A stretch of 64,000 bases of DNA, from contig JABUFD010000002.1 in NCBI GenBank assembly GCA_013314735.1, positions 434,001 through 498,000 on the forward strand, read 5' to 3'. The notes under the pieces were generated by a model that did no database searches, was not told where the DNA came from, and saw nothing but the letters and a program-made list of their open reading frames with translations. The DNA comes from Anaerolineae bacterium (GTDB lineage Bacteria; Chloroflexota; Anaerolineae; Anaerolineales; Anaerolineaceae). Both the position numbers and the translations under genes were made by a program. Below are positions 1 to 64,000 of this stretch, piece after piece. Position 1 is the first letter of the stretch. Every line of letters starts with the position of its first letter.

Positions 1-681
1 GCGACCTTCCTCAACCGCAGTTACCTGACGGCAGCCGGGGCGCAGGCGATGCGTTTTTTCGCCACCGGTATGCTCCAGACCGGGATTTTATTCTATCTCA
101 AATACAGCCTGAAGGTGGATGAAGGCCTGGCGACCGTGATCCTGGGGATCGCTTTTGTGGTGGCGATGCTCTCGCTCTATCCATGGCGCAATTGGGTGGC
201 GAACAGATTGGACAGCCGCAGGACATTGATGATCGCCAACGCGGTCATGATCCTGGGGATTGTGCCGATGGGCTTTTCGCCCAACATCATTTTCACCTAC
301 ATCACCGCGGTGGTTGTGGGGATCGGCCTGGGGGGATTGGTCCTGATCGGTGATGTGATCATCACTGAAGTGGTGGATGAAGATGAGGTCAAGACCGGGC
401 ACCAACGAGCGGGGATGTATTTTGGGATGAGCGGCTTCCTGATCACCCTCAGCGGTTTGCTGGTTTCCTCGGTGTTTGGGTTGATGATGCCGGCATTTGG
501 GTATGACACGATGCTGGAGGTGCAGCCTGCCACAGTAGAGCTTGGCTTCCGCCTGTTCCTGACCGTACCCACCTCTCTGGGTTTTCTCCTGGCGATCTTT
601 CTTTTGTGGCTATACCCGCTGCATGGAGAACGGTTGGCGCACATCCAGGCCGCTCTGAAAGTGAAACGGGGTGAACAATGA
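1..681 (+). CDS. GPH-family sugar:cation symporter, C-terminal part
   Basis: The frame is open from base 1, so the gene begins upstream of the window and only the last 226 residues are seen. It is a membrane protein with several hydrophobic helices. Residues around 120-142 read VVDEDEVKTGHQRAGMYFG, the conserved loop of glycoside-pentoside-hexuronide (MFS_2) symporters. Its stop overlaps the start of the sugar kinase downstream (ATGA), so the two are translationally coupled. It probably imports the sugar or glycoside handled by the next three genes. The family is confident; the substrate is unknown. Confidence 0.85.
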   Translation, partial: ATFLNRSYLTAAGAQAMRFFATGMLQTGILFYLKYSLKVDEGLATVILGIAFVVAMLSLYPWRNWVANRLDSRRTLMIANAVMILGIVPMGFSPNIIFTYITAVVVGIGLGGLVLIGDVIITEVVDEDEVKTGHQRAGMYFGMSGFLITLSGLLVSSVFGLMMPAFGYDTMLEVQPATVELGFRLFLTVPTSLGFLLAIFLLWLYPLHGERLAHIQAALKVKRGEQ

Positions 682-1673
682 CACAATTTTACCTGGGTGT
701 TGATGTCGGTGGAACAAAAACACATGCGCTGGTGGCCGATGAAACCGGCCAGGTGAGGGGAGGAGCGCAGGGTGGTACCGGCAGTTGGGAGGCGATCGGG
801 TATGACGGCCTGACCCGGGTGTTAAGTGATGTGATCCAGCGTGCCTGTCAGATGGCCGGCATACTCCCCGGTCAGTTGGCGGGGTCGGGGCTGGGATTGG
901 CAGGCTATGATTGGCCGAGTCAGACGGAAGCCCACCGGAAAGCGTGTTGGGATGCCGGGCTGAATGAGCCGATCCGTGTCGTGAACGACGCAGTCCTGGG
1001 CATCCTGGCAGGCGCGGAGGAGGGCTGGGGCATATCAATAGTTTCCGGAACCGGGTGCAATTGCCGGGGATGGAACCGTGACCATTCCCATGAAGGACGT
1101 GTGGTTGGCGGTTGGGGAGAATGGAGCGGGGAGGCTGCTGGTGGGTTTGACATCCTGGCACGCGCGATGCGTGCTGTGGTGTTCGAGTGGAACCAACGAG
1201 GACCGGCGACGCAGTTATCGCAGGCGTTCCTTCGGCACACCGGGGCCATTGACCTGGATGACCTGGTGGAAGGATTATACCTGCGCCGCTACCATTTTGA
1301 TCCAGCGATGGTGATGCTCGTGTTCGAGATCGCCCATGCCGGTGATGTACAGGCGGTGGAGGTGATGCGTTGGGCCGGTGAGCAGTTGGGGGGAATGGCA
1401 CTGGGGGTGGTCAATCAACTCCGTCTCCGTGACCAGAGTTTTGATGTGGTCCTGATCGGCAGTATCTATGACGGCCATCCACTGATCCAATCTGCACTGG
1501 AGGAAACGATCCAACGCGAAGCCCCCGGCGCTCGTTTGGTACGCCTGGCAGTGCCCCCGGTGGTGGGGGGTGTACTGCTGGGGATGGAGGCTGCAGGGCA
1601 GGAATTCATTCCCAGGCGTTCAAGGCTGGTTGAAAGCACCCGGGCGTTTTTCGCGAAGGAGGTGGATCGATGA
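678..1673 (+). CDS. BadF/BadG-family sugar kinase (N-acetylglucosamine kinase-like)
   Basis: This 331-residue cytoplasmic protein belongs to the ASKHA ATPases. The N-terminal phosphate-1 motif LGVDVGGTKTHALV lies at residues 5-18. A second nucleotide-binding segment, IVSGTGCN, is near residue 120, followed by the GGWGEWSGEAAGG loop typical of the N-acetylglucosamine kinase branch. The start codon overlaps the stop of the transporter gene, and its own stop overlaps the ceramidase-like gene, so the three form a tight operon. It probably phosphorylates an imported amino sugar or related sugar. BadF-type dehydratase activators share the fold but carry an iron-sulfur cluster not evident here. Confidence 0.75.
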   Translation: MTQFYLGVDVGGTKTHALVADETGQVRGGAQGGTGSWEAIGYDGLTRVLSDVIQRACQMAGILPGQLAGSGLGLAGYDWPSQTEAHRKACWDAGLNEPIRVVNDAVLGILAGAEEGWGISIVSGTGCNCRGWNRDHSHEGRVVGGWGEWSGEAAGGFDILARAMRAVVFEWNQRGPATQLSQAFLRHTGAIDLDDLVEGLYLRRYHFDPAMVMLVFEIAHAGDVQAVEVMRWAGEQLGGMALGVVNQLRLRDQSFDVVLIGSIYDGHPLIQSALEETIQREAPGARLVRLAVPPVVGGVLLGMEAAGQEFIPRRSRLVESTRAFFAKEVDR

Positions 1674-2893
1674 TTCAGGTTGGTTATAGCCAGGCCGTGA
1701 TTACCCCGGCGTTGGAACCACCCGTCTTCATGGCGGGGTTTGAACAAAACCGGATCGCCTTGTCGGTGCATGATGACCTGTATGCCCGTTTTCTGGCCTT
1801 GCAGACTGATTCGGACAGGATTCTGGTACTGGGTTCGCTCGACCTTATTGGTCTGTTCCGTCCGGACGTGGAGGAGGTCATAGCTCGGATTAACGGTCTG
1901 GACCGCTTCCAGGGCGGCATTCCAGCGCCTGACATCATTCTTTCGTGCGCTCACCCTCACCATGGACCCGATACGATGGGATTATGGGGGCCGGATATGA
2001 AAACATCCGGGGTCAATCCATCTTATCTGGCATGGCTGAAAGAATGCCTGGTCGACACGATCATGGTAGCGATCGATAATTTGCGCCCGGCCGCCGGGAT
2101 GCGATTTGCCAGTGTTGTGGTCCCCGGGCTTGCCAAAAATGCCCGAGATGCTGAGATAGTTGATGAAGATTTGATCGTGGTCCAGTTCTTGGATCCAGAC
2201 CAGCAGGCTATCGTAACGTTGTTCAACTATGCCTGCCACCCGGAGGTGTTGTGGATCGGAAATCCCCACATCACGGCTGATTATGTCGGATATCTTCGCC
2301 AGGCAGTGGAAGCGCAAACTGCAGCGCCGTGCATTTTCTTTTCCGCAGACCTGGGCGGGATGATGACGCCGGATGTCCATGACCATTCCTTCGCTGAGGC
2401 AGAATCAATGGGCACAGCCCTGGCGGCGGCAGGCCTGGAAGCCATTTCGCTGGCGGGTGTGGAGGAAACCATTGACATCGGCCGACAGCGCGAGTTGATC
2501 CGGGAAAAAATGACCAACCCCCTCTTCAAGCTGGCAATCCGACGTGGCCTGTTTCCAGATATCCGGGGGGAAGATGGGCGCATCCAGACTGAAATGAACC
2601 TGATCCAGATCGGGCCTTGCTGGTTCGTGACTGTCCCAGGTGAACTTCTTCCGAAACTCGGCTTGCAGATGAAGCGAGAACTGCGACGGGCTGGTGCGGC
2701 AGCAGCCGGAGTGATCGGCCTTGCCAATGATGAGTTGGGTTACATTTTACCCAGGGAAAATTTTCGTTTCCCACTCAACCCATTTCATCCCGGGAAACAT
2801 TATGAAGAAACCAATTCAATCAGCAAGGGCATCGGTCCGGCAGTATTGGCAGGATTGAAACGGCTGATTGCCTCGAATACAGCCCTGCATTAA
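1670..2893 (+). CDS. Neutral/alkaline ceramidase-like hydrolase
   Basis: The 407-residue product matches the N-terminal catalytic domain of the neutral ceramidase superfamily. It opens with VGYSQAVITP and has a CAHPHHGPD metal-binding segment near residue 91 and NYACHPEVL near residue 187, whose histidines would bind zinc. There is no signal peptide and no C-terminal beta domain, so it is shorter than true ceramidases (about 650-700 residues). Cytoplasmic short forms like this usually occur in sugar-degradation operons and their substrate is unknown. It is joined to the kinase by an ATGA overlap. The family assignment is firm, but ceramide hydrolysis is not implied. Confidence 0.75.
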   Translation: MIQVGYSQAVITPALEPPVFMAGFEQNRIALSVHDDLYARFLALQTDSDRILVLGSLDLIGLFRPDVEEVIARINGLDRFQGGIPAPDIILSCAHPHHGPDTMGLWGPDMKTSGVNPSYLAWLKECLVDTIMVAIDNLRPAAGMRFASVVVPGLAKNARDAEIVDEDLIVVQFLDPDQQAIVTLFNYACHPEVLWIGNPHITADYVGYLRQAVEAQTAAPCIFFSADLGGMMTPDVHDHSFAEAESMGTALAAAGLEAISLAGVEETIDIGRQRELIREKMTNPLFKLAIRRGLFPDIRGEDGRIQTEMNLIQIGPCWFVTVPGELLPKLGLQMKRELRRAGAAAAGVIGLANDELGYILPRENFRFPLNPFHPGKHYEETNSISKGIGPAVLAGLKRLIASNTALH

Positions 2894-2956
2894 GATAACC
2901 CAACGTGTTGCTCATAACCAATTTCATCCCATGTTTTCAAAGAACCAAGGAGGTAC

Positions 2957-4237
2957 ATGATGTCTGAATTAGCAATCCTGGGCGGACCAAAGACCCGCAC
3001 CCAACCCTATCCCAAATGGCCTGTATGGGACCAGCGCGACATTGATGCTGTCACCGCAGTGATCCGCTCCGGTCAATGGGGGGGATATCCGTACCCCGGG
3101 CCCAACACCGCCGCATTGGCCAAACAATTCGCTGACCTGCAGGGGGGCGGGTATGCGGTGGTGATGGCGAATGGCACGGTGACGATGGAAGTCGCTTTGC
3201 GCGCTGCCGGGGTGGGATGGGGAGATGAGGTGATCGTTCCGGCCTTCACCTTCCAGGCGACGGCTTCTGCGCCAATGGCAGCCGGGGCGATCCCTGTCCT
3301 GGTTGATGTCGATCCTGAAAATTACTGCCTTGACCCCCGGGCTGCTGAAAAGGCGATCACAGCCAGAACAAGGGCGATCATGCCGGTGCACCTGGGTTCC
3401 AACATGGCGGATATGGATGCGATCATGGACCTGGCGGAGCGTTATGACTTGATCGTGGTCGAAGATTGTGCCCATGCCCACGGGGCAAAGTGGCGCGGCA
3501 AGGGGGCAGGCACCATCGGCCATTTTGGTTCGTTTTCGATGCAATCATCGAAAATCCTGACTACGGGTGAGGGCGGTATCCTGTTATGCCGCACTCCGGA
3601 ACTGGCAGCGAAGGCAGCCTCGATCATCGACTGCGGCCGTCCGCATGCACCTGGCGGGGGCGGTGAGATTGACAGTGATGAGTACATGATGGGTGGGAAT
3701 TACCGTCTGAGTGAGATCGCCTCTGCGTTGGCGCTGGTTGGCCTGGAACGCTTCCCGGCCCAGCAAAAAGAGCGGGAAGCGATGGCGGCATATATGGACG
3801 AGTCATTGAGTGAAATACCCGGTGTGCGTGTGCTCCGCAGGGATGAACGCTTGACCACACGTTCGTTCTACCAGTACATTTTTGCAATCCAACCTGAAAT
3901 ATTCGGTTTGGAGCATGATGTTGTGTGTGCCGCGATGGAAGCAGAAGGAATTCTGTGCGAAACCGGTTATCCTGCCATGCATCACTACGACCTGTTCCAG
4001 CCGCAAAAGTCACGCCTGGCCGTCCCGAATGCCTTCCCGGAGTATTTCCGGTTCGAGGAAATGTCACTGCCTGAGGCGGAACGCGCCTGCGAACATGAAG
4101 CAGTCTGGCTGGATGAAGCGATCTTCCGCGATGGCCCGCAGGGTGTGGACGATGTGATCGATGCCCTCAGGAAAGTGCAGCGCCATGCGGAAGAGCTGGG
4201 ACATGCTGCGGCAGAATGGAAGTCTGCACATAAATAA
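2957..4237 (+). CDS. DegT/DnrJ/EryC1/StrS-family PLP aminotransferase
   Basis: This 426-residue type I-fold aminotransferase acts on keto-sugars or keto-cyclitols. VMANGTVTMEVAL near residue 71 and VVEDCAHAHGA near 167 form the PLP-binding pocket, and SMQSSKILTTGEGG near 195 contains the Schiff-base lysine. A strong AAGGAGG lies at 2947-2953. ATG at 2960 has the better spacing, so the true start may be one codon later than the first ATG. It follows the ceramidase-like gene after 63 bases and is probably in the same operon. An aminotransferase next to a sugar kinase could serve aminosugar or amino-cyclitol metabolism; the substrate is not known. Confidence 0.8.
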   Translation: MMSELAILGGPKTRTQPYPKWPVWDQRDIDAVTAVIRSGQWGGYPYPGPNTAALAKQFADLQGGGYAVVMANGTVTMEVALRAAGVGWGDEVIVPAFTFQATASAPMAAGAIPVLVDVDPENYCLDPRAAEKAITARTRAIMPVHLGSNMADMDAIMDLAERYDLIVVEDCAHAHGAKWRGKGAGTIGHFGSFSMQSSKILTTGEGGILLCRTPELAAKAASIIDCGRPHAPGGGGEIDSDEYMMGGNYRLSEIASALALVGLERFPAQQKEREAMAAYMDESLSEIPGVRVLRRDERLTTRSFYQYIFAIQPEIFGLEHDVVCAAMEAEGILCETGYPAMHHYDLFQPQKSRLAVPNAFPEYFRFEEMSLPEAERACEHEAVWLDEAIFRDGPQGVDDVIDALRKVQRHAEELGHAAAEWKSAHK

Positions 4238-4277
4238 TACCTCCAGCGATCCTGGTTACTGTTGAGTTACCGCATTC

Positions 4278-4316
4278 GCAGTGCCCACGGTTGTTTCATT
4301 CAGCCGTGGGCACTGC
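4278..4316. other. Stable hairpin between the aminotransferase gene and ligA
   Basis: A perfect 13-bp stem (GCAGTGCCCACGG at 4278-4290 pairing with 4304-4316) encloses a 13-base loop. No T-run follows on either strand, so it is not a standard intrinsic terminator. It could be a factor-dependent terminator, an RNA-stability element or part of the ligA leader. Confidence 0.5.
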
Positions 4317-4354
4317 CGTGCCTGTCGGGCTGCAGCAATCAGCAGGCGCGTTGA

Positions 4355-7683
<3,329 letters not shown>

Positions 7684-7720
7684 TATACCAAATCGTAATC
7701 AAGAAAAGATAAAGGTAGCT

Positions 7721-8683
7721 ATGAAGAAACGAATGATTATTATCACCGTCATCCTCCTGTTTGTGCTGGGAGTGGCAGCCTGTACCCAGGCTGCTGATGT
7801 GCCGGAAGAAACAACGATTGCGGAAAGTACCCCAGCCACTCCCGCAGACAGCACCACGACCCCGGTTGAAGAGCCAGCCGATGAAGCGACGCTAGCAGAG
7901 CCAGAGGCGACAGCCGTGCCCACACCGCTACCGCCATACCCGCTTAATATCACATTTACAGCGGATGATGGCACCGAATTGATTGGCCATTACTGGGCGC
8001 CCGCATCGCAGAACGCGCCGGTGATCGTGCTGATGCATCAATACACATTTGACCACAACATCCAATGGGTGGCGCTTGCCCCCTGGCTGCAAAATCGTGG
8101 TTTGACCGCTGCCGTGCGCACTGGCGGTGAACCCTTCACCGATCCAAGCTGGTTCACCCCCATTATTGAAGGACTGGACTTTGCGATTTTCAGTTTCACC
8201 TTCCGCAATTGTGAAGGTGGCTGCCAGGAAGATTCGGTGGCATCGCGGGAAGAGTGGGTGATTGACGCGGTATCGGCCATCAAAGCTGCTGCCTCCTTTA
8301 CCAATGTCAACCCGCAAGAAATTATTGTGATTGGCACCTCGATCGGTGCGGATGCGGCAGTCGATGCCTGCGACCGCTTGGCAGATGATGAATCGCTGCG
8401 CTGCGCGGGGATTGTTTCCATCTCCCCGGCCTCCTGGCTGGATGTGGATTACACTGCGACGGTCGAATCGCTGAACGAAGCCGGGGTTGAAGTGCGCTGC
8501 ATCGCCTCGGAAAATGACGGGATCACGGCTGAAACCTGCCGTTCGTTCGAGGGTGAGCATCACCAATCCTTCATCGATTCGGGCAATGCCCATGGCGTGC
8601 GGATGTTTAACCCGGCTGGTGATTTTGACCTGACTGCGCTGATCGTGCAGTGGCTGATCGAGTGGACGGTTGTACCCCAATAA
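7721..8683 (+). CDS. Lipoprotein alpha/beta-hydrolase
   Basis: The chosen ATG follows AAAGGTAG and gives a 320-residue protein with a signal peptide ending in the lipobox VAAC (Cys21). It should therefore be anchored outside the membrane. Residues about 25-70 form a Thr/Pro/Glu-rich linker. The remainder is a hydrolase domain: IVIGTSIGADAAVD near residue 205 contains the nucleophile serine in a GxSxG motif, and a histidine near the C-terminus (SGNAHGVRMF) could complete the triad. The substrate is unknown. A longer reading from 7667 would overlap the previous gene and destroy the signal peptide. Confidence 0.75.
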   Translation: MKKRMIIITVILLFVLGVAACTQAADVPEETTIAESTPATPADSTTTPVEEPADEATLAEPEATAVPTPLPPYPLNITFTADDGTELIGHYWAPASQNAPVIVLMHQYTFDHNIQWVALAPWLQNRGLTAAVRTGGEPFTDPSWFTPIIEGLDFAIFSFTFRNCEGGCQEDSVASREEWVIDAVSAIKAAASFTNVNPQEIIVIGTSIGADAAVDACDRLADDESLRCAGIVSISPASWLDVDYTATVESLNEAGVEVRCIASENDGITAETCRSFEGEHHQSFIDSGNAHGVRMFNPAGDFDLTALIVQWLIEWTVVPQ

Positions 8684-9002
8684 GGCTGGTTTCAGTAATC
8701 CTTTCGTGTGTGGTTTGGGAAAGACAATGGTGGTGTAATTCCATTTCAAAAGCCTTGCCTACCTGACCATTACCAGGATCATCAATACGCTTGGCGGCAT
8801 TTGTCGTATAAATGACTACCGCCAGGCGTTTCTGTTGAGTGGCGGTACTATCCTTCTGGTCTGTGAAAGCTTTCTGCTCATTTTGCGCGATGTTAAACGT
8901 GTAGTGTGCCCTTCCAGCCACTGCTGCTGGTAAGCTGCTTATACTTTCGCTTTCGGATACTGGTGCGGTTAATCCAAAGGATACTGGTGAAACTGATTTC
9001 AC
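8607..9002 (-). other. Uncharacterised reading frame, possibly a decayed gene fragment
   Basis: The 479-base gap between the hydrolase gene and copZ holds a minus-strand frame starting with GTG at 9002. It encodes protein-like sequence such as AHYTFNIAQNEQKAF and KRIDDPGNGQVGKAFEMEL. The frame continues upstream of the GTG for about ten codons and ends inside the hydrolase gene, and no ribosome-binding site is obvious. I do not recognise the family. It may be a remnant of a larger gene or a chance frame. Confidence 0.2.
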
Positions 9003-9113
9003 CGCTTTTACTCCTGCATATTGTAGAGTATATGAAACGTGTGTTCACTATAATTCCGAATAATCACTCGGATATATTAAGAAAAGATTTATAAAAATAC
9101 AGCGCGGAATGGG

Positions 9114-9119
9114 TATAAT
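9114..9119 (+). promoter_or_regulatory. Candidate -10 box of the copZ promoter
   Basis: A perfect TATAAT lies 44 bases before copZ in an AT-rich stretch. No good -35 hexamer stands 16-18 bases upstream, which would suit activation by a metal-sensing regulator. No regulator gene is adjacent. Confidence 0.4.
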
Positions 9120-9162
9120 TAATTAGTAAAAACTTTAAATTATTCTTCGTATTGGAGATGCC

Positions 9163-9369
9163 ATGACAACAAAAACCTTTAAAACTCCCGCAATCCATTG
9201 CCATCACTGCGCGATGACGATCAAGGCTGAATTATCGGACCTGGTAGGGGTGGAATCTGTACTCGTCAACGTCGAAGAGAAAACGACCGAAGTGACCTTT
9301 GACCAGCCAGCCACGGAATCAGATGTTCGTTCCTTATTGGACGAAATCGGTTATCCTGCTGAAGCGTAA
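9163..9369 (+). CDS. copZ: CopZ-like heavy-metal-binding chaperone
   Basis: This 68-residue single HMA-domain protein probably carries copper(I) in the cytoplasm to the CopA pump. The metal-binding CxxC motif appears as HCHHCAMTIK near residues 13-22, with histidines filling the middle positions. The rest follows the beta-alpha-beta-beta-alpha-beta pattern and the length is typical. GGAG lies seven bases before the ATG. copA follows after 81 bases, with a hairpin between them. Confidence 0.9.
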   Translation: MTTKTFKTPAIHCHHCAMTIKAELSDLVGVESVLVNVEEKTTEVTFDQPATESDVRSLLDEIGYPAEA

Positions 9370-9394
9370 TTAATCCTGTTTGCCGGTTTCCCCC

Positions 9395-9418
9395 ACGGGC
9401 GAGTTTTGGCTTGCCCGT
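9395..9418 (+). terminator. Hairpin between copZ and copA (terminator or attenuator)
   Basis: A 9-bp stem (ACGGGCGAG at 9395-9403 with CTTGCCCGT at 9410-9418, one G-T pair) and a six-base loop are followed by the T-rich TCGTTTTCTTG. Placed between copZ and copA, it could end part of the transcripts after copZ and so set a higher chaperone-to-pump ratio. Confidence 0.55.
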
Positions 9419-9450
9419 TCGTTTTCTTGATCTTTCACCCTGGAGGGTAC

Positions 9451-11871
9451 ATGACCCAGACCACAACCCGACAAATCGTCCTTCCCATCATTGGCATGAC
9501 GTGTGCCAATTGCGTGGCCACTCTGGAACGTGCCAGCAAGAAGCTGGATGGTGTGGAGGAAGCTGTTTTCAACCTGGCCAATGAACGCGGGATGATTGAA
9601 TATGATCCCGCCCAATTATCCCTGGACGACCTGATCCAACGTGTGGAACGCTATGGTTATTCAGTGGCTACCGGGCTCAGTACCTTTGCCTACGAAAAAA
9701 GCCCAAAGTATGAACAGCGGCAGGCATTGGAAGCAGCCCTTAAGGGGTTGGAAGGGGTTCGCAAGGTATCAGCCAGTACGGAGGGAATCGAAGTGGAATA
9801 TATCCCGACCCTGGTACGCAAACAACAATTCCGCAAAGCGGCTGAACTGGCCGGGGTCAACCTGGTTGATACCAGCGGGAGTGGTGAAGATGCCGAGGCC
9901 CGTGCGCGACGCGCCGAAGTAAAAAAACAGTGGAAACTGTTGTGGATCGGGGTGGTCTTCACTTTGCCCTTATTCATTTTATCAATGGGCCGAGATTTCG
10001 GGTTGTTGCCGCATGACCTAGGACACGCGCCGTGGATGAACTGGTTGTTCCTTGTCCTGGCAACACCGGTGCAATTTTATGTGGGTTGGGATTACTACAC
10101 CAGCGCCTGGAAGGCTGTACGCAACAAAGCCGCCAACATGGATGTGCTGGTTGCGTTGGGCAGCACGATGGCCTACCTGTATTCACTGGCTGTAATGGCG
10201 AACTGGTTCCCGGGACATGTCTACTTTGAGACCTCTGCCATGATCATTACCCTGATCAAGGTCGGGAAGTTCCTCGAGGCGCGTGCCAAGGGGATGACAA
10301 GTGAGGCGATCAAAAAGTTGATGGGCTTGCAGGCGGCTACCGCCAATGTGATCCGCTTCGGAAAAGAAACCGCGATCCCGATCGAAGAGGTGCTGGAGGG
10401 CGAGATCATTGTGGTACGGCCTGGCGAGAAGATCCCGGTGGATGGCGTGGTAATTGATGGTTCTTCGACAGTCAATGAATCGATGATCACTGGCGAATCG
10501 ATCCCTGTCAGCAAGCAGGCTGGGGCTGAAGTGATTGGCGCAACGATCAACCAGAACGGCCTGTTCCAATTCCGCGCGACCCGCATCGGAGAAGATACGA
10601 TGCTGGCGCAAATCATTAAAATGGTCGAAGCAGCCCAGGCGTCGCGTGCACCGATTCAACGCATCGCAGACCAGATATCAGCAGTATTTGTACCGATCGT
10701 GATTGTGGTTGCCATGTTGACATTTGCGGTGTGGTTCCTGTTCTTTCCAGTGCCGGCAGGCAGTGATCTGACATCATTTACCCGCGCCTTGATGAACATG
10801 GTGGCGGTGCTGGTTATCGCCTGTCCGTGCGCGATGGGCCTGGCGACACCGACTGCGATCATGGTTGGGACAGGCCTTGGTGCGGAGCGGGGGATCCTGT
10901 TTAAAAATGGTGAAGCATTGGAACGGGCCGGAAAACTGACCCAGGTGGTCTTTGATAAGACCGGTACACTGACGGTCGGAGAACCCTCCGTGACGGATAT
11001 CGTCCCCGCACCGGCTGGTTCGCAAGCCTACCTGTTACAGCTCAGTGGTTCATTGGAACTGGGTAGTGAACATCCGCTGGGTCAGGCGATTGTCAATGAA
11101 GCACGCCGTAAGAACCTGGATTTGATCACGCCTGAGAACTTTGAAGCGGTAGGAGGACGAGGTGTGAAAGGAACCGTGGATGGCCAACTCTGCGTAATTG
11201 GTAGCCCGGCATTCATTGCGAGTCTCGGGGTAAACCTGGATGGCCATCAAAACCAAATCGATCTCCTCCAATCGCAAGGCAAGACCGTGATGGTAACAAC
11301 CAGTGACAACGCAGTGTTGGGCTTGTTGGCGGTTGCAGATACTGCGCGTGACAATGCACGAGCAGTCATCGAAACTCTCCATCAGCGGGGTCTGAAAACT
11401 GCGATGTTAACCGGTGACAACCGCCGCACAGCAGAGGCGATCGCTCATTCGCTGGGGATTGACCAGGTACTGGCGGAAGTGCTGCCGGACCAGAAAGCAG
11501 AGACTGTTCGCAGCTTGCAGGACGCTGGCGAGCATACCGCCATGGTGGGGGATGGAATCAACGATGCACCGGCCCTTGCACAGGCAGACCTGGGAATCGG
11601 GATAGGCACTGGTACTGATGTGGCAATTGCTACGGCGGATGTGGTCTTGATCCGTGGCGACTTATCCGGGGTGCCGGATGCGATTGCGCTCTCGATCAAG
11701 ACGGTAAAGACCATCAAGCAGAACCTGTTTTGGGCTTTCTTTTACAATGTGGTGTTGATCCCGGCGGCTGCCCTGGGTTTCCTCAACCCGATTCTGGCCG
11801 CCGCGGCGATGGCCTTCAGCAGTATTTTTGTCGTGACCAACAGCCTTCGCTTGAAACGGTTCCGGTTCTAG
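9451..11871 (+). CDS. copA: Copper-exporting P1B-type ATPase CopA
   Basis: The 806-residue membrane pump exports copper(I) using ATP. An N-terminal HMA domain has GMTCANC near residue 12. A second HMA-like region (about 78-140) has lost its CxxC. The transmembrane CPC motif is in [12 protein letters not shown], the phosphorylated aspartate in DKTGTLT, the nucleotide-domain HP pair in SEHPLGQAI, and the hinge in [15 protein letters not shown] 9451 is preceded by GGAGGG. An upstream TTG at 9406 would read through the hairpin and is rejected. The gene is followed by a strong terminator. Confidence 0.95.
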
Positions 11872-11885
11872 CCGGTTGGCAGATT

Positions 11886-11919
11886 AATCCCGCTATGATC
11901 TTATGGCGGGATTTTTTTT
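11886..11919 (+). terminator. Intrinsic terminator of copA
   Basis: An 11-bp stem (AATCCCGCTAT at 11886-11896 with ATGGCGGGATT at 11903-11913, one G-T pair) and a six-base loop lead into a run of eight Ts. The position 14 bases after the copA stop fits. Confidence 0.9.
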
Positions 11920-12062
11920 GGTAAAGGTTCGATTGGGAGTAACTTTTCTTCCTGCGGGAACCAACGATGAAGCTGCGGAGAGTGACAGTCCTCGGTGCCA
12001 CTGATATCCGTTGGCACTAAAATTTTCACTTGAAATTCGTCACCGGGAAATCTCTACCACTG

Positions 12063-12092
12063 TTGTTTATTCGAGGTATTACCACCTATAAT
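12063..12092 (+). promoter_or_regulatory. Candidate promoter of the rhamnosidase operon
   Basis: TTGTTT at 12063-12068 and TATAAT at 12087-12092 are separated by 18 bases, about 100 bases before the kinase gene. The short palindrome GGTATTACC lies in the spacer and could be part of an operator. No regulator gene is adjacent. Otherwise nothing is seen in the 319-base gap before 12191 beyond the copA terminator. Confidence 0.45.
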
Positions 12093-12190
12093 CAAGGAAT
12101 GGGGGGATTCCCACCTTGCCTCGCCGAAACCAATAAAATCGATACCTTTCAAAATTCATTCAATACCAGTTGCTGGATAAGGAGTTACTG

Positions 12191-13726
12191 ATGCATTATT
12201 TTCTTGGGTTGGATAATGGCGGTACGGTAACCAAAGCAGCATTGTTTACCTCGACTGGCAAAGAAGTGTGTAATGAGTCAGTGGAGACAGAAATGTTAAC
12301 GCCCCATGTGGGCTTTTCTGAGCGCGACATGGATGCCATGTGGGATGCCAACTGCCATCTGATTCACCGGCTCATCACAAAACACAAGATCGATCCGACC
12401 GATATTAAGGGGGTGTCGGTGTGCGGACATGGCAAGGGATTGTATCTGTGGGGTAAAGACGATAAACCGGCGAGAAATGGCATTATTTCAACGGATAACC
12501 GGGCATGGGCGCTTGTTGAACAATGGAAAGAAGCAGGTGTGGAGGGAAAAGTACTTCATCTCTCCGCCCAGCATATCTTGCCCTCACAACCGGTAGCACT
12601 GCTGGCCTGGTTAAAGACCCACGAACCTGAGACTTACCAGAATATCCTCTGGGTCTTCGAATGTAAAGACTATATCCGGTTTCGCCTGACAGGCAAACCA
12701 ATGGCTGAAATCACCGATTATTCCGGTGCGAATTTCCTCAACTTGTTTACCCGGACATATGATCGCAAGTTATTGGAACTATTCGGCATTCCTGAGGTGG
12801 AATCCGCTCTGCCGCCCCTGTGTACCGCCACCCAAATTTGTGGGACGATAACGGAGGAATCTGCAAAGGCGACAGGCCTCATCGCTGGCACTCCGGTTGC
12901 AGGCGGGATGTTCGATATTGATGCCTGTGCGGTCGCAGTGAATGTGATCAATGAAGACCATGTGTGCATGATTGCTGGGACGTGGAGCATTAATGAATAC
13001 ATCCGGAAAACGCCGGTTACCGATGGGGCGGTCCTGATGAACTCATTGTTCTGCCTGCCCGAATATTACCTGGTTGAAGAATGCAGTCCAACCTCGGCTG
13101 GAAATTTTGAATGGCTGATCCGCACCTGGTTCCCTGAATTGGTACAGTCGACTGCCAAAGAAGGTGATAGTATCTATCGAATCATGAACCAGTGGGTGGA
13201 AAGTATACCGCCGGGCGAGTTTTGTCCCATTTTTCTTCCCTTCTTGATGGCAAGTAACGTCCATCCGAATGCCAAAGGAAGTTTTGTGGGAGCCAGCAAT
13301 TATCATACACGTAACCATTTTGTGCGGAGTGTATACGAAGGGATCGCCTTCTCGCATCGCTACCACCTGGAGAAATTGCTAGCCACACGGAATCAACCTG
13401 TAGCGGGGATCCGCCTGGCTGGTGGTGTCGCAAAATCAAAGGTATGGACACAGATGTTCGCCGATGTGATGCAGCTGCCGATCGAAGTTGCCGATGTCAA
13501 CGAAGCGGGTGCCCTGGGGTGCGCGATGGCCGCAGCCGTTGCCACTGGTGAATACAGGGATCTGCCGGCGGCAGCCGCGGCTATGTGTGCTCTACAGCCA
13601 CCTGTTTTACCCAATCCGGAGAACCTACCCATCTACCAACAGAAATATGCCCTGTACCGAAAAGTCATTGATGGACTTTCAAGTGTGTGGAATGATATGC
13701 AAGTTTTGATTGAGGCGGGTCTATGA
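12191..13726 (+). CDS. FGGY-family carbohydrate kinase, L-xylulokinase (LyxK)-like
   Basis: This 511-residue cytoplasmic sugar kinase transfers phosphate from ATP to a ketose. It opens with the phosphate-binding segment FLGLDNGGTVTKAALF, and GIRLAGGVAKSKVWTQMFAD near residue 406 is the C-terminal ATP-binding signature. The run of segments (GHGKGLYLW, STDNRAWALVEQW, EECSPTSAGNFEWL) resembles LyxK of enteric bacteria, as I recall it, more than RhaB or XylB. ATG 12191 follows AAGGAG; the upstream TTG at 12170 is less likely. The next gene is an alpha-L-rhamnosidase. No isomerase or aldolase is nearby, so the substrate remains open. Confidence 0.8.
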   Translation: MHYFLGLDNGGTVTKAALFTSTGKEVCNESVETEMLTPHVGFSERDMDAMWDANCHLIHRLITKHKIDPTDIKGVSVCGHGKGLYLWGKDDKPARNGIISTDNRAWALVEQWKEAGVEGKVLHLSAQHILPSQPVALLAWLKTHEPETYQNILWVFECKDYIRFRLTGKPMAEITDYSGANFLNLFTRTYDRKLLELFGIPEVESALPPLCTATQICGTITEESAKATGLIAGTPVAGGMFDIDACAVAVNVINEDHVCMIAGTWSINEYIRKTPVTDGAVLMNSLFCLPEYYLVEECSPTSAGNFEWLIRTWFPELVQSTAKEGDSIYRIMNQWVESIPPGEFCPIFLPFLMASNVHPNAKGSFVGASNYHTRNHFVRSVYEGIAFSHRYHLEKLLATRNQPVAGIRLAGGVAKSKVWTQMFADVMQLPIEVADVNEAGALGCAMAAAVATGEYRDLPAAAAAMCALQPPVLPNPENLPIYQQKYALYRKVIDGLSSVWNDMQVLIEAGL

Positions 13727-13821
13727 GTGGTCTGCAAATGTTTCGTATTCACCAGCTTTGTGAATACGGCTGCCAGCAAAAAATCTGGTTCCATTTGGCC
13801 GCGACCTATCGCTGACCACTC
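13725..13821 (+). other. Nested inverted repeats between kinase and rhamnosidase genes
   Basis: Outer arms GAGTGGTC (13725-13732) and GACCACTC (13814-13821) are perfect complements. They enclose a perfect 9-bp hairpin (CGTATTCAC at 13744-13752 with GTGAATACG at 13760-13768). No T-run follows, so this is not a normal terminator. It may be an mRNA-processing or stability element that sets differential expression within the operon. Confidence 0.35.
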
Positions 13822-13913
13822 GCGGGATGGTACTTGAGACAGCCGTGATGGTGCGTGGGCAGCTTTAAGAGAGGCAACAATCCGTGGTTTGAGTCAACAG
13901 TAAAGGAGAGATC

Positions 13914-16661
13914 ATGATGTATCATCGTCTGACAGGAATGCGATGCAAGTATCTGGAAAACCCGCTTGGGATCGGCCTGGAACCCCCATTCTTCAGCTGG
14001 CGCATGGAATCGGACCGAACGGGCGCGGCTCAAACAGCATACCAGCTGCAGGTGACAAAAACAGATTCGTTTGATACATTGATCTGGGACATCGGCTGGG
14101 TAGCGCAAGGCCGGTCGGACCATATTGTGTATCAGGGAGAGCCCCTTACGAGTATGACTTGCTATTATTGGCGGGTCAGGGTCAAGGATGAAAATGGGAG
14201 TGTGAGTGGTTGGAGTGAGACTGCCCGGTTCGAGACCGGTCTCGCTCTACAAGATTGGTCTGCGATGTGGGTGGAACCTGAGGGTGAGATTAATCCAAAA
14301 GCCTTTCAACCCGCCTCCTACCTTCGCAAAGAGTTTGAGTCCGTTGGCGTGATCGCCCGGGCTCGACTCTATGTTACCGCTCATGGCTTATATGAAGTCT
14401 ACCTGAATGGGCAGAGGGTTGGTGACCAGCTCTTTACGCCTGGCAATACAGATGTGGTACATCGTTTGCAATATCAGGTATATGATGTAACAGGCTTGCT
14501 ACAAACTGGTACGAACTGCATCGGAACCATCCTGGGAGACGGTTGGTATCGTGGTGCGATCAATGTGGCTTCATTGCGAAATGCACATGGCGAGAAAGTT
14601 GCGCTATTGGTACAGCTGGTTATTACCGATGTGGATGGAATGACCCGTATTATCGCATCAGATGAAAGTTGGAAAACATCCACGGGACCGATCATAAAAT
14701 CAGACCCAAAGCAGGGAGAAGTCTATGACGCGCGGATGGAAATGCCGGGCTGGAATACGACCAATTTTAATGATGACCGTTGGCGTCACGTCCATCCAGC
14801 CGAATTTGGCTACAATAACCTGATTCCGTCTGAAAGTGTACCGGTCAGAAAAAAAGAAATGTTGCTGCCTACGAAGATACTACGGACGCCCGCAAATGAG
14901 ACTGTGATCGATTTTGGGCAAAATATTGCGGGCATTGTGCAGATGAAAGTGGTTGGCCCATCTGGAACGATCGTCACCCTCACCCATTCAGAGGTATTGG
15001 ACAAGGACGGCAATTTCTGTCTCAATTATTTTGGGAGAGAGGTCGGGGGGCCATTCAGGCAGGTAGATGTGTATATGCTTAAAGGAGATATCGAGGAAAT
15101 TTTTGTACCCCATTTCACCGTACACGGTTTCCGCTATGTCAAAGTGGAGGGGTATCCCGGAGCGGTTACATCGGAGAATTTCAGAGCTTTCGCGGTGTAT
15201 TCTGACATGGAAGCAACCGGTTCCTTTGCCTGTTCCAATGAAAAAATCAACCAGCTGTTCAGAAACATTCAATGGAGCATGAAAGGCAATTTCCTCGACA
15301 TTCCCACAGATTGCCCGACACGTGAACGCGCGGGTTGGACGGGTGATGCACAAATCTTTGTCCACACTGGTTCGCTATTGATGGATGACGCCGCCTTTTA
15401 TGCAAAATGGATTAAGGATGTGAGTTCTCAACAATACCCGGACGGCAAAATCCGTAATGTTGTTCCTGATAAGCCATTGAGCACCGGCAAAAAGGTTGAG
15501 AGTTCATTCAACCTTCCCCCTGGTTCTTCCGGGTGGGGGGATGCTGTGGTCATCATCCCCTGGACGCTGTACCAGATGTTCGGTGATACCACGATCCTGG
15601 CGCAACAGTATGAGAGTATGAAAAAATGGGTCGATTATGAACGTTGTCGGGCAGAGAAGCGCCACTGGATTACGAAATTGAATCCACGGGTCTGGTTAAA
15701 TCCCAAAAAGAATGCGCACCAGCGTTTTATCTGGGATACGAATTACCATCTGGGCGAATGGTTGGAGCCGGATATGTTACTTAAGGACGTCTGGAAAGCC
15801 GTCCTAAGGAACCTTGTGTTGGGAGACCCTGTTGTCGCGACAGCGTATTATGAACACTCGGCAAGACTTCTCGGCGAAACAGCAGCCATCCTGGGGAAAA
15901 CTGAGGATGCCGCAGAATACCTCGCGCTGGCGGATAATATTCGTGACGCCTACATCAAGGAATTTATTCAAACAAATGGCACTATAAGTGTCTATTCTGA
16001 CAAGCAGGCACCGTATGTGAGAGCGTTGGCTTTCAACCTGTATACCAATGCGTTGAAGGGCAAGATCGAAAAAAAGCTTGTTGAAAATATTGAAGCCAAA
16101 AACCGGCACCTGTTCACGGGATTCCTTTCCACGCCGTTCCTGTTATCCGTTCTCTCTGAAGCGAGTGAAACAGAACTGGCCTATGAAATTTTGTTACAGG
16201 AAGAAAACCCATCCTGGCTATATGCGATCAACAAAGGCGCGACAACGATCTGGGAGGATTGGGAAGGAATCAGTGCGGAAGGGGTACCCACCGCCTCTCA
16301 AAATCATTATTCTAAGGGTGCGGTGGCAAGCTGGTTCTTCGAGTTCATCTGTGGGATTCAACTGGATCCTAATGTGCCGGCTTATAAACATTTCTTTTTA
16401 TATCCGGAGCCAGGTGGGGGAATCACCCACGCCCGAGCCGAGTACCGTTCGCCGTATGGGGAGATCATTTCTGAATGGGAAAAGTTAGATTCCGGTACCA
16501 GGTATCACTTCCAAATCCCGCCGAATACTACTGCTCAGGTCAGGATACGAAACATCCAGGCGTTAACGCAACCAGAAACTGCATACAATTTTTCGCTTAC
16601 CGCCGGTTGTGCCACGTTTGATTTGGGCAGTGGAAAGTATACGATGGTAGCCAACGAATAG
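13914..16661 (+). CDS. Alpha-L-rhamnosidase, glycoside hydrolase family 78
   Basis: This 915-residue enzyme cleaves terminal alpha-L-rhamnose from glycosides or polysaccharides by inversion. The N-terminal half holds the beta-sandwich and carbohydrate-binding domains, including YLRKEFESVGVIARARLYVTA cut at about 137-157 in its conserved core. The catalytic (alpha/alpha)6 barrel carries DCPTRERAGWTGDA near residue 466, with the acidic residues typical of GH78, and TTIWEDWEG near 779, with the second acid. No signal peptide is seen, so it probably acts on imported oligosaccharides. AAGGAG precedes two tandem ATGs (13914 and 13917), and either may be the start. It sits between a kinase gene and a sugar symporter gene. 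Confidence 0.9.
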   Translation: MMYHRLTGMRCKYLENPLGIGLEPPFFSWRMESDRTGAAQTAYQLQVTKTDSFDTLIWDIGWVAQGRSDHIVYQGEPLTSMTCYYWRVRVKDENGSVSGWSETARFETGLALQDWSAMWVEPEGEINPKAFQPASYLRKEFESVGVIARARLYVTAHGLYEVYLNGQRVGDQLFTPGNTDVVHRLQYQVYDVTGLLQTGTNCIGTILGDGWYRGAINVASLRNAHGEKVALLVQLVITDVDGMTRIIASDESWKTSTGPIIKSDPKQGEVYDARMEMPGWNTTNFNDDRWRHVHPAEFGYNNLIPSESVPVRKKEMLLPTKILRTPANETVIDFGQNIAGIVQMKVVGPSGTIVTLTHSEVLDKDGNFCLNYFGREVGGPFRQVDVYMLKGDIEEIFVPHFTVHGFRYVKVEGYPGAVTSENFRAFAVYSDMEATGSFACSNEKINQLFRNIQWSMKGNFLDIPTDCPTRERAGWTGDAQIFVHTGSLLMDDAAFYAKWIKDVSSQQYPDGKIRNVVPDKPLSTGKKVESSFNLPPGSSGWGDAVVIIPWTLYQMFGDTTILAQQYESMKKWVDYERCRAEKRHWITKLNPRVWLNPKKNAHQRFIWDTNYHLGEWLEPDMLLKDVWKAVLRNLVLGDPVVATAYYEHSARLLGETAAILGKTEDAAEYLALADNIRDAYIKEFIQTNGTISVYSDKQAPYVRALAFNLYTNALKGKIEKKLVENIEAKNRHLFTGFLSTPFLLSVLSEASETELAYEILLQEENPSWLYAINKGATTIWEDWEGISAEGVPTASQNHYSKGAVASWFFEFICGIQLDPNVPAYKHFFLYPEPGGGITHARAEYRSPYGEIISEWEKLDSGTRYHFQIPPNTTAQVRIRNIQALTQPETAYNFSLTAGCATFDLGSGKYTMVANE

Positions 16662-16773
16662 GCGTATGAAAAAAAGCTTTGATAATGAATGTGATGCTTC
16701 TAATTGAAAGGGTGAAAGTTATTCACTGTTGGTACGATTGGCAAGGTAGAGATCATGGTATAGGAGCAATATA

Positions 16774-18174
16774 ATGGCTGAAGTGGTTACAACTGGAAAT
16801 TCTGTCAACATAGCATCTGAGGATAGCCTGCTGAGTGGGAAAGAGAAGTTCTCATTCTTCCTGGTCAACATGGGTAATATCCCTTTGATGACGTTGCTCG
16901 GCAGTTTCCTTCTCATTTTTTATACTGATGTTGTCGGCCTGGACCCGGCTGTGATTGGAACATTGTTCCTGGTGGCGCGAATCCTGGATGGGTTCAACGA
17001 TCCTGTAATGGGTTATATCGTTGACCATCTTCCCAGAACGAAGATGGGACGATTTCGATCGTACCTGATCTTGGGAACCATAATCACTGCTATTGTTTAC
17101 CTATTGACCTGGCTTGGACCGAGCCTGGCACCGACGGGGAAAATCCTTTTCGCTTTTCTCGGGTATCTCTTGTTTGGCTTTGTGTTCGACCTGATGGATA
17201 TACCATTGAATTCAATGATCGCTGTCATGAGCGACCGGGATCGTGACCGGACGACGTTATCGAACATTAAAGGCTTTGCTTACATGTTTGGCGGTGTCCT
17301 GATTTACATCGTAGCCCTTCCGATTGTCAGCTTGTTTACATCGGAACAGGCAGGTTATCACTGGCTGATCCTCTTTTTCACAGTGTTCGTTGTGTTATTT
17401 TCGGTGTTGGGAACCCTTGGAATTCGAGAACGTGTCAACCCGATTAAACCAGAAAAGTATGGCTTGCGGGATTTATACAACATTCTTGGAAATAAAGCCG
17501 TCCTGTCCCACTTTGTACAGCAATTATTTACCATGGCTGGCGGGGGCGTGATCCAGGGTTCCATTCTATTTTTCTTCATCTATGTGCTTGATCGCCCGGA
17601 TTACCTCGCTTTATTTGGTGTCTCACGGGCTGTTGGCACGGTGATCGCGCTGGGACTGGTTCCAGGTTTGACGCGTCGATATGGCAAGAAGTTGGTCAAT
17701 ACGATCGCCAATCTGGTGACGATTATCGGGTTCATGGTGATGTTTGTTCTGCCAGCGGAACAACCAGTGTGGTTTGTGATCGTGATGGTCCTGGCAGCAC
17801 CAGGATCAGGAGCAACCTCAATATTGATGTATTCCATTCAAGCTGACAATACTGACTATGTCGAATGGACACAGGGTGTTCGGGCTGAGGGCGCTGTTGC
17901 ATCCCTGAATTCCTTCATCATCAAGGCTGGTTTGGGTTTGGGGTCAGGCATTGGTGCATATATGTTAGGGGTGATCGGTTATGTTCCGAATGCTGTTCAA
18001 TCCGCCGAAACCATCCGTGGTTTATACAGTTTGAATTTCCTGTTTCCGGCTTTGATCTCTATAGCCGGTGTTATCGTATGGATTCTGTTTTATCCCATTA
18101 CGAAGGAAATGAACCAGCTAATGGCTGCAGACCTGGCGAATAAACGCATAGCCCCTCGGGATTCTTCGGGTTGA
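16774..18174 (+). CDS. GPH-family glycoside/pentoside/hexuronide:cation symporter
   Basis: This 466-residue inner-membrane protein has about 12 hydrophobic helices. Its N-terminal signature is ARILDGFNDPVMGYIVDHLP near residue 69, the conserved loop between helices 2 and 3 of the MFS_2/GPH family. QADNTDYVEWTQGVRAEG near residue 360 is the second family motif. It lies 112 bases after the rhamnosidase gene in the same direction and probably imports the rhamnosylated glycoside or another released sugar. It ends only 20 bases before the end of the convergent GxGYxYP gene. Confidence 0.88.
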   Translation: MAEVVTTGNSVNIASEDSLLSGKEKFSFFLVNMGNIPLMTLLGSFLLIFYTDVVGLDPAVIGTLFLVARILDGFNDPVMGYIVDHLPRTKMGRFRSYLILGTIITAIVYLLTWLGPSLAPTGKILFAFLGYLLFGFVFDLMDIPLNSMIAVMSDRDRDRTTLSNIKGFAYMFGGVLIYIVALPIVSLFTSEQAGYHWLILFFTVFVVLFSVLGTLGIRERVNPIKPEKYGLRDLYNILGNKAVLSHFVQQLFTMAGGGVIQGSILFFFIYVLDRPDYLALFGVSRAVGTVIALGLVPGLTRRYGKKLVNTIANLVTIIGFMVMFVLPAEQPVWFVIVMVLAAPGSGATSILMYSIQADNTDYVEWTQGVRAEGAVASLNSFIIKAGLGLGSGIGAYMLGVIGYVPNAVQSAETIRGLYSLNFLFPALISIAGVIVWILFYPITKEMNQLMAADLANKRIAPRDSSG

Positions 18175-18194
18175 ACTTTGATGGCAAGAACTGG

Positions 18195-20426
18195 TCATTG
18201 CTGTATCGTTGTTTCAAACAGGGATAGACTTCCCTTCCCTGCCATTTTTCCCCGGACGCCTCCTACCAGCGGTCCATGCTCATCACCGATTCCGATCGTT
18301 AGGGAAAAATCAAAAGCAACAGATTCGGGATTGATCACATGGGGTTCTGATAGGAGCCTGGTTTGGACAAGAAATTTGACGCAAACCTGGATCGCCGGGC
18401 TTTCTGTGCGTGAATCCGACAGGAAACCGCCCAAATCGATATAGATGGTATGATCTTGATAGCAGGCTGAAGCATCGATTCCGGTCGATGTAATTGCCAG
18501 GATTTCACCATCCGTCATGGTGTCTGGTAAATCAATGCCAATCTTTATATTGGATGCCCCAAGTTTCATCCAGGCATAGGCAGCAAACTCTTCGCTCAGT
18601 CCATAGCTTTCCACCACAGGAAGAACCCTGTCGTTGAGAAAATCTTTGGCCAGGTCTGTGACATTGATATTGACAACAGCAGCCAACACGAATGCTTCAC
18701 CGCCGGCGCTTTGTTCTTGGCCCGTAACCAATACCTCCAGCGGGAGCGGAATCGGATTGTTGATCTCCGCTACGGTTGGTGAACTCAGGATGGGGGAGCC
18801 GAATTGTTCGATAGGCCCAACCGGAAGGCACATTCCGGGAGGAGCTTCTACCTGCACGGTTGTGCTTGCGATGCCACGAATATCTGGCATCAGGGAAAGT
18901 GCCTGGGAAGGTGTTAGAAAGCGAACGCCCTGCTCTTCCAAAGGCTTTAGAACATTGTATAAATCTTCTGCACTGCTGTTCCAGTTCGTCGACATCAGGA
19001 AATTCACAGGAGAACGTTTGGATTGATCGAGGGCAAGGATTTCCTCAATTCGTTTTTTGAGTACCTGGGCATCATCAGAATAGCCATTCTGGGTGACCAG
19101 GACAGGTGTGCCTGTATTTCTCCGGAAAGCTTTATCGATGCTGGGGCCATATCCCACCACGACACCCTGCAGTACCTCCCGGCCAGGCGCATGCTCCAAA
19201 GTGTCCCACAATGTCTCATCCGTGATTGCCAGGGAACTATCAAGCGACCATAAGGTACTCAGACCCATGTCCGACATGGAGGCGAAGGTGGCATGGAAAT
19301 ACTTTCCGGGTTCTGGGAGCGTGGATGCATGCACATAGGCAATGCCCATGATGGAAACAATTTCATCGTTCTCCCCTGCGCTGCTGCGATAATATTCCCA
19401 GATACCCGGCGCCAACGTGGAAAGGCTGACCCCCATGCTCCAACCCAGCGGCATCGCTCCGCGCCTCTCGCTATTCCAGAACACATCCGTCGGATACTGT
19501 TGAATTGGCACCTGTAAATTATCACCATCGGTGATGGCGATGGCAACATTGACCTGGGCGGGATCCAATCCCTGTATTGGTTTCCCCTTCTGATGCTCCA
19601 CAGGTAACAAGGGTGATTGTCCAAGGACAGCTGAGTGAAAGGACAGGTTGCTGACCTGCGAAGTTGGCACCAGGTATTTTCCCGAGGAGGAAGCCCGTTC
19701 TACCGCAATTTCTTCTTCCACGGTATCATCGGATACATATCCGTACAGGATGTGCCGGGCTGGATAAGTGTCCATGATACTTGCCACAGCTTCCCAGGTA
19801 TCCTGTTTGGGTCTGGAAAACAATGGCATGATCTGTTGCTGCATGACAAAATCCCACAGATTTTCTGAAGGGCGCAGCAATGCCATGCCTGGATACGCCA
19901 AATGACCTCGATAACTTTCGACCATCTCAGTAAAGGCAGAGATGGCATCGCCCCAGCGCCCTGTGGTGTTATCCAATTCGCGCCAACCTTTGGCTCTCAA
20001 TCGATCTCCCACCTTATCCGGTGCGACAACGCCGTTGTTTAAGATCGCAATAACGGCGGCGGCGTGAATGGACCAAAATTCATCTTCGGTGGCAGCAACA
20101 AATCCATCAATGTGTGAGGAAAAACGATCGATTGCCTCATCTACCGAAAGATATCCGGCGATATTCACCCAGCCTTGCCTTTGGTATTCTTCAATCCAAA
20201 ACTTCTCAGCAGGACCAAATTCCTTACTATCCGAATTGATCAGGTACAATTGGGCGCTATTTCTATTAATCATCCCCTGGAAAGTCCGCATAAAAAGCTT
20301 CTCTGCCGAAGAGAATCCGATCATATCCACAACCCAGCAGTCATTGCTTAATCGTGCCCGTGTGGAAAAAAAAGTTTTTTCCGCATCCCATGAAGTCCTG
20401 CGTCCAGAATTGTTTTTCTTATCCAT
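18195..20426 (-). CDS. GxGYxYP-family protein (putative glycoside hydrolase)
   Basis: The 743-residue protein carries the GxGYxYP N-terminal domain (about 25-250) and the C-terminal putative hydrolase domain. The key segments are AIAITDGDNLQ near residue 294 and PLGWSMGVSLSTLAPGIW near 326. The name-giving motif is changed here to GIAYVHAS, lacking the second glycine and the final tyrosine-proline. No signal peptide is seen. It lies 46 bases downstream of a GPH transporter gene on the same strand, so the two probably act on one glycan. The family is known from polysaccharide-degradation loci, but no activity is assigned to it to my knowledge. Confidence 0.65.
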   Translation of the reverse strand: MDKKNNSGRRTSWDAEKTFFSTRARLSNDCWVVDMIGFSSAEKLFMRTFQGMINRNSAQLYLINSDSKEFGPAEKFWIEEYQRQGWVNIAGYLSVDEAIDRFSSHIDGFVAATEDEFWSIHAAAVIAILNNGVVAPDKVGDRLRAKGWRELDNTTGRWGDAISAFTEMVESYRGHLAYPGMALLRPSENLWDFVMQQQIMPLFSRPKQDTWEAVASIMDTYPARHILYGYVSDDTVEEEIAVERASSSGKYLVPTSQVSNLSFHSAVLGQSPLLPVEHQKGKPIQGLDPAQVNVAIAITDGDNLQVPIQQYPTDVFWNSERRGAMPLGWSMGVSLSTLAPGIWEYYRSSAGENDEIVSIMGIAYVHASTLPEPGKYFHATFASMSDMGLSTLWSLDSSLAITDETLWDTLEHAPGREVLQGVVVGYGPSIDKAFRRNTGTPVLVTQNGYSDDAQVLKKRIEEILALDQSKRSPVNFLMSTNWNSSAEDLYNVLKPLEEQGVRFLTPSQALSLMPDIRGIASTTVQVEAPPGMCLPVGPIEQFGSPILSSPTVAEINNPIPLPLEVLVTGQEQSAGGEAFVLAAVVNINVTDLAKDFLNDRVLPVVESYGLSEEFAAYAWMKLGASNIKIGIDLPDTMTDGEILAITSTGIDASACYQDHTIYIDLGGFLSDSRTESPAIQVCVKFLVQTRLLSEPHVINPESVAFDFSLTIGIGDEHGPLVGGVRGKMAGKGSLSLFETTIQQ

Positions 20427-20472
20427 ATGGATTCTGTGCCTTTCTTATCCAATCATTAGCATCATCAGGCAT

Positions 20473-21879
20473 TTATGCCAGCTCAACTGCTACAGGATTT
20501 TCCTCTAATCCGTGCCTTTCCTGCACGTGCTTTGTGATTTCATGTTCTCTTTGGAACCCAAAGGGAACGAACATCAGCACAATTAACCCCACCAGCAGAA
20601 TGGCAGCAGGGATGATCCCTGTGCCCAACCGGATCGCATTGACAACCTCCGCGGTTTGATGTTTGACTGCGCCATTGTAGTTTGTGACCTCAAGCAAGGT
20701 GCTCAAAATCAAGGGTTGAAAGCTGGCAGCTGGAATCATGACGATTGCCATCAAGCTGCTAATCAGGGCCGGTTGCCTATTCCCTGTGGAGATTTCGATG
20801 TGATCAGTCAGTAACCCTCCCCAGGCGGGCAGGAGAGCAGATCCAAAGCCATATCCAAAAAGAATGACAAGGTACATGGCGGATACGAAGTAATAGCCTG
20901 TCTGTAGCGATAATGCCGCATGGCCGATTACAGCAAACAGCATTCCAGCAATGTAGGTTTGCTTAATCCCATGCTTTTTGATTGCCTTCAGGATAAAAGG
21001 AAGTGATATGATCTGGACTACACCCGTTAAAATGTCCGGTATGGTGGCCTGCAATTCACTGACTTCCAACACGTTATCCATATAGTACAGGTATCCTGAC
21101 ATATAATTTCCGGTGGCGGTGGTTACCAGGAGGAATCCAATCCCATAAAGCAGGAATACTTTGTCTTTGATCAAACTGACCAATAGTTGGGTGATATCTC
21201 TTAAGCTCCTTGCGACCTGCATGTTCTTGTAAAATTCAGGATCTTCTTTCACAAATCGAGATCCGATGTATATCAGCAAAATTCCGAACAGAATGCACGC
21301 TGTAAAAAAGGTGACGACTGTCATCCGACTGAACTCACCGGTAAGAAACCAGACCGGTACCATTCCGCCCACAAACATCGGAATCATATTGATGTAGGTC
21401 GCAATAACAGCCACCTTTGCCCGTTTATGGGAGGTTAAGAATGTATTGATCCGAAAGGCATTGAAACTGACATCCAGTAATGTTTTCGCAGCTTCATAGA
21501 TCAGCAGCATCACGAGCAGATAGATGGCGATAATGATTTCCGGCCAATCTGGCGAGACGAAGAGCAATGCGATCACAGTGACCGCGATGACAGGAACTGA
21601 CCAGCGGATAAAGCGTCCATATTTACCATGTTTCTGATGATATGGAAAACGATCGGAATAATAGGCAATGATGATATCGTTGACCCCGTTCCATATACTG
21701 AAAATCAGAAAAATCACCCCATACATTGCGGGACTGAGCCCAATGATATCTGTATAGAACTTCATCAGCGAACTGCCAATGATGATTGAAACCAGCGAAC
21801 TCCCCCCAGAGATTAAATTCAACTGGATCAAGCGCCTGGTGGTGTAGTATTCCGCCAAATGAATCTTTGTAGTATCCAA
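20473..21879 (-). CDS. GPH/MFS_2-family sugar transporter
   Basis: The 468-residue membrane protein has about 12 hydrophobic helices. The family loop appears as FSIWNGVNDIIIAYYSDRFP near residue 57. It heads a two-gene minus-strand operon with the GxGYxYP gene and faces a divergent TetR gene across 144 bases holding a palindromic operator. It therefore probably imports a substrate whose presence is sensed by that regulator. It resembles the symporter at 16774 only at family level. Confidence 0.82.
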   Translation of the reverse strand: MDTTKIHLAEYYTTRRLIQLNLISGGSSLVSIIIGSSLMKFYTDIIGLSPAMYGVIFLIFSIWNGVNDIIIAYYSDRFPYHQKHGKYGRFIRWSVPVIAVTVIALLFVSPDWPEIIIAIYLLVMLLIYEAAKTLLDVSFNAFRINTFLTSHKRAKVAVIATYINMIPMFVGGMVPVWFLTGEFSRMTVVTFFTACILFGILLIYIGSRFVKEDPEFYKNMQVARSLRDITQLLVSLIKDKVFLLYGIGFLLVTTATGNYMSGYLYYMDNVLEVSELQATIPDILTGVVQIISLPFILKAIKKHGIKQTYIAGMLFAVIGHAALSLQTGYYFVSAMYLVILFGYGFGSALLPAWGGLLTDHIEISTGNRQPALISSLMAIVMIPAASFQPLILSTLLEVTNYNGAVKHQTAEVVNAIRLGTGIIPAAILLVGLIVLMFVPFGFQREHEITKHVQERHGLEENPVAVELA

Positions 21880-21987
21880 TGTCGTCTCCTCAACGATACA
21901 ATGATTGGCTGTTCAGTGAATATTGGTCTGGTTTTTTTGCCGCTGTGTGAAATCAGCAGAGGGGCATTGTCAGTATTATAAAGAATT

Positions 21988-22006
21988 ATGTTTACACTGT
22001 CAACAT
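21988..22006. promoter_or_regulatory. Palindromic TetR-type operator in the divergent intergenic region
   Basis: ATGTTTACACTGTCAACAT is a 19-bp near-perfect palindrome with one mismatched pair plus the central base. It lies 18 bases before the tetR start and about 110 bases before the transporter start. The core TTTACACTGTCAA resembles known TetR-family operators of the TTGACA-N-TGTCAA type. A wider imperfect repeat flanks it (CAGTATTATA at 21971-21980, TATAATATTG at 22010-22019). Binding here would repress tetR itself and probably the transporter operon. Confidence 0.65.
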
Positions 22007-22023
22007 TGGTATAATATTGATTA

Positions 22024-22629
22024 ATGACAAACCAAACATATCATCACGGAGACCTGAAAAACGCTCTTATCACGGCCGGTCTGGCTGTGCTTTCAGAAAC
22101 TGGCATTGAGGGGCTGAGTTTACGGAAAGTGGCACAACGGGCCGGGGTCAGCCATACTGCTCCGTACAACCATTTTGCGGATAAGCAAGCATTGTTAGCA
22201 GCGATCTCAACTGCGGCCCAACAGCAAATGTTTGAGATGTTGACTATTGCCATCAACCATCACCGCACCTCACCCGATTTTCTGTATGAGATCGCCTGGG
22301 AGACCTACCAGTTTGCGCAGGAGGACCCAGGCCGATACAGGCTGATGTTCTCGCATACCGTAGAGGAGGAATTCGACTATCCGGAATTTATTGCAACCTG
22401 GCAGAAGAACATCATGTTACTGGAAGAGATTGTGCGTATCTGCCAGGAGTGTGGGCAATTTGCAGATCACGATGTAAAGATGATGGCACTGCATATTTGG
22501 AGTACCGTGCATGGTTTCATCCTCCTCGCCCTGGAAAGGCAGCTCCCGCCGGCGTACCTGGAGAAGTATACGATCAGGGAAATGTTAATGGGGGTGATTC
22601 GATTATTGGGCTGCAACGAGCTGAAATGA
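22024..22629 (+). CDS. TetR/AcrR-family transcriptional regulator
   Basis: The 201-residue protein has an N-terminal helix-turn-helix (GLSLRKVAQRAGVSHTAPYNHF, roughly residues 31-52 with the recognition helix at its end). The C-terminal ligand domain resembles the WHG subfamily (EDPGRYRLMFSH near residue 100). It is divergent from the GPH transporter/GxGYxYP operon and faces a 19-bp palindrome, so it probably represses that operon and itself. The ligand is not predictable. No Shine-Dalgarno is obvious before the ATG; TATAAT lies only eight bases upstream, so the transcript may be nearly leaderless. Confidence 0.85.
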   Translation: MTNQTYHHGDLKNALITAGLAVLSETGIEGLSLRKVAQRAGVSHTAPYNHFADKQALLAAISTAAQQQMFEMLTIAINHHRTSPDFLYEIAWETYQFAQEDPGRYRLMFSHTVEEEFDYPEFIATWQKNIMLLEEIVRICQECGQFADHDVKMMALHIWSTVHGFILLALERQLPPAYLEKYTIREMLMGVIRLLGCNELK

Positions 22630-22687
22630 CAACCCGGCTGTGCATTGAGACGATGAAGGTAACCACTTTTTCCAAGTAGGTTTATCC

Positions 22688-23500
22688 ATGAAAGTTCAAG
22701 AGATCATCCAAAACATTCTCGATTACCATCCAGACCTCGGTAACCGCAGAACCTGTGATGTTGCCATTGGCAGCAATCCAGACGTAGAATGCACTGGCAT
22801 TGTGGTGTCGATTGCACCCACAGTGGCGGTCATCCGCAAGGCGATTGAGCTAGGTGCCAACTTCATCCTGGTGCATGAGCCCACTTTTTTCAGCGGATAT
22901 GATGACGACTGTGACTGGCTGGCCGGGAATGCGGTCTACGAAGAAAAGAAGCAGCTCTTGCTGGAGCATGGGATCGTGATCTTTCGCGATCATGACCACA
23001 TCCATGCCCATCGGCCGGACGGGATATTCCATTATATGATCCAGCAGCTTGGATGGTCGGAGTATGTCGCTCCCGGTGAAGGAATGGCGCTGGAGATCAG
23101 GTTGCCAGAAACCACGCTCGGAGACCTGGTGGCTCATGTCAAGCAAGCGATGGACCTCGATACGATCCGCTACATTGGAGACCTGGATGCGAAGGTATCT
23201 ACTGTGGGGTTCTGCGGCCATCTACTCCCCAATGAGAACACCAACTGGAGCAACAACGACCAGGTGGCAGCTTCCTGGCGGTATGATGTGGTTATCGCCG
23301 GTGAAGTCGTCGAGTGGACGCTGCCTTCCTACATCCAGGACGCGGCGATGTTGGGGAAAGCAAAAGGTATGATCCTGCCCGGGCATTTCAAGCAGGAGGA
23401 AGCGGGGATGCGTTGGGCAGAGCTATGGCTGCGCCCGTTGGTGGGAGAGGCGCTGCCGATCAGCTTTGTGTCTGCCGGTGAATTGTTCCACTACTTCTAA
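22688..23500 (+). CDS. NIF3-family dinuclear-metal-centre protein
   Basis: The 270-residue protein matches the Nif3/YbgI family, which forms ring-shaped hexamers with two metal ions per subunit. ANFILVHEPTFFSG near residues 57-70 contains a metal-ligand histidine. RDHDHIHAHRPDGI near 100-113 and LPGHFKQEEAGMRW near 231 supply further histidines and acids. The biochemical role of the family is not settled. AAGTAGGTTT lies before the start. It lies 58 bases after tetR, in the same direction, and could share its transcript. The oxidoreductase stub beyond it lies on the opposite strand. Confidence 0.8.
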   Translation: MKVQEIIQNILDYHPDLGNRRTCDVAIGSNPDVECTGIVVSIAPTVAVIRKAIELGANFILVHEPTFFSGYDDDCDWLAGNAVYEEKKQLLLEHGIVIFRDHDHIHAHRPDGIFHYMIQQLGWSEYVAPGEGMALEIRLPETTLGDLVAHVKQAMDLDTIRYIGDLDAKVSTVGFCGHLLPNENTNWSNNDQVAASWRYDVVIAGEVVEWTLPSYIQDAAMLGKAKGMILPGHFKQEEAGMRWAELWLRPLVGEALPISFVSAGELFHYF

Positions 23501-23545
23501 TCCAGTATCGATTCGCTTTTGCCAGGATCTTCTCCCGTTTGTTCC

Positions 23546-23716
23546 TTAAGCAACCTCGTCCGACCTTACTTCACGGCCGGATGCAGCAGATTGCAGTGCG
23601 GCGAGGGTGAATTGCAATACAGATTTGCCATCGGGCCCATCCAGGCGGGGTTGCCCGTCGGTTTTCAATTTTTCGATCATATCTTGTAGGGCGGCGATAC
23701 TGGGTAGATAGAGGCA
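23546..23716 (-). pseudogene. C-terminal stub of a Gfo/Idh/MocA oxidoreductase gene
   Basis: Read on the minus strand, this stretch encodes about 54 residues before TAA. The piece ALQDMIEKLKTDGQPRLDG and the following DGKSVLQFTLAALQSA are typical of the last 50 residues of Gfo/Idh/MocA oxidoreductases. An in-frame stop lies immediately upstream at 23717-23719, and no matching N-terminal part is found nearby. The break point at about 23715 lies just before the promoter region of the CRISPR-Cas operon, so it probably marks the edge of the inserted or rearranged island. Confidence 0.65.
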
Positions 23717-23782
23717 TTACTGGGGTCCGCAGCAGAAATTGACAGAAAAGCTCTAAAAATGGTGATGATAGGTAGGAATTGC

Positions 23783-23822
23783 TGCTATAATCCCCATCAT
23801 AGAATGATTCGCAGGTATGGGG
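23783..23822 (+). promoter_or_regulatory. Extended -10 promoter and palindromes before the WYL/cas operon
   Basis: TGCTATAAT at 23783-23791 is an extended -10 element about 85 bases before the WYL gene. Immediately downstream is the palindrome ATCAT-AGA-ATGAT (23796-23808), nested in wider arms CCCCAT (23792-23797) and ATGGGG (23817-23822). This would overlap the transcript start and suits a repressor site, plausibly for the WYL protein itself. A TTGACA at 23739-23744 lacks a well-spaced -10. Confidence 0.5.
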
Positions 23823-23874
23823 GCGTTGCCGATATTGCAACAGCCTTTCTCTATACTGAACATGGAGAAACGCA

Positions 23875-24906
23875 ATGAATGATGGAGCGAAAAAAGCAGA
23901 CCGTATTTTACAGATTGAAGCGTTGTTATTGCAGCATCCGGAAGGATTAAGGCAGTCAGAAATAGCGCGGCGTTTGGGTGTCAATCGTTCTACCATTTTC
24001 CGATATTTACCAAGTTTACCTGGGCACGTTTACATCGACGATTTGGATGAAAACAAGATCAAAATTTATCGTGACGCGTATCTGGTTAATGTTCGTTTTA
24101 ACATCCATGAGGCGACCGCAATGCACCTGGCAACCCGTTTACTAACAACGTCCATCGCCCAGGGCAATCCGCATGCCGCTTCGGCAATGCGAAAACTGGC
24201 TGTTTCACTGGAAACTTTGGTTCCGCACCTCAGTCACCACATGGCGCGCTCAGCAGATGAAATGGATGCCCCCCTGTGCCGTGCAGGGGTGCAATATAGG
24301 CAAGTTTTGGAAGCGTTGACACTGTCCTGGGCTGGGGAGAAAAAATGTAGGATTTTCCATCAGAACCAGGGTTCTAATGACGTTTTTGAATATTCCTTTT
24401 GTCCATATTTTATCGAACCGTATGCGCCAGGTTTCAGTATTCATGTGATTGGATTAAGTCAATCGCTCAAAGGGAAACCCAAACTGCGTACGTTCAAATT
24501 GGAGAGGATCCACAGGGTGGAACTCACGCAAGCAGATTACCAGATACCTGATGATTTCGATCCATATTTTCTAATGAAAGATGCCTGGGGCATCTGGTAC
24601 ACAGACCGAGAACCTGTTTTGGTGAAGTTGCGCTTTTCACCTCGTGTAGCGGTGCGTATTCAAGCCACAATCTGGCACCCTTCTCAAAATGTGATTCAAA
24701 ATAAAGATGGTTCTGTCCTTTGGGAAGGTTGGATCGCTGAGCCAACCGAGATGAAACCATGGATTCGCGGATGGGGGGCGGACGTGGAAGTGCTTGAGCC
24801 TGAAAAATTACGGGGCGAAGTCATGGAAGAAGTGATATCACTTGCAAGGGTTTACGGATGGGTCATAGATGGTAGTGAAGCTGCCATCAGAGTGTATAAG
24901 GATTAA
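23875..24906 (+). CDS. WYL-domain transcriptional regulator of the CRISPR-Cas operon
   Basis: The 343-residue protein has an N-terminal winged helix (GLRQSEIARRLGVNRSTIFRYLP near residues 23-45, recognition helix at its end). Its WYL domain spans about 145-230; FCPYFIEPYAPGFSIHVIGL near 181 replaces the usual W-Y-L strand. A WCX-like C-terminal extension follows (about 245-340). WYL proteins often regulate CRISPR-Cas and other defence genes and may sense nucleic-acid ligands. It ends four bases before cas3 and so probably controls the whole operon. The start follows GGAGAAACGC. Confidence 0.85.
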   Translation: MNDGAKKADRILQIEALLLQHPEGLRQSEIARRLGVNRSTIFRYLPSLPGHVYIDDLDENKIKIYRDAYLVNVRFNIHEATAMHLATRLLTTSIAQGNPHAASAMRKLAVSLETLVPHLSHHMARSADEMDAPLCRAGVQYRQVLEALTLSWAGEKKCRIFHQNQGSNDVFEYSFCPYFIEPYAPGFSIHVIGLSQSLKGKPKLRTFKLERIHRVELTQADYQIPDDFDPYFLMKDAWGIWYTDREPVLVKLRFSPRVAVRIQATIWHPSQNVIQNKDGSVLWEGWIAEPTEMKPWIRGWGADVEVLEPEKLRGEVMEEVISLARVYGWVIDGSEAAIRVYKD

Positions 24907-24910
24907 TCTG

Positions 24911-27133
24911 ATGGTATTTTATGCACATTCTAATGAAAAAAATCGTGATCACTGGCAGTTGTTAAAAAACCATCTGCTTGGAGCAAGTGAAAAAGCTGCT
25001 TGTTTTGGTGAAACTGCTGGAATCGGTGAACTTTCACGATTGGCTGCGTTGATGCATGACTTAGGAAAATACTCCTTTGAATTTCAAAAACGGTTACAAG
25101 GTTCTGCCCAGAAGGTAGATCATGCAACCGCAGGAGCTCAAGAAATTTTCAAGCTTTTTGGGGATGATCAATATTCCAAGTATGTCAGTACATTGCTGGC
25201 ATATTGTATTGCCGGGCATCACGGTGGCCTACCTGATTATGGAAGCAGTTTTGATACTACCAGCGACAGCACTTTATGTGGACGCCTAAAGCGGGATCTG
25301 CCTAGGTTTCAAAGTTATCAGCAAGAATTGGAATTTCCAGAAAATCTACCATTACTGCCATCTCTTCGCCCAACCTCGAAAACCGGTGGATTTACTATGG
25401 CATTTCTCACTCGCATGGCATTTTCTGCCCTGGTGGACGGCGATTTTCAGGATACAGAAGAATTTATGGGTGAAATGAAAAAGGAGCGGGGAAACTTTAC
25501 TAGCATTCCTGCTTTAATGGAACGAATGGATTTATTTTTCACACGCTTCGCCAATCCGCACAGCGAAATTAACCAGCGCCGTAGTTCGACACTGGCAAGT
25601 TGTTTGGAAAAAGCACAAGAGAAGCCTGGGTTATTCACACTCACCGTTCCGACTGGCGGTGGGAAGACCATTGCCTCAATGGCGTTTGCCCTTAATCACG
25701 CAAAAATTCATAACCTTAGCCGAGTCATTTATGTTATTCCTTATACGAGCATTATCGAACAGAATTCAGCTGTCTTCAAGGAAATACTAGGAGCAGACAA
25801 TGTACTTGAGCACCATTCAAATTTTGATTGGCGACCGGCATCAAGCCTGAACTCCATAGATGAAGCGCCCCAAGATGCTCTGCAAAAATTGAAATGGGCT
25901 TCCGAAAACTGGGATGTCCCCATAGTTGTAACGACCAATGTGCAATTCTTTGAATCACTGTATTCCAACCTTTCATCCCGCTGCCGGAAACTCCACAATT
26001 TAGCGAAAAGTGTCATTATATTTGATGAGGTACAGATGTTTCCTCAAGCTTATCTGAAGCCAGCACTTTCGGCTATCTATGAATTAATTATCAATTATGG
26101 AGCATCTGCTGTATTCTGTACCGCTACACAACCATCTCTGGATACTATTGTAAAAACTGACCTCAAACCCCATGAGCTGATGCCAGACCCTGATGGGTTG
26201 TACAATTTTTATAAACGAGTTGTTATTCAAAATCTAGGGATAATCACAGATGATGAACTCATTGAAAGAATTGCACAATATCCTCAAGCTTTGTGTATTG
26301 TGAATACCCGAAAACATGCCTTGGGATTATTTGAATTACTTAAAAAAGAGGGTGCAATCCATCTCTCCACATTAATGTGTCCCGCCCATCGTAAACAAGC
26401 CGTTGCGCAGATCAAAGAACGGTTAAAAACAGGAATGCCATGCAGGGTGATATCGACGCAATTGATTGAAGCGGGTGTTGATCTGGATTTCCCCGTGGGA
26501 TTTCGGGCACTTTCCGGGTTGGATTCCATCATTCAGGCAGCCGGACGCGTCAATCGTGAAGGGAAAAATGACACTGGTATTCTGTATGTATTTGAACCTG
26601 ATACCATTTTTATCAAACGAATCCCTGCCTATATTGAACAAGGTGCAAGTATAGCCCGGATAATCCTGAGGCGCTTTGTGGAGGATCCCATCAGCCTGGA
26701 TGCTATACGGGCATATTATGCTGAATTGTATGACTTGCACCGTGGTTCAAACGATTTCGATATGAAAAATATTATGGGTTGCTTCGAAAAAGGGATTCCA
26801 AATGTTCCTGATTTCGATTTCAGGACTGCTTCCGAAAACTTCCAGTTGATTGAAAATGATACTATTTCTGTGGTTATCCCAATGAATGAGGAAGTGGTTG
26901 CATTATTAAATAGAATAAAATGCGCGCCATATCCGAAAATTTATGCGCGGGATTTGCAATTATACACTGTCAATATCTATGAAAATGAATTCGAGGCGTT
27001 AACAGATAAAGGAGTGATTGAACTATTGAATGACACTTATTACGTCCTGACCGATATGGAATATTATGATAAAAATGCGGGGTTAATTATCCCCGCAACC
27101 AGGGGCGGTGACGCCATTTTCTTTGATGGATAA
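24911..27133 (+). CDS. cas3: CRISPR-associated helicase-nuclease Cas3 (type I-C)
   Basis: The 740-residue Cas3 unwinds and degrades target DNA recruited by Cascade. The N-terminal HD nuclease domain shows AHS at residue 5, MHDLGK near 46 and AGHHGG near 98. The helicase domain has Walker A TVPTGGGKT near 245, FDEVQMFP (motif II) near 370, TATQP near 402 and QAAGRVNREG (motif VI) near 540. All core motifs are present, so the enzyme should be active. ATG 24911 lies four bases after the WYL stop; a longer frame from 24869 overlaps WYL and is rejected. Confidence 0.95.
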   Translation: MVFYAHSNEKNRDHWQLLKNHLLGASEKAACFGETAGIGELSRLAALMHDLGKYSFEFQKRLQGSAQKVDHATAGAQEIFKLFGDDQYSKYVSTLLAYCIAGHHGGLPDYGSSFDTTSDSTLCGRLKRDLPRFQSYQQELEFPENLPLLPSLRPTSKTGGFTMAFLTRMAFSALVDGDFQDTEEFMGEMKKERGNFTSIPALMERMDLFFTRFANPHSEINQRRSSTLASCLEKAQEKPGLFTLTVPTGGGKTIASMAFALNHAKIHNLSRVIYVIPYTSIIEQNSAVFKEILGADNVLEHHSNFDWRPASSLNSIDEAPQDALQKLKWASENWDVPIVVTTNVQFFESLYSNLSSRCRKLHNLAKSVIIFDEVQMFPQAYLKPALSAIYELIINYGASAVFCTATQPSLDTIVKTDLKPHELMPDPDGLYNFYKRVVIQNLGIITDDELIERIAQYPQALCIVNTRKHALGLFELLKKEGAIHLSTLMCPAHRKQAVAQIKERLKTGMPCRVISTQLIEAGVDLDFPVGFRALSGLDSIIQAAGRVNREGKNDTGILYVFEPDTIFIKRIPAYIEQGASIARIILRRFVEDPISLDAIRAYYAELYDLHRGSNDFDMKNIMGCFEKGIPNVPDFDFRTASENFQLIENDTISVVIPMNEEVVALLNRIKCAPYPKIYARDLQLYTVNIYENEFEALTDKGVIELLNDTYYVLTDMEYYDKNAGLIIPATRGGDAIFFDG

Positions 27134-27149
27134 ACAGAGAGGAATTAAT

Positions 27150-27812
27150 ATGGGATATGGAATAGTCATACGCGTTCAAGGTGAATATGCTTGTTTTACT
27201 CGTCCCGAAATGAAAGTGGAACGGGTGAGTTATGATGTCATCACGCCTTCTGCGGCACGCGGTATTATCGAGGCGGTATATTGGAAACCAGCCATCCGCT
27301 GGGTGATCGATAAAATTACAGTCTTAAAAGAAATCCAGTTTACGAACATTCGGCGCAACGAAGTAAGCACAAAAATACCCGAAAGTGTTGCGAGAAATAT
27401 CCATCGAGGCACAGACAAGTTATTTTACCTGGACAGCACCAAGGAACGTCAACAACGGGCCGCAATGGTTCTGAAAGATGTTGATTATGTGATCGAAGCT
27501 CATTTTGATTTCATCCCAGAAAAGGCCGAGGGCGATGATACTGTGGAAAAGCACTATAACATGGCGCTGAGGCGTTTTCGCAAAGGGCAGCATTTCCATC
27601 AGCCCTGCCTGGGTGTACGTGAGTTCCCGGCCCAGGTTAGTCTGATCGAGGATGAGGCAATACTCACAAGCCCTTTAACGGGAAACCTGGACCTGGGCTG
27701 GATGTTGTACGATCTCGATTTTACCAACCCCAGAGAGATTGTCCCCCAGTTTTTCAAGGCAGTGATGCAGGATGGGGTGCTTGATCTGACACGAATAGAC
27801 ATGGTGAGGTGA
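27150..27812 (+). CDS. cas5c: Type I-C Cas5c (crRNA-processing endoribonuclease)
   Basis: The 220-residue RAMP protein begins GYGIVIRVQGEYACFTRPEMK and contains the conserved SYDVITPSAARGIIEAVYW near 30-48 and FTNIRRNEV near 70. In type I-C, Cas5c replaces Cas6: it cuts the repeat RNA and keeps the 5' handle. GAGAGGAATT lies before ATG 27150. cas3 ends 16 bases upstream and cas8c begins four bases downstream. An extended frame from 27108 overlaps cas3 and lacks a ribosome-binding site. Confidence 0.93.
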   Translation: MGYGIVIRVQGEYACFTRPEMKVERVSYDVITPSAARGIIEAVYWKPAIRWVIDKITVLKEIQFTNIRRNEVSTKIPESVARNIHRGTDKLFYLDSTKERQQRAAMVLKDVDYVIEAHFDFIPEKAEGDDTVEKHYNMALRRFRKGQHFHQPCLGVREFPAQVSLIEDEAILTSPLTGNLDLGWMLYDLDFTNPREIVPQFFKAVMQDGVLDLTRIDMVR

Positions 27813-27816
27813 GTCT

Positions 27817-29691
27817 ATGGTACTACAGGCATTAAATCGCTACTATGATATTCTGGCAGCCGACCCTGAAAGCGGAGTGGCTCCATTGGGGTACAGTGTG
27901 GCAAATGTTGGCTTCGCAATCAATCTTTCGCCGCAAGGTGAATTATTGGATGTGGTCAAACTCTACCAAACCGTGCAACGTGGCAAAAAAATCTTGGAAG
28001 TGCATTTAAAACTGATTGTGCCTCAACAGGAGAAACGGTCCTCTGGCGTTGCGCCAAATTTTCTTTGCGATAATGTGAGTTATGTATTGGGCATCTCGAA
28101 TCGCGACGAAACAGACCCCGACTATGCACACAAACGTTTTGAAGCATTCAAAGAGTTGAACACAAGAATTTTGTCACAATTGGAATCACCCACCGCACAG
28201 GCAGTTTTCGCTTTTTTATCCACTCATCAACCTGCTACAGCCAGAAATCACCCGGCGTTGACTGCCAGGGTGGAGGCCCTTTTGAGTTGCACTGCCTTCT
28301 TGGTTTTTCGGGTGGAGGGTTACGCGGGTTTTGTACATGACGACCCTGACATCCAAAGATTATGGGAAACTTACAGGTCTTTGGGAGGTAGTAAAGTCAA
28401 TGGACAATGCCTGGTCACCGGTGATATTTCACCGATTTCTCGGCTGCACCCGAATATTAAAGGAGTCAATGGCGCAAATTCATCTGGAGCTGCACTGGTA
28501 GGATTTAATGCAGCTGCCTATGAATCATATGGGAAGGAAGGTGGACAGGGATTGAATGCACCTGTTAGCGAGAGGGCTGTTTTTGCATATACAACTGCTT
28601 TAAATTATCTGCTGTCTCCCAACAATGAATTTCAGAAATTCCAGGTGGGCGATACTACTGTCGTTTATTGGGCAGAAAGCCCTGAGAGAACGTATTCAGC
28701 GGTGTTTTCTCAGCTTTTTACCCCTGGTTGGCAGCAGGAAAGTACTGAGAATGAAACAGAAGCTGTACAGGACCAGACCGCGATGCGGCAGGCATTGGCT
28801 ATTTCCCAAAGGGTGAAACAAGGAAAATCGATCGTACTCGAGGACTTGATGCAGGGGCTTGATGGGAACACTCGTTTCTATGTACTGGGTCTGGCGCCAA
28901 ATGCAGCCAGAGTTTCCATACGATTTTTTTATACTGATCTTTTCATCCAGACGGTTCGCCGTATCGCTTCACATTATCAGGATATGAAAATCATTCGTCA
29001 GTACGAAGGGCAGCCAGAAGCCATTGAGTTATGGCAAATTGTGAATGAAACGATATCGAAAAAGTCCAGTAAAAAAGAATCTTCACCGCTTTTGGCAGGT
29101 GCATTACTACGCTCTATCCTTAACAACCAGCCCTATCCGGCAGCATTGTATAACAGCATCATTAACCGGGTGCGAGCCGATATGGACGATGAAAAAGGCA
29201 AGATTGAAAAGATTAATTACGTTCGTACCGCCATTATCAAGGCGTATCTCATTCGGAAATATCGAAATCAACCCCAAACTCGAATACAGGAGGTGTTATG
29301 TATGTCTCTCAATGAACAATCCACAAATCAAGCTTATTTATTAGGAAGACTATTCGCCGTATTGGAAAAAGCGCAACAAGAAGCTTCGGGAGGCAATTTA
29401 AATACAACGATTAAGGATCGCTATTTCACTTCTGCTTGCGCCTCACCTGCCACAGTGTTTCCAGTGCTGTTGCGGTTAGCGCAGCATCATGTTTCAAAGG
29501 CGGAATATGGATATGCCCTGGACCGTCGAATTCAGGATATCCTCAATCTGATGGAAGTCGATGCCAATCCGTATCCCTCGCACCTTACGCTTGATGAGCA
29601 GGGAATTTTCATTCTCGGTTATTACCATCAATGCAGAGCGTTCTATCAGAAAAATGAAAAAGAAACAACAAAAGAAGAAATTCAATTATAA
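27817..29691 (+). CDS. cas8c: Type I-C Cascade large subunit Cas8c (Csd1)
   Basis: The 624-residue protein matches Csd1/Cas8c: MVLQALNRYYDIL at the start, CLVTGDISPISRLHPNIKG near 196, GANSSGAALVGFNAAAYESYG near 219, and LGLAPNAARVSIRFF near 356. It recognises the PAM and non-target strand in the type I-C complex. The last 129 residues also form a separately translated small subunit, described as its own feature. It begins four bases after cas5c and ends 11 bases before cas7c. Length is normal and no damage is seen. Confidence 0.93.
   Translation: MVLQALNRYYDILAADPESGVAPLGYSVANVGFAINLSPQGELLDVVKLYQTVQRGKKILEVHLKLIVPQQEKRSSGVAPNFLCDNVSYVLGISNRDETDPDYAHKRFEAFKELNTRILSQLESPTAQAVFAFLSTHQPATARNHPALTARVEALLSCTAFLVFRVEGYAGFVHDDPDIQRLWETYRSLGGSKVNGQCLVTGDISPISRLHPNIKGVNGANSSGAALVGFNAAAYESYGKEGGQGLNAPVSERAVFAYTTALNYLLSPNNEFQKFQVGDTTVVYWAESPERTYSAVFSQLFTPGWQQESTENETEAVQDQTAMRQALAISQRVKQGKSIVLEDLMQGLDGNTRFYVLGLAPNAARVSIRFFYTDLFIQTVRRIASHYQDMKIIRQYEGQPEAIELWQIVNETISKKSSKKESSPLLAGALLRSILNNQPYPAALYNSIINRVRADMDDEKGKIEKINYVRTAIIKAYLIRKYRNQPQTRIQEVLCMSLNEQSTNQAYLLGRLFAVLEKAQQEASGGNLNTTIKDRYFTSACASPATVFPVLLRLAQHHVSKAEYGYALDRRIQDILNLMEVDANPYPSHLTLDEQGIFILGYYHQCRAFYQKNEKETTKEEIQL
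29302..29691 (+). CDS. cas11c: Internal translation product Cas11c from within cas8c
   Basis: Inside cas8c, a near-perfect Shine-Dalgarno AGGAGGT at 29288-29294 stands seven bases before an in-frame ATG at 29302. The product is 129 residues (MSLNEQSTNQAYLLGRL...), predicted helical, ending with cas8c. Type I-C systems are known to make Cas11c, the Cascade small subunit, from an internal start in this position. The strength and spacing of this site support the same here. An out-of-frame ATG at 29298 is too close to matter. Confidence 0.8.
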   Translation: MSLNEQSTNQAYLLGRLFAVLEKAQQEASGGNLNTTIKDRYFTSACASPATVFPVLLRLAQHHVSKAEYGYALDRRIQDILNLMEVDANPYPSHLTLDEQGIFILGYYHQCRAFYQKNEKETTKEEIQL

Positions 29692-29702
29692 GGAGAATCA
29701 AA

Positions 29703-30575
29703 ATGAGTACTGTACTTCGAAACCGCTATGAATTTGTCATGTTGTATGATGTCGAAAACGGTAATCCCAACGGCGACCCTGACGCCGGCAATATGCCGCG
29801 CATTGATCCCGAAACCGGTTATGGAATTGTGACCGATGTGTGCCTGAAACGCAAAATTCGCAATTACGTTGAGTTGGTCAAAGGCGATGCGCCAGGATTT
29901 AAGATTTATGTCAAAGAGAATACACCCCTGAATGCACAACACCGCACCGCCTATATTGAAAAAGGGTGGGATCCCAATAAGGTTGAACGTAAGGAAACCG
30001 AGAAAATCTATGAACTCAGCCAGGTGATGTGCCGTAACTTCTATGATGTGCGCACCTTTGGCGCGGTGATGAGCACAAAGGTGAATTGTGGGCAGGTGCG
30101 GGGTCCGGTTCAGATTAACTTTTCCCGCAGTATTGACCCAATTGTGCAACAGGAAGTGACGATTACCCGCATGACGGTTACCGGTGAAGAAGAAGACAAA
30201 ATAACCGAAATGGGTCGAAAACACATTGTCCCTTATGGTTTGTACCGTGCAGAAGGCTACATTTCTGCACGGCTGGCGAATGATGCCAATAAGGGGACTG
30301 GCTTTTCAGAAGAAGACCTGGATTTATTGTGGGATGCGTTGATGAATCTCTTTGAGCATGACCACTCCGCCAGCCGCGGCAAGATGGCGACCCGGAAGCT
30401 GATCGTATTCAAGCACGATAGTGATCTGGGCAATGCACCCTCTCATCAATTGTTTGACCTGGTCAAGGTGGCAAGACTGCCAGGTGTGATCGTTCCCCGC
30501 GCTTTCAGCGATTATTCCGTCAAGATCGAACATGACCAGGTACCTGCTGGTGTAGCGTTGATCGAAAAGATATGA
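29703..30575 (+). CDS. cas7c: Type I-C Cascade backbone subunit Cas7c (Csd2)
   Basis: The 290-residue RAMP protein forms the filament that coats the crRNA spacer. The family signature NPNGDPDAGNMPRID lies near residue 20, with VTDVCLKRKIRN just after and RTFGAVMSTK near 117. AAGGAG precedes the ATG. It is followed, with an ATGA overlap, by the broken cas4, as in intact type I-C operons. No frameshift or truncation is seen. Confidence 0.95.
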   Translation: MSTVLRNRYEFVMLYDVENGNPNGDPDAGNMPRIDPETGYGIVTDVCLKRKIRNYVELVKGDAPGFKIYVKENTPLNAQHRTAYIEKGWDPNKVERKETEKIYELSQVMCRNFYDVRTFGAVMSTKVNCGQVRGPVQINFSRSIDPIVQQEVTITRMTVTGEEEDKITEMGRKHIVPYGLYRAEGYISARLANDANKGTGFSEEDLDLLWDALMNLFEHDHSASRGKMATRKLIVFKHDSDLGNAPSHQLFDLVKVARLPGVIVPRAFSDYSVKIEHDQVPAGVALIEKI

Positions 30576-30742
30576 ACAAAGAATACCATGCGGATGAATT
30601 GCTGGCATTGTCTGGGATTCAACACTTCTTTTTCTGCCGCCGCCAATGGGCATTGATCCATGTCGAACAGCAATGGCAGGAGAATGTGTATACGGTCGAA
30701 AGTAAACCGCAGACCGCTCCACGTGTGGGAGCGTGGTTTTAA
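30572..30742 (+). pseudogene. cas4: Truncated cas4 fused into the first CRISPR repeat
   Basis: The start overlaps the cas7c stop (ATGA), as expected for type I-C cas4. The first 43 or so residues (LALSGIQHFFFCRRQWALIH and onward to ENVYTVE) are normal Cas4, with the first iron-sulfur cysteine. The homology then ends. About 13 foreign residues follow and the frame stops at TAA 30740-30742, inside a degenerate CRISPR repeat. The RecB-like nuclease core and the other three cysteines are missing. cas1 and cas2, which should follow, are absent. This is the scar of a deletion that joined cas4 to the array. Confidence 0.9.
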
Positions 30743-31846
30743 ATAGCACATTGACAGAAGAATATGACCAAACTGACCCCTCCCTGTGTGGGAGCGTGGA
30801 TTGAAATACATCGAAAAACCCGCCCACGATGATCGCGTGCGTCGCTCCCTGTGTGGGAGCGTGGATTGAAATATCGCGCCGTCGATGTGCGGGCTGGGGG
30901 AACACGTCGCTCCCTGTGTGGGAGCGTGGATTGAAATCAGGAATACCGCGCGGCAATCAAGCACGCAGGCAGTCGCTCCCTGTGTGGGAGCGTGGATTGA
31001 AATTCCCTGAAAGCCCCGGTGGTACCCTTGCCGCCGGTCGCTCCCTGTGTGGGAGGGTGGATTGAAATTGGTTGTGCGCGCTTGTGGCATGTTTCGCGTT
31101 GGGTCGCTCCATGTGTGGGAGCGTGGATTGAAATGGGTAGAACACCTGGTATGCCGCCCGCGGGATACCGTCGCTCCCTGTGTGGGAGCGTGGATTGAAA
31201 TTGGCATGGTAACCCAATGGATACAAAGCCTGTAGTCGCTCCCTGTGTGGGAGCGTGGATTGAAATGGCGTCTGCCAGTTATACGCGAACGCCGGGTCCG
31301 TGTCGCTCCATGTGTGGGAGCGTGGATTGAAATCGCAGTTTCGGGGTGTAGCCGTGCAACATGCCCTGTTGCTCCCTGTGTGGGAGCGTGGATTGAAATA
31401 TGTACGGTGATAGCCACCCAGTCGCGAACCTGGTCGCTCCCTGTGTGGGAGCGTGGATTGAAATTTGCTTTACCGTTCAACGTTAATAATTCCTAACGTC
31501 GCTCCCTGTGTGGGAGCGTGGATTGAAATAAGAAAACCACGGCGCTGTGGCTGATGACACATGTCGCTCCCTGCGTGGGAGCGTGGATTGAAATCCTCTG
31601 ATTCTCCTGTCCGTTGTCCTCGCCCCTGTCGCTCCCTGTGTGGGAGCGTGGATTGAAATACCGATGACGATTTTGCAGATTTTTAGGAGGAGTCGCTCCC
31701 TGTGTGGGAGTGTGGATTGAAATTGGACCTTCCTGGTGGAGAATGACTATGCCCCGTCGCTCCCTGTGTGGGAGCGTGGATTGAAATCGGAATGGGTCAA
31801 CCAGTACGAGGAGTGTGACCATGTCGCTCCCTGTGTGGGAGCGTGG
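30713..31846 (+). CRISPR. Type I-C CRISPR array, 18 repeats and 17 spacers
   Basis: The 32-base repeat begins GTCGCTCC and ends GTGGATTGAAAT, with a 7-bp stem CGCTCCC/GGGAGCG and a TGTGT loop, typical of type I-C transcribed on this strand. Spacers are 31-35 bases, mostly 33. Repeat starts: 30713, 30776, 30841, 30906, 30972, 31037, 31103, 31170, 31235, 31302, 31368, 31433, 31498, 31563, 31628, 31692, 31756, 31823. The first matches 26 of 32 positions, the second 29 of 32, and the last keeps only its first 24 bases. Six internal repeats carry single changes (31037, 31103, 31302, 31368, 31563, 31692). No leader separates the array from the cas4 remnant. Confidence 0.97.
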
Positions 31847-31990
31847 TGTGGCTGAACAATTTTTACTGGATTTATGATAGTGCACCATACAATTTTCCGT
31901 GCAGGGAGCCCCCGTTCGATCTCTTCAAACTGGTTCATGCTGTGGTTGATTGCCGTAGTCATTTCGTCCATTGGTTTCGGCCTGTGGTTT

Positions 31991-32016
31991 CCTGAACACA
32001 CGTTAAGGTGTTCAGG
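31991..32016. other. Inverted repeat between the CRISPR array and the ABC-F gene
   Basis: CCTGAACAC (31991-31999) and GTGTTCAGG (32008-32016) form a perfect 9-bp stem with an eight-base loop, seven bases beyond the ABC-F stop. It may end the ABC-F transcript on the minus strand, though only A/C-rich sequence follows there. The rest of the gap 31847-31990 has a minus-strand frame (MDEMTTAINHSMNQFEEIER) that I do not recognise and which may be the remnant of a displaced gene. Confidence 0.4.
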
Positions 32017-32022
32017 ATGTTC

Positions 32023-33672
32023 TTATTCCAAAAACAGCTGCTGAATACGCCCATCCTTCACCTGCCACAATTCATTGGCGAACGAATCGATGAAGTAACG
32101 GTCATGCACCACCGCCAGCACGGTACCGTCAAAGCCGGTCAGGGCTTGTTCAAACTGGGTGCGGGAGGGGATATCGAGGTGGTTGATCGGCTCGTCGAGG
32201 ATCAGGAAATTGCAGCCATCGGCCACCAGACAGGCCAGCGTTAAGCGCGCACGCTCACCGTACGAGAGTGAGGCATTGGGGGTGAACACCTCATCTTCCT
32301 TGAACAGGTATTTGGACAGAAAATAGCGCGTTTCAGTTTCGTTGAGCGGGGTGCGGCGATAAATGGTTTCATACGGGTTCAGGGCGGGGTCGATGTTCTC
32401 CTGCTCCTGGGCCATGTAACCGGGGTTTACGTTCGCGCCCAGACGGGCCCGGCCGTGGATTGGCGGGAGTTGCCCGGTGATGGTGCGGATCAGGGTGGTT
32501 TTTCCGCAGCCATTGGGCCCCAGCAACACGCAGCGTTGGCCGTAGCGCAGGATCAGGTTGAGATGCGCCAACAGGGGTTGCCTTTCGTAGCCGACGGCCA
32601 GGTCTTCGAGGATCAGCACATCACGGCCGGTATCTGCGGTATCACCGAATTCCATTTTCATTTCCCAATCTGGTTTGGGCTTGTCAATGTGGTCATCTCC
32701 CATCAACCGGTCGAGGCGTTTTTCAATCGCCTTGGCGCGGCGCACAGTCTCCAGGGAGCGGTCTTTGAAAAATCCGGCGGAGAAACCATCAGTGCCGGCT
32801 TTCACATCAGATTTACCGCCCTTGCGGAAATCACCGATGGAGCGGATATATCGTGCGGTTCCCGACAGGCGCTGGATTTCCTCCTGCTGTTCCTGGTAAG
32901 CACCGAAGGCTTTTTCCTGTTCTGCCAGGCGCTGTTCCAGGTAGGCCGAGTAATTGCCGGAATAGAACTTCATCTCGCGCGACCGGGTATCGATGCGAAA
33001 GATGCCGTTAACGGTACGGTCCAGAAAGGCACGGTCGTGCGAGACCATCAACACTGCGCCGTTGTAGCCTGCCAGCCATTCTTCCAGCCATTCCAGCATC
33101 TGGATATCAAGGTGGTTGGTGGGTTCATCCAACAACAGCAGCTGTGGAGCTGACAGCAGGACGGAAGCGAGGGCAAGACGTGTTTTCTGCCCACCACTCA
33201 GGTAGCTGACCGGGGTATCCAGTGTGTAACTGCCCAGCCCCAGTGAGGCGAGGGTGTCCATCTGGCTGCCGGTACTGCGAACGCTGCGGGATAATTGTTC
33301 CAGCAGCCGGTCATAACGTTCATGCAGGCCGGGATTATCCGGGTCAACAGCCAGCTGGGCAGAGACGGCCTGGAACTCACCTTCGATGTTCTCGCCAGGG
33401 CTGCCGCGCGCGGCGAGGAAGGATTCGATCGTATCGTCCTCTCCTGGGGCCAACCCCTGCGGCAGGTAACCCACCCGCAGGTCAGCGGGATGGAACTGCA
33501 CCGTGCCAGAATCGGGCTGTTCATCACCAATGATGATCCGCAACAGGGTGGTTTTACCGCTTCCATTGACCCCGACGATGCCAAACCGTTCGCCGGGCTG
33601 GATGGTGAAGGTGATGTCCTTGAGGATACGCTCGAGGTTGTAGGTTTTATTGATTCGATTGACAGTCAGCAT
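32023..33672 (-). CDS. ABC-F family ATP-binding protein
   Basis: This 549-residue soluble protein has two ABC ATPase domains and no membrane segment. Walker A motifs are GVNGSGKTTLL (near 34) and GPNGCGKTTLI (near 382). Signature motifs are LSGGQKTRLALA and LSYGERARLTLA. Walker B motifs are LLLDEPTNHLD and LILDEPINHLD. The linker between the domains (about 240-330) is charged and helical. ABC-F proteins act on the ribosome in translation or in resistance to ribosome-targeting antibiotics; the subgroup is uncertain. Nothing links it to the CRISPR island beyond adjacency. Confidence 0.92.
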   Translation of the reverse strand: MLTVNRINKTYNLERILKDITFTIQPGERFGIVGVNGSGKTTLLRIIIGDEQPDSGTVQFHPADLRVGYLPQGLAPGEDDTIESFLAARGSPGENIEGEFQAVSAQLAVDPDNPGLHERYDRLLEQLSRSVRSTGSQMDTLASLGLGSYTLDTPVSYLSGGQKTRLALASVLLSAPQLLLLDEPTNHLDIQMLEWLEEWLAGYNGAVLMVSHDRAFLDRTVNGIFRIDTRSREMKFYSGNYSAYLEQRLAEQEKAFGAYQEQQEEIQRLSGTARYIRSIGDFRKGGKSDVKAGTDGFSAGFFKDRSLETVRRAKAIEKRLDRLMGDDHIDKPKPDWEMKMEFGDTADTGRDVLILEDLAVGYERQPLLAHLNLILRYGQRCVLLGPNGCGKTTLIRTITGQLPPIHGRARLGANVNPGYMAQEQENIDPALNPYETIYRRTPLNETETRYFLSKYLFKEDEVFTPNASLSYGERARLTLACLVADGCNFLILDEPINHLDIPSRTQFEQALTGFDGTVLAVVHDRYFIDSFANELWQVKDGRIQQLFLE

Positions 33673-33823
33673 ATTTCTGGTTCCTTTTTAATTGAAAAGC
33701 ACCATGGACAGCGACCCACGGTGCCAGTAAACTTCGATCCGATGTGTCTCTGTTGATATTCGGTTATGCTTGAATCATGCTGTCTGTCATTGGAATTCCG
33801 ATCCTCTTCTTGTACTATGAGAG

Positions 33824-33832
33824 ATTGTACCA
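33824..33832 (-). promoter_or_regulatory. Candidate extended -10 promoter for the ABC-F gene
   Basis: On the minus strand TGGTACAAT forms an extended -10 element about 150 bases before the ABC-F start. No convincing -35 is seen. A leader of this length is common before ABC-F genes controlled by attenuation, but I see no clear leader peptide or terminator. The rest of the 325-base gap 33673-33997 shows nothing else. Confidence 0.3.
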
Positions 33833-33997
33833 CAATTGCCGGTTGGTTCAGGCCGCAATCATCCCCAATCCACGCCGTTAATCCATAAAATGTTCGATCC
33901 ATGGTTCACTGGGAAGGCCTTGCTCGTGTATACCGAACCATGGGGTCATCGTAAGTGTAGAACCGATCGTTTCATCGACGTATCGCCCCATCTTAGG

Positions 33998-34939
33998 TCA
34001 ATCCTGCATCCAGGCCGGTTTCTCCAGGATCGGCAGGAGAAAGCGTTTCCTCAGCCAGGCTTCAGCCAGGCGAATCCATTGGGCCGCGTCGGGGTTGATA
34101 TCCTGCTGGCTGCCGGCAGTGGAGGGATCTGCCAGGCTCAAGCCATGCGCACCTTCCTCAAAAATATGCACTTCGAAGGGGACCCCGGCATGCGCCAGGG
34201 CGGTGGCCAGGCGGGTGGTATTTTCTACCGGTACCAATACATCCGCAGCGGTTGCCCATAAAAAGGTAGGTGGGGTGCTGGCAGTCACTTGCCTGGCCGG
34301 GCTGACGGTATCGAGCAATTCCGCGGAGGGATTCCTGGTGCCGAGATAGGCAAAATTGGCAGCAGATGCCACTGCCTGCAACATTGCATTCGAATATGGC
34401 TTTACCATCAGGTGAAAATCGCCGATACCGTAGGCCAGGATCGCAGCGGCTGGTTTGAATTGTGATACCGGCGCTCCAAAATAATCCGTGATAACTGGAT
34501 TATGCCAATACACGGCATACATGGCGCAGTTATGGGCGCCGGCTGAGAACCCGCACACCGCGATTTTGTCGGTGTCAACCAGCCATTGGTCAGCATGTTC
34601 ATGAATGGTGAGGAATGCCTTCCCGATATCGCGCATCGGGGAGGGGTATGTGCTGTGAGGGTTGATCACCATGTCTGTTGCGTTCACCAGGTTGAACTCC
34701 GGGTGATCAAGGGTGTAGATGGAATAGCGCAATACAAAGGCATGGTACCCCATGCCTGCAAAGCGTAATGCAACGGGTTCGGCCTCCCGGTCGGAACAAT
34801 TCAGGTAGGCACCACCGGGGCAGACCAGCACCGCCGGGCGCTTTTTCCCGTTCAGCAGTTCGGGTGAGTCAGCCAGTAGATATGTGGTCAGGGTTACCCC
34901 GGGACGGTCCGGATACAGCTGGATAGTTTCGTTAATCAT
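33998..34939 (-). CDS. Alpha/beta-hydrolase, carbohydrate-esterase/lipase-like
   Basis: The 313-residue protein begins MINETIQLYP after a strong GGAGGAG; an extended frame from 34999 is less likely. It has an oxyanion-hole segment VCPGGAYLNCS near residue 48 and nucleophile motif VCGFSAGAHNC near 131. The acid lies in ATAADVLVPVEN near 235 and the histidine in EEGAHGLSL near 268. The layout resembles BD-FAE and acetyl-xylan-esterase-type enzymes that remove acyl groups from carbohydrates. No signal peptide is visible, so it is probably cytoplasmic. It is divergent from the AEC transporter gene. Confidence 0.8.
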   Translation of the reverse strand: MINETIQLYPDRPGVTLTTYLLADSPELLNGKKRPAVLVCPGGAYLNCSDREAEPVALRFAGMGYHAFVLRYSIYTLDHPEFNLVNATDMVINPHSTYPSPMRDIGKAFLTIHEHADQWLVDTDKIAVCGFSAGAHNCAMYAVYWHNPVITDYFGAPVSQFKPAAAILAYGIGDFHLMVKPYSNAMLQAVASAANFAYLGTRNPSAELLDTVSPARQVTASTPPTFLWATAADVLVPVENTTRLATALAHAGVPFEVHIFEEGAHGLSLADPSTAGSQQDINPDAAQWIRLAEAWLRKRFLLPILEKPAWMQD

Positions 34940-35187
34940 CGCTCCTCCTCTGATAGCATTTTTAGTGCAAGTGCAGGAGTTATCCTTCACTCTTACCATT
35001 GTACCTCGACGTGGATACCATCATTCGATCCTATCCAGGATGAACTTTCGATTTTTTCTCAAGATAGTGGTTGAATGCTTTCAAAGAGGGTAATAAAATG
35101 AAGGTTGTCTCTTGATGTGAAAGCCTGTGCTTGACGGTTGTTTTGAAATCAGGTATTTTTATGCCATCCATTCTCAAGGAAGACCGC

Positions 35188-36096
35188 ATGGCAGACCTGT
35201 TCCTGATCTTTTTCAACAACTTGTTCCCGATCTTTCTCGCTGCTGGTGTGGGGGCGCTGCTGAGTTGGAAGGCAAAGCTGGATGTTCGGCACGTGTCCAA
35301 GGTGTTGTTCTATATCTTCAGCCCGTGCCTCGTCCTAGATATGCTCCTGAGTAACTATTCACCTGACCTGCCATTTGTTTCGATTGCTTTGGTCGTGGTG
35401 CTGACACAGCTGGTGCTGGCCGGTTTTATTGTCCTGGTGGGGATGTTGCTGAAGTATGACCGGTCGATGGTCTCTGCCATGGTGCTGCCGGTGATGACCC
35501 TCAATGCGGGGAATATGGGCATGCCGATCTGCCTGTTTGTCTTCGGCGAGGAAGGATTGGCATATGCGACGATTTTCTTCCTGGTGTCGATCCTGGGTAC
35601 TTATACCTTTGGTGTGGCAGCAGCATCGTTGGGAAAACAATCACTCAAAGACTCACTGCTGGGATTGCTGCGTCTGCCGATGATTTACAGCGTGGTGCTT
35701 GCGGTGGTCTTGATCTGGACTGGCTGGCAGTTACCATTGCCCATTCGTCGTACTGTTGAAATCCTTAGTGATGGCGCGATTCCGACTATGCTGGTGGTAC
35801 TGGGGATGCAACTACAAAAGGCAAAACTGAAAGAAAATATGCGCGCGCTTGCGTTATGCACCGGCACACGCCTGGTGGTGGGACCCCTGGTGGTCTTCGC
35901 CATTGCAAGCCTGTTCGGGATGGGAGGGCTACCACTGAACACTACCCTGGTGCAGGGCGGGATGCCAGGAGCGGTTACCTCGACCGTGCTGGCAACGGAG
36001 TATGATACAAAACCGGAATTTGTCACCGCAGCGGTTACTATCGCAACCCTCCTTAGCCCCCTGACCCTGACCCCCCTGATAGCCCTGTTGACCTGA
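35188..36096 (+). CDS. AEC-family (auxin efflux carrier-like) transporter
   Basis: The 302-residue membrane protein has about ten hydrophobic helices in the two five-helix halves of the AEC family. ATG 35188 follows AAGGA; the upstream ATG at 35161 would add a hydrophilic extension. LNAGNMGMPICLFVFGEEGL near residue 110 and TTLVQGGMPGAVTSTVLA near 252 are the typical broken-helix motifs. Bacterial members move organic acids such as malate. It overlaps tail-to-tail by 44 bases with the gene on the other strand. Confidence 0.85.
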   Translation: MADLFLIFFNNLFPIFLAAGVGALLSWKAKLDVRHVSKVLFYIFSPCLVLDMLLSNYSPDLPFVSIALVVVLTQLVLAGFIVLVGMLLKYDRSMVSAMVLPVMTLNAGNMGMPICLFVFGEEGLAYATIFFLVSILGTYTFGVAAASLGKQSLKDSLLGLLRLPMIYSVVLAVVLIWTGWQLPLPIRRTVEILSDGAIPTMLVVLGMQLQKAKLKENMRALALCTGTRLVVGPLVVFAIASLFGMGGLPLNTTLVQGGMPGAVTSTVLATEYDTKPEFVTAAVTIATLLSPLTLTPLIALLT

Positions 36097-37456
36097 ATCC
36101 GCTGCGTTGCTGGCGGTGAGTTAAGATATCCCACATGGAAATCACCACCACCCACATCACGATGATCTGGGTGGGATAACCATACCGCGGGTTCTCACCC
36201 AATTCGACCAGTGCTTGCAGGAATGAGGCACTGAGAATCAATAGTGTGCTTTGGCACAATTTCACCTGGAGCCCGTTGAGGGAGCGCCTGGTAGCCTGGT
36301 ACGTAAAATATCCTGCGAGGCAAAGGAACACCAGATTGGCAGCAATTTGCAGCATGCGTTCCACCCACCAGATCGCCTGCAACAGTTGCCGGATGAGTGG
36401 ATTGGGTATACTTTCCAATTGCCAATATATCGGAACTTTCCAGAACCCGACCCAGGCCTTGGCAACACTGGCCAGGTATTTGTCGGGTTGTTGAGCGATC
36501 AATTTTCCGCTCAATCGGGTCAGTTCGTTGGACAAGCTGAAATAGTTCAGCCCACTGGCCTCCATCATCGGATCCAGGGCGCGCCAGATGGTCATGCTTT
36601 GTGTACCGCTCTCCTGTAGACGTTCCGAACGATATTGGAGGTAGATATCACGCAAGATGGCATCTTCGTCTGGAAGTATTTCAAACCAGGCGCCGGTATG
36701 GTTGATGAGGTTGTAGCCGGTGATGGTAGAAAGGGTGAATTGCCCGGTATTCAACGAATTGATCCAACTCCACCCCAACAATGAAACCACCAGCGGTAAG
36801 AGAAAAAAGACACTCGCGGTTGCTTTTTTTCTGCCATTTTGTGGCTGAAGCCACACAACTGCCACGCCGACTGGTACCAGGTACAGGAAAGCGGTGCGGG
36901 TCAGAATGCATACAGCGGCCAGCAGACCGGCTGCCAGCCATCGCCATCGGGAAAGTACTTCTCCCGGAGGATCGAAGAAACCCAATAGACCTGCGCATAA
37001 CAGCAAACTTGCAGATGCCAATGCTTCTGAAAGGAGTGCCCGTTCAAAGAAAATTTGGGCTAGATTCATCGCTGGAAACAGACCCAGAATTACCGTGGCA
37101 GCTGTGCTGTGTGTCAAACGCCAGGTCAGGACAAGAATCGCAGCAGTTATGACCAGGCCAAGTGTTGCCTGGATCATGATGACACATTTGCCCTGCATCT
37201 GGCATAGCAGCAAAAAAAGGGAATAGATCGGCGGTCGGGCGCCGAGGTTTCCAGGCAACCCGCCCACCAGTCCATTTTCGAAGGCATTTCGCAAGACATT
37301 GGCCATCTGCAGGTATCCCTGGGTATCGCCGAAAGCAACTGCGGAAGGCGTTATCAACCATGGCAGGCGTGCAAGGATGGCGACCAGTAAAACCGGTAGC
37401 CAGATTTTGGCGTGGGGTAGGTTCAACCTGTTGCTGGATGGATATCGGCGATCCAT
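36053..37456 (-). CDS. Multi-pass membrane glycosyltransferase (GT39/ArnT-like)
   Basis: The 467-residue protein has about 10-12 hydrophobic segments. The first extracytoplasmic loop contains FGDTQGYLQMA near residue 42, where the aspartate matches the metal or lipid-phosphosugar ligand of the GT-C fold. RPPIYSLFLLL and FFERALLSEALA follow, as in dolichyl-phosphate-mannose-type transferases. It would move a sugar from a lipid carrier to an acceptor outside the membrane. It lies four bases after the Ser/Thr kinase gene and is probably co-transcribed with it. The last 44 bases overlap the convergent AEC gene. Confidence 0.65.
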   Translation of the reverse strand: MDRRYPSSNRLNLPHAKIWLPVLLVAILARLPWLITPSAVAFGDTQGYLQMANVLRNAFENGLVGGLPGNLGARPPIYSLFLLLCQMQGKCVIMIQATLGLVITAAILVLTWRLTHSTAATVILGLFPAMNLAQIFFERALLSEALASASLLLCAGLLGFFDPPGEVLSRWRWLAAGLLAAVCILTRTAFLYLVPVGVAVVWLQPQNGRKKATASVFFLLPLVVSLLGWSWINSLNTGQFTLSTITGYNLINHTGAWFEILPDEDAILRDIYLQYRSERLQESGTQSMTIWRALDPMMEASGLNYFSLSNELTRLSGKLIAQQPDKYLASVAKAWVGFWKVPIYWQLESIPNPLIRQLLQAIWWVERMLQIAANLVFLCLAGYFTYQATRRSLNGLQVKLCQSTLLILSASFLQALVELGENPRYGYPTQIIVMWVVVISMWDILTHRQQRSGFRSTGLSGGSGSGG

Positions 37457-37460
37457 TGGT

Positions 37461-39005
37461 TTACTGGGGACGCACCACGTAATTAATTTCAGAATTGGTT
37501 ATTACAAAATCCATGATTTCCATCGAATTTTCTTCGAGCACATTCCGGATGCCTCTGTTAACCTGGCTTGACAATAATCCACGAATGAACACTAGGGGTA
37601 TATCATCGAGGGTATCAACTTTAAACACCATATCTCCCTCTTTTTCATCCACCGTTACGTGCATGGTATGTAGTTTTCCCTTGCGTTGGATGAGGAAATT
37701 TATACTATTTGGAGATTTAAGATCAGCATTGATATCATCAACAAAATCTTCAAAGTACGGCATGACGGATGCGTCTATATCGAGGTTCAATTGTTCTTCT
37801 GTAATACGGTAACTTTCTTCACGGTAGACGTTGTCGTAGCCAGCGTTCTGTATGGCCTGTCTGGTAAAGAGGCCGGTGATGTAAATGATCCCAAAAACAA
37901 GAATGATGGCAACAATGACTGCGATACTGACGATGATGATCATCACCTGTCTTAATGCAATGCCAACACCCCTGACAATCTTCCTGTTTGCCGCCGACTT
38001 CTTTCCGCTCCTGGTTTCAGGCGGGTTGGCTTCGTCATCAGTCGCGAACTGGGCAACCGCAGCACCATGACCATTTTTCTTCTGTACGGGGAGCTCTGTC
38101 ACAGCAAGCGGGAGTTTGACTTCTGTCTGGTTGGCATGCCCCAACACAGGACGAGTCATATTGCCAGCGAGATCCTGCAAAGCCACAATCACTGCGTCCA
38201 TGGTTTCATAACGGTTCGCGGGTTCGCGTTCCAGTAAACGCAGGATACAGAATTCCACTGATGCTGGCAGGTCAGTGATGAATCTCGAAGGCAGGGGGAC
38301 AGGTTCTGTCATTTGCCGGATCAATTGCGCAGCCGGGGTATCGGCACCATACGGCTTCCTGCCAGTAACCATCTCATAGAAGACGATCCCCAAGGCATAC
38401 ATATCGGTTTTTTCTGAAAATTGTCCGTGCCATTGTTCCGGCGCCATGTACTCCGGTGTACCTATGCCCATTCCGGTGCGTGTTAATGCGGCATCACCAC
38501 TTTGCTGAGCATCCTGTCCCAGGATTTTGGCGATTCCAAAATCGGTCAGCATTGGTTGGCCGTCTTCTGTGAAAAGGATGTTGGCAGGTTTGACATCCCG
38601 ATGGAGAATGCCCCGTTGATGCGCATAGCGAAGTGCGTCCGCAATCGGCAGTAACCACCGGGCTGCTGTTTCGAATGGGATGGGGCGTTTCATCCGATCT
38701 GCGAGTGTACCGCCAGAAAGAAATTCCATGATCAGGTAAGGTGTTCCCTGGGCATGACCGTAATCGTGGATATGGACAATGTTGGGGTGCGTTAATTTTG
38801 CCAGTGTTTTCACTTCCCGGTCAAATCGGTTATGAATCTGGACAACCTGGGCTGCACCGATTTCTCTGCCTTTAATCACCTTGATCGCAACATCCCGCTC
38901 CAGAACGGTATCAAACGCTTTATAGACCACCGCCATGCCGCCTTCTCCCAGCATGTTCGTGATCTGATATCGTTTACGGTATTCACCCTTGCTGCTTTCG
39001 TCCAT
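37461..39005 (-). CDS. Membrane-anchored serine/threonine protein kinase (Hanks type)
   Basis: This 514-residue kinase has a complete cytoplasmic catalytic domain (about 10-270). It shows the glycine-rich loop LGEGGMAVVYKAFD, catalytic lysine VAIKVIKG, HRDVKPANILF, DFGIAK and APEQW. A low-complexity linker leads to one transmembrane helix at about 352-379. The extracytoplasmic domain (about 380-514) has no PASTA repeats and is not recognised; it contains LNLDIDASVMPYFEDFVDDI and is probably a sensor. The gene heads a minus-strand pair with the membrane glycosyltransferase gene. Confidence 0.92.
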   Translation of the reverse strand: MDESSKGEYRKRYQITNMLGEGGMAVVYKAFDTVLERDVAIKVIKGREIGAAQVVQIHNRFDREVKTLAKLTHPNIVHIHDYGHAQGTPYLIMEFLSGGTLADRMKRPIPFETAARWLLPIADALRYAHQRGILHRDVKPANILFTEDGQPMLTDFGIAKILGQDAQQSGDAALTRTGMGIGTPEYMAPEQWHGQFSEKTDMYALGIVFYEMVTGRKPYGADTPAAQLIRQMTEPVPLPSRFITDLPASVEFCILRLLEREPANRYETMDAVIVALQDLAGNMTRPVLGHANQTEVKLPLAVTELPVQKKNGHGAAVAQFATDDEANPPETRSGKKSAANRKIVRGVGIALRQVMIIIVSIAVIVAIILVFGIIYITGLFTRQAIQNAGYDNVYREESYRITEEQLNLDIDASVMPYFEDFVDDINADLKSPNSINFLIQRKGKLHTMHVTVDEKEGDMVFKVDTLDDIPLVFIRGLLSSQVNRGIRNVLEENSMEIMDFVITNSEINYVVRPQ

Positions 39006-39162
39006 TCTCTCAATCCTTTTACCAATTCATGTATAATTTCGATGCATCCTTGACTGAATGGTTCCTCTCAGTTTCATTATATTGATATTCCGCTGCTGTG
39101 CATAGTTGAAAGGATTATCGCTTGTTGCCCGCCGCGAAAGAACCACCTTCCAGTCCATATAT

Positions 39163-39192
39163 CACACCCCGCCTGAAATCAGACGGGGTGTG
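39163..39192. other. GC-rich hairpin between the Wzy-like and kinase genes
   Basis: CACACCCCG at 39163-39171 pairs with CGGGGTGTG at 39184-39192, and a further four inner pairs follow one mismatch. It probably separates the exopolysaccharide transcript from the kinase transcript, both on the minus strand, although no T-run is present. The rest of the gap 39006-39237 shows no other structure. Confidence 0.5.
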
Positions 39193-39237
39193 CACTTCGG
39201 ATTGCTGTTGGACCGCTTTGGGTCATCACTCCTGGTA

Positions 39238-40758
39238 TCAGGCTTCTGTTGGTTGAGAAACTGGCATGGCTGCGACCTGTACAGACGATTCCTCTGAGCC
39301 GTACAGCCTGAAGATGACATCATTGATGCCCAGGAATGTGCCGATAACCGGTGTCCAGAAGATCGTCATTACGATTGGGTGAAGTATGGATGCAAGCAAA
39401 ATCGAGAGCCCTACCAGGGTGAAACCGAGGTAGATCGTCTGCATTCGTGGATTGGAAACCGCCCGCCAATTACGAAAACCATTGGTGATAAACGTGATCA
39501 GGAATGTGAGGAAAAAGAACCAGCCGACCAGCCCGGTTTTCATTGCGATCCATAAATGACCGTTATGCGTATAGCCTTGTCCCTGGAATTCGGTGTAATC
39601 GATTCCTTCGATGAATGGGCGATAGTTTGAACCGAGGCCAAGGCCAAATAGAGGATGGTTGGCGATTTGCGGAAGTCCGTAATCATACTCAAAATTTCGC
39701 CAGACGATGGTTGATTCTGTCGTTGACGTATAAGCTTCAGGACTGAACACAGTAGAAATCCGCAGAAGCGATGCGTTAATCAATTGGCCATATTCCGATT
39801 GCGGTGCAATAAATGCCGGGATCAGCACCAGTGGAATAATCCAGCTGAGATAAAGCGCCCAGGTAAGTATCTGTTTGCGGCGTTCGGGTTTTGTCATCAA
39901 GAAGGTTATCAACACAGAAATGGCGGCTACACCCCAATGTGTTCGGTTGAAGCTGATCAGTAAAGCTCCTGCTACAATAACCCATTGCACAAACCGGGCG
40001 ATATTGCGCATCGTAAACTTGGATTGGAACAATTTCACGGTAAGTACAATAAATGAGGTTGTAATCAATCCTTCACCGGGATTGTCCGTAATGCGGGTTA
40101 CATTGGAAAACTGCGGATCTTCTCCTGAGAATGGCTCCACGCGGCCAGAGAGGAAGGTAAAATTCTGCCCCAGTGCATATTGGGCAATATTCGTTAACGA
40201 TGTGATAGTAGCCAGGAGAAACAAACCATTCAATAGTCGGTTTAACTGCTTTTCATCTCTGATGAGGTTAATGAGGATGAAAAACACCATATAGTAAGCG
40301 ATAATTCGAAATTCCTGAACAGCATTTCCCAGGTTCAAACCGCTGCTGCCCTGGATGACACGAATTGTGGTGGAGGTGGCACTCCACAGGAAGAATAACA
40401 GCAGAGGGAGTGTAATTTTGTTAAAACGCAATTCATATTCGGGATCGACAAGCATTCGCACAACCAGAATGATAAACAACCAGATTGTAATCACGTCGGT
40501 GATATAGACCATAAGCGGTCCCACGTCGATCACTGGCATGCTTTCTTCATTGATTACGGTCGATAAGAAAATGATAATCGTCAGAATCCCAAGCTCTGGA
40601 TACCGGATCAAGATTGCCGCTCCCAACAAGCCAAAGACGCCAACCATGACCAGCCTGGGGTCCAAAAAGAGGCAGAACAACCCCAATACCAGACCGCAGA
40701 GCGCAGCAATGCTCATTTGTTGGATGGTCTGATTTTTCCAGTCATACGAAAATTTCAT
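39238..40758 (-). CDS. O-antigen polymerase/ligase-family membrane protein (Wzy-like)
   Basis: The 506-residue protein has about 11-12 hydrophobic helices and a large extracytoplasmic loop near residues 320-400. That loop holds NHPLFGLGLGSNYRPF and YTHNGHLWIAMKTGLVG, the Wzy_C core in which the H of HNG is conserved. It probably polymerises lipid-linked repeat units outside the membrane. It is the last gene of the minus-strand exopolysaccharide operon, after the Wzz/BY-kinase gene. As the likely organism lacks lipopolysaccharide, the product is probably a capsule or exopolysaccharide. Confidence 0.8.
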   Translation of the reverse strand: MKFSYDWKNQTIQQMSIAALCGLVLGLFCLFLDPRLVMVGVFGLLGAAILIRYPELGILTIIIFLSTVINEESMPVIDVGPLMVYITDVITIWLFIILVVRMLVDPEYELRFNKITLPLLLFFLWSATSTTIRVIQGSSGLNLGNAVQEFRIIAYYMVFFILINLIRDEKQLNRLLNGLFLLATITSLTNIAQYALGQNFTFLSGRVEPFSGEDPQFSNVTRITDNPGEGLITTSFIVLTVKLFQSKFTMRNIARFVQWVIVAGALLISFNRTHWGVAAISVLITFLMTKPERRKQILTWALYLSWIIPLVLIPAFIAPQSEYGQLINASLLRISTVFSPEAYTSTTESTIVWRNFEYDYGLPQIANHPLFGLGLGSNYRPFIEGIDYTEFQGQGYTHNGHLWIAMKTGLVGWFFFLTFLITFITNGFRNWRAVSNPRMQTIYLGFTLVGLSILLASILHPIVMTIFWTPVIGTFLGINDVIFRLYGSEESSVQVAAMPVSQPTEA

Positions 40759-40846
40759 AAGTAACCTGTTTCGTCCTATTGATCAAGGTTGACGGGTATG
40801 TTTGGCACTTTCTTCATACCCGTCAACCTGGTTTATTGAGCGATGG

Positions 40847-42127
40847 TTAACTGATTCGAACCTTGCGACTATGGGAGCCAAGATGTGTCCTGTTGGCAAC
40901 GATGCCCAATACATTGGCATCTACCTGCTCCAGATGAGTCAATGTGGCCTGAAGAACTTCTTTTCGGTCCCAACCGAACCGCATAACGAGCAGAACACTG
41001 TCCACTTTGGGGGCCAATACTGCCGGGTCTGTGACAGAGAATGACGAGTGGGCATCAACCAGCACCACGTCATAGTTTTCTTTCAAGGTTTCCAGCAGTC
41101 GAAGCATGTTTTCTGAATCAAGCGCTTCAGGGTTATAAGGCGGTAAACCGCTGGGGAGCAGGTCGACATTGGGATGCATGGTTGTTTGGATGGCGTCGGC
41201 AAGCCTTGAACTGCCATTGAGCAAGTCATTCAAGCCGATTTCATTTTCAACATTGAAGATTTTATGCTGCGAGGGAGATCGCAAATCAGCATCGACGATG
41301 ATCACCTTCCGGCCAGATTGTCCTGCGATGACACCCAAATTGGCAGCAATTGTTGAGCGTCCGTCTTTGGGTACAGGGCTGGTGACAAGAAATGTTTTAT
41401 AAGCCCGGTGATCCTTTGGCGAAAATACGTTGGTACGCAATCGGCGGAATGCCTCTGCCAGGATCGGTTGGTTTACAAGGAGTTCATTTTCATGTTGACT
41501 GGTACCGATATCACCCAGTAATGGCAGGTGGGCTGCCTGCCGCATCTCATTCGGGGTATAGATGCGTGTGTCGAGATTCTCAAAAATGAAGGCCAGGCCA
41601 ATTCCCACAAGCAAAGCCATTGCAAGGCCTAATCCGACAACCAGTAATGGGCTGGCTGAAGAAGGTTCGTCTGGTAATGATGCGGGTTCCACCAGATATA
41701 TGTTGGCGTCACTGCCGTACACTTCGCGGCTCTGCAGGATTAAAATTTCTGCCAGTTTATTGACGGTAAATTGCGCCACATCAGGATCGACATCTTCTGC
41801 GCTGATTGTGAACAACTCCGTTTCAGATATGATTTCCACCGAAATTTTGGGCAGGGGGGTCACATATTCAGCCAATTTGCTTAGAACGGGATCGCTGACA
41901 GCGATTTCTGCATAGGTGCCTACCAGGCGTTTGGCATATTCGATGTCATAATCGACATAATCAGCCCCACCTGTTCGGGCTGTCAATATGCGGATGGTGC
42001 CGGTGGCTGTATACTTGGGCGGAATTTGCGTTACGCCTACAATGATGATGAGCAGTGTGAATACTAGGGTGGCGAAGATGACACCTTTTCTTCTATTTAA
42101 TATATTGAGATAATCAACCAGTTGCAT
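40847..42127 (-). CDS. Wzz-type chain-length protein fused to a degenerate BY-kinase domain
   Basis: The 426-residue protein has an N-terminal Wzz domain (two membrane helices at about 17-35 and 170-190). A C-terminal P-loop domain of the CpsD/CapB tyrosine-kinase type follows. The Walker A motif reads PVPKDGRSTIAANLG; the expected lysine is arginine (codon CGC). Walker A' is intact (VIIVDADLRSPSQHKIF). Walker B reads VVLVDAHSSF instead of IIIDTPP. The usual C-terminal tyrosine cluster is absent. It probably still controls chain length but kinase activity is doubtful. The next gene on the strand is the Wzy-like polymerase. Confidence 0.85.
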   Translation of the reverse strand: MQLVDYLNILNRRKGVIFATLVFTLLIIIVGVTQIPPKYTATGTIRILTARTGGADYVDYDIEYAKRLVGTYAEIAVSDPVLSKLAEYVTPLPKISVEIISETELFTISAEDVDPDVAQFTVNKLAEILILQSREVYGSDANIYLVEPASLPDEPSSASPLLVVGLGLAMALLVGIGLAFIFENLDTRIYTPNEMRQAAHLPLLGDIGTSQHENELLVNQPILAEAFRRLRTNVFSPKDHRAYKTFLVTSPVPKDGRSTIAANLGVIAGQSGRKVIIVDADLRSPSQHKIFNVENEIGLNDLLNGSSRLADAIQTTMHPNVDLLPSGLPPYNPEALDSENMLRLLETLKENYDVVLVDAHSSFSVTDPAVLAPKVDSVLLVMRFGWDRKEVLQATLTHLEQVDANVLGIVANRTHLGSHSRKVRIS

Positions 42128-42146
42128 ACCACCTCACTTGTTTGGA

Positions 42147-43256
42147 TCAGTTTGATAAAAATTCGATGATCTTGTCACTGACATATGTCACCATTTCCGG
42201 TGTCATTTCAGCGTACATTGGCAGGGATACCAATTCATTGGCAATTTGCTCGGTGACAGGGAAATCACCAGCCTTGTAACCTAAATTCTCATAAGCCGGC
42301 TGTAAATGAATCGGGATTGGGTAATGGATTCCGGTTGAAATGCCATGTTCCTCCAGGTAAGCCATCAACGCATCACGCTGTTTCACACGAACAGCAAAAA
42401 TGTGCCAGACTGGTTCCACTTCATTGGGGACATGGGGCAGGATGATGCCTTCCACATCGGCCAGCGCAGCCATATATTCACCGGCGTGTTGCCGACGGGC
42501 TGCGTTCCATCGGTCAAGATATTTCAATTTCACATCGAGAACAGCAGCTTGAATTGAGTCCAGTCGATGATTGAACCCGATATGATCATGATGGTACTTC
42601 ACTGTTTGACCATAATTGCGAAGTTGTTTCACCAGGTAAGCTACTTGTTCGTCGTCAGTGGTGACCATTCCGCCGTCGCCGTAAGCCCCCAGGTTTTTCC
42701 CTGGGTAAAAACTGAATGCTGCTGCCTTGCCGAATGTGCCAGCGCGCTTGCCTTTTAATGTTGCCCCATGTGCCTGGCAGGCATCTTCCACAACCGTCAG
42801 GTGATGCGCCTCTGCGATTTGTAGAATACTTTCCATTTGTGCTACCGGTTGCCCATACAGGTGAACCGGCAGAAGCACCCTCGTTCTGGGGGTGATTGCG
42901 GATTGTAGCTGGTTGACATCGAGATTATAGGTCTTGGGGTCGATATCGACCAGAACTGGCCTGGCACCCAACCGGGTGACGGGGAGTGCAGATGCAATGA
43001 AAGTATTCGCAGGGATAATGACCTCATCACCCGCCTGTAAACCAACAGCTCTTAAGGCAAGTTCGATTGCCTGCGTACCGGAATCTACGCCGATGGCGTG
43101 CTGTGTGTGCAGGAATTGGCCAAAATTCGTCTCAAACCGGCTTACCGCAGGCCCCAGAATGAAAGCACAACTGTCGACAACTTGCTGCATTGCTTCGTCA
43201 ACTTCGTCTTTGATGCTCTGGTATTGTGCTTTTAAATCGACAAATGGTACCTGCAT
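42147..43256 (-). CDS. Sugar-nucleotide aminotransferase (DegT/StrS family, WbpE/WlbC-like)
   Basis: The 369-residue PLP enzyme starts MQVPFVDLKAQYQSI after AAGGAG; an upstream frame to 43283 has a worse start. IGVDSGTQAIELAL near residue 53 and VVEDACQAHGAT near 153 form the PLP pocket, and SFYPGKNLGAYGDGG near 181 contains the Schiff-base lysine. This sequence type matches the aminotransferases that convert UDP-3-keto-GlcNAc(A) to the 3-amino sugar. The Gfo/Idh gene just upstream and the acetyltransferase at 52652 supply the steps before and after. Confidence 0.88.
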   Translation of the reverse strand: MQVPFVDLKAQYQSIKDEVDEAMQQVVDSCAFILGPAVSRFETNFGQFLHTQHAIGVDSGTQAIELALRAVGLQAGDEVIIPANTFIASALPVTRLGARPVLVDIDPKTYNLDVNQLQSAITPRTRVLLPVHLYGQPVAQMESILQIAEAHHLTVVEDACQAHGATLKGKRAGTFGKAAAFSFYPGKNLGAYGDGGMVTTDDEQVAYLVKQLRNYGQTVKYHHDHIGFNHRLDSIQAAVLDVKLKYLDRWNAARRQHAGEYMAALADVEGIILPHVPNEVEPVWHIFAVRVKQRDALMAYLEEHGISTGIHYPIPIHLQPAYENLGYKAGDFPVTEQIANELVSLPMYAEMTPEMVTYVSDKIIEFLSN

Positions 43257-43326
43257 TGCTAACTCCTTGTATAATAATAACAAATAATGTGATTTTTAAG
43301 AAAATTATTTAAGATAACCCATGACC

Positions 43327-44367
43327 TCAAAGGTAAATTGGTTTCCCAAAACTTTGCACGGACCTGTCGATTGCTTCCAGAATGCGTACTACAGCCAATC
43401 CGTCATATCCATTGGAACGTGATTCGCAAAACCCATCAATACAATTGATAAAATGTTGGACTTGTTCACGCAATGGTTCTGCCATGGGGAAGGCCGGAAT
43501 GACGATTTCGCCATCGCGAATTACCATTTGGAAATCACCAAAATCCTCATAATTTTTACGGGCAGTCACGCCTTTATGGTAGATTTTTACTTTCTCGGTT
43601 TGCGAGACATCATTGAACACTACCCGTTGCTCACTACCAACCACCACCACTTCGCGTTCCTTATGTGGATCAGCCCAGGAGACATGAATGTGGGCCAGTG
43701 TTTTGTTAGGATAACCCAGGGTAATGAACCCCACATCCTCAGTTTTGTCACGCAAAAAAGAACATGCGGTGGCACTGACCCATTCAGGGGTATTCGCCAT
43801 GAAATGGTTAAAGATGGAAATATCGTGAGGCGCGAGATCCCATAGCGCATTTACGTCCTTGCGAATTGGGCCCAGGTTGGTGCGTTTGGCGTACATGTAG
43901 TACACCTGACCCAGGTCGCCATGTTCGATGTATTCTTTGACTTTGGTCACCGCGCTGTTATACAGGAAAATGTGCCCAACCATCAATGTGAGGCCTTTCA
44001 TGGTGGCAGCTTCGACAACTTCCCGTGCACTGTCACTGCTCATTGTCATCGGTTTTTCAACAAGGATATGCTTGCCAGCTTCGATGGCGGCTTTGGCAAT
44101 AGGGGCATGCGTATCGGGTGATGTGCAAATAACCACCGCATCCAAATTATCCATCTTTAACATGTCGTTATAATCTGTGAAGAGTTGAAGTCGGGGACCG
44201 CTTTGCGAACTTAGAATTCGGGTCTGATTTGCTTTTAATGCTTCTTTATCGCGGTCACAAATGGCAACCAGGTTGGTATCCGCCATCTGGCTGAGAAGCC
44301 GGATATAATTCTTGCCCCAATAGCCACAGCCAATGACTGCCAAATTTTTTTTCTCTCCCATGAACAT
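43327..44367 (-). CDS. Gfo/Idh/MocA dehydrogenase (WlbA/WbpB-like)
   Basis: The 346-residue NAD-dependent oxidoreductase has a Rossmann domain (NLAVIGCGYWGKNYIR near residue 8). The conserved HILVEKPM near 95 contains the catalytic-site lysine of the EKP motif. LWDLAPHDISIFNHF near 177 carries the histidine typical of sugar-nucleotide 3-dehydrogenases. It probably oxidises C3 of a UDP-N-acetylglucosamine derivative. It is the first gene of the minus-strand operon that continues with the aminotransferase, Wzz/BY-kinase and Wzy genes. GGGAG lies about 12 bases before the first ATG; the second ATG is two codons on. Confidence 0.88.
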   Translation of the reverse strand: MFMGEKKNLAVIGCGYWGKNYIRLLSQMADTNLVAICDRDKEALKANQTRILSSQSGPRLQLFTDYNDMLKMDNLDAVVICTSPDTHAPIAKAAIEAGKHILVEKPMTMSSDSAREVVEAATMKGLTLMVGHIFLYNSAVTKVKEYIEHGDLGQVYYMYAKRTNLGPIRKDVNALWDLAPHDISIFNHFMANTPEWVSATACSFLRDKTEDVGFITLGYPNKTLAHIHVSWADPHKEREVVVVGSEQRVVFNDVSQTEKVKIYHKGVTARKNYEDFGDFQMVIRDGEIVIPAFPMAEPLREQVQHFINCIDGFCESRSNGYDGLAVVRILEAIDRSVQSFGKPIYL

Positions 44368-44869
44368 GCGTAAGTCTCCCGATTAATGGATAATGTACGG
44401 ATAAATTCGCCCGGTCACGAAAACGAGTAGTTTTCGAACAGATTAAAATAATTCTAACACTATTGGCATCAAGATGGAAATTAATTAGAAAAATATAATA
44501 AAATATATAATAAAATTTTTTGGCGCTTGGTGTTCATGGAAACCAGATCCTGGGATTGTTGTTAAGAAATTTGGGGCAATTGGCCCTTCATTCTTTTCAA
44601 CGGTCTGCCCGAAATAGATTTTGGCGCATCCCAATCAAGATCAAAACAGGAAAGATGGATTTATTGGCGAGATGATATCAAGATGATGTAGAATATTGTA
44701 GTATGGTATGTGATCCAGTCGTCTGGCAAAAGCGTGAACTTCAAAGAAAAATTTTGTATGTCTCTCTGCTTGTCGATCGCGGAATTTTCTCAGGAATCTA
44801 TAAAGCAGCGATGGTTGGAGCGGTATGACCCGCAACATTGGTTGTTTCAAAAAAAGGAGAAACTGGTAA
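44368..44869. promoter_or_regulatory. 502-base divergent regulatory region of the exopolysaccharide operons
   Basis: This gap separates the minus-strand wlbA-like operon from the plus-strand sugar-transferase operon and must hold both promoters. It is very AT-rich around 44440-44520 (runs such as AAAATATAATAAAATATATAA). A short inverted repeat CGAAAAC-GAGTA-GTTTTCG lies at 44420-44438. I could not fix -35/-10 pairs with confidence. Short frames on both strands in the right half look like chance. AAGGAG before 44870 serves the sugar transferase gene. Confidence 0.5.
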
Positions 44870-45571
44870 ATGCATCTGGCACCATCACAGTTGATTGATA
44901 TCAATAAACTGTCAAACCGAGTTCCTCCCCAGAAATTGGCCAAAGCGCGTGCTTATGACCGGCATTGGTCGAAACGTTTTGTTGATTTGTTGATTTCAAT
45001 TCCGGCGTTAATTTTTTTGAGTCCCATTTTTCTGATCACCGCGCTGGCAATCACGTTGGATTCACCCGGCGCTCCGTTTTTTACACAGGAACGGGTTGGC
45101 CGGTATGGAAAAATTTTCAAGATGGTCAAATTCCGTTCTATGCGAACAGATATGGATGACACCCTGCATCAACAACACATTCAGGCTTACGCAAATGGAA
45201 AACTGGATCTGGCGAATGGGAATAAAATAGTAGACGACCCACGGGTGACTACGATGGGACGATTCATTCGAAGGACCAGTATCGATGAGTTGCCGCAACT
45301 TATCAATGTGGTTCTTGGAGATATGAGTATCGTCGGACCGAGACCAGTTCCTGTGTATGAAGCGGATGAATACAATTTATGGCAATCAGAGCGCATGAAC
45401 GCACTTCCGGGTATCACCGGATTATGGCAGGTAACCAGGCGTGGAGTGTCTTCATTTGAAGAGCAGCTTCGGTTGGATATCCGCTATATTCATAACCAGG
45501 ATTTCTGGCTCAACCTGAGGATTATACTGGCAACACCGCGAGCAGTGATTTCCAAAGCTGGGGCAAAGTAA
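44870..45571 (+). CDS. Initiating sugar-1-phosphate transferase (WcaJ/WbaP type, short form)
   Basis: The 233-residue protein has one N-terminal membrane segment (about 40-63, LLISIPALIFLSPIFLITAL) and the bacterial sugar transferase domain. Key motifs are FTQERVGRYGKIFKMVKFRS near 72, RRTSIDELPQLINVVLGD near 142 and SIVGPRPVP near 161. It transfers a sugar phosphate to undecaprenyl phosphate, the first step in building the repeat unit. The short form lacks the large N-terminal membrane region of WbaP. Its stop overlaps the flippase start (TAATG), beginning a tightly packed plus-strand operon. Confidence 0.92.
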   Translation: MHLAPSQLIDINKLSNRVPPQKLAKARAYDRHWSKRFVDLLISIPALIFLSPIFLITALAITLDSPGAPFFTQERVGRYGKIFKMVKFRSMRTDMDDTLHQQHIQAYANGKLDLANGNKIVDDPRVTTMGRFIRRTSIDELPQLINVVLGDMSIVGPRPVPVYEADEYNLWQSERMNALPGITGLWQVTRRGVSSFEEQLRLDIRYIHNQDFWLNLRIILATPRAVISKAGAK

Positions 45572-47070
45572 TGGCAAGAAACGAAGCCAGGAAACCACTG
45601 TTATCAGGGGTTGTCGACGGGGTTCTCTCAACTGGGATCGGTTCTCTGGTATTAACTATTTTTGGCTTGTTGGCTTTTATGTTGACCAGCCGCTGGCTGA
45701 GCCGCGAGGAATTGGGTGCCTTTGTGGTGCTTCAGCTTGTGGTTGGGTTTGTGGTTGGCATCAGTGGGGTGGGAACCGATCTATCGGTAACAAAGTATAT
45801 CGCAGAGAATGAGCACGAAGCATCAAAGCAGAAAATTCTAAATACGGTTGTTACATTCCGCCTTATCAGTATTGTGATCACCAGTCTGTTTGCGATTTTG
45901 TTGCAACGGCCGCTTTTTAATTTATTCGGCGGATCAGTGTATGGCGCCATCATTGGATATATCCCTATCCTTGTTTTGTTGGAGAGCTTTTATCGGCTTA
46001 TCGATTCTGTCCTTGGTGGTTACTTTCGTTTTAATTGGATTGCGTTACTTTCCGGGTTATCCAGCATTTTGAGTTTTATATTCACAATCATCCTCATTCG
46101 ATGGATGGATCTGGGTTTGGATGGAAGAATTTGGGCCCGGATCATCAGTATGGCATTACCTGTGATTCTCGCAATTGTGTTTACACGAATTCAATGGAAG
46201 CTGGAATTGGATTTCAGATTACTCTCTGAAGTAATCCGGTTCTCGTTTCCATTATTCCTGAACTACATTTTAAGCTTTGTTTTTATGCGTGCAGATACTT
46301 TTATCATCGGTGGTTTTCTGGGTGCTGAAGAAATCGCAGTGTATGAGATTGCCCGAAAGATCCCGGAGAGTATCGAGTCGATGTATGATGCTTTCCGGAA
46401 GGTATACTTCCCGTTTATCTCTGATTTATTTGCCAAAAAACGTAATGACCTTGCAGCCGGAATGTTGAACCATTCGTTGAGGTTGATCACGTTTGCCGGT
46501 GTATTCGGAATACTGATCGCCTTCTTTTTTGGGAGGGAGATCATTATTTTCTTGTTTTCGGGCAAATATCAGGATAGCTCTCTGCTGTTTGGATTGTTGA
46601 TGATTGTTCTGACACTGAACGTGATCGACTATACCCTTGGTTACTCGTTGGTGGCGGTGGGTGAGTCGAATAAACCTCCATTGATCAATTTGTTACATAC
46701 CGCAACAAATTTTGTGGGATATTTCCTCTTAATTCCAGTCGTGGGAATATTCGGTGTGGCATATGCCGGGATCGCTGGTATCATCGTCGTCAACCCATTG
46801 AATGTCCACTTTCTGTGGAGGAAGAATGTACTGGCAGAGTATTCTGCCTATTTAAAACCGATGCTCGTGGGAGCAGCATGTTATGGTTTTGCCGAATTCC
46901 TGTTACCTCATCACTGGTTTTTCCGAACCAGTGTGGTATTCCTGTATGTTGTCCTGTGTTTCGTGTTCCAGGTGTTGACTATTGCGGATTTGCAATTACT
47001 GGCGGGGCAGTTACAACGAATCATCAGGAAGAAGTCACTCGCCGTGGAAGAGGAACGTAATCCTGCCTGA
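45571..47070 (+). CDS. Polysaccharide flippase (Wzx-like, MATE/MOP superfamily)
   Basis: The 499-residue protein has 12-14 hydrophobic helices and the features of oligosaccharide-lipid flippases. FGLLAFMLTSRWLSREELGAF lies near residue 27 in part, FSFPLFLNYILSFVFMRAD near 224, and a basic loop at about 280-295. It would move the lipid-linked repeat unit across the membrane for the Wzy-like polymerase encoded at 39238. Its start overlaps the preceding stop, and the next glycosyltransferase gene begins 24 bases on. Confidence 0.88.
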   Translation: MARNEARKPLLSGVVDGVLSTGIGSLVLTIFGLLAFMLTSRWLSREELGAFVVLQLVVGFVVGISGVGTDLSVTKYIAENEHEASKQKILNTVVTFRLISIVITSLFAILLQRPLFNLFGGSVYGAIIGYIPILVLLESFYRLIDSVLGGYFRFNWIALLSGLSSILSFIFTIILIRWMDLGLDGRIWARIISMALPVILAIVFTRIQWKLELDFRLLSEVIRFSFPLFLNYILSFVFMRADTFIIGGFLGAEEIAVYEIARKIPESIESMYDAFRKVYFPFISDLFAKKRNDLAAGMLNHSLRLITFAGVFGILIAFFFGREIIIFLFSGKYQDSSLLFGLLMIVLTLNVIDYTLGYSLVAVGESNKPPLINLLHTATNFVGYFLLIPVVGIFGVAYAGIAGIIVVNPLNVHFLWRKNVLAEYSAYLKPMLVGAACYGFAEFLLPHHWFFRTSVVFLYVVLCFVFQVLTIADLQLLAGQLQRIIRKKSLAVEEERNPA

Positions 47071-47094
47071 CAGCAGGTGGAATGGAGGTCCGGG

Positions 47095-48306
47095 ATGCGT
47101 ATTGTTTATATCGCAAATGTTTTTCCATATCCCCCTGTATCAGGGCACCGCATTCGCAATTATCATCTACTGCGTTATCTCGGTGCGAAGCATGAGTTAA
47201 ATTTGTTCCTGTTGCTGCCCGAGTTTCCTTCCGCGACTGAACTGACGGGCTTGGGTGGGTTCTGCAGCTCAATCCGATGTTATCCCCAGATGCATACAGG
47301 CGCTTTGGACCGACCTGGTTTGGCCATTCGTTATTTGCTGGAAGGTAGGCCCCCGGAATTCAGGAGCTATTATAATGTGGAAATGATGCATGATCTCCAG
47401 GCATTCTTTGATGATCACCAGGTGGACATTGTCCAGATCGAAGATCCATGCATGGCGCAATACATCGAGGCGATTCCTACGGTTAAGCACATAAAAAAAG
47501 TGTTGACCTTCCATGATATTAATTTTCGGAAATTCGACCGAATCAGCAGGCTGGAAACACAGTTAAAACGAAGGCTCCGTTTGAGGCTTCATAGTGCCAT
47601 TCTGCGCCGTTGGGAGCCGCGGTATGCCGGGCGCTTTGACTTGTGTGTGACGATGTCAGACATCGATAAGGACCTGCTCAAGGAAATGAATCCTGCTTTG
47701 CATGTAAAGACAGTCCCGAATGGGGTGGATACAAAAAGCCTGACATTCAACCAAAAAAGTTCATGGGGGAGGGAATTAATCTATGTGGGAAATATGGATT
47801 ACCGCCCAAACATCGATGCTGTTTTGTTTTTTTGTAAGGAGGTCCTGCCATTATTGGTGCAAATGGACGACCGTTTCCATTTTACAATTGTGGGAATCAA
47901 TCCCAGGCAAGAGGTGGTGGACCTCGAGTCTGACCATGTAACGGTGACCGGGATGGTCGCTGATGTTGTTCCATGGTATGCCAAAAGTGATATTTGTGTG
48001 GTTCCACTTCGAGCCGGGGGCGGAACCAGGTTGAAAATTCTAGAAGCGATGGCTTTGGGCTGTCCGGTCGTTTCAACGGCTGTCGGTGCTGAAGGTCTGG
48101 ATCTCGAAGACGGGCGCCACATTTTGATCGCCGATGACCCGTCCTCATTCGTCAGGCAGATATTTGGTTTGCTCCAAAACGAAGAAGTGCGGCAGCGAAT
48201 GATTCTTTCAGCACGGCAACAGGTTGAAAATGTCTATGATTGGGAGATGATCGCCGGCAGCTTGAATAGCCTTTACCAGGAAATGACGGAGAAGACTGAT
48301 GAGTAA
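47095..48306 (+). CDS. Glycosyltransferase, GT4-like
   Basis: The 403-residue cytoplasmic GT-B protein starts MRIVYIANVFPYPPVSGHRI after GGAGG. VPNGVDTKSLTF near 208 marks the second Rossmann domain. VVPLRAGGGTRLKILEAMALG near 303 in part is the E-x7-E-type nucleotide-sugar site. It probably adds one sugar to the lipid-linked repeat unit. Its last eight bases overlap the next gene. The donor sugar is unknown. Confidence 0.88.
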   Translation: MRIVYIANVFPYPPVSGHRIRNYHLLRYLGAKHELNLFLLLPEFPSATELTGLGGFCSSIRCYPQMHTGALDRPGLAIRYLLEGRPPEFRSYYNVEMMHDLQAFFDDHQVDIVQIEDPCMAQYIEAIPTVKHIKKVLTFHDINFRKFDRISRLETQLKRRLRLRLHSAILRRWEPRYAGRFDLCVTMSDIDKDLLKEMNPALHVKTVPNGVDTKSLTFNQKSSWGRELIYVGNMDYRPNIDAVLFFCKEVLPLLVQMDDRFHFTIVGINPRQEVVDLESDHVTVTGMVADVVPWYAKSDICVVPLRAGGGTRLKILEAMALGCPVVSTAVGAEGLDLEDGRHILIADDPSSFVRQIFGLLQNEEVRQRMILSARQQVENVYDWEMIAGSLNSLYQEMTEKTDE

Positions 48307-49510
48307 TGAGAAAACCAACGTTTCTGATGCCAGCTTCCCTCGTCGGATTGTCTGGATATCGGACAGCGATTTGTCCAATACACTGCATGCTTCCACCTGG
48401 CTGGAAACCACGCGCCACCTTCGCCAGATGGGGTGGGAGGTGTGCCTGGTTGCATCCAGTGACCATGAAGAGGGACCAGTAAATCTGAATGGGGTAGACG
48501 TCTTGTTCTTTAAGCGGCCATCCTTGTTCCTTGTGAAGCAGCTGCATTATCATTTCAAAGTGTTCCAATGGTTTTCTAAACGCTTTAAAGATGGCGGTAT
48601 TCTATTGTTTCATGAAATTTCCGGAATCTGGAGCAGGCTATTTCAGCTCTGGGTCAAGTTGTTTGGTAACAAACGGGTGAAATTTGTGATTGATACCCGC
48701 ACGTTACCGATGGAACCTGAAGACGACCTACCGCTGCGGACACGCCTTCGAAGATGGTATTTGCAATTCATTTACCGACATGCAGACCGTTGGTTCGATG
48801 GGCATACCGCCATCACCAGGGCAATGGCTGATTCCCTCAGGATACCTGACAAGCAATTATGGGCAGTGTGGCAGTCAGGTGTATCATTGGAATTGTTCGC
48901 CGACTGCCATGAAAAGAGGGGATTCCCTGTTGGCGATGAACCCATTCGAATGATCTATATTGGCTGCATGCATGTGGAACGAAACCTGTTAACTTTCAGC
49001 CAGGCGATAGTGCAGGCAAACCTTGGCAGCAAAAAATTCCACCTGATCCTGGTAGGCGATGGGAACCAGTACGACGAACTGGTCCAATTTGCTGATGATC
49101 ATCCCGATTGTATCGAAATCCACCCCCCAGTGCCCCAGACGGAAATTCCGGGATGGTTGGCAAATGCGCATATTGGGGTCCTGCCGTTTCCGGATGAGGA
49201 AAAATTCCGCGTTTCCAGTCCCATCAAATTATTTGAATACATGGCTTCTGGTTTGCCAATTTTTGCCACAAGGATCCGCTGCCATACCGATATCATCCAG
49301 AGGCTGCCGTTGGTGTTCTGGGCGGAGGGCAGCACTGTAAATGATTTCGTCGTTGGGTTGCGCCAAATTGAGAAAGAAAAAGACAATTTGCCCGTAATGG
49401 GCGTGGCAGCCCTGTCAGCCGCAAAGAGATTCAGTTGGGAAGCTTCTGCCCGAGAATTGTCTGAGGGACTGCACTTCCATTGGCGATCAGCCGGGAGCGG
49501 TCAGGGATGA
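48299..49510 (+). CDS. Glycosyltransferase, group 1-like
   Basis: The 403-residue protein has a GT-B layout. FDGHTAITRAMADSLRIP lies near 162, IYIGCMHVERNL near 218 and LPFPDEEKFRVSSPIKLFEY near 294 in part. The final ASGLPIFATR resembles the donor-site end of GT4 enzymes. It overlaps the preceding gene by eight bases and the following one by ATGA. It probably builds the exopolysaccharide repeat unit; donor and acceptor are unknown. Confidence 0.82.
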   Translation: MSNEKTNVSDASFPRRIVWISDSDLSNTLHASTWLETTRHLRQMGWEVCLVASSDHEEGPVNLNGVDVLFFKRPSLFLVKQLHYHFKVFQWFSKRFKDGGILLFHEISGIWSRLFQLWVKLFGNKRVKFVIDTRTLPMEPEDDLPLRTRLRRWYLQFIYRHADRWFDGHTAITRAMADSLRIPDKQLWAVWQSGVSLELFADCHEKRGFPVGDEPIRMIYIGCMHVERNLLTFSQAIVQANLGSKKFHLILVGDGNQYDELVQFADDHPDCIEIHPPVPQTEIPGWLANAHIGVLPFPDEEKFRVSSPIKLFEYMASGLPIFATRIRCHTDIIQRLPLVFWAEGSTVNDFVVGLRQIEKEKDNLPVMGVAALSAAKRFSWEASARELSEGLHFHWRSAGSGQG

Positions 49511-50466
49511 ATTCGACAGGTTATTTTGTTTTCTCACTGGATACAGAACTCGCCACCGGGTATTTTGACCATGATCCTGAACGCAGGAGGTTATTCTCAC
49601 AGGATGGTATCCGGGAACGGGAGCGGATTGATCGAATTCTGTCGCTATGTTCACAATACCAGATTCATGGCACCTGGGCGGTGGTTGGCCACTTGTTTTT
49701 TGAGCGTTGTGAATTTTGCGAAATTTGCCCGGTCAGAGCATGGAAAGGGATGTATGCCAGTTATCAGGAAGCCTATGGAACAGCCCATCCGTTGTGGTAC
49801 GGCGCAGATGTCATTCGAAAAATTCAAGCCTGCCCGGTAGATCAGGAAATTGGTTTTCATGGTTATACTCATTCTGTTTTTTCACAAGTGGCGATGACTG
49901 ATGAGCAGGCAGCGGTAGAAATTCAGGAATGGAAACGTCTCGCTCTGCGTTATGGCATTGATGGGAAATCGATTGTCTTTCCACGAGATCAGATTGGCCA
50001 TTTGCGGCAGCTCAGGGAAGCCGGGTTTGATAACTTCCGTGAAGATATCCATCTCCCCTTATTGATTCGGAATCGTTATTTTGGCAGGTATGTGAAAACC
50101 ATCGATCACATTCTGGGAATTACCACAGCGCCATCGTATCCACTGGATCTGAACGAAGAGGAAGGTTTGGTCCGATTTACAACTTCGCAGGAATTGTTTG
50201 CATTCAATCGCGCTGTGGACCGGGTACTGGATAAAATGGGACTTCCTCTTTTACGCATTCAACGTGCAATCCGTGGAGTTCACAGGGCTGCCAAAAGGGG
50301 TAAAATTTTCCATTTGTGGGCGCATCCCTGGGAATTCGAAACCACTGAGGATCTCGCCAAATTGGAAGCCATCTTCCAGGCAGTTGCCGAAGAACGTGAA
50401 CATGGACGAATGGCTTCCAAAACCATGCTCCAGCTATCTCAAATATTGCGGAATGGGCCACAATGA
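49507..50466 (+). CDS. Polysaccharide deacetylase-like protein (NodB fold)
   Basis: ATG 49507 overlaps the previous stop and gives 319 residues. VFSLDTELATGYF near residue 7 supplies the motif 1 aspartate, though the usual second aspartate is glutamate. GTWAVVGHLFFERC near 57 and IGFHGYTHSVFSQ near 117 (HxxxH, metal ligands) fit the NodB fold. HLWAHPWEFE near 275 could be the late histidine motif. It probably trims acetyl groups from a lipid-linked precursor inside the cell; no signal peptide is present. Members of this subgroup also occur in polysaccharide clusters without proven activity. Confidence 0.75.
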   Translation: MNSTGYFVFSLDTELATGYFDHDPERRRLFSQDGIRERERIDRILSLCSQYQIHGTWAVVGHLFFERCEFCEICPVRAWKGMYASYQEAYGTAHPLWYGADVIRKIQACPVDQEIGFHGYTHSVFSQVAMTDEQAAVEIQEWKRLALRYGIDGKSIVFPRDQIGHLRQLREAGFDNFREDIHLPLLIRNRYFGRYVKTIDHILGITTAPSYPLDLNEEEGLVRFTTSQELFAFNRAVDRVLDKMGLPLLRIQRAIRGVHRAAKRGKIFHLWAHPWEFETTEDLAKLEAIFQAVAEEREHGRMASKTMLQLSQILRNGPQ

Positions 50467-51452
50467 CAGAAGAATTTTCGAAACCGATGCGGGTTTTATT
50501 AGTGTCCAACGTGTATCCTGTCGACGAACGCAGCGGAACGCCTTCCATAGGCATTCAACAGCACATCTTGGAAAGTTTTGGCGTCGAATTCGAGGTGATC
50601 TCAATCTCGACCGGCAGCAAATGGGCATATATCAGGAATGTAATCCGATTCCTCCTGATGAATTTGAGACCTCCCCGCTATGACCTGATTCATGCTTATT
50701 ATGGATTAAGCATATATATTGCCACACTTCAGAAGAAAATTCCGGTGGTGGGAACATTCCTGGGTTCCGATTTAATCAATCGAACGGGGGCGTCTGACCG
50801 GGATCGACAGGTAGGTTTGCGGGCAGCCAAAAAGGCAGACGCTGTAATTGTCATGTCTCCCGAGATGAAGGCCGAAAGTGGACGTGAAGACAGCTATGTG
50901 ATTCCTTTTGGAGCGAACCTGGCGGAATTCGAATTGTTAAATAAAGAAACTGCCCGGCACCGACTCAATTTGCCAAACGGGAAAAAGTACATTTTATTTC
51001 CCTGGAATCCTTCCCGCAAAGTGAAACGGTTTGATCTTATTGAGGAAGCCTGCCAAATCCTTCAGCGTCGCCTGCCTGATGTGGAACTGGTTGTAATTCA
51101 CGATCTGCCGCAATCTGAGGTGGTGCTTTACATGAACGCCTGTGATGTCCTGGTTCTGGCTTCGGACCATGAAGGCAGCCCGGTTGCCGTTCGTGAGGCA
51201 ATGGCTTGCAACCTGCCGGTCGTCAGCACGGATGTCGGGGATGTACGTGAAGTGCTTGCCGGGGTGAGTCAGGCTGTGATAGTTGAGCAGTCGCCTGTGG
51301 CGATTGCTGAGGGTTTGTACCGTGTATTATCAGATTCTGCCAGGTCTGATGGACGGGCGAAGATGGAGCAATATGATATGATGACTGCATCCTGCCAGGT
51401 GCTCGATGTATACCACTGTGTTGTAGAATCGAGAAGACGGAGTGTCGATTGA
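50463..51452 (+). CDS. Glycosyltransferase, GT4-like
   Basis: The 329-residue GT-B enzyme starts with an ATGA overlap. MRVLLVSNVYPVDERSGTPS near residue 9, GTFLGSDLINR near 97, IPFGANLAEFE near 151 and LVLASDHEGSPVAVREAMAC near 227 in part give the standard donor-site signature (E..E with GSPV). It is a little shorter than most GT4 proteins (about 370). It is part of the exopolysaccharide operon; the sugar specificity is unknown. Confidence 0.88.
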   Translation: MTEEFSKPMRVLLVSNVYPVDERSGTPSIGIQQHILESFGVEFEVISISTGSKWAYIRNVIRFLLMNLRPPRYDLIHAYYGLSIYIATLQKKIPVVGTFLGSDLINRTGASDRDRQVGLRAAKKADAVIVMSPEMKAESGREDSYVIPFGANLAEFELLNKETARHRLNLPNGKKYILFPWNPSRKVKRFDLIEEACQILQRRLPDVELVVIHDLPQSEVVLYMNACDVLVLASDHEGSPVAVREAMACNLPVVSTDVGDVREVLAGVSQAVIVEQSPVAIAEGLYRVLSDSARSDGRAKMEQYDMMTASCQVLDVYHCVVESRRRSVD

Positions 51453-52636
51453 TGAAAATTTGCATGGTGGTCCATCAGAATTATTTTCAAGATGAGCGGG
51501 TGCGCCGTTACGCTATAGCATTGCTGGATCATGGACACAATGTTGATGTCATCTGCCCGGCTCATCCATCGCATAAAGACAATAGGAAATCATTACCGGT
51601 CATTGTTCGGACGATTCCCATCAAACATCAAAGTGGATCTGGTGCATTGGCATTGCTGTTTGAATATGTTGTATCCTTTGTGTTTTACTTTTTAATGGTT
51701 ACCATTCACCATTTGAAGTACCAATACGATGTGATCCATGTCCACAACATGCCAGATTTTCTTGTTTTCACAACCCTTATAGCACGGTTGACGGGTGCGA
51801 AAGTAATTCTCGACATACATGACCCGATGCCAGAGTTCTACCAATCAAAATTCAAAAGTAAGGAAAATTCACTCCCCATTCGACTGATTCGATATCAGGA
51901 GAAGTTTGCTACTGGTTTCGCACATCGAGTCATCGCCGCCAATGATAACTTCCGCACAAATTTGATTACGAGGGGTGTTGCGAGTGAAAAAATTATTACG
52001 GTCAGGAATTTTCCAGACCGTACGATATATAATCGGGAAATCTATCCTGTCAAAGATGACCAGGATAAATATGTGTTAATCTATCCCGGAACGATTGCTC
52101 CCCGATATGGACTGGATGTTGCCATTCACGGGCTTGAGATATTGAAGGATGAGTTGCCCCAGGTGAGGTTGTGGATCATCGGATCAGAAACAGAACATAA
52201 GCAGGAGTTGCGGAAACTCGCCAGTGATTTGGGGGTGGAAGAAAGGATACAATTTTCTCCTGTTGTTCCCAGCGACCAGGTGGCAGCGTTGATTGCCAGG
52301 GCTGATGCAGGGATATACCCCGCCCTGCCAGACGCACATATGGATATTGCAATTCCGACAAAAGTTCTGGAGTTTACGGCAATGGGCCTGGTTGTGATTG
52401 CCAGTGACCTGACTGTCATCCGACAACTCTTGTCGGATGAGTTGGCCTATCTATTTCCGGCGGGAGATCCTGTTGGATTCGCCCGGCAGGTCAGGAAGGC
52501 CGTACTCGATGAAGCGGACCGGAATGAAAAATTACGGCATATCCGAGAAGCGGTCCTCCCATTTTGGGATTGGGCAATAGAGCAACGAAAGTATATAGAC
52601 TTGCTGCAGGCGGTACAACGTCCTGTAAAACCATAG
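51452..52636 (+). CDS. Glycosyltransferase, GT4-like
   Basis: The ATG at 51452 shares a base with the previous stop (TGATG) and gives 394 residues; a TTG three bases earlier is also possible. MKICMVVHQNYFQDERVRRY opens the acceptor domain. VIHVHNMPDFLVF lies near 93, LIYPGTIAPRYGLDVAI near 210 and IPTKVLEFTAMGLVVIASD near 305. A hydrophobic segment at about 68-88 suggests membrane association, as in GumH/WcaC-type enzymes. It is the last glycosyltransferase of the operon. Confidence 0.88.
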   Translation: MKICMVVHQNYFQDERVRRYAIALLDHGHNVDVICPAHPSHKDNRKSLPVIVRTIPIKHQSGSGALALLFEYVVSFVFYFLMVTIHHLKYQYDVIHVHNMPDFLVFTTLIARLTGAKVILDIHDPMPEFYQSKFKSKENSLPIRLIRYQEKFATGFAHRVIAANDNFRTNLITRGVASEKIITVRNFPDRTIYNREIYPVKDDQDKYVLIYPGTIAPRYGLDVAIHGLEILKDELPQVRLWIIGSETEHKQELRKLASDLGVEERIQFSPVVPSDQVAALIARADAGIYPALPDAHMDIAIPTKVLEFTAMGLVVIASDLTVIRQLLSDELAYLFPAGDPVGFARQVRKAVLDEADRNEKLRHIREAVLPFWDWAIEQRKYIDLLQAVQRPVKP

Positions 52637-52651
52637 CTCAGGAGAATTCAA

Positions 52652-53251
52652 ATGGCAGATTTTTTTGTACATTCCACCGCGATTGTGGATAGTGAACAGA
52701 TTGGCGCAGGAACCCGAATTTGGGCTTTTTCGCATGTGTTGAAAGGCGCTGTAATCGGCGAACAGTGTAATATCGGCGATCATTGTTTTATCGAGGGGGG
52801 TGCAATCATTGGCAGCCGTGTAACGATGAAGAACAGCAATATGGTTTGGGAAGGGGTAACGATTGCGGATGGTGCTTTCATCGGGCCGCATGTGTTCTTC
52901 ACCAATGATCTCTATCCCCGTTCTCCCCGTCTGCAAGAAGCAGCCCATCGTTATGAGAATCATGGATGGTTGTCAGAAACCCATATTGGTTATGGCGCTT
53001 CATTGGGTGCGGCAGCGGTGATCCTCGCGGGAATTACAGTTGGCGAATTTGCAACGATAGGCGCAGGGGCGGTGATCAGCAAAGACGTGGCAGCACATGC
53101 ATTGATGGTGGGAAATCCTGCCCGTCAGATCGGATGGGTGTGCCGTTGCGGTCTGCGGCTGGATATCCGACAGGATCAAAATGCCAAATGTCACTGCGGC
53201 GACGAATACGGCCTGGCAGAAGAAGGCCTACACCGGATATCGGCCAAATAA
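52652..53251 (+). CDS. Sugar-nucleotide N-acetyltransferase (WbpD/WlbB-like, left-handed beta-helix)
   Basis: The 199-residue protein is built of hexapeptide repeats (IGAGTRIWAFSHVLKGAVIG, from residue 13, onward). FFTNDLYPRS near 77 and the GYGASLGAAAVILAGITVG coil near 113 match WbpD, which acetylates the 3-amino group of UDP-2-acetamido-3-amino-glucuronate. A short C-terminal cysteine-rich tail (CRCGLRLDI ... CHCGDE) could bind zinc. It completes the route begun by the dehydrogenase and aminotransferase of the divergent operon. AGGAG precedes the ATG. Confidence 0.88.
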   Translation: MADFFVHSTAIVDSEQIGAGTRIWAFSHVLKGAVIGEQCNIGDHCFIEGGAIIGSRVTMKNSNMVWEGVTIADGAFIGPHVFFTNDLYPRSPRLQEAAHRYENHGWLSETHIGYGASLGAAAVILAGITVGEFATIGAGAVISKDVAAHALMVGNPARQIGWVCRCGLRLDIRQDQNAKCHCGDEYGLAEEGLHRISAK

Positions 53252-53261
53252 ATGGAATCGA

Positions 53262-53292
53262 AAAAACGGCTGCCTTGTTGGCAGCCGTTTTT
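53262..53292. terminator. Bidirectional intrinsic terminator
   Basis: AAAAACGGCTGCC (53262-53274) pairs perfectly with GGCAGCCGTTTTT (53280-53292) around a TTGTT loop. The A-run and T-run on the two sides let it work in both directions, ending the plus-strand exopolysaccharide operon and the convergent bcsB-like gene. Confidence 0.93.
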
Positions 53293-53317
53293 GTTTTGGA
53301 AACGGTTTGATTATTGG

Positions 53318-55687
53318 TTATGACTTGCGTCCACCACTGGCAATACGGGATGCGAGGTAGATAATGAAGACTAACCCGACGATGCCGATGACGCCCATCA
53401 GGAACATTGGCGTAGTCGATGTGTTGATCTTTTCATCTCGCACAAATTGCCCTGCTTCACCGATGGTTGGTTGCTCACCTTCCTCTGTGGTTGCTTCCTC
53501 GACAGGAGTTAATTGCTCCTCCTGGAGTGCTTCTGAAACCAGCGAATCAAGTACAGGCCTGGAGAACAATGTGGATGTAAACGATGTGACCGTACGATCC
53601 TGGATGAAGAACAGATCGCCCATGAATGCACTGGGATTGCTTAACATTTGCCGTGTAGCCCACTCCAGGCCTTCATCACTGGTACCGCTGATCAGGGCGA
53701 TGGTACGAGCATGATCCCATTCTGCAGGAATTCCTTCCACCACACCGATGCTGACGCCTGGTACCAGTTGATACGCATTATTGGCAATATTTTGTTGGAG
53801 GTTATCCGTTCCTGTGACAAAAGGCTGCGGGAGGCGTTCGTTGATCTGGTCAACTACGTCTGAACTGGTTGGCAACCCAATCATCAAGATATTGCGGTCA
53901 GGATACTCGGCCAGATTGACGTTATCTTCCAGGCTGATGATCACATCGTAATTGCCAAAGCTGTTTAACTCACCGAATTGACGGTAGAGATTCGCAAATG
54001 TATCCAGTTGGGTTTTGGTGGGATTGCTGCCCAGAATGACCAGGTGTTTTGGCTCAAAAGCAAAAGGAACTGCCGGGTTAATCACCCCCGAAATTTCTGT
54101 TGCGGATGCAGCGATGCGGTACGGAAGGTCAAGTGTGCTGTCATCAGCGACATTGAACCAATAAACATCCGGGTTGTAATCTTCACAAACCAGGGTGGCG
54201 GCCAGGGTAGCCTGAAATTCGACTACATTCACCATGCCTTTAAGAATCAGGTCTTTTCTCAATTGAACTTCAACAGTCTGTTGCCTGGCAGGACTGTCTT
54301 GCAGTACCAGGTTGCCAATCGGTTCTCCGTTGAGGATGATGACAGCATTGGAGGATTGTGCTTCGATCGCGTCTGAGTAGGCATAGTTGATGGTTAAAAC
54401 CGGATCTTCATCCAGTACCCAATCGCGGGGAACATAGAAGCGAAGGAAAAACCGCTGGAGCCCCAGGCCAAACCGGGTGCGATCGACATACCCAAGGTCC
54501 GCATAGGTGAACTTGGTTTGAAGCAGCGGTGCTTCCTCACTCTCCATTGCGGGAGGAACCATATCGTCGGTAACAATCAGCGCGAAAGGAGGAGTGCCGA
54601 TCGGGAGTTGTTTGAATGCATTCGCGGCGCGGAGAACGCCCTCAGCGCTTTCGCCGGTAACAGTAACAAATGTGTAATACTGATTGACATCTGAAGGGAT
54701 CATTTGCAGAACGCCGTCAGAGGCACCGACCTCACTGCCTGACCTCAGTATTTCATTACCGCTCAGCGTGGTCGGCAATAATTGCTTCTGATAGAGTGAA
54801 GCCAGGAATGCATTTTCAGCCGGTGTGCCAATAATGATGGCGTTAGATTTCGCCAGGTCACCATCTGAGATTTCTGAAGCCCGCAAGACTTCATATGCTT
54901 CATTGCTGAATGCATTTTGGGCGATGCTGGAAGTCAGGATGGCGATCGCTTGAAGATCGCTGGTTGATGGTTGATCAGGAATCACCAGTTTCAGTGTTTC
55001 TGGCAGGAACGAATCAGAGACCAGCGGTCGTGGCAGGTTCGCGAGGGTTCGGAACGGAGGATACGTGGTGAATTTTGCGTTGATGAAGGAGTCATCATAA
55101 ATGGTCAGGACACCGTCATAATTGCAATAAATATCAGCGTCGCTGTAAAAGCCCAGGCGGATGATGTATTCATTGAATGGGTTCTCACCTGATGGAAGAA
55201 TTACAGATGATGGGATGGGGATTTGCACCACATTGTCTTTTCCAAATTCCGGAATGAACATGGAAACGAGAAGGTCATTGATATACACTTCGACCCCAGG
55301 ACGGGCAATAAATGGATACCTCTCAAAAAGCGGATGGGGTGTGGGCACAACGGTTTCGTCCTGTGTGCTCTCAAAATAATCATAATGGATTTCGATATAA
55401 GAATTTCCCTCACCGCCAACCAAAGCCCATTCATTTGGAAGAGGAACGTATACATCTTTGAAGGATGGATACCGCATAACGAACGATTCTTCATCCAGAT
55501 CAGCAAATGAAAATTTTGCGGTCTGGTCGTAGGAACTGATTTCGGGCAGCGGAGTTGGGAGTTGGTATGGGGTGGGCGTCGGCACAATTTGCCCTGGTTG
55601 GGATGATTCAGATTGTGCGAGGATGATTCCGGTAGGGATCATGATCATCAGCAATAAGGTTATCAGTAACAATTTTGGTTTCTTCAT
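53318..55687 (-). CDS. BcsB-like cellulose synthase accessory protein
   Basis: The 789-residue protein has an N-terminal signal peptide (about 1-25), a Pro/Thr-rich spacer, a long extracytoplasmic region and a single C-terminal helix at about 760-781 followed by a basic tail. Repeated beta-rich units (such as VMRYPSFKDVYVPLPNEW near 69 and FFLRFYVPRDWVLDEDP near 412) match the BcsB carbohydrate-binding and flavodoxin-like domains. BcsB normally guides a glucan leaving the BcsA synthase, but no BcsA is in the window. It may act with the neighbouring polysaccharide cluster or a distant synthase. Confidence 0.75.
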   Translation of the reverse strand: MKKPKLLLITLLLMIMIPTGIILAQSESSQPGQIVPTPTPYQLPTPLPEISSYDQTAKFSFADLDEESFVMRYPSFKDVYVPLPNEWALVGGEGNSYIEIHYDYFESTQDETVVPTPHPLFERYPFIARPGVEVYINDLLVSMFIPEFGKDNVVQIPIPSSVILPSGENPFNEYIIRLGFYSDADIYCNYDGVLTIYDDSFINAKFTTYPPFRTLANLPRPLVSDSFLPETLKLVIPDQPSTSDLQAIAILTSSIAQNAFSNEAYEVLRASEISDGDLAKSNAIIIGTPAENAFLASLYQKQLLPTTLSGNEILRSGSEVGASDGVLQMIPSDVNQYYTFVTVTGESAEGVLRAANAFKQLPIGTPPFALIVTDDMVPPAMESEEAPLLQTKFTYADLGYVDRTRFGLGLQRFFLRFYVPRDWVLDEDPVLTINYAYSDAIEAQSSNAVIILNGEPIGNLVLQDSPARQQTVEVQLRKDLILKGMVNVVEFQATLAATLVCEDYNPDVYWFNVADDSTLDLPYRIAASATEISGVINPAVPFAFEPKHLVILGSNPTKTQLDTFANLYRQFGELNSFGNYDVIISLEDNVNLAEYPDRNILMIGLPTSSDVVDQINERLPQPFVTGTDNLQQNIANNAYQLVPGVSIGVVEGIPAEWDHARTIALISGTSDEGLEWATRQMLSNPSAFMGDLFFIQDRTVTSFTSTLFSRPVLDSLVSEALQEEQLTPVEEATTEEGEQPTIGEAGQFVRDEKINTSTTPMFLMGVIGIVGLVFIIYLASRIASGGRKS

Positions 55688-55810
55688 TTTTTGACTCCCA
55701 ATTTCGAGAACGTAGGTTCGGTTGATCAGGTATCCACAGGTTTTTATGAATACTTTATAAATAATACCATTTTCTACATATAAATGCTAAAAATTTTAAT
55801 GAAATTGCTG

Positions 55811-56572
55811 TCATTGATGGCTTAATTGTTCAAACAACTCTTCAAATGAATGACCATCTTTCGGGAAAGCGTTGAGGGTGTATTGAAAACCTAAATGATC
55901 CTGCACTGCAGCCACCCTGGTTAAGCGGTTGAGCATCTTTTCGGCTTCCTTTGTTTCAATATTGGGGCAGATGACCAGGAAATCGTTGATGCCATCCATT
56001 CGTACCAGGATATCGGTGACACGTAAATTGGTTGCGAGAAATCGCATCATCTTGTGATCCAACTGGTTCAGTGTTTGTGTTGATTGATCTGCCAAATGAT
56101 CCTGGCGTCCTTCAAGCCGGATTAATACAATTGGAAAATTGTACCGAAATGCCCGTGCGAACTCCGCCTCGATGATGGTTTGGATTTGCCGGTAATGGTA
56201 TACGCCATTTTCGTTATCTGTTTCGATCAATTCGTTGGTACGGGAGAGTTGCGCAAAGAAAACACCGCCGGTAACAGCAGAAATGGTGGTGAGAATGCAT
56301 CCCCAGGCTGCCGCAACCAGGTAGTGAGTTACCGAAAAATTTCCCAGGTTCGCTAAAGCATAGATTGCGAAAACACACAGGGTGAAGCCGATCGAGACGG
56401 CGATGCCGCCTTTCTTCAGTGCGTTGAATGCCAAAACAAAGACGGTCGTGGCCAGGAGAAGTAATCTAAGTCCGGCGGCAAGACCGATGGGAAAGAACTG
56501 CTCATTCACGGCGATCATTGTTCCAGCCAGGAGTACCAATAATGTGATTACCAGGATCAATAATTTTTTCAT
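55811..56572 (-). CDS. Membrane protein with a degenerate GGDEF domain
   Basis: The 253-residue protein has about four membrane helices in the first 110 residues and a cytoplasmic GGDEF-like domain after about 125. The active-site motif is DGINDF instead of GGDEF, so diguanylate cyclase activity is unlikely. An RVTD sits where the inhibitory I-site (RxxD) binds c-di-GMP, and the DxxxR spacing (DILVR) is kept. ATG 56572 follows AAGGATAGG. It lies 123 bases upstream of the BcsB-like gene on the same strand, so it may be a c-di-GMP receptor that controls polysaccharide export. Confidence 0.65.
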   Translation of the reverse strand: MKKLLILVITLLVLLAGTMIAVNEQFFPIGLAAGLRLLLLATTVFVLAFNALKKGGIAVSIGFTLCVFAIYALANLGNFSVTHYLVAAAWGCILTTISAVTGGVFFAQLSRTNELIETDNENGVYHYRQIQTIIEAEFARAFRYNFPIVLIRLEGRQDHLADQSTQTLNQLDHKMMRFLATNLRVTDILVRMDGINDFLVICPNIETKEAEKMLNRLTRVAAVQDHLGFQYTLNAFPKDGHSFEELFEQLSHQ

Positions 56573-56616
56573 CAAGCCTATCCTTCAATGCAATGGAACA
56601 TGTTACCGGTAAGATA

Positions 56617-56648
56617 AGAAAGGACTACTCACAACCTGAGTCCTTTCT
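56617..56648 (-). terminator. Probable terminator of the lacI-GH94 operon
   Basis: A perfect 10-bp stem (AGAAAGGACT at 56617-56626 with AGTCCTTTCT at 56639-56648) lies 36 bases after the GH94 stop. On the minus strand it runs into TATCTTACC, only moderately T-rich. Confidence 0.55.
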
Positions 56649-56684
56649 CATTATACGAAAATGCCGATGAAATTACCAGAAACG

Positions 56685-59093
56685 TTATGGGTTGGCAGGT
56701 ACGGTCACAGTTACCTGGTATTCTCCTGCGGGATAAGCTGGTATGGTTGTTCCCGGGATCTGCGTGCCATTGATGTTAATTGCGAGATCACGGTCGGGAT
56801 CAGTGGTTTGGATTGTAATATGGTAGATTGCTTTCCGGAACTTGCGGTGGATCGTCACCTGATGCCAATGATTCGGTAGACAAGGGGTGATCTTCAGGCC
56901 GTCAAATGTGGGTTGGACACCGAGAATGAATTGAGTGGCAGCTAGATACATCCACGCGGAAGTACCAGAGAGCCAGGAATTGCGAGCCAGCCCGAACTGT
57001 GGGTGTTCATCACTTAAAATATTCTGCGCGTAGACATAAGGTTCGCACTCATAACACTCAATCAAATCATTTTTTAAAGCTGGATTGGTTTGGGCATGGT
57101 ATTGATATGCCTGGCCTCCGTTACCATTCAATGCTTCCGCAATGATAACCCACGGGTTTACATGCATAAATATGCCGCAGTTTTCTTTTGCGCCAGGAGG
57201 ATAGGTCGTAACACCGCCTTTGGCTGGATCATACCCATTAAATGAAGGTGTGGATAATTTGATGCCATGGGTTGTGTTCAACTGATCTCTGACTGCCGCC
57301 AGGGCGGTTGTCGCCCGGTCCCTATCAGCAAATCCGGCCATAATCGCCATCGCCTGGCCATATGCGAAAATTTGGCCATTATCACTGGATTTTGATCCGT
57401 AGATTGCGCCAGAGACATCAAAATAACTGCGGTACCAACCGCCATCCCATGCATGGCGGTTGAAGTTGTCTTTAACATCGTGGTATGCTTTTTCCCAAAA
57501 CGTGTAAGCTTCTTGATTATGCTCATATTTGGCAAGGGCAGTCAATTCTTTCAGCGCCATCCCAAGTAAGCAGGTACTCAGACAGGATTCAGAACCTGGC
57601 ATCAGGTTGAATGTATCGTTCCAATCTGCAAAACCAAGGCGGCACAATCCATGTGCGCCCACATCTTGCAGGCTGAAATTAACTGCGCGGTGTAAATGGT
57701 CACGGACAGGGGCAGATTCCAATGGGTTTCCTGCCTTCGTTTTCTCATAAAAGGGCAGCATCTCATCGAGGAAATCGAAATCACCGCTTTCCTTGATGTA
57801 TGCCAATACTGCCAACACCAGCCACAGGTGATCATCACTGTAGTATTGCAGCCGTTCGGGGTCTTCTGTTGCGTCACCCATGCTGGCCTCCATCGTTAAT
57901 GGGTACAGCTGGTGCATGGCATATCCGCTGCGGGTCTGAATGCTGATCAGTTTCCGCAGGAGTTTGACTGCCTGGTCTGGAATGGTGTGCAACACAGCCA
58001 GGATATCCTGGGAGCTGTCACGGGTACCCAAACCACGGGAACCGAGTCCCAATTGGTACAGCGAAAGATAACGAGACCAGTTGAAGGTGATGTAGGATTG
58101 GTGAGGGTTGTGGATATTGATGAGTGAGTCGAAAGCCGAATCCGGTGTCTGTACCTGGAGTTTCACCAGGTAGTTGCTCCAAAAATGCTGCAACTCCTCA
58201 AATGCTGCAGCGACATGTTTCTCTTCCATGTAATAAGGGATTGATGCTGTGGTGTGAACATTATCGGTTTGGCCCAGCTGAGTGATCAGCGTTTGGCTTT
58301 CGCCAGGCGCAAGGGATCTGAAAGGATAAACAATGGCGGCGATGTTATCTCCTCGGCGTGCTTCATGATTGCTTAATGAGGATTGCTGCAATGAAAGCGG
58401 GTTAGACCAACTGCCATATTCATTGTTTCCCAGAAAAATTTTCCGATCTGTTTCAAACGAGTCTGCTGGCCGATTGCCTGTGAAGTAATTGGAACGTGTA
58501 TCTCTGTGCATAAAAGCAAATTGTCGCAGAATCAGCGTTTTCGCCAGGTACACGGCTTCGCTTTGCATGGTTTGTGGCACCCAGTCAGCGTTGGTGAATT
58601 GTTTTAGAGCATCAAAATGCGAATACTCCACAACAGGAATCACATCAAATGAGACGGTTGATTCTGATCTATTCCGAAACCTGTACCAGCGAATTTCACA
58701 GGCGCTGCCTGGTGGGACAAAAATGGTGATATCACATTCCAGTCCATTGATCACTGAGTAGATGCGTGTGTATCCCAGCCCGACATGGCACTCCCATGCA
58801 TCCAATGCGGTGGCACAAGGGACATGAAAGGGTGAAACCACCTGGAAGCTGCCATCAGGGAGTGGGAAACGTAGATATGCGGTCTCACCTTTGAAATCAG
58901 ATGCCGGCATTTGGGGGATGTATTTTGTGATCCGATTCAACGCCGGATCGCCTTTACAGATCAAAGCGCCACCAGTGTGGTCTACAAATCCACCGAAATC
59001 GAGGGTGCCGATGTAATTAATCCATTTAACGGGTGTGAAGAGGTTCGTGATCACATATTCTTTTTTTTCATCATCAAATCTGCCGTATTGCAT
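56685..59093 (-). CDS. GH94-family disaccharide phosphorylase (cellobiose phosphorylase-like)
   Basis: GH94 enzymes split a beta-linked disaccharide with phosphate, giving a sugar-1-phosphate and a free sugar. The 802-residue protein opens with MQYGRFDDEKKEYVITNLFT, then WINYIG and NRITKYIPQM, as in cellobiose phosphorylases. The catalytic aspartate is in GFADWNDTFN near residue 480; GLGSRGLGTRDSSQD near 350 is the substrate-site loop. ATG 59093 follows GAGGT and lies two bases after the lacI stop, so the two are coupled. The CelR/CebR-type operator upstream supports a cello-oligosaccharide substrate, but other GH94 activities (laminaribiose, chitobiose) are possible. Confidence 0.88.
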   Translation of the reverse strand: MQYGRFDDEKKEYVITNLFTPVKWINYIGTLDFGGFVDHTGGALICKGDPALNRITKYIPQMPASDFKGETAYLRFPLPDGSFQVVSPFHVPCATALDAWECHVGLGYTRIYSVINGLECDITIFVPPGSACEIRWYRFRNRSESTVSFDVIPVVEYSHFDALKQFTNADWVPQTMQSEAVYLAKTLILRQFAFMHRDTRSNYFTGNRPADSFETDRKIFLGNNEYGSWSNPLSLQQSSLSNHEARRGDNIAAIVYPFRSLAPGESQTLITQLGQTDNVHTTASIPYYMEEKHVAAAFEELQHFWSNYLVKLQVQTPDSAFDSLINIHNPHQSYITFNWSRYLSLYQLGLGSRGLGTRDSSQDILAVLHTIPDQAVKLLRKLISIQTRSGYAMHQLYPLTMEASMGDATEDPERLQYYSDDHLWLVLAVLAYIKESGDFDFLDEMLPFYEKTKAGNPLESAPVRDHLHRAVNFSLQDVGAHGLCRLGFADWNDTFNLMPGSESCLSTCLLGMALKELTALAKYEHNQEAYTFWEKAYHDVKDNFNRHAWDGGWYRSYFDVSGAIYGSKSSDNGQIFAYGQAMAIMAGFADRDRATTALAAVRDQLNTTHGIKLSTPSFNGYDPAKGGVTTYPPGAKENCGIFMHVNPWVIIAEALNGNGGQAYQYHAQTNPALKNDLIECYECEPYVYAQNILSDEHPQFGLARNSWLSGTSAWMYLAATQFILGVQPTFDGLKITPCLPNHWHQVTIHRKFRKAIYHITIQTTDPDRDLAININGTQIPGTTIPAYPAGEYQVTVTVPANP

Positions 59094-59095
59094 GA

Positions 59096-60130
59096 TTACC
59101 TCAAGGTGATTGATCCAGCCAGGGCACTTGATCCGCATGATTGGCGCACAACCAGTTCGGGGTTTAAAATAATCCTCTGCGAATCCGTATCAGGATAATT
59201 GATCTTGTTTATCAGGATTTCGGCTGCCAGATTTCCCATTTTCCGGATGGGCTGACGCATTGTAGTCAGAGACGGTGTCATCTGGTCCGCTGAGGGTATG
59301 TCATCAAAGCCAACGATTGCGATATCATCAGGAACACGGATTCCAACCTCCTTCAAGGCGCGATATGCCCCGTGCGCCATGTTATCTGAAGCGATGAAAA
59401 CAGCATCCGGCTTTTCGGGTAACAATTGAAACATGCCAAAATATCCACTGCCTTCGGTATAATCACCTTTGGCGATCAAAGCATGGTTGACAGTTAACCC
59501 CCAATCCTGCAAGGCTTTCTGGTATCCTTCGATGCGGTTGATGCCTGATTGCATGCCTTCCGAACCGGTGATGGTGGCGATTCGCTTTCTCCCTGTTTTC
59601 AGAAGGTGCTGTGTCGCAGCATAAGCGCCTTGCACATTATCGCAATCCACAACACTGGCATCGGGCAGGGCAGGCTGACGCCCGACGAGTACAAAGGGGC
59701 GGGGAGTGGATTTTAGGGCCTCGATGATCGGATCGCCCATTAGCATTGAGGCGATGATGAAGCCATCCACCAGGCCGTTATTGAGAAATTTGTTGATGGA
59801 TTTCCGTTCCAGGTCGGGGTCTGATAACCACAACATGACGGAAAAATCCTGCTCATTACTGGTCTGGCTTACACCCAACGACAGGAATTGAAAATAAGGA
59901 TCGTTAAAAATGAAACTGACGGTTTCCGGGATGATCAGGCCGATATTATTCATTTGCCCGGCAGCCAGGCCACGGGCAGCCTGGTTGGGGTGGTAATTCA
60001 GTTGTTCGACCACGTCAGTTATTTTCTGGCGCGCCCGATGGCTGACGCCGGGTTCGCCATTAATAACACGAGAGACCGTTGACCTTGAATATCCGCTGAC
60101 TTCAGCGATATCCTCCAGGGTTACAGGCAT
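59096..60130 (-). CDS. LacI-family transcriptional regulator (CelR/CebR-like)
   Basis: The 344-residue repressor has an N-terminal helix-turn-helix and hinge (VTLEDIAEVSGYSRSTVSRV near residue 3, AARGLAAG near 52). A periplasmic-binding-protein-like sugar domain follows (about 60-344; VGFDDIPSADQMTPSLTT near 281). ATG 60130 follows AGGAGAG. The operator TGGGAGCGCTCCCA in its own promoter is identical to that known for CelR/CebR of cellulolytic actinomycetes, so it probably senses cellobiose or a related sugar. It is followed after two bases by the GH94 gene. Confidence 0.92.
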   Translation of the reverse strand: MPVTLEDIAEVSGYSRSTVSRVINGEPGVSHRARQKITDVVEQLNYHPNQAARGLAAGQMNNIGLIIPETVSFIFNDPYFQFLSLGVSQTSNEQDFSVMLWLSDPDLERKSINKFLNNGLVDGFIIASMLMGDPIIEALKSTPRPFVLVGRQPALPDASVVDCDNVQGAYAATQHLLKTGRKRIATITGSEGMQSGINRIEGYQKALQDWGLTVNHALIAKGDYTEGSGYFGMFQLLPEKPDAVFIASDNMAHGAYRALKEVGIRVPDDIAIVGFDDIPSADQMTPSLTTMRQPIRKMGNLAAEILINKINYPDTDSQRIILNPELVVRQSCGSSALAGSITLR

Positions 60131-60174
60131 ATTCTCTCCTATTACAAGCTTCATTCGATGATTGAGTATGAGGA

Positions 60175-60188
60175 TGGGAGCGCTCCCA
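60175..60188. promoter_or_regulatory. LacI-family operator TGGGAGCGCTCCCA
   Basis: This perfect 14-bp palindrome lies just downstream of the -10 box of the lacI-GH94 promoter, overlapping the expected transcript start. Occupancy by the LacI protein would block transcription, giving autoregulation that is released by sugar. Confidence 0.92.
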
Positions 60189-60193
60189 ATTTA

Positions 60194-60222
60194 AGTGTAC
60201 ATAAAAACCACATGCCTGTCAA
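60194..60222 (-). promoter_or_regulatory. Promoter of the lacI-GH94 operon
   Basis: On the minus strand TTGACA (60217-60222) and TACACT (60194-60199) are 17 bases apart, and the operator follows five bases after the -10 box. The -35 is perfect and the -10 matches four of six positions. Confidence 0.75.
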
Positions 60223-60249
60223 TTCTTTTTGGGTTGTCAGCAGTGACAA

Positions 60250-60726
60250 TTAAAGGTCTGTTTCTGTATGGCCAGGATATTGAAGGTATCGGTGGTACAT
60301 CAATATACTGCCGGCCACTGCCACATTATAAGATGCTGACCGGATGGATTCCAGGCTGACCACAGCATGGCATTGGGAGAGGATCGTTGGGGAAAGGCCA
60401 TTGTGTTCTGAACCGAGCAAGTAGACACACCGGAGAGGGTGAACGAACTGGGCCAGGGGAGTGCCATTCATCTCTATTGCCACAAGTTGGGTGGAGAATG
60501 GAAGTGCCTGTTTCAGCTGGTCAAAGTCTTGGAATCGTCGATACGGTATCTTCTGCCAGCTGTGTGATGTGTCACTGGCTGGCTTCGCCTGCGCTTTCCC
60601 AATCGTGAAGATGCCTGAAGCACCCAATTGGTAGGCACTTCGCCATAATGTGCCGATGTTTTCATCATGCGCTGGATTCGCAATCCCGATCTCAAAAAAT
60701 CCCTGGGTTGAGTTGTTGCTCTCCAT
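60250..60726 (-). CDS. SpoU/TrmH-family RNA 2'-O-methyltransferase
   Basis: The 158-residue protein is a minimal SPOUT methyltransferase. Motif 1 is NIGTLWRSAYQLG (the arginine is catalytic in the family), motif 2 YLLGSEHNGLS and motif 3 SYNVAVAGSILMY, which forms the SAM-binding knot. The length matches single-domain TrmL-type enzymes, but the tRNA or rRNA target cannot be told. It is divergent from the hydroxyacid dehydrogenase gene. Confidence 0.88.
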   Translation of the reverse strand: MESNNSTQGFFEIGIANPAHDENIGTLWRSAYQLGASGIFTIGKAQAKPASDTSHSWQKIPYRRFQDFDQLKQALPFSTQLVAIEMNGTPLAQFVHPLRCVYLLGSEHNGLSPTILSQCHAVVSLESIRSASYNVAVAGSILMYHRYLQYPGHTETDL

Positions 60727-60813
60727 AGCGCAATCTTAACACATTTCGAAGAACTGCCTGCTATAATAGGAACGCTTAACGATACAAAAGCTATAGCAGC
60801 AAGGAGGATGATG

Positions 60814-61782
60814 ATGAAATACCAGGTCTTTATCTCGCGCCGGATACCTTCAGCTGCCGTTGACCTGCTTCGGGAAAATTGCGATCTGGATATGTGGCAG
60901 GAAGAGCTTCCACCTTCACGAGATATTTTCCTGGAAAAGGTACGTGGCAAACAAGGCCTGTTGACAATGTTATCTGATCGTATTGATCGCGGTTTATTGA
61001 CAGCTGCCGGCCGGCAGTTGAAAGTTGTTGCCAATTATGCTGTTGGATACGATAATATTGACCTCGCCGCAGCGCGCGAAATGGGTGTGGCTGTTGGAAA
61101 TACACCTGGCGTGTTGACCGAAACGACCGCAGACCTGGCATGGGCGTTGCTGATGGCGGTGAACCGAAGGATTGTCGAAGGCGATCGGTATGTGCGGGAG
61201 GACTGTTGGAAGACATGGGGGCCAGAGCTGCTGCGCGGTTATGAAATGGCGGGAAAAACAATCGGGATCATCGGTTTTGGCAGAATCGGCAAAGCTGTCG
61301 CCCGAAGGGCAGCAGGATTTGGCATGAGGACTGTTTTTTACAGTCCCAGTGAAACCTCGGAAGAATTCCCGGAATGGAATGCTCTCAAGGTAGATCTTGA
61401 TACCTGCCTGGCTACAGCTGATTTTCTGAGTTTGCATTGTCCATTGAATGAACAGACTCGTTCAATGGTCAATGCTGAAGCTCTGGCACGTATGAAGCCG
61501 ACAGCGATCCTGGTAAATACCGCCCGTGGTGCCGTGGTAGATTCCAGGGCTTTGTACCAGGCGTTGAAAAGTGGCGCGTTGGCAGGGGCCGGGCTGGATG
61601 TAACGGACCCGGAACCGATCCCGCTGGATGATCCATTGTTAGAGCTCCCCAATGTGATCATCACCCCTCACATTGGATCAGCGACCTATGAGACCAGGGC
61701 GAAAATGGCGGAAATGGCAGCCCTTAATATCCTGCATGGATTGCGAGGTGAAAGTTTGCCATATCCGGTACTGCAACCATGA
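60814..61782 (+). CDS. D-2-hydroxyacid dehydrogenase (glyoxylate/hydroxypyruvate reductase-like)
   Basis: The 322-residue NAD(P)-dependent enzyme has all catalytic residues of the family. The dinucleotide motif is IIGFGRIGKAVARRA near 152, the arginine is in NTARGAVVD near 230, the glutamate in DVTDPEPIP near 259 and the histidine in TPHIGSAT near 283. The substrate is probably glyoxylate, hydroxypyruvate or D-glycerate. Three tandem ATGs follow AAGGAGG (60801-60807); the third, at 60814, has the best spacing. The stop overlaps the next glycosyltransferase gene. Confidence 0.9.
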   Translation: MKYQVFISRRIPSAAVDLLRENCDLDMWQEELPPSRDIFLEKVRGKQGLLTMLSDRIDRGLLTAAGRQLKVVANYAVGYDNIDLAAAREMGVAVGNTPGVLTETTADLAWALLMAVNRRIVEGDRYVREDCWKTWGPELLRGYEMAGKTIGIIGFGRIGKAVARRAAGFGMRTVFYSPSETSEEFPEWNALKVDLDTCLATADFLSLHCPLNEQTRSMVNAEALARMKPTAILVNTARGAVVDSRALYQALKSGALAGAGLDVTDPEPIPLDDPLLELPNVIITPHIGSATYETRAKMAEMAALNILHGLRGESLPYPVLQP

Positions 61783-62921
61783 AGATATTGACCCTGACCC
61801 ATGAGTATCCGCCCATTGGCGGCGGCGGTGGACAGGCGGCGATGGATATCGCGCGGGGTTTGGTATCTCTCGGGCACGAGGTGAAAGTGATTACCGCTCA
61901 TTATGGCGAATTGTCAACCCGCACTGTTGACGGTGGTGTCGATGTTTACCGATTACATTCACTCCGCAAAGAGGCATTTCGGGCTGGTTTGCCGGCGATG
62001 GGGGCTTATGTGCTGGCTTCCACTTTGATGGGAGTTAAAATCGCCAGGGATTGGCGTCCAGATGTGATCCATGCGCATTTTGCAGTACCGGCAGGCGCTG
62101 CGGCATATGCCTTATCATTGTTTTCCGGTATACCTTACATTTTGACCATTCAATTGGGTGATGTGCCAGGCGCAAGCCCGGAAAAAACTGGTCGATGGTT
62201 TCGATGGATCAAACCGTTGACACCTCCGATCTGGAAAAAAGCGAGTTGCATTGCGGCCGTGAGTGCCTGGGTGCGCCAGATGGCGCTCGAAAACTATCCG
62301 GTTCCAATTGAGGTGATCCCCAATGGAATTCCGGCAGAATGGGTGCATACTGATCCGCCCCTGGCGCATCAGCCACCAGGGATACTGTTTGCTGGTCGGT
62401 TTGTTGAACAAAAAAACCTTCCTGTTTTACTGGACACGCTTGAGGCAGTGCGCGACTTATCTTGGACAGCCACCCTGGCTGGTGATGGGCAATTGCACGC
62501 ATGGGTGGAGCAACAATTGTTTGAACGAGGACTCAATGAGAGGGTGCGGTTAACCGGTTGGATTACGCCCGGTGCTGTGGTGGATTTATGCCGTGGTAGT
62601 GATATTTACTTTATGCCGTCGCTTACAGAAGGCTTGCCCTTGACCGGTGTGATGGGGCTGTCCGCGGGGCTGGCGCTTGTGTTGAGTAACGCCGGAGGAA
62701 ATGTCGATCTGGTGGAACACGGTAAGAATGGTTACCTGTTTCCGCCAGATGATGTTATGAGTTTTTCTGCTGCATTGCGAGGACTGATTTCAAATCCAGA
62801 ACAATTGCTCTCATGTAAAAAACGCAGTCTTGAAATTTCAGAGCGGTTCCGTGTGGAGAAGATTATCTGCCTGTATGAAAAGTTATTGCACAAGGCTGCC
62901 GCCTCTCCAAAACACAGTTAA
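61779..62921 (+). CDS. Glycosyltransferase, GT4 family
   Basis: The 380-residue GT-B enzyme begins MKILTLTHEYPPIGGGGGQA, where the glycine loop binds the acceptor or donor. VIHAHFAVPAGAAAY lies near 91, VIPNGIPAEWVH near 180 and YFMPSLTEGLPLTGVMGLSA near 275, the donor-site signature. It starts inside the dehydrogenase stop codon (ATGA). Away from the main exopolysaccharide cluster, it may act in glycolipid or compatible-solute synthesis; this is not determined. Confidence 0.9.
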   Translation: MKILTLTHEYPPIGGGGGQAAMDIARGLVSLGHEVKVITAHYGELSTRTVDGGVDVYRLHSLRKEAFRAGLPAMGAYVLASTLMGVKIARDWRPDVIHAHFAVPAGAAAYALSLFSGIPYILTIQLGDVPGASPEKTGRWFRWIKPLTPPIWKKASCIAAVSAWVRQMALENYPVPIEVIPNGIPAEWVHTDPPLAHQPPGILFAGRFVEQKNLPVLLDTLEAVRDLSWTATLAGDGQLHAWVEQQLFERGLNERVRLTGWITPGAVVDLCRGSDIYFMPSLTEGLPLTGVMGLSAGLALVLSNAGGNVDLVEHGKNGYLFPPDDVMSFSAALRGLISNPEQLLSCKKRSLEISERFRVEKIICLYEKLLHKAAASPKHS

Positions 62922-62955
62922 GTGTTAACCAGCGGTAAAGAATTCCGGGAAAGAA

Positions 62956-62984
62956 TTGACATGGAGGTTGAATTTCGCTATGAT
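62956..62984 (+). promoter_or_regulatory. Strong promoter of the gntR-glpD operon
   Basis: TTGACA at 62956-62961 and TATGAT at 62979-62984 are separated by exactly 17 bases, the best sigma-70-type promoter in the window. Confidence 0.88.
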
Positions 62985-62989
62985 AGATA

Positions 62990-63015
62990 TAACTGGTAAG
63001 TGGTCATACCAGTTA
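62990..63015. promoter_or_regulatory. Inverted-repeat operator of the GntR regulator
   Basis: TAACTGGTA (62990-62998) and TACCAGTTA (63007-63015) are perfect 9-base arms separated by eight bases. They start six bases after the -10 box and so overlap the transcript start. The arms resemble the ACTGGT/ACCAGT half-sites of FadR-type GntR regulators, which supports autorepression. Confidence 0.8.
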
Positions 63016-63025
63016 AGGAGTTGCT

Positions 63026-63760
63026 TTGAAAAAATGGGATCGAGGCTTAAAACCTGCCGAATTTGCAGAGCATCAACTGGTTGAGGCGATTCTCACTGGA
63101 GAATTCCCGGTTTCCAGGAATTTGCCCGGCGAACGTGAACTATCTGATATGCTCGGTGTTACACGTCCAACATTACGCGAAGTACTGCAGCGTATGGCCC
63201 GCGATGGTTGGGTGGAGATTCAACATGGAAAGGCTACTCGGGTAAAGAATTACCTGACGGAAGGTAATCTTGGGGTATTGTCATCCATCGCCGCACACCA
63301 GGTTGCCGTTGATCCCGTTTTTATTGCGAATTTATTGGCACTTCGCCGGTTGATTGCCCCTGAATATACACGGCTGGCGATTGAGAACGATGCTTCCTGC
63401 GTGGTAGAGACATTACGAAGGGCACCTACGGCAGATGATGATTTGGCTTTGATTGCTTTGTTTGACTGGCAGGTTCACCAGACTTTGGCGATTGCTTCCG
63501 GTAATCCTGTGTTTCCTTTATTGCTAAATAGTTTCCAGGATTTGTATCAACGAGTGGGGGTTGGGTATTATTCTGTCGATGGCGCGGTGGCGTTATCGTT
63601 TCGGTTTTACACTGAATTGTTATCTGCAACCGCTCAGGGTTTACCCTGGGAGGGTTCTGCATTGTGTGAATCAGTGATGATGGAGAGTGAACAATTGTGG
63701 CATGCCTACATGAAACAATTCCGAACGGTGGAAGGTGGCAGAGATGATGTTATGGAATGA
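63026..63760 (+). CDS. GntR-family (FadR-type) transcriptional regulator
   Basis: The 244-residue protein has an N-terminal winged helix (LPGERELSDMLGVTRPTLRE near 33-52) and a helical C-terminal FadR/FCD-like ligand domain. It starts at TTG 63026, five bases after AAGGAG; no in-frame ATG gives the full winged helix. Its last 17 bases overlap the glpD start, so regulator and enzyme are translationally coupled. It probably responds to a glycerol or fatty-acid-related metabolite. The operator overlapping its promoter indicates autoregulation. Confidence 0.87.
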   Translation: MKKWDRGLKPAEFAEHQLVEAILTGEFPVSRNLPGERELSDMLGVTRPTLREVLQRMARDGWVEIQHGKATRVKNYLTEGNLGVLSSIAAHQVAVDPVFIANLLALRRLIAPEYTRLAIENDASCVVETLRRAPTADDDLALIALFDWQVHQTLAIASGNPVFPLLLNSFQDLYQRVGVGYYSVDGAVALSFRFYTELLSATAQGLPWEGSALCESVMMESEQLWHAYMKQFRTVEGGRDDVME

Positions 63761-64000
63761 TCAATGGCGCCAGAAAACCTGGGATAGTATTGATCAAGAT
63801 TGGGATTTGATCATTATTGGTGGTGGGATCACTGGTGCAGGGATACTGCGAGAAGCAGTTAATCGGGGTTACCAAGTTTTGTTACTGGATGCCAATGATT
63901 TTGCATTCGGCACTTCCTCCCGGTCGTCGAAACTGATCCATGGAGGATTCCGCTACCTGGCTAATCGGCAGTTTGATGTCACCCGTGAGTCAGTGATCGA
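63744..64000 (+). CDS. glpD: FAD-dependent glycerol-3-phosphate dehydrogenase, N-terminal part
   Basis: The gene runs off the right end of the window; about 85 residues are seen. LIIIGGGITGAGILREAVNR is the FAD-binding Rossmann motif, followed by LLLDANDFAFGTSSRSSKLI and HGGFRYLANRQFDVTRES, all typical of GlpD. The enzyme oxidises glycerol-3-phosphate to dihydroxyacetone phosphate at the membrane and passes electrons to quinone. Tandem ATGs at 63744 and 63747 both lie inside the regulator gene, with only a weak ribosome-binding site, which suggests coupled translation. Confidence 0.92.
   Translation, partial: MMLWNDQWRQKTWDSIDQDWDLIIIGGGITGAGILREAVNRGYQVLLLDANDFAFGTSSRSSKLIHGGFRYLANRQFDVTRESVI

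Follow-up and report, generated by a model that had tools for sequence, protein, structure and literature searches.

The window, as the whole stretch of 64,000 nucleotides analysed here is called, carries a minus-strand gene for a membrane protein with a degenerate GGDEF domain, a BcsB-like gene downstream of it, and, on both strands, a gene cluster for exopolysaccharide assembly (Table 1). The reading frame of the first gene runs from an ATG at 56572 to a stop at 55811 and encodes 253 amino acids (aa). One codon before this ATG lies a TTG, which was the choice of the ORF lister and gives a 254-aa version; residue numbers below are those of the TTG version and are lowered by 1 for the ATG start. 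The protein is referred to as the receptor, after the function proposed for it.

The earlier note on this DNA had placed the gene beside an exopolysaccharide cluster, and this was borne out. The cluster is a Wzx/Wzy locus, in which genes for an initiating phosphoglycosyltransferase (PGT), Wzx, Wzy and a Wzz/kinase-like protein are found together, accompanied by glycosyltransferase-like and amino-sugar genes. The Wzz part was sub-threshold in Pfam (23.0 bits, cut-off 25.5) and the autokinase model scored above its own cut-off. Among the glycosyltransferase-like genes, those at 47077 and 50463 were below the NCBIfam cut-offs and the one at 48299-49510 gave no NCBIfam match. The PGT and Wzy genes lie about 10 and 15 kb from the receptor gene, respectively, and share no operon with it.

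Just upstream of the receptor, genes for a LacI-type regulator and a GH94 glycoside phosphorylase were found (window 56685-60154). A terminator-like hairpin, which was not called by the terminator scan, lies between the GH94 and receptor genes and would separate their transcription units. Among the annotated loci of relatives there was only one partial GH94 match beside a receptor. Since the GH94 and LacI genes otherwise went unrecognised beside the receptors of relatives and the hairpin lies in between, they were left out of the system. An Rfam scan of the window returned no c-di-GMP riboswitch or other RNA at the gathering threshold. Further away (24869-31854), the window contains type I-C CRISPR interference genes (Cas3, Cas8c, and Cas7) with an 18-copy repeat array, and an ORF at 27108-27812 occupies the Cas5 position of this set.

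Table 1. Features of the receptor gene and its surroundings, in window coordinates.
Feature	Position	Strand	Basis
Wzy-type polymerase (Wzy_C)	39238..40758	-	profile match
Wzz/tyrosine autokinase-like chain-length protein	40847..42127	-	profile matches
DegT-type aminotransferase	42147-43283	-	below curated cut-off
UDP-GlcNAc 3-dehydrogenase-like oxidoreductase	43327-44367	-	below curated cut-off
Small initiating PGT (Bac_transf, 233 aa)	44870..45571	+	profile match
Wzx-type flippase	45571..47070	+	profile matches
Glycosyltransferase-like genes	47077-49510, 50463-52636	+	Pfam for 51449-52636
328-aa protein without NCBIfam match	49480-50466	+	
Hexapeptide acetyltransferase, convergent with bcsB	52652-53251	+	Pfam
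BcsB-like protein, 789 aa	53318..55687	-	PF03170; predicted fold
Degenerate-GGDEF membrane protein, proposed c-di-GMP I-site receptor	55811..56572	-	ORF, alignment, model
GGDEF-fold cytoplasmic domain, residues ~122-254	55814..56212	-	model, Foldseek/VIA-align
Codon of R217	55925..55927	-	aligned with PleD R390
DGINDF in place of GG(D/E)EF	55979..55996	-	sequence, PleD alignment
RVTD (R185, D188), primary I-site RxxD	56012..56023	-	aligned with PleD R359/D362
Codon of R141	56153..56155	-	aligned with PleD R313
Predicted four-helix membrane part	56261..56572	-	AlphaFold helices, hydropathy
Terminator-like hairpin between GH94 and receptor genes	56600..56665	-	-19.3 kcal/mol, z -3.1

Fold and I-site of the receptor

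The receptor is only a sub-threshold match to Pfam GGDEF (16.3 bits, cut-off 23.8), and a sub-threshold match to Pfam DUF2177 was found as well. Its AlphaFold2 model, built from 57 aligned sequences, has a mean pLDDT of 80.4 and contains four helices (residues 2-22, 30-49, 58-77, and 84-119) that coincide with four peaks of hydropathy and are followed by a GGDEF fold. The 50 matches listed by Foldseek and the 50 listed by VIA-align were all GGDEF proteins, with VIA-align Z values of 14-17 among those listed; the matches confined to the domain superpose at about 2-3 Å over some 130 residues. The degenerate GGDEF reading frame reported in the earlier note is thus present on the minus strand, and its model has the GGDEF fold. 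Pfam gave no GAF match up to E=1, and the model has only helix between the fourth transmembrane (TM) helix and the GGDEF domain. PelD was absent from the PDB sequence matches and from the Foldseek and VIA-align matches listed, an absence which excludes nothing. The receptor is among the most divergent members of its family, with an end branch of 2.7 and 15-21% identity to relatives over whole alignments.

The I-site was examined in an alignment of 51 family members with a PleD fragment identical to the PDB sequence. The RVTD motif, which had been suggested to hold the position of the c-di-GMP-binding RxxD, aligns with PleD R359 and D362. R141 corresponds to PleD R313, which we take to be the secondary I-site arginine, and R217 to R390, presumably the third I-site residue. 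All four positions (R141, R185, D188, and R217) are therefore present in the receptor.

The active site has fared differently. Compared with GGEEF of PleD, GINDF of the receptor has the same first glycine and phenylalanine and an aspartate for the second glutamate, whereas the second glycine is changed to isoleucine and the first glutamate to asparagine. At PleD D327, N335, and D344 the receptor has E, S, and a gap, so that the degeneracy noted earlier in DGINDF extends to these residues. An active diguanylate cyclase with an unusual active site was considered, as some GGDEF variants with altered motifs, such as AGDEF, are described as active (PMC3974145, in the portion available), and GINDF, which keeps the first glycine, an acidic residue and the phenylalanine, is nearer to the motif than the sequences of many relatives. 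With asparagine at the first glutamate, the three further residues changed, and D327, N335, and D344 kept in only 3, 1, and 3 of the 51 relatives, such activity is extremely improbable.

Loss of the catalytic residues was found throughout the family. None of the 51 members has an intact GG(D/E)EF; G368 is kept in 2 and G369 in 7, and an acidic residue (D or E) stands at E370 in 12 and at E371 in 3. Conversely, R141 is present in 46, R185 in 49, D188 in 46, and R217 in 45, with a complete RxxD in 44/51 and all four I-site positions in 34/51. The homologues were found with search profiles and alignments whose source members for the most part have the motif, which is a caveat on this retention. 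A second set of homologues came from the genome_contigs collection, in which two peptide patterns, both without RxxD, were used as queries. This gave 76 loci, of which 74 have a family ORF (L191 and L199 have none and enter no count) and 73 were counted at a threshold of at least 90 bits, which leaves out L258 (69 bits). RxxD is kept in 73/73, and in 60/60 representatives that are less than 80% identical, while GG(D/E)EF is found in 0/73. The R141 position is arginine in 72/73, the R217 position in 71/73, and all four I-site positions are present in 70/73.

In the genome of the window, RxxD was found in 15 of the 16 GGDEF domains with an intact motif and in two of the five others. Because RxxD is frequent even in ordinary cyclases, it is its retention after the loss of catalysis, rather than its presence, that is informative. 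Conservation of RxxD in homologues, which the earlier note had named as a check of its proposal, was thus found, and the pattern supports, from sequence, a probable c-di-GMP receptor derived from a dead cyclase. The same note had pointed to a retained DxxxR; this holds for the window protein (D188 and R192) but not for the family, where the arginine is present in only 11/51 and 40/73.

The BcsB-like neighbour and the search for a synthase

The BcsB-like gene starts 123 bp after the receptor stop on the same strand. Its product scores 121 bits against PF03170, has a hydrophobic N-terminus and a hydrophobic C-terminal helix, and in its model (pLDDT 62, low confidence) has E. coli BcsB as top Foldseek match (E 3e-34), in agreement with the earlier assignment of a BcsB-like neighbour. 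It is the single BcsB locus found in the genome, which is 95.5% complete. The resemblance to the BcsA-BcsB cellulose synthase ends with this homologue, by profile and predicted fold: no BcsA-like synthase or GT2-PilZ protein was found in the genome at this completeness, and PilZ occurs in one ORF of 115 aa away from the locus. An earlier hint at cellulose was therefore dropped, as no BcsA-like synthase was found and the locus is of the Wzx/Wzy type.

Matches to the GT2 family PF13632 were sought as well. There is none in the window, and on its contig more than 100 kb separates the locus from the nearest one. The genome has six, of which one contains both QxxRW and TED; this best candidate is an XrtG-exosortase-associated GT2 (TIGR03111, 365 bits) encoded beside an exosortase, with 41 bits against the cellulose-synthase model (cut-off 699). 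At the corresponding site (G000 C9, L060:6662-8730), the XrtG-like exosortase and GT2 genes are near a gene for an 836-aa protein without NCBIfam match.

The link between receptor and BcsB was counted for members drawn from 147 genomes of the bacterial family and 400 genomes from across its phylum. Among the 59 members scoring at least 110 bits, which include six near-copies from one genus, 37 share a contig with a PF03170 BcsB no more than 20 kb away, and in 18 the distance is at most 1.5 kb. Linkage within 20 kb falls to 5/10 in members of 90-110 bits and 3/28 below 90 bits. Some of the 22 unlinked members are on short or cut contigs, are in genomes without a BcsB match, or have BcsB far away (G311, G257, and G037). 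The count omits part of the second BcsB fragments where another piece of the gene was already included, as well as the weak BcsB matches in G234, G235 (C117), G350, and G417. On the strength of this linkage and the retention of RxxD in homologues, the observation is considered to go beyond chance.

Genomic contexts of the relatives

Up to 20 kb of surroundings was annotated around the relatives from the same 147 and 400 genomes. Class labels were assigned with our own profiles and BLAST of window and relative proteins, and a part was checked with Pfam and NCBIfam. Three contexts were recognised.

In class I a small PGT gene comes immediately after the receptor gene, and the pair heads an exopolysaccharide cluster. 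A PGT directly follows the receptor in 72 of the 74 loci of the pattern-scan set, which is weighted to the PGT context by its query (eleven rows, ten of them class I) and nearly all of which is labelled Chloroflexota. The exceptions are L204, with the PGT further downstream, and the weak L258. The PGT gene overlaps the receptor stop in 25 of the 63 class I pairs checked, with longest-ORF starts. Class I occurs in Leptolinea, Longilinea, Levilinea, Herpetosiphon, and a Chloroflexus MAG. Receptor and small PGT together resemble, in two pieces, the layout of WbaP, whose N-terminal domain after a four-helix bundle is described as responding to UMP/UDP (PMC10942596, in the text available). By this analogy the domain might bind another nucleotide or a nucleotide sugar, like the nucleotide-sensing DUF of large PGTs. 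Such a ligand is quite improbable, as conservation falls specifically on the residues that make up the c-di-GMP I-site and the fold is that of GGDEF.

Class II consists of seven loci, including the window, in which the receptor is beside BcsB and, in all seven, bcsB is convergent to a hexapeptide acetyltransferase gene. In four of them (L046, L056, L144, and L146) the genes are arranged Wzz-Wzy-receptor-BcsB on one strand, and in L144 and L146 the Wzy gene shares four bases with the receptor gene. The window locus looks like a rearranged version of this order.

In the nine loci of class III, BcsB and receptor adjoin a GT2 synthase of about 1310 aa. The four synthases scanned (L043, L045, L052, and L151) have 4-5 N-terminal MshEN stretches, and the RxxD register is lost in the alignment in five of the nine receptors. 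MshEN domains are known c-di-GMP binders (PMC12002112, as far as the text was available), so a relaxed constraint on the I-site would make sense in class III, where the synthases scanned have MshEN of their own. Since a GT2 synthase accompanies receptor and BcsB in class III, the window proteins could likewise serve a processive GT2 synthase encoded elsewhere, in the manner of PssE and YdaK, with the Wzx/Wzy genes as mere neighbours; the one genomic GT2 with QxxRW and TED would be the candidate. Its association with an XrtG exosortase, its low cellulose-synthase score, and the finding that Wzy rather than a GT2 adjoins the receptor in four of the seven class II loci make this arrangement rather unlikely.

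A few members, namely L042 and L153, fit none of the three contexts. The latter (G000 C9, L153:9522-10466) is a second, weaker family member in the genome of the window (117.7 bits, RGTD kept), near which neither BcsB nor PGT was recognised.

A tree was built from 46 of the 51 rows, with two of the six near-identical Herpetosiphon-like rows among them, and 15 of the 74 pattern-scan rows, which carry the class I label without one-by-one check. Class III forms one group (support 100), and the window groups with the six loci of the same gene context, class II (support 86); the branches of the window and of L040, both of them long, join each other in the tree.

Four genomes (G381, G737, G809, and G642, the last two of one genus) encode receptor and PGT in one open frame of 599-613 aa, at loci L131, L260, L261, and L263, respectively. 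They come from a search of 346 class genomes for matches to the G381 protein at E <= 1e-60, which is no full census. A fifth candidate, G690, was rejected; its alignment spans both parts, but these are two separate ORFs. The fusions are the strongest hint of physical association between receptor and PGT. At the I-site arginine all four have tyrosine, and at the third arginine three of the four have glutamine, substitutions which, read from sequence, are evidence against the fusions being classical c-di-GMP sensors. Taken with the five class III members without the RxxD register, this indicates that not every family member would be a classical I-site receptor. The same two groups could be explained by a GGDEF remnant that senses no c-di-GMP and instead gives the polysaccharide complex structure or a means of dimerisation. 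This explanation is unlikely for the family at large, since elsewhere the I-site is near-invariant (60/60 of the divergent representatives), which a scaffold would not need.

Known systems and a proposed mechanism

YdaN is a BcsB-like protein, and the Pel operon is not known to contain a BcsB gene. Among the closest described counterparts of the receptor-BcsB pair is the pssA-E system of Listeria monocytogenes, where c-di-GMP binding by PssE has been measured (Kd 0.79 uM, with two ligands on each protein); PssE is needed for exopolysaccharide and is encoded in an operon with the BcsB orthologue PssD (PMC4125290). Compared by description only, and with the portion of that paper available, the receptor is like PssE in its degenerate GGDEF, an RxxD five residues before the motif, and a BcsB gene in the locus. 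Unlike the window locus, which is of the Wzx/Wzy type and in which no PF13632 GT2 was found, the PssE operon has the type 2 glycosyltransferase PssC. YdaK of Bacillus subtilis (ydaJKLMN) is described as a protein of 283 aa with four TM helices, a degenerate GGDEF and a functional I-site, whose response to c-di-GMP is lost in the I-site mutant R202A (PMC7064775). By the same kind of descriptive comparison, from partial text, the receptor shares the four TM helices (predicted here), the degenerate GGDEF and the I-site, whereas YdaK belongs to a different phylum and works with the putative synthase components YdaM and YdaN. As there is no GT2 synthase gene in the same operon, the window receptor is filed as a variant of the PssE/YdaK type.

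PelD of Pseudomonas also has four TM helices and a degenerate GGDEF, which binds dimeric c-di-GMP via RxxD and a third arginine; the counterpart of R217 is R402 (PMC8461298, in the text available). In contrast to the window receptor, in which none was seen, PelD has a GAF domain between the TM and GGDEF parts. For post-translational control at the initiating PGT, an example is Myxococcus xanthus, where EpsW activates the PGT EpsZ of a Wzx/Wzy pathway (PMC12802240). There a dedicated partner protein controls the pathway at initiation; EpsW differs, in the excerpts of the source, as a phosphorylated single-domain response regulator rather than a c-di-GMP receptor, and EpsZ as a large PGT.

These comparisons are joined by the computed results: the fold, the missing catalytic residues, an I-site that relatives keep, and the proximity of BcsB genes and of Wzy or PGT genes. 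On this basis the window protein is probably a PssE/YdaK-like c-di-GMP receptor made from a dead cyclase and co-opted for Wzx/Wzy exopolysaccharide assembly. R141, R185, D188, and R217 would take up a c-di-GMP dimer, the GGDEF domain would shift to another conformation, and the long helix that follows TM4 would relay this change to partners in the membrane by direct contact. With c-di-GMP bound, the receptor would license its partner, so that the direction of control would be activation. In class I the partner would be the initiating PGT. In the window the most likely partners are the BcsB-like protein and the Wzx/Wzy proteins encoded beside it, and c-di-GMP would therefore switch on polymer assembly or export post-translationally.

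A broader proposal, possible but held tentatively, is that Wzx/Wzy assembly in Chloroflexota is under direct c-di-GMP control, with the receptor placed on the committed step. In one form this step would be the PGT, and the receptor, as a separate protein or fused, would take the place of the regulatory half that large PGTs possess. In the group of the window it would instead be Wzy, for which BcsB would act as exporter or guide. Receptors of this type, also paired with BcsB, are already known; what seems new is the placement on Wzx/Wzy machinery, next to PGT or Wzy, across the phylum. A literature search of open-licence PMC papers found direct c-di-GMP control described only for synthase-dependent polymers, and no description of a c-di-GMP receptor acting on a PGT or Wzy. 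HfsK of the Caulobacter holdfast is, in the available part of its description, a c-di-GMP-binding acetyltransferase and not a PGT or Wzy regulator (PMC5362036). If true, the proposal would give c-di-GMP an input into a type of pathway other than the synthase-dependent ones, and a 2025 paper calls the post-translational control of Wzx/Wzy pathways incompletely understood (PMC12802240, in the part available). Chloroflexota are abundant in wastewater bioreactors, with a suggested role in structuring flocs and granules (PMC9942424, from the text available). Where the receptor directly precedes a PGT, a c-di-GMP switch on the pathway could be tested with small, expressible proteins.

Genes of c-di-GMP turnover were sought next to the receptors in counts that include many incomplete loci. 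As a general rule an adjoining cyclase was rejected, with a canonical GGDEF gene within 6 kb in only 3/51 and 2/73 loci, and so was an adjoining phosphodiesterase, with an HD-GYP-like gene within 6 kb in 9/51 and 8/73. An HD-GYP gene directly upstream of the receptor on the same strand was found in L048, L050, L054, L208, L219, and L243. In the first three of these, an active-type cyclase, HD-GYP (in pieces in L050), receptor and PGT form a probable operon, which would set the maker, breaker, sensor and target of c-di-GMP side by side.
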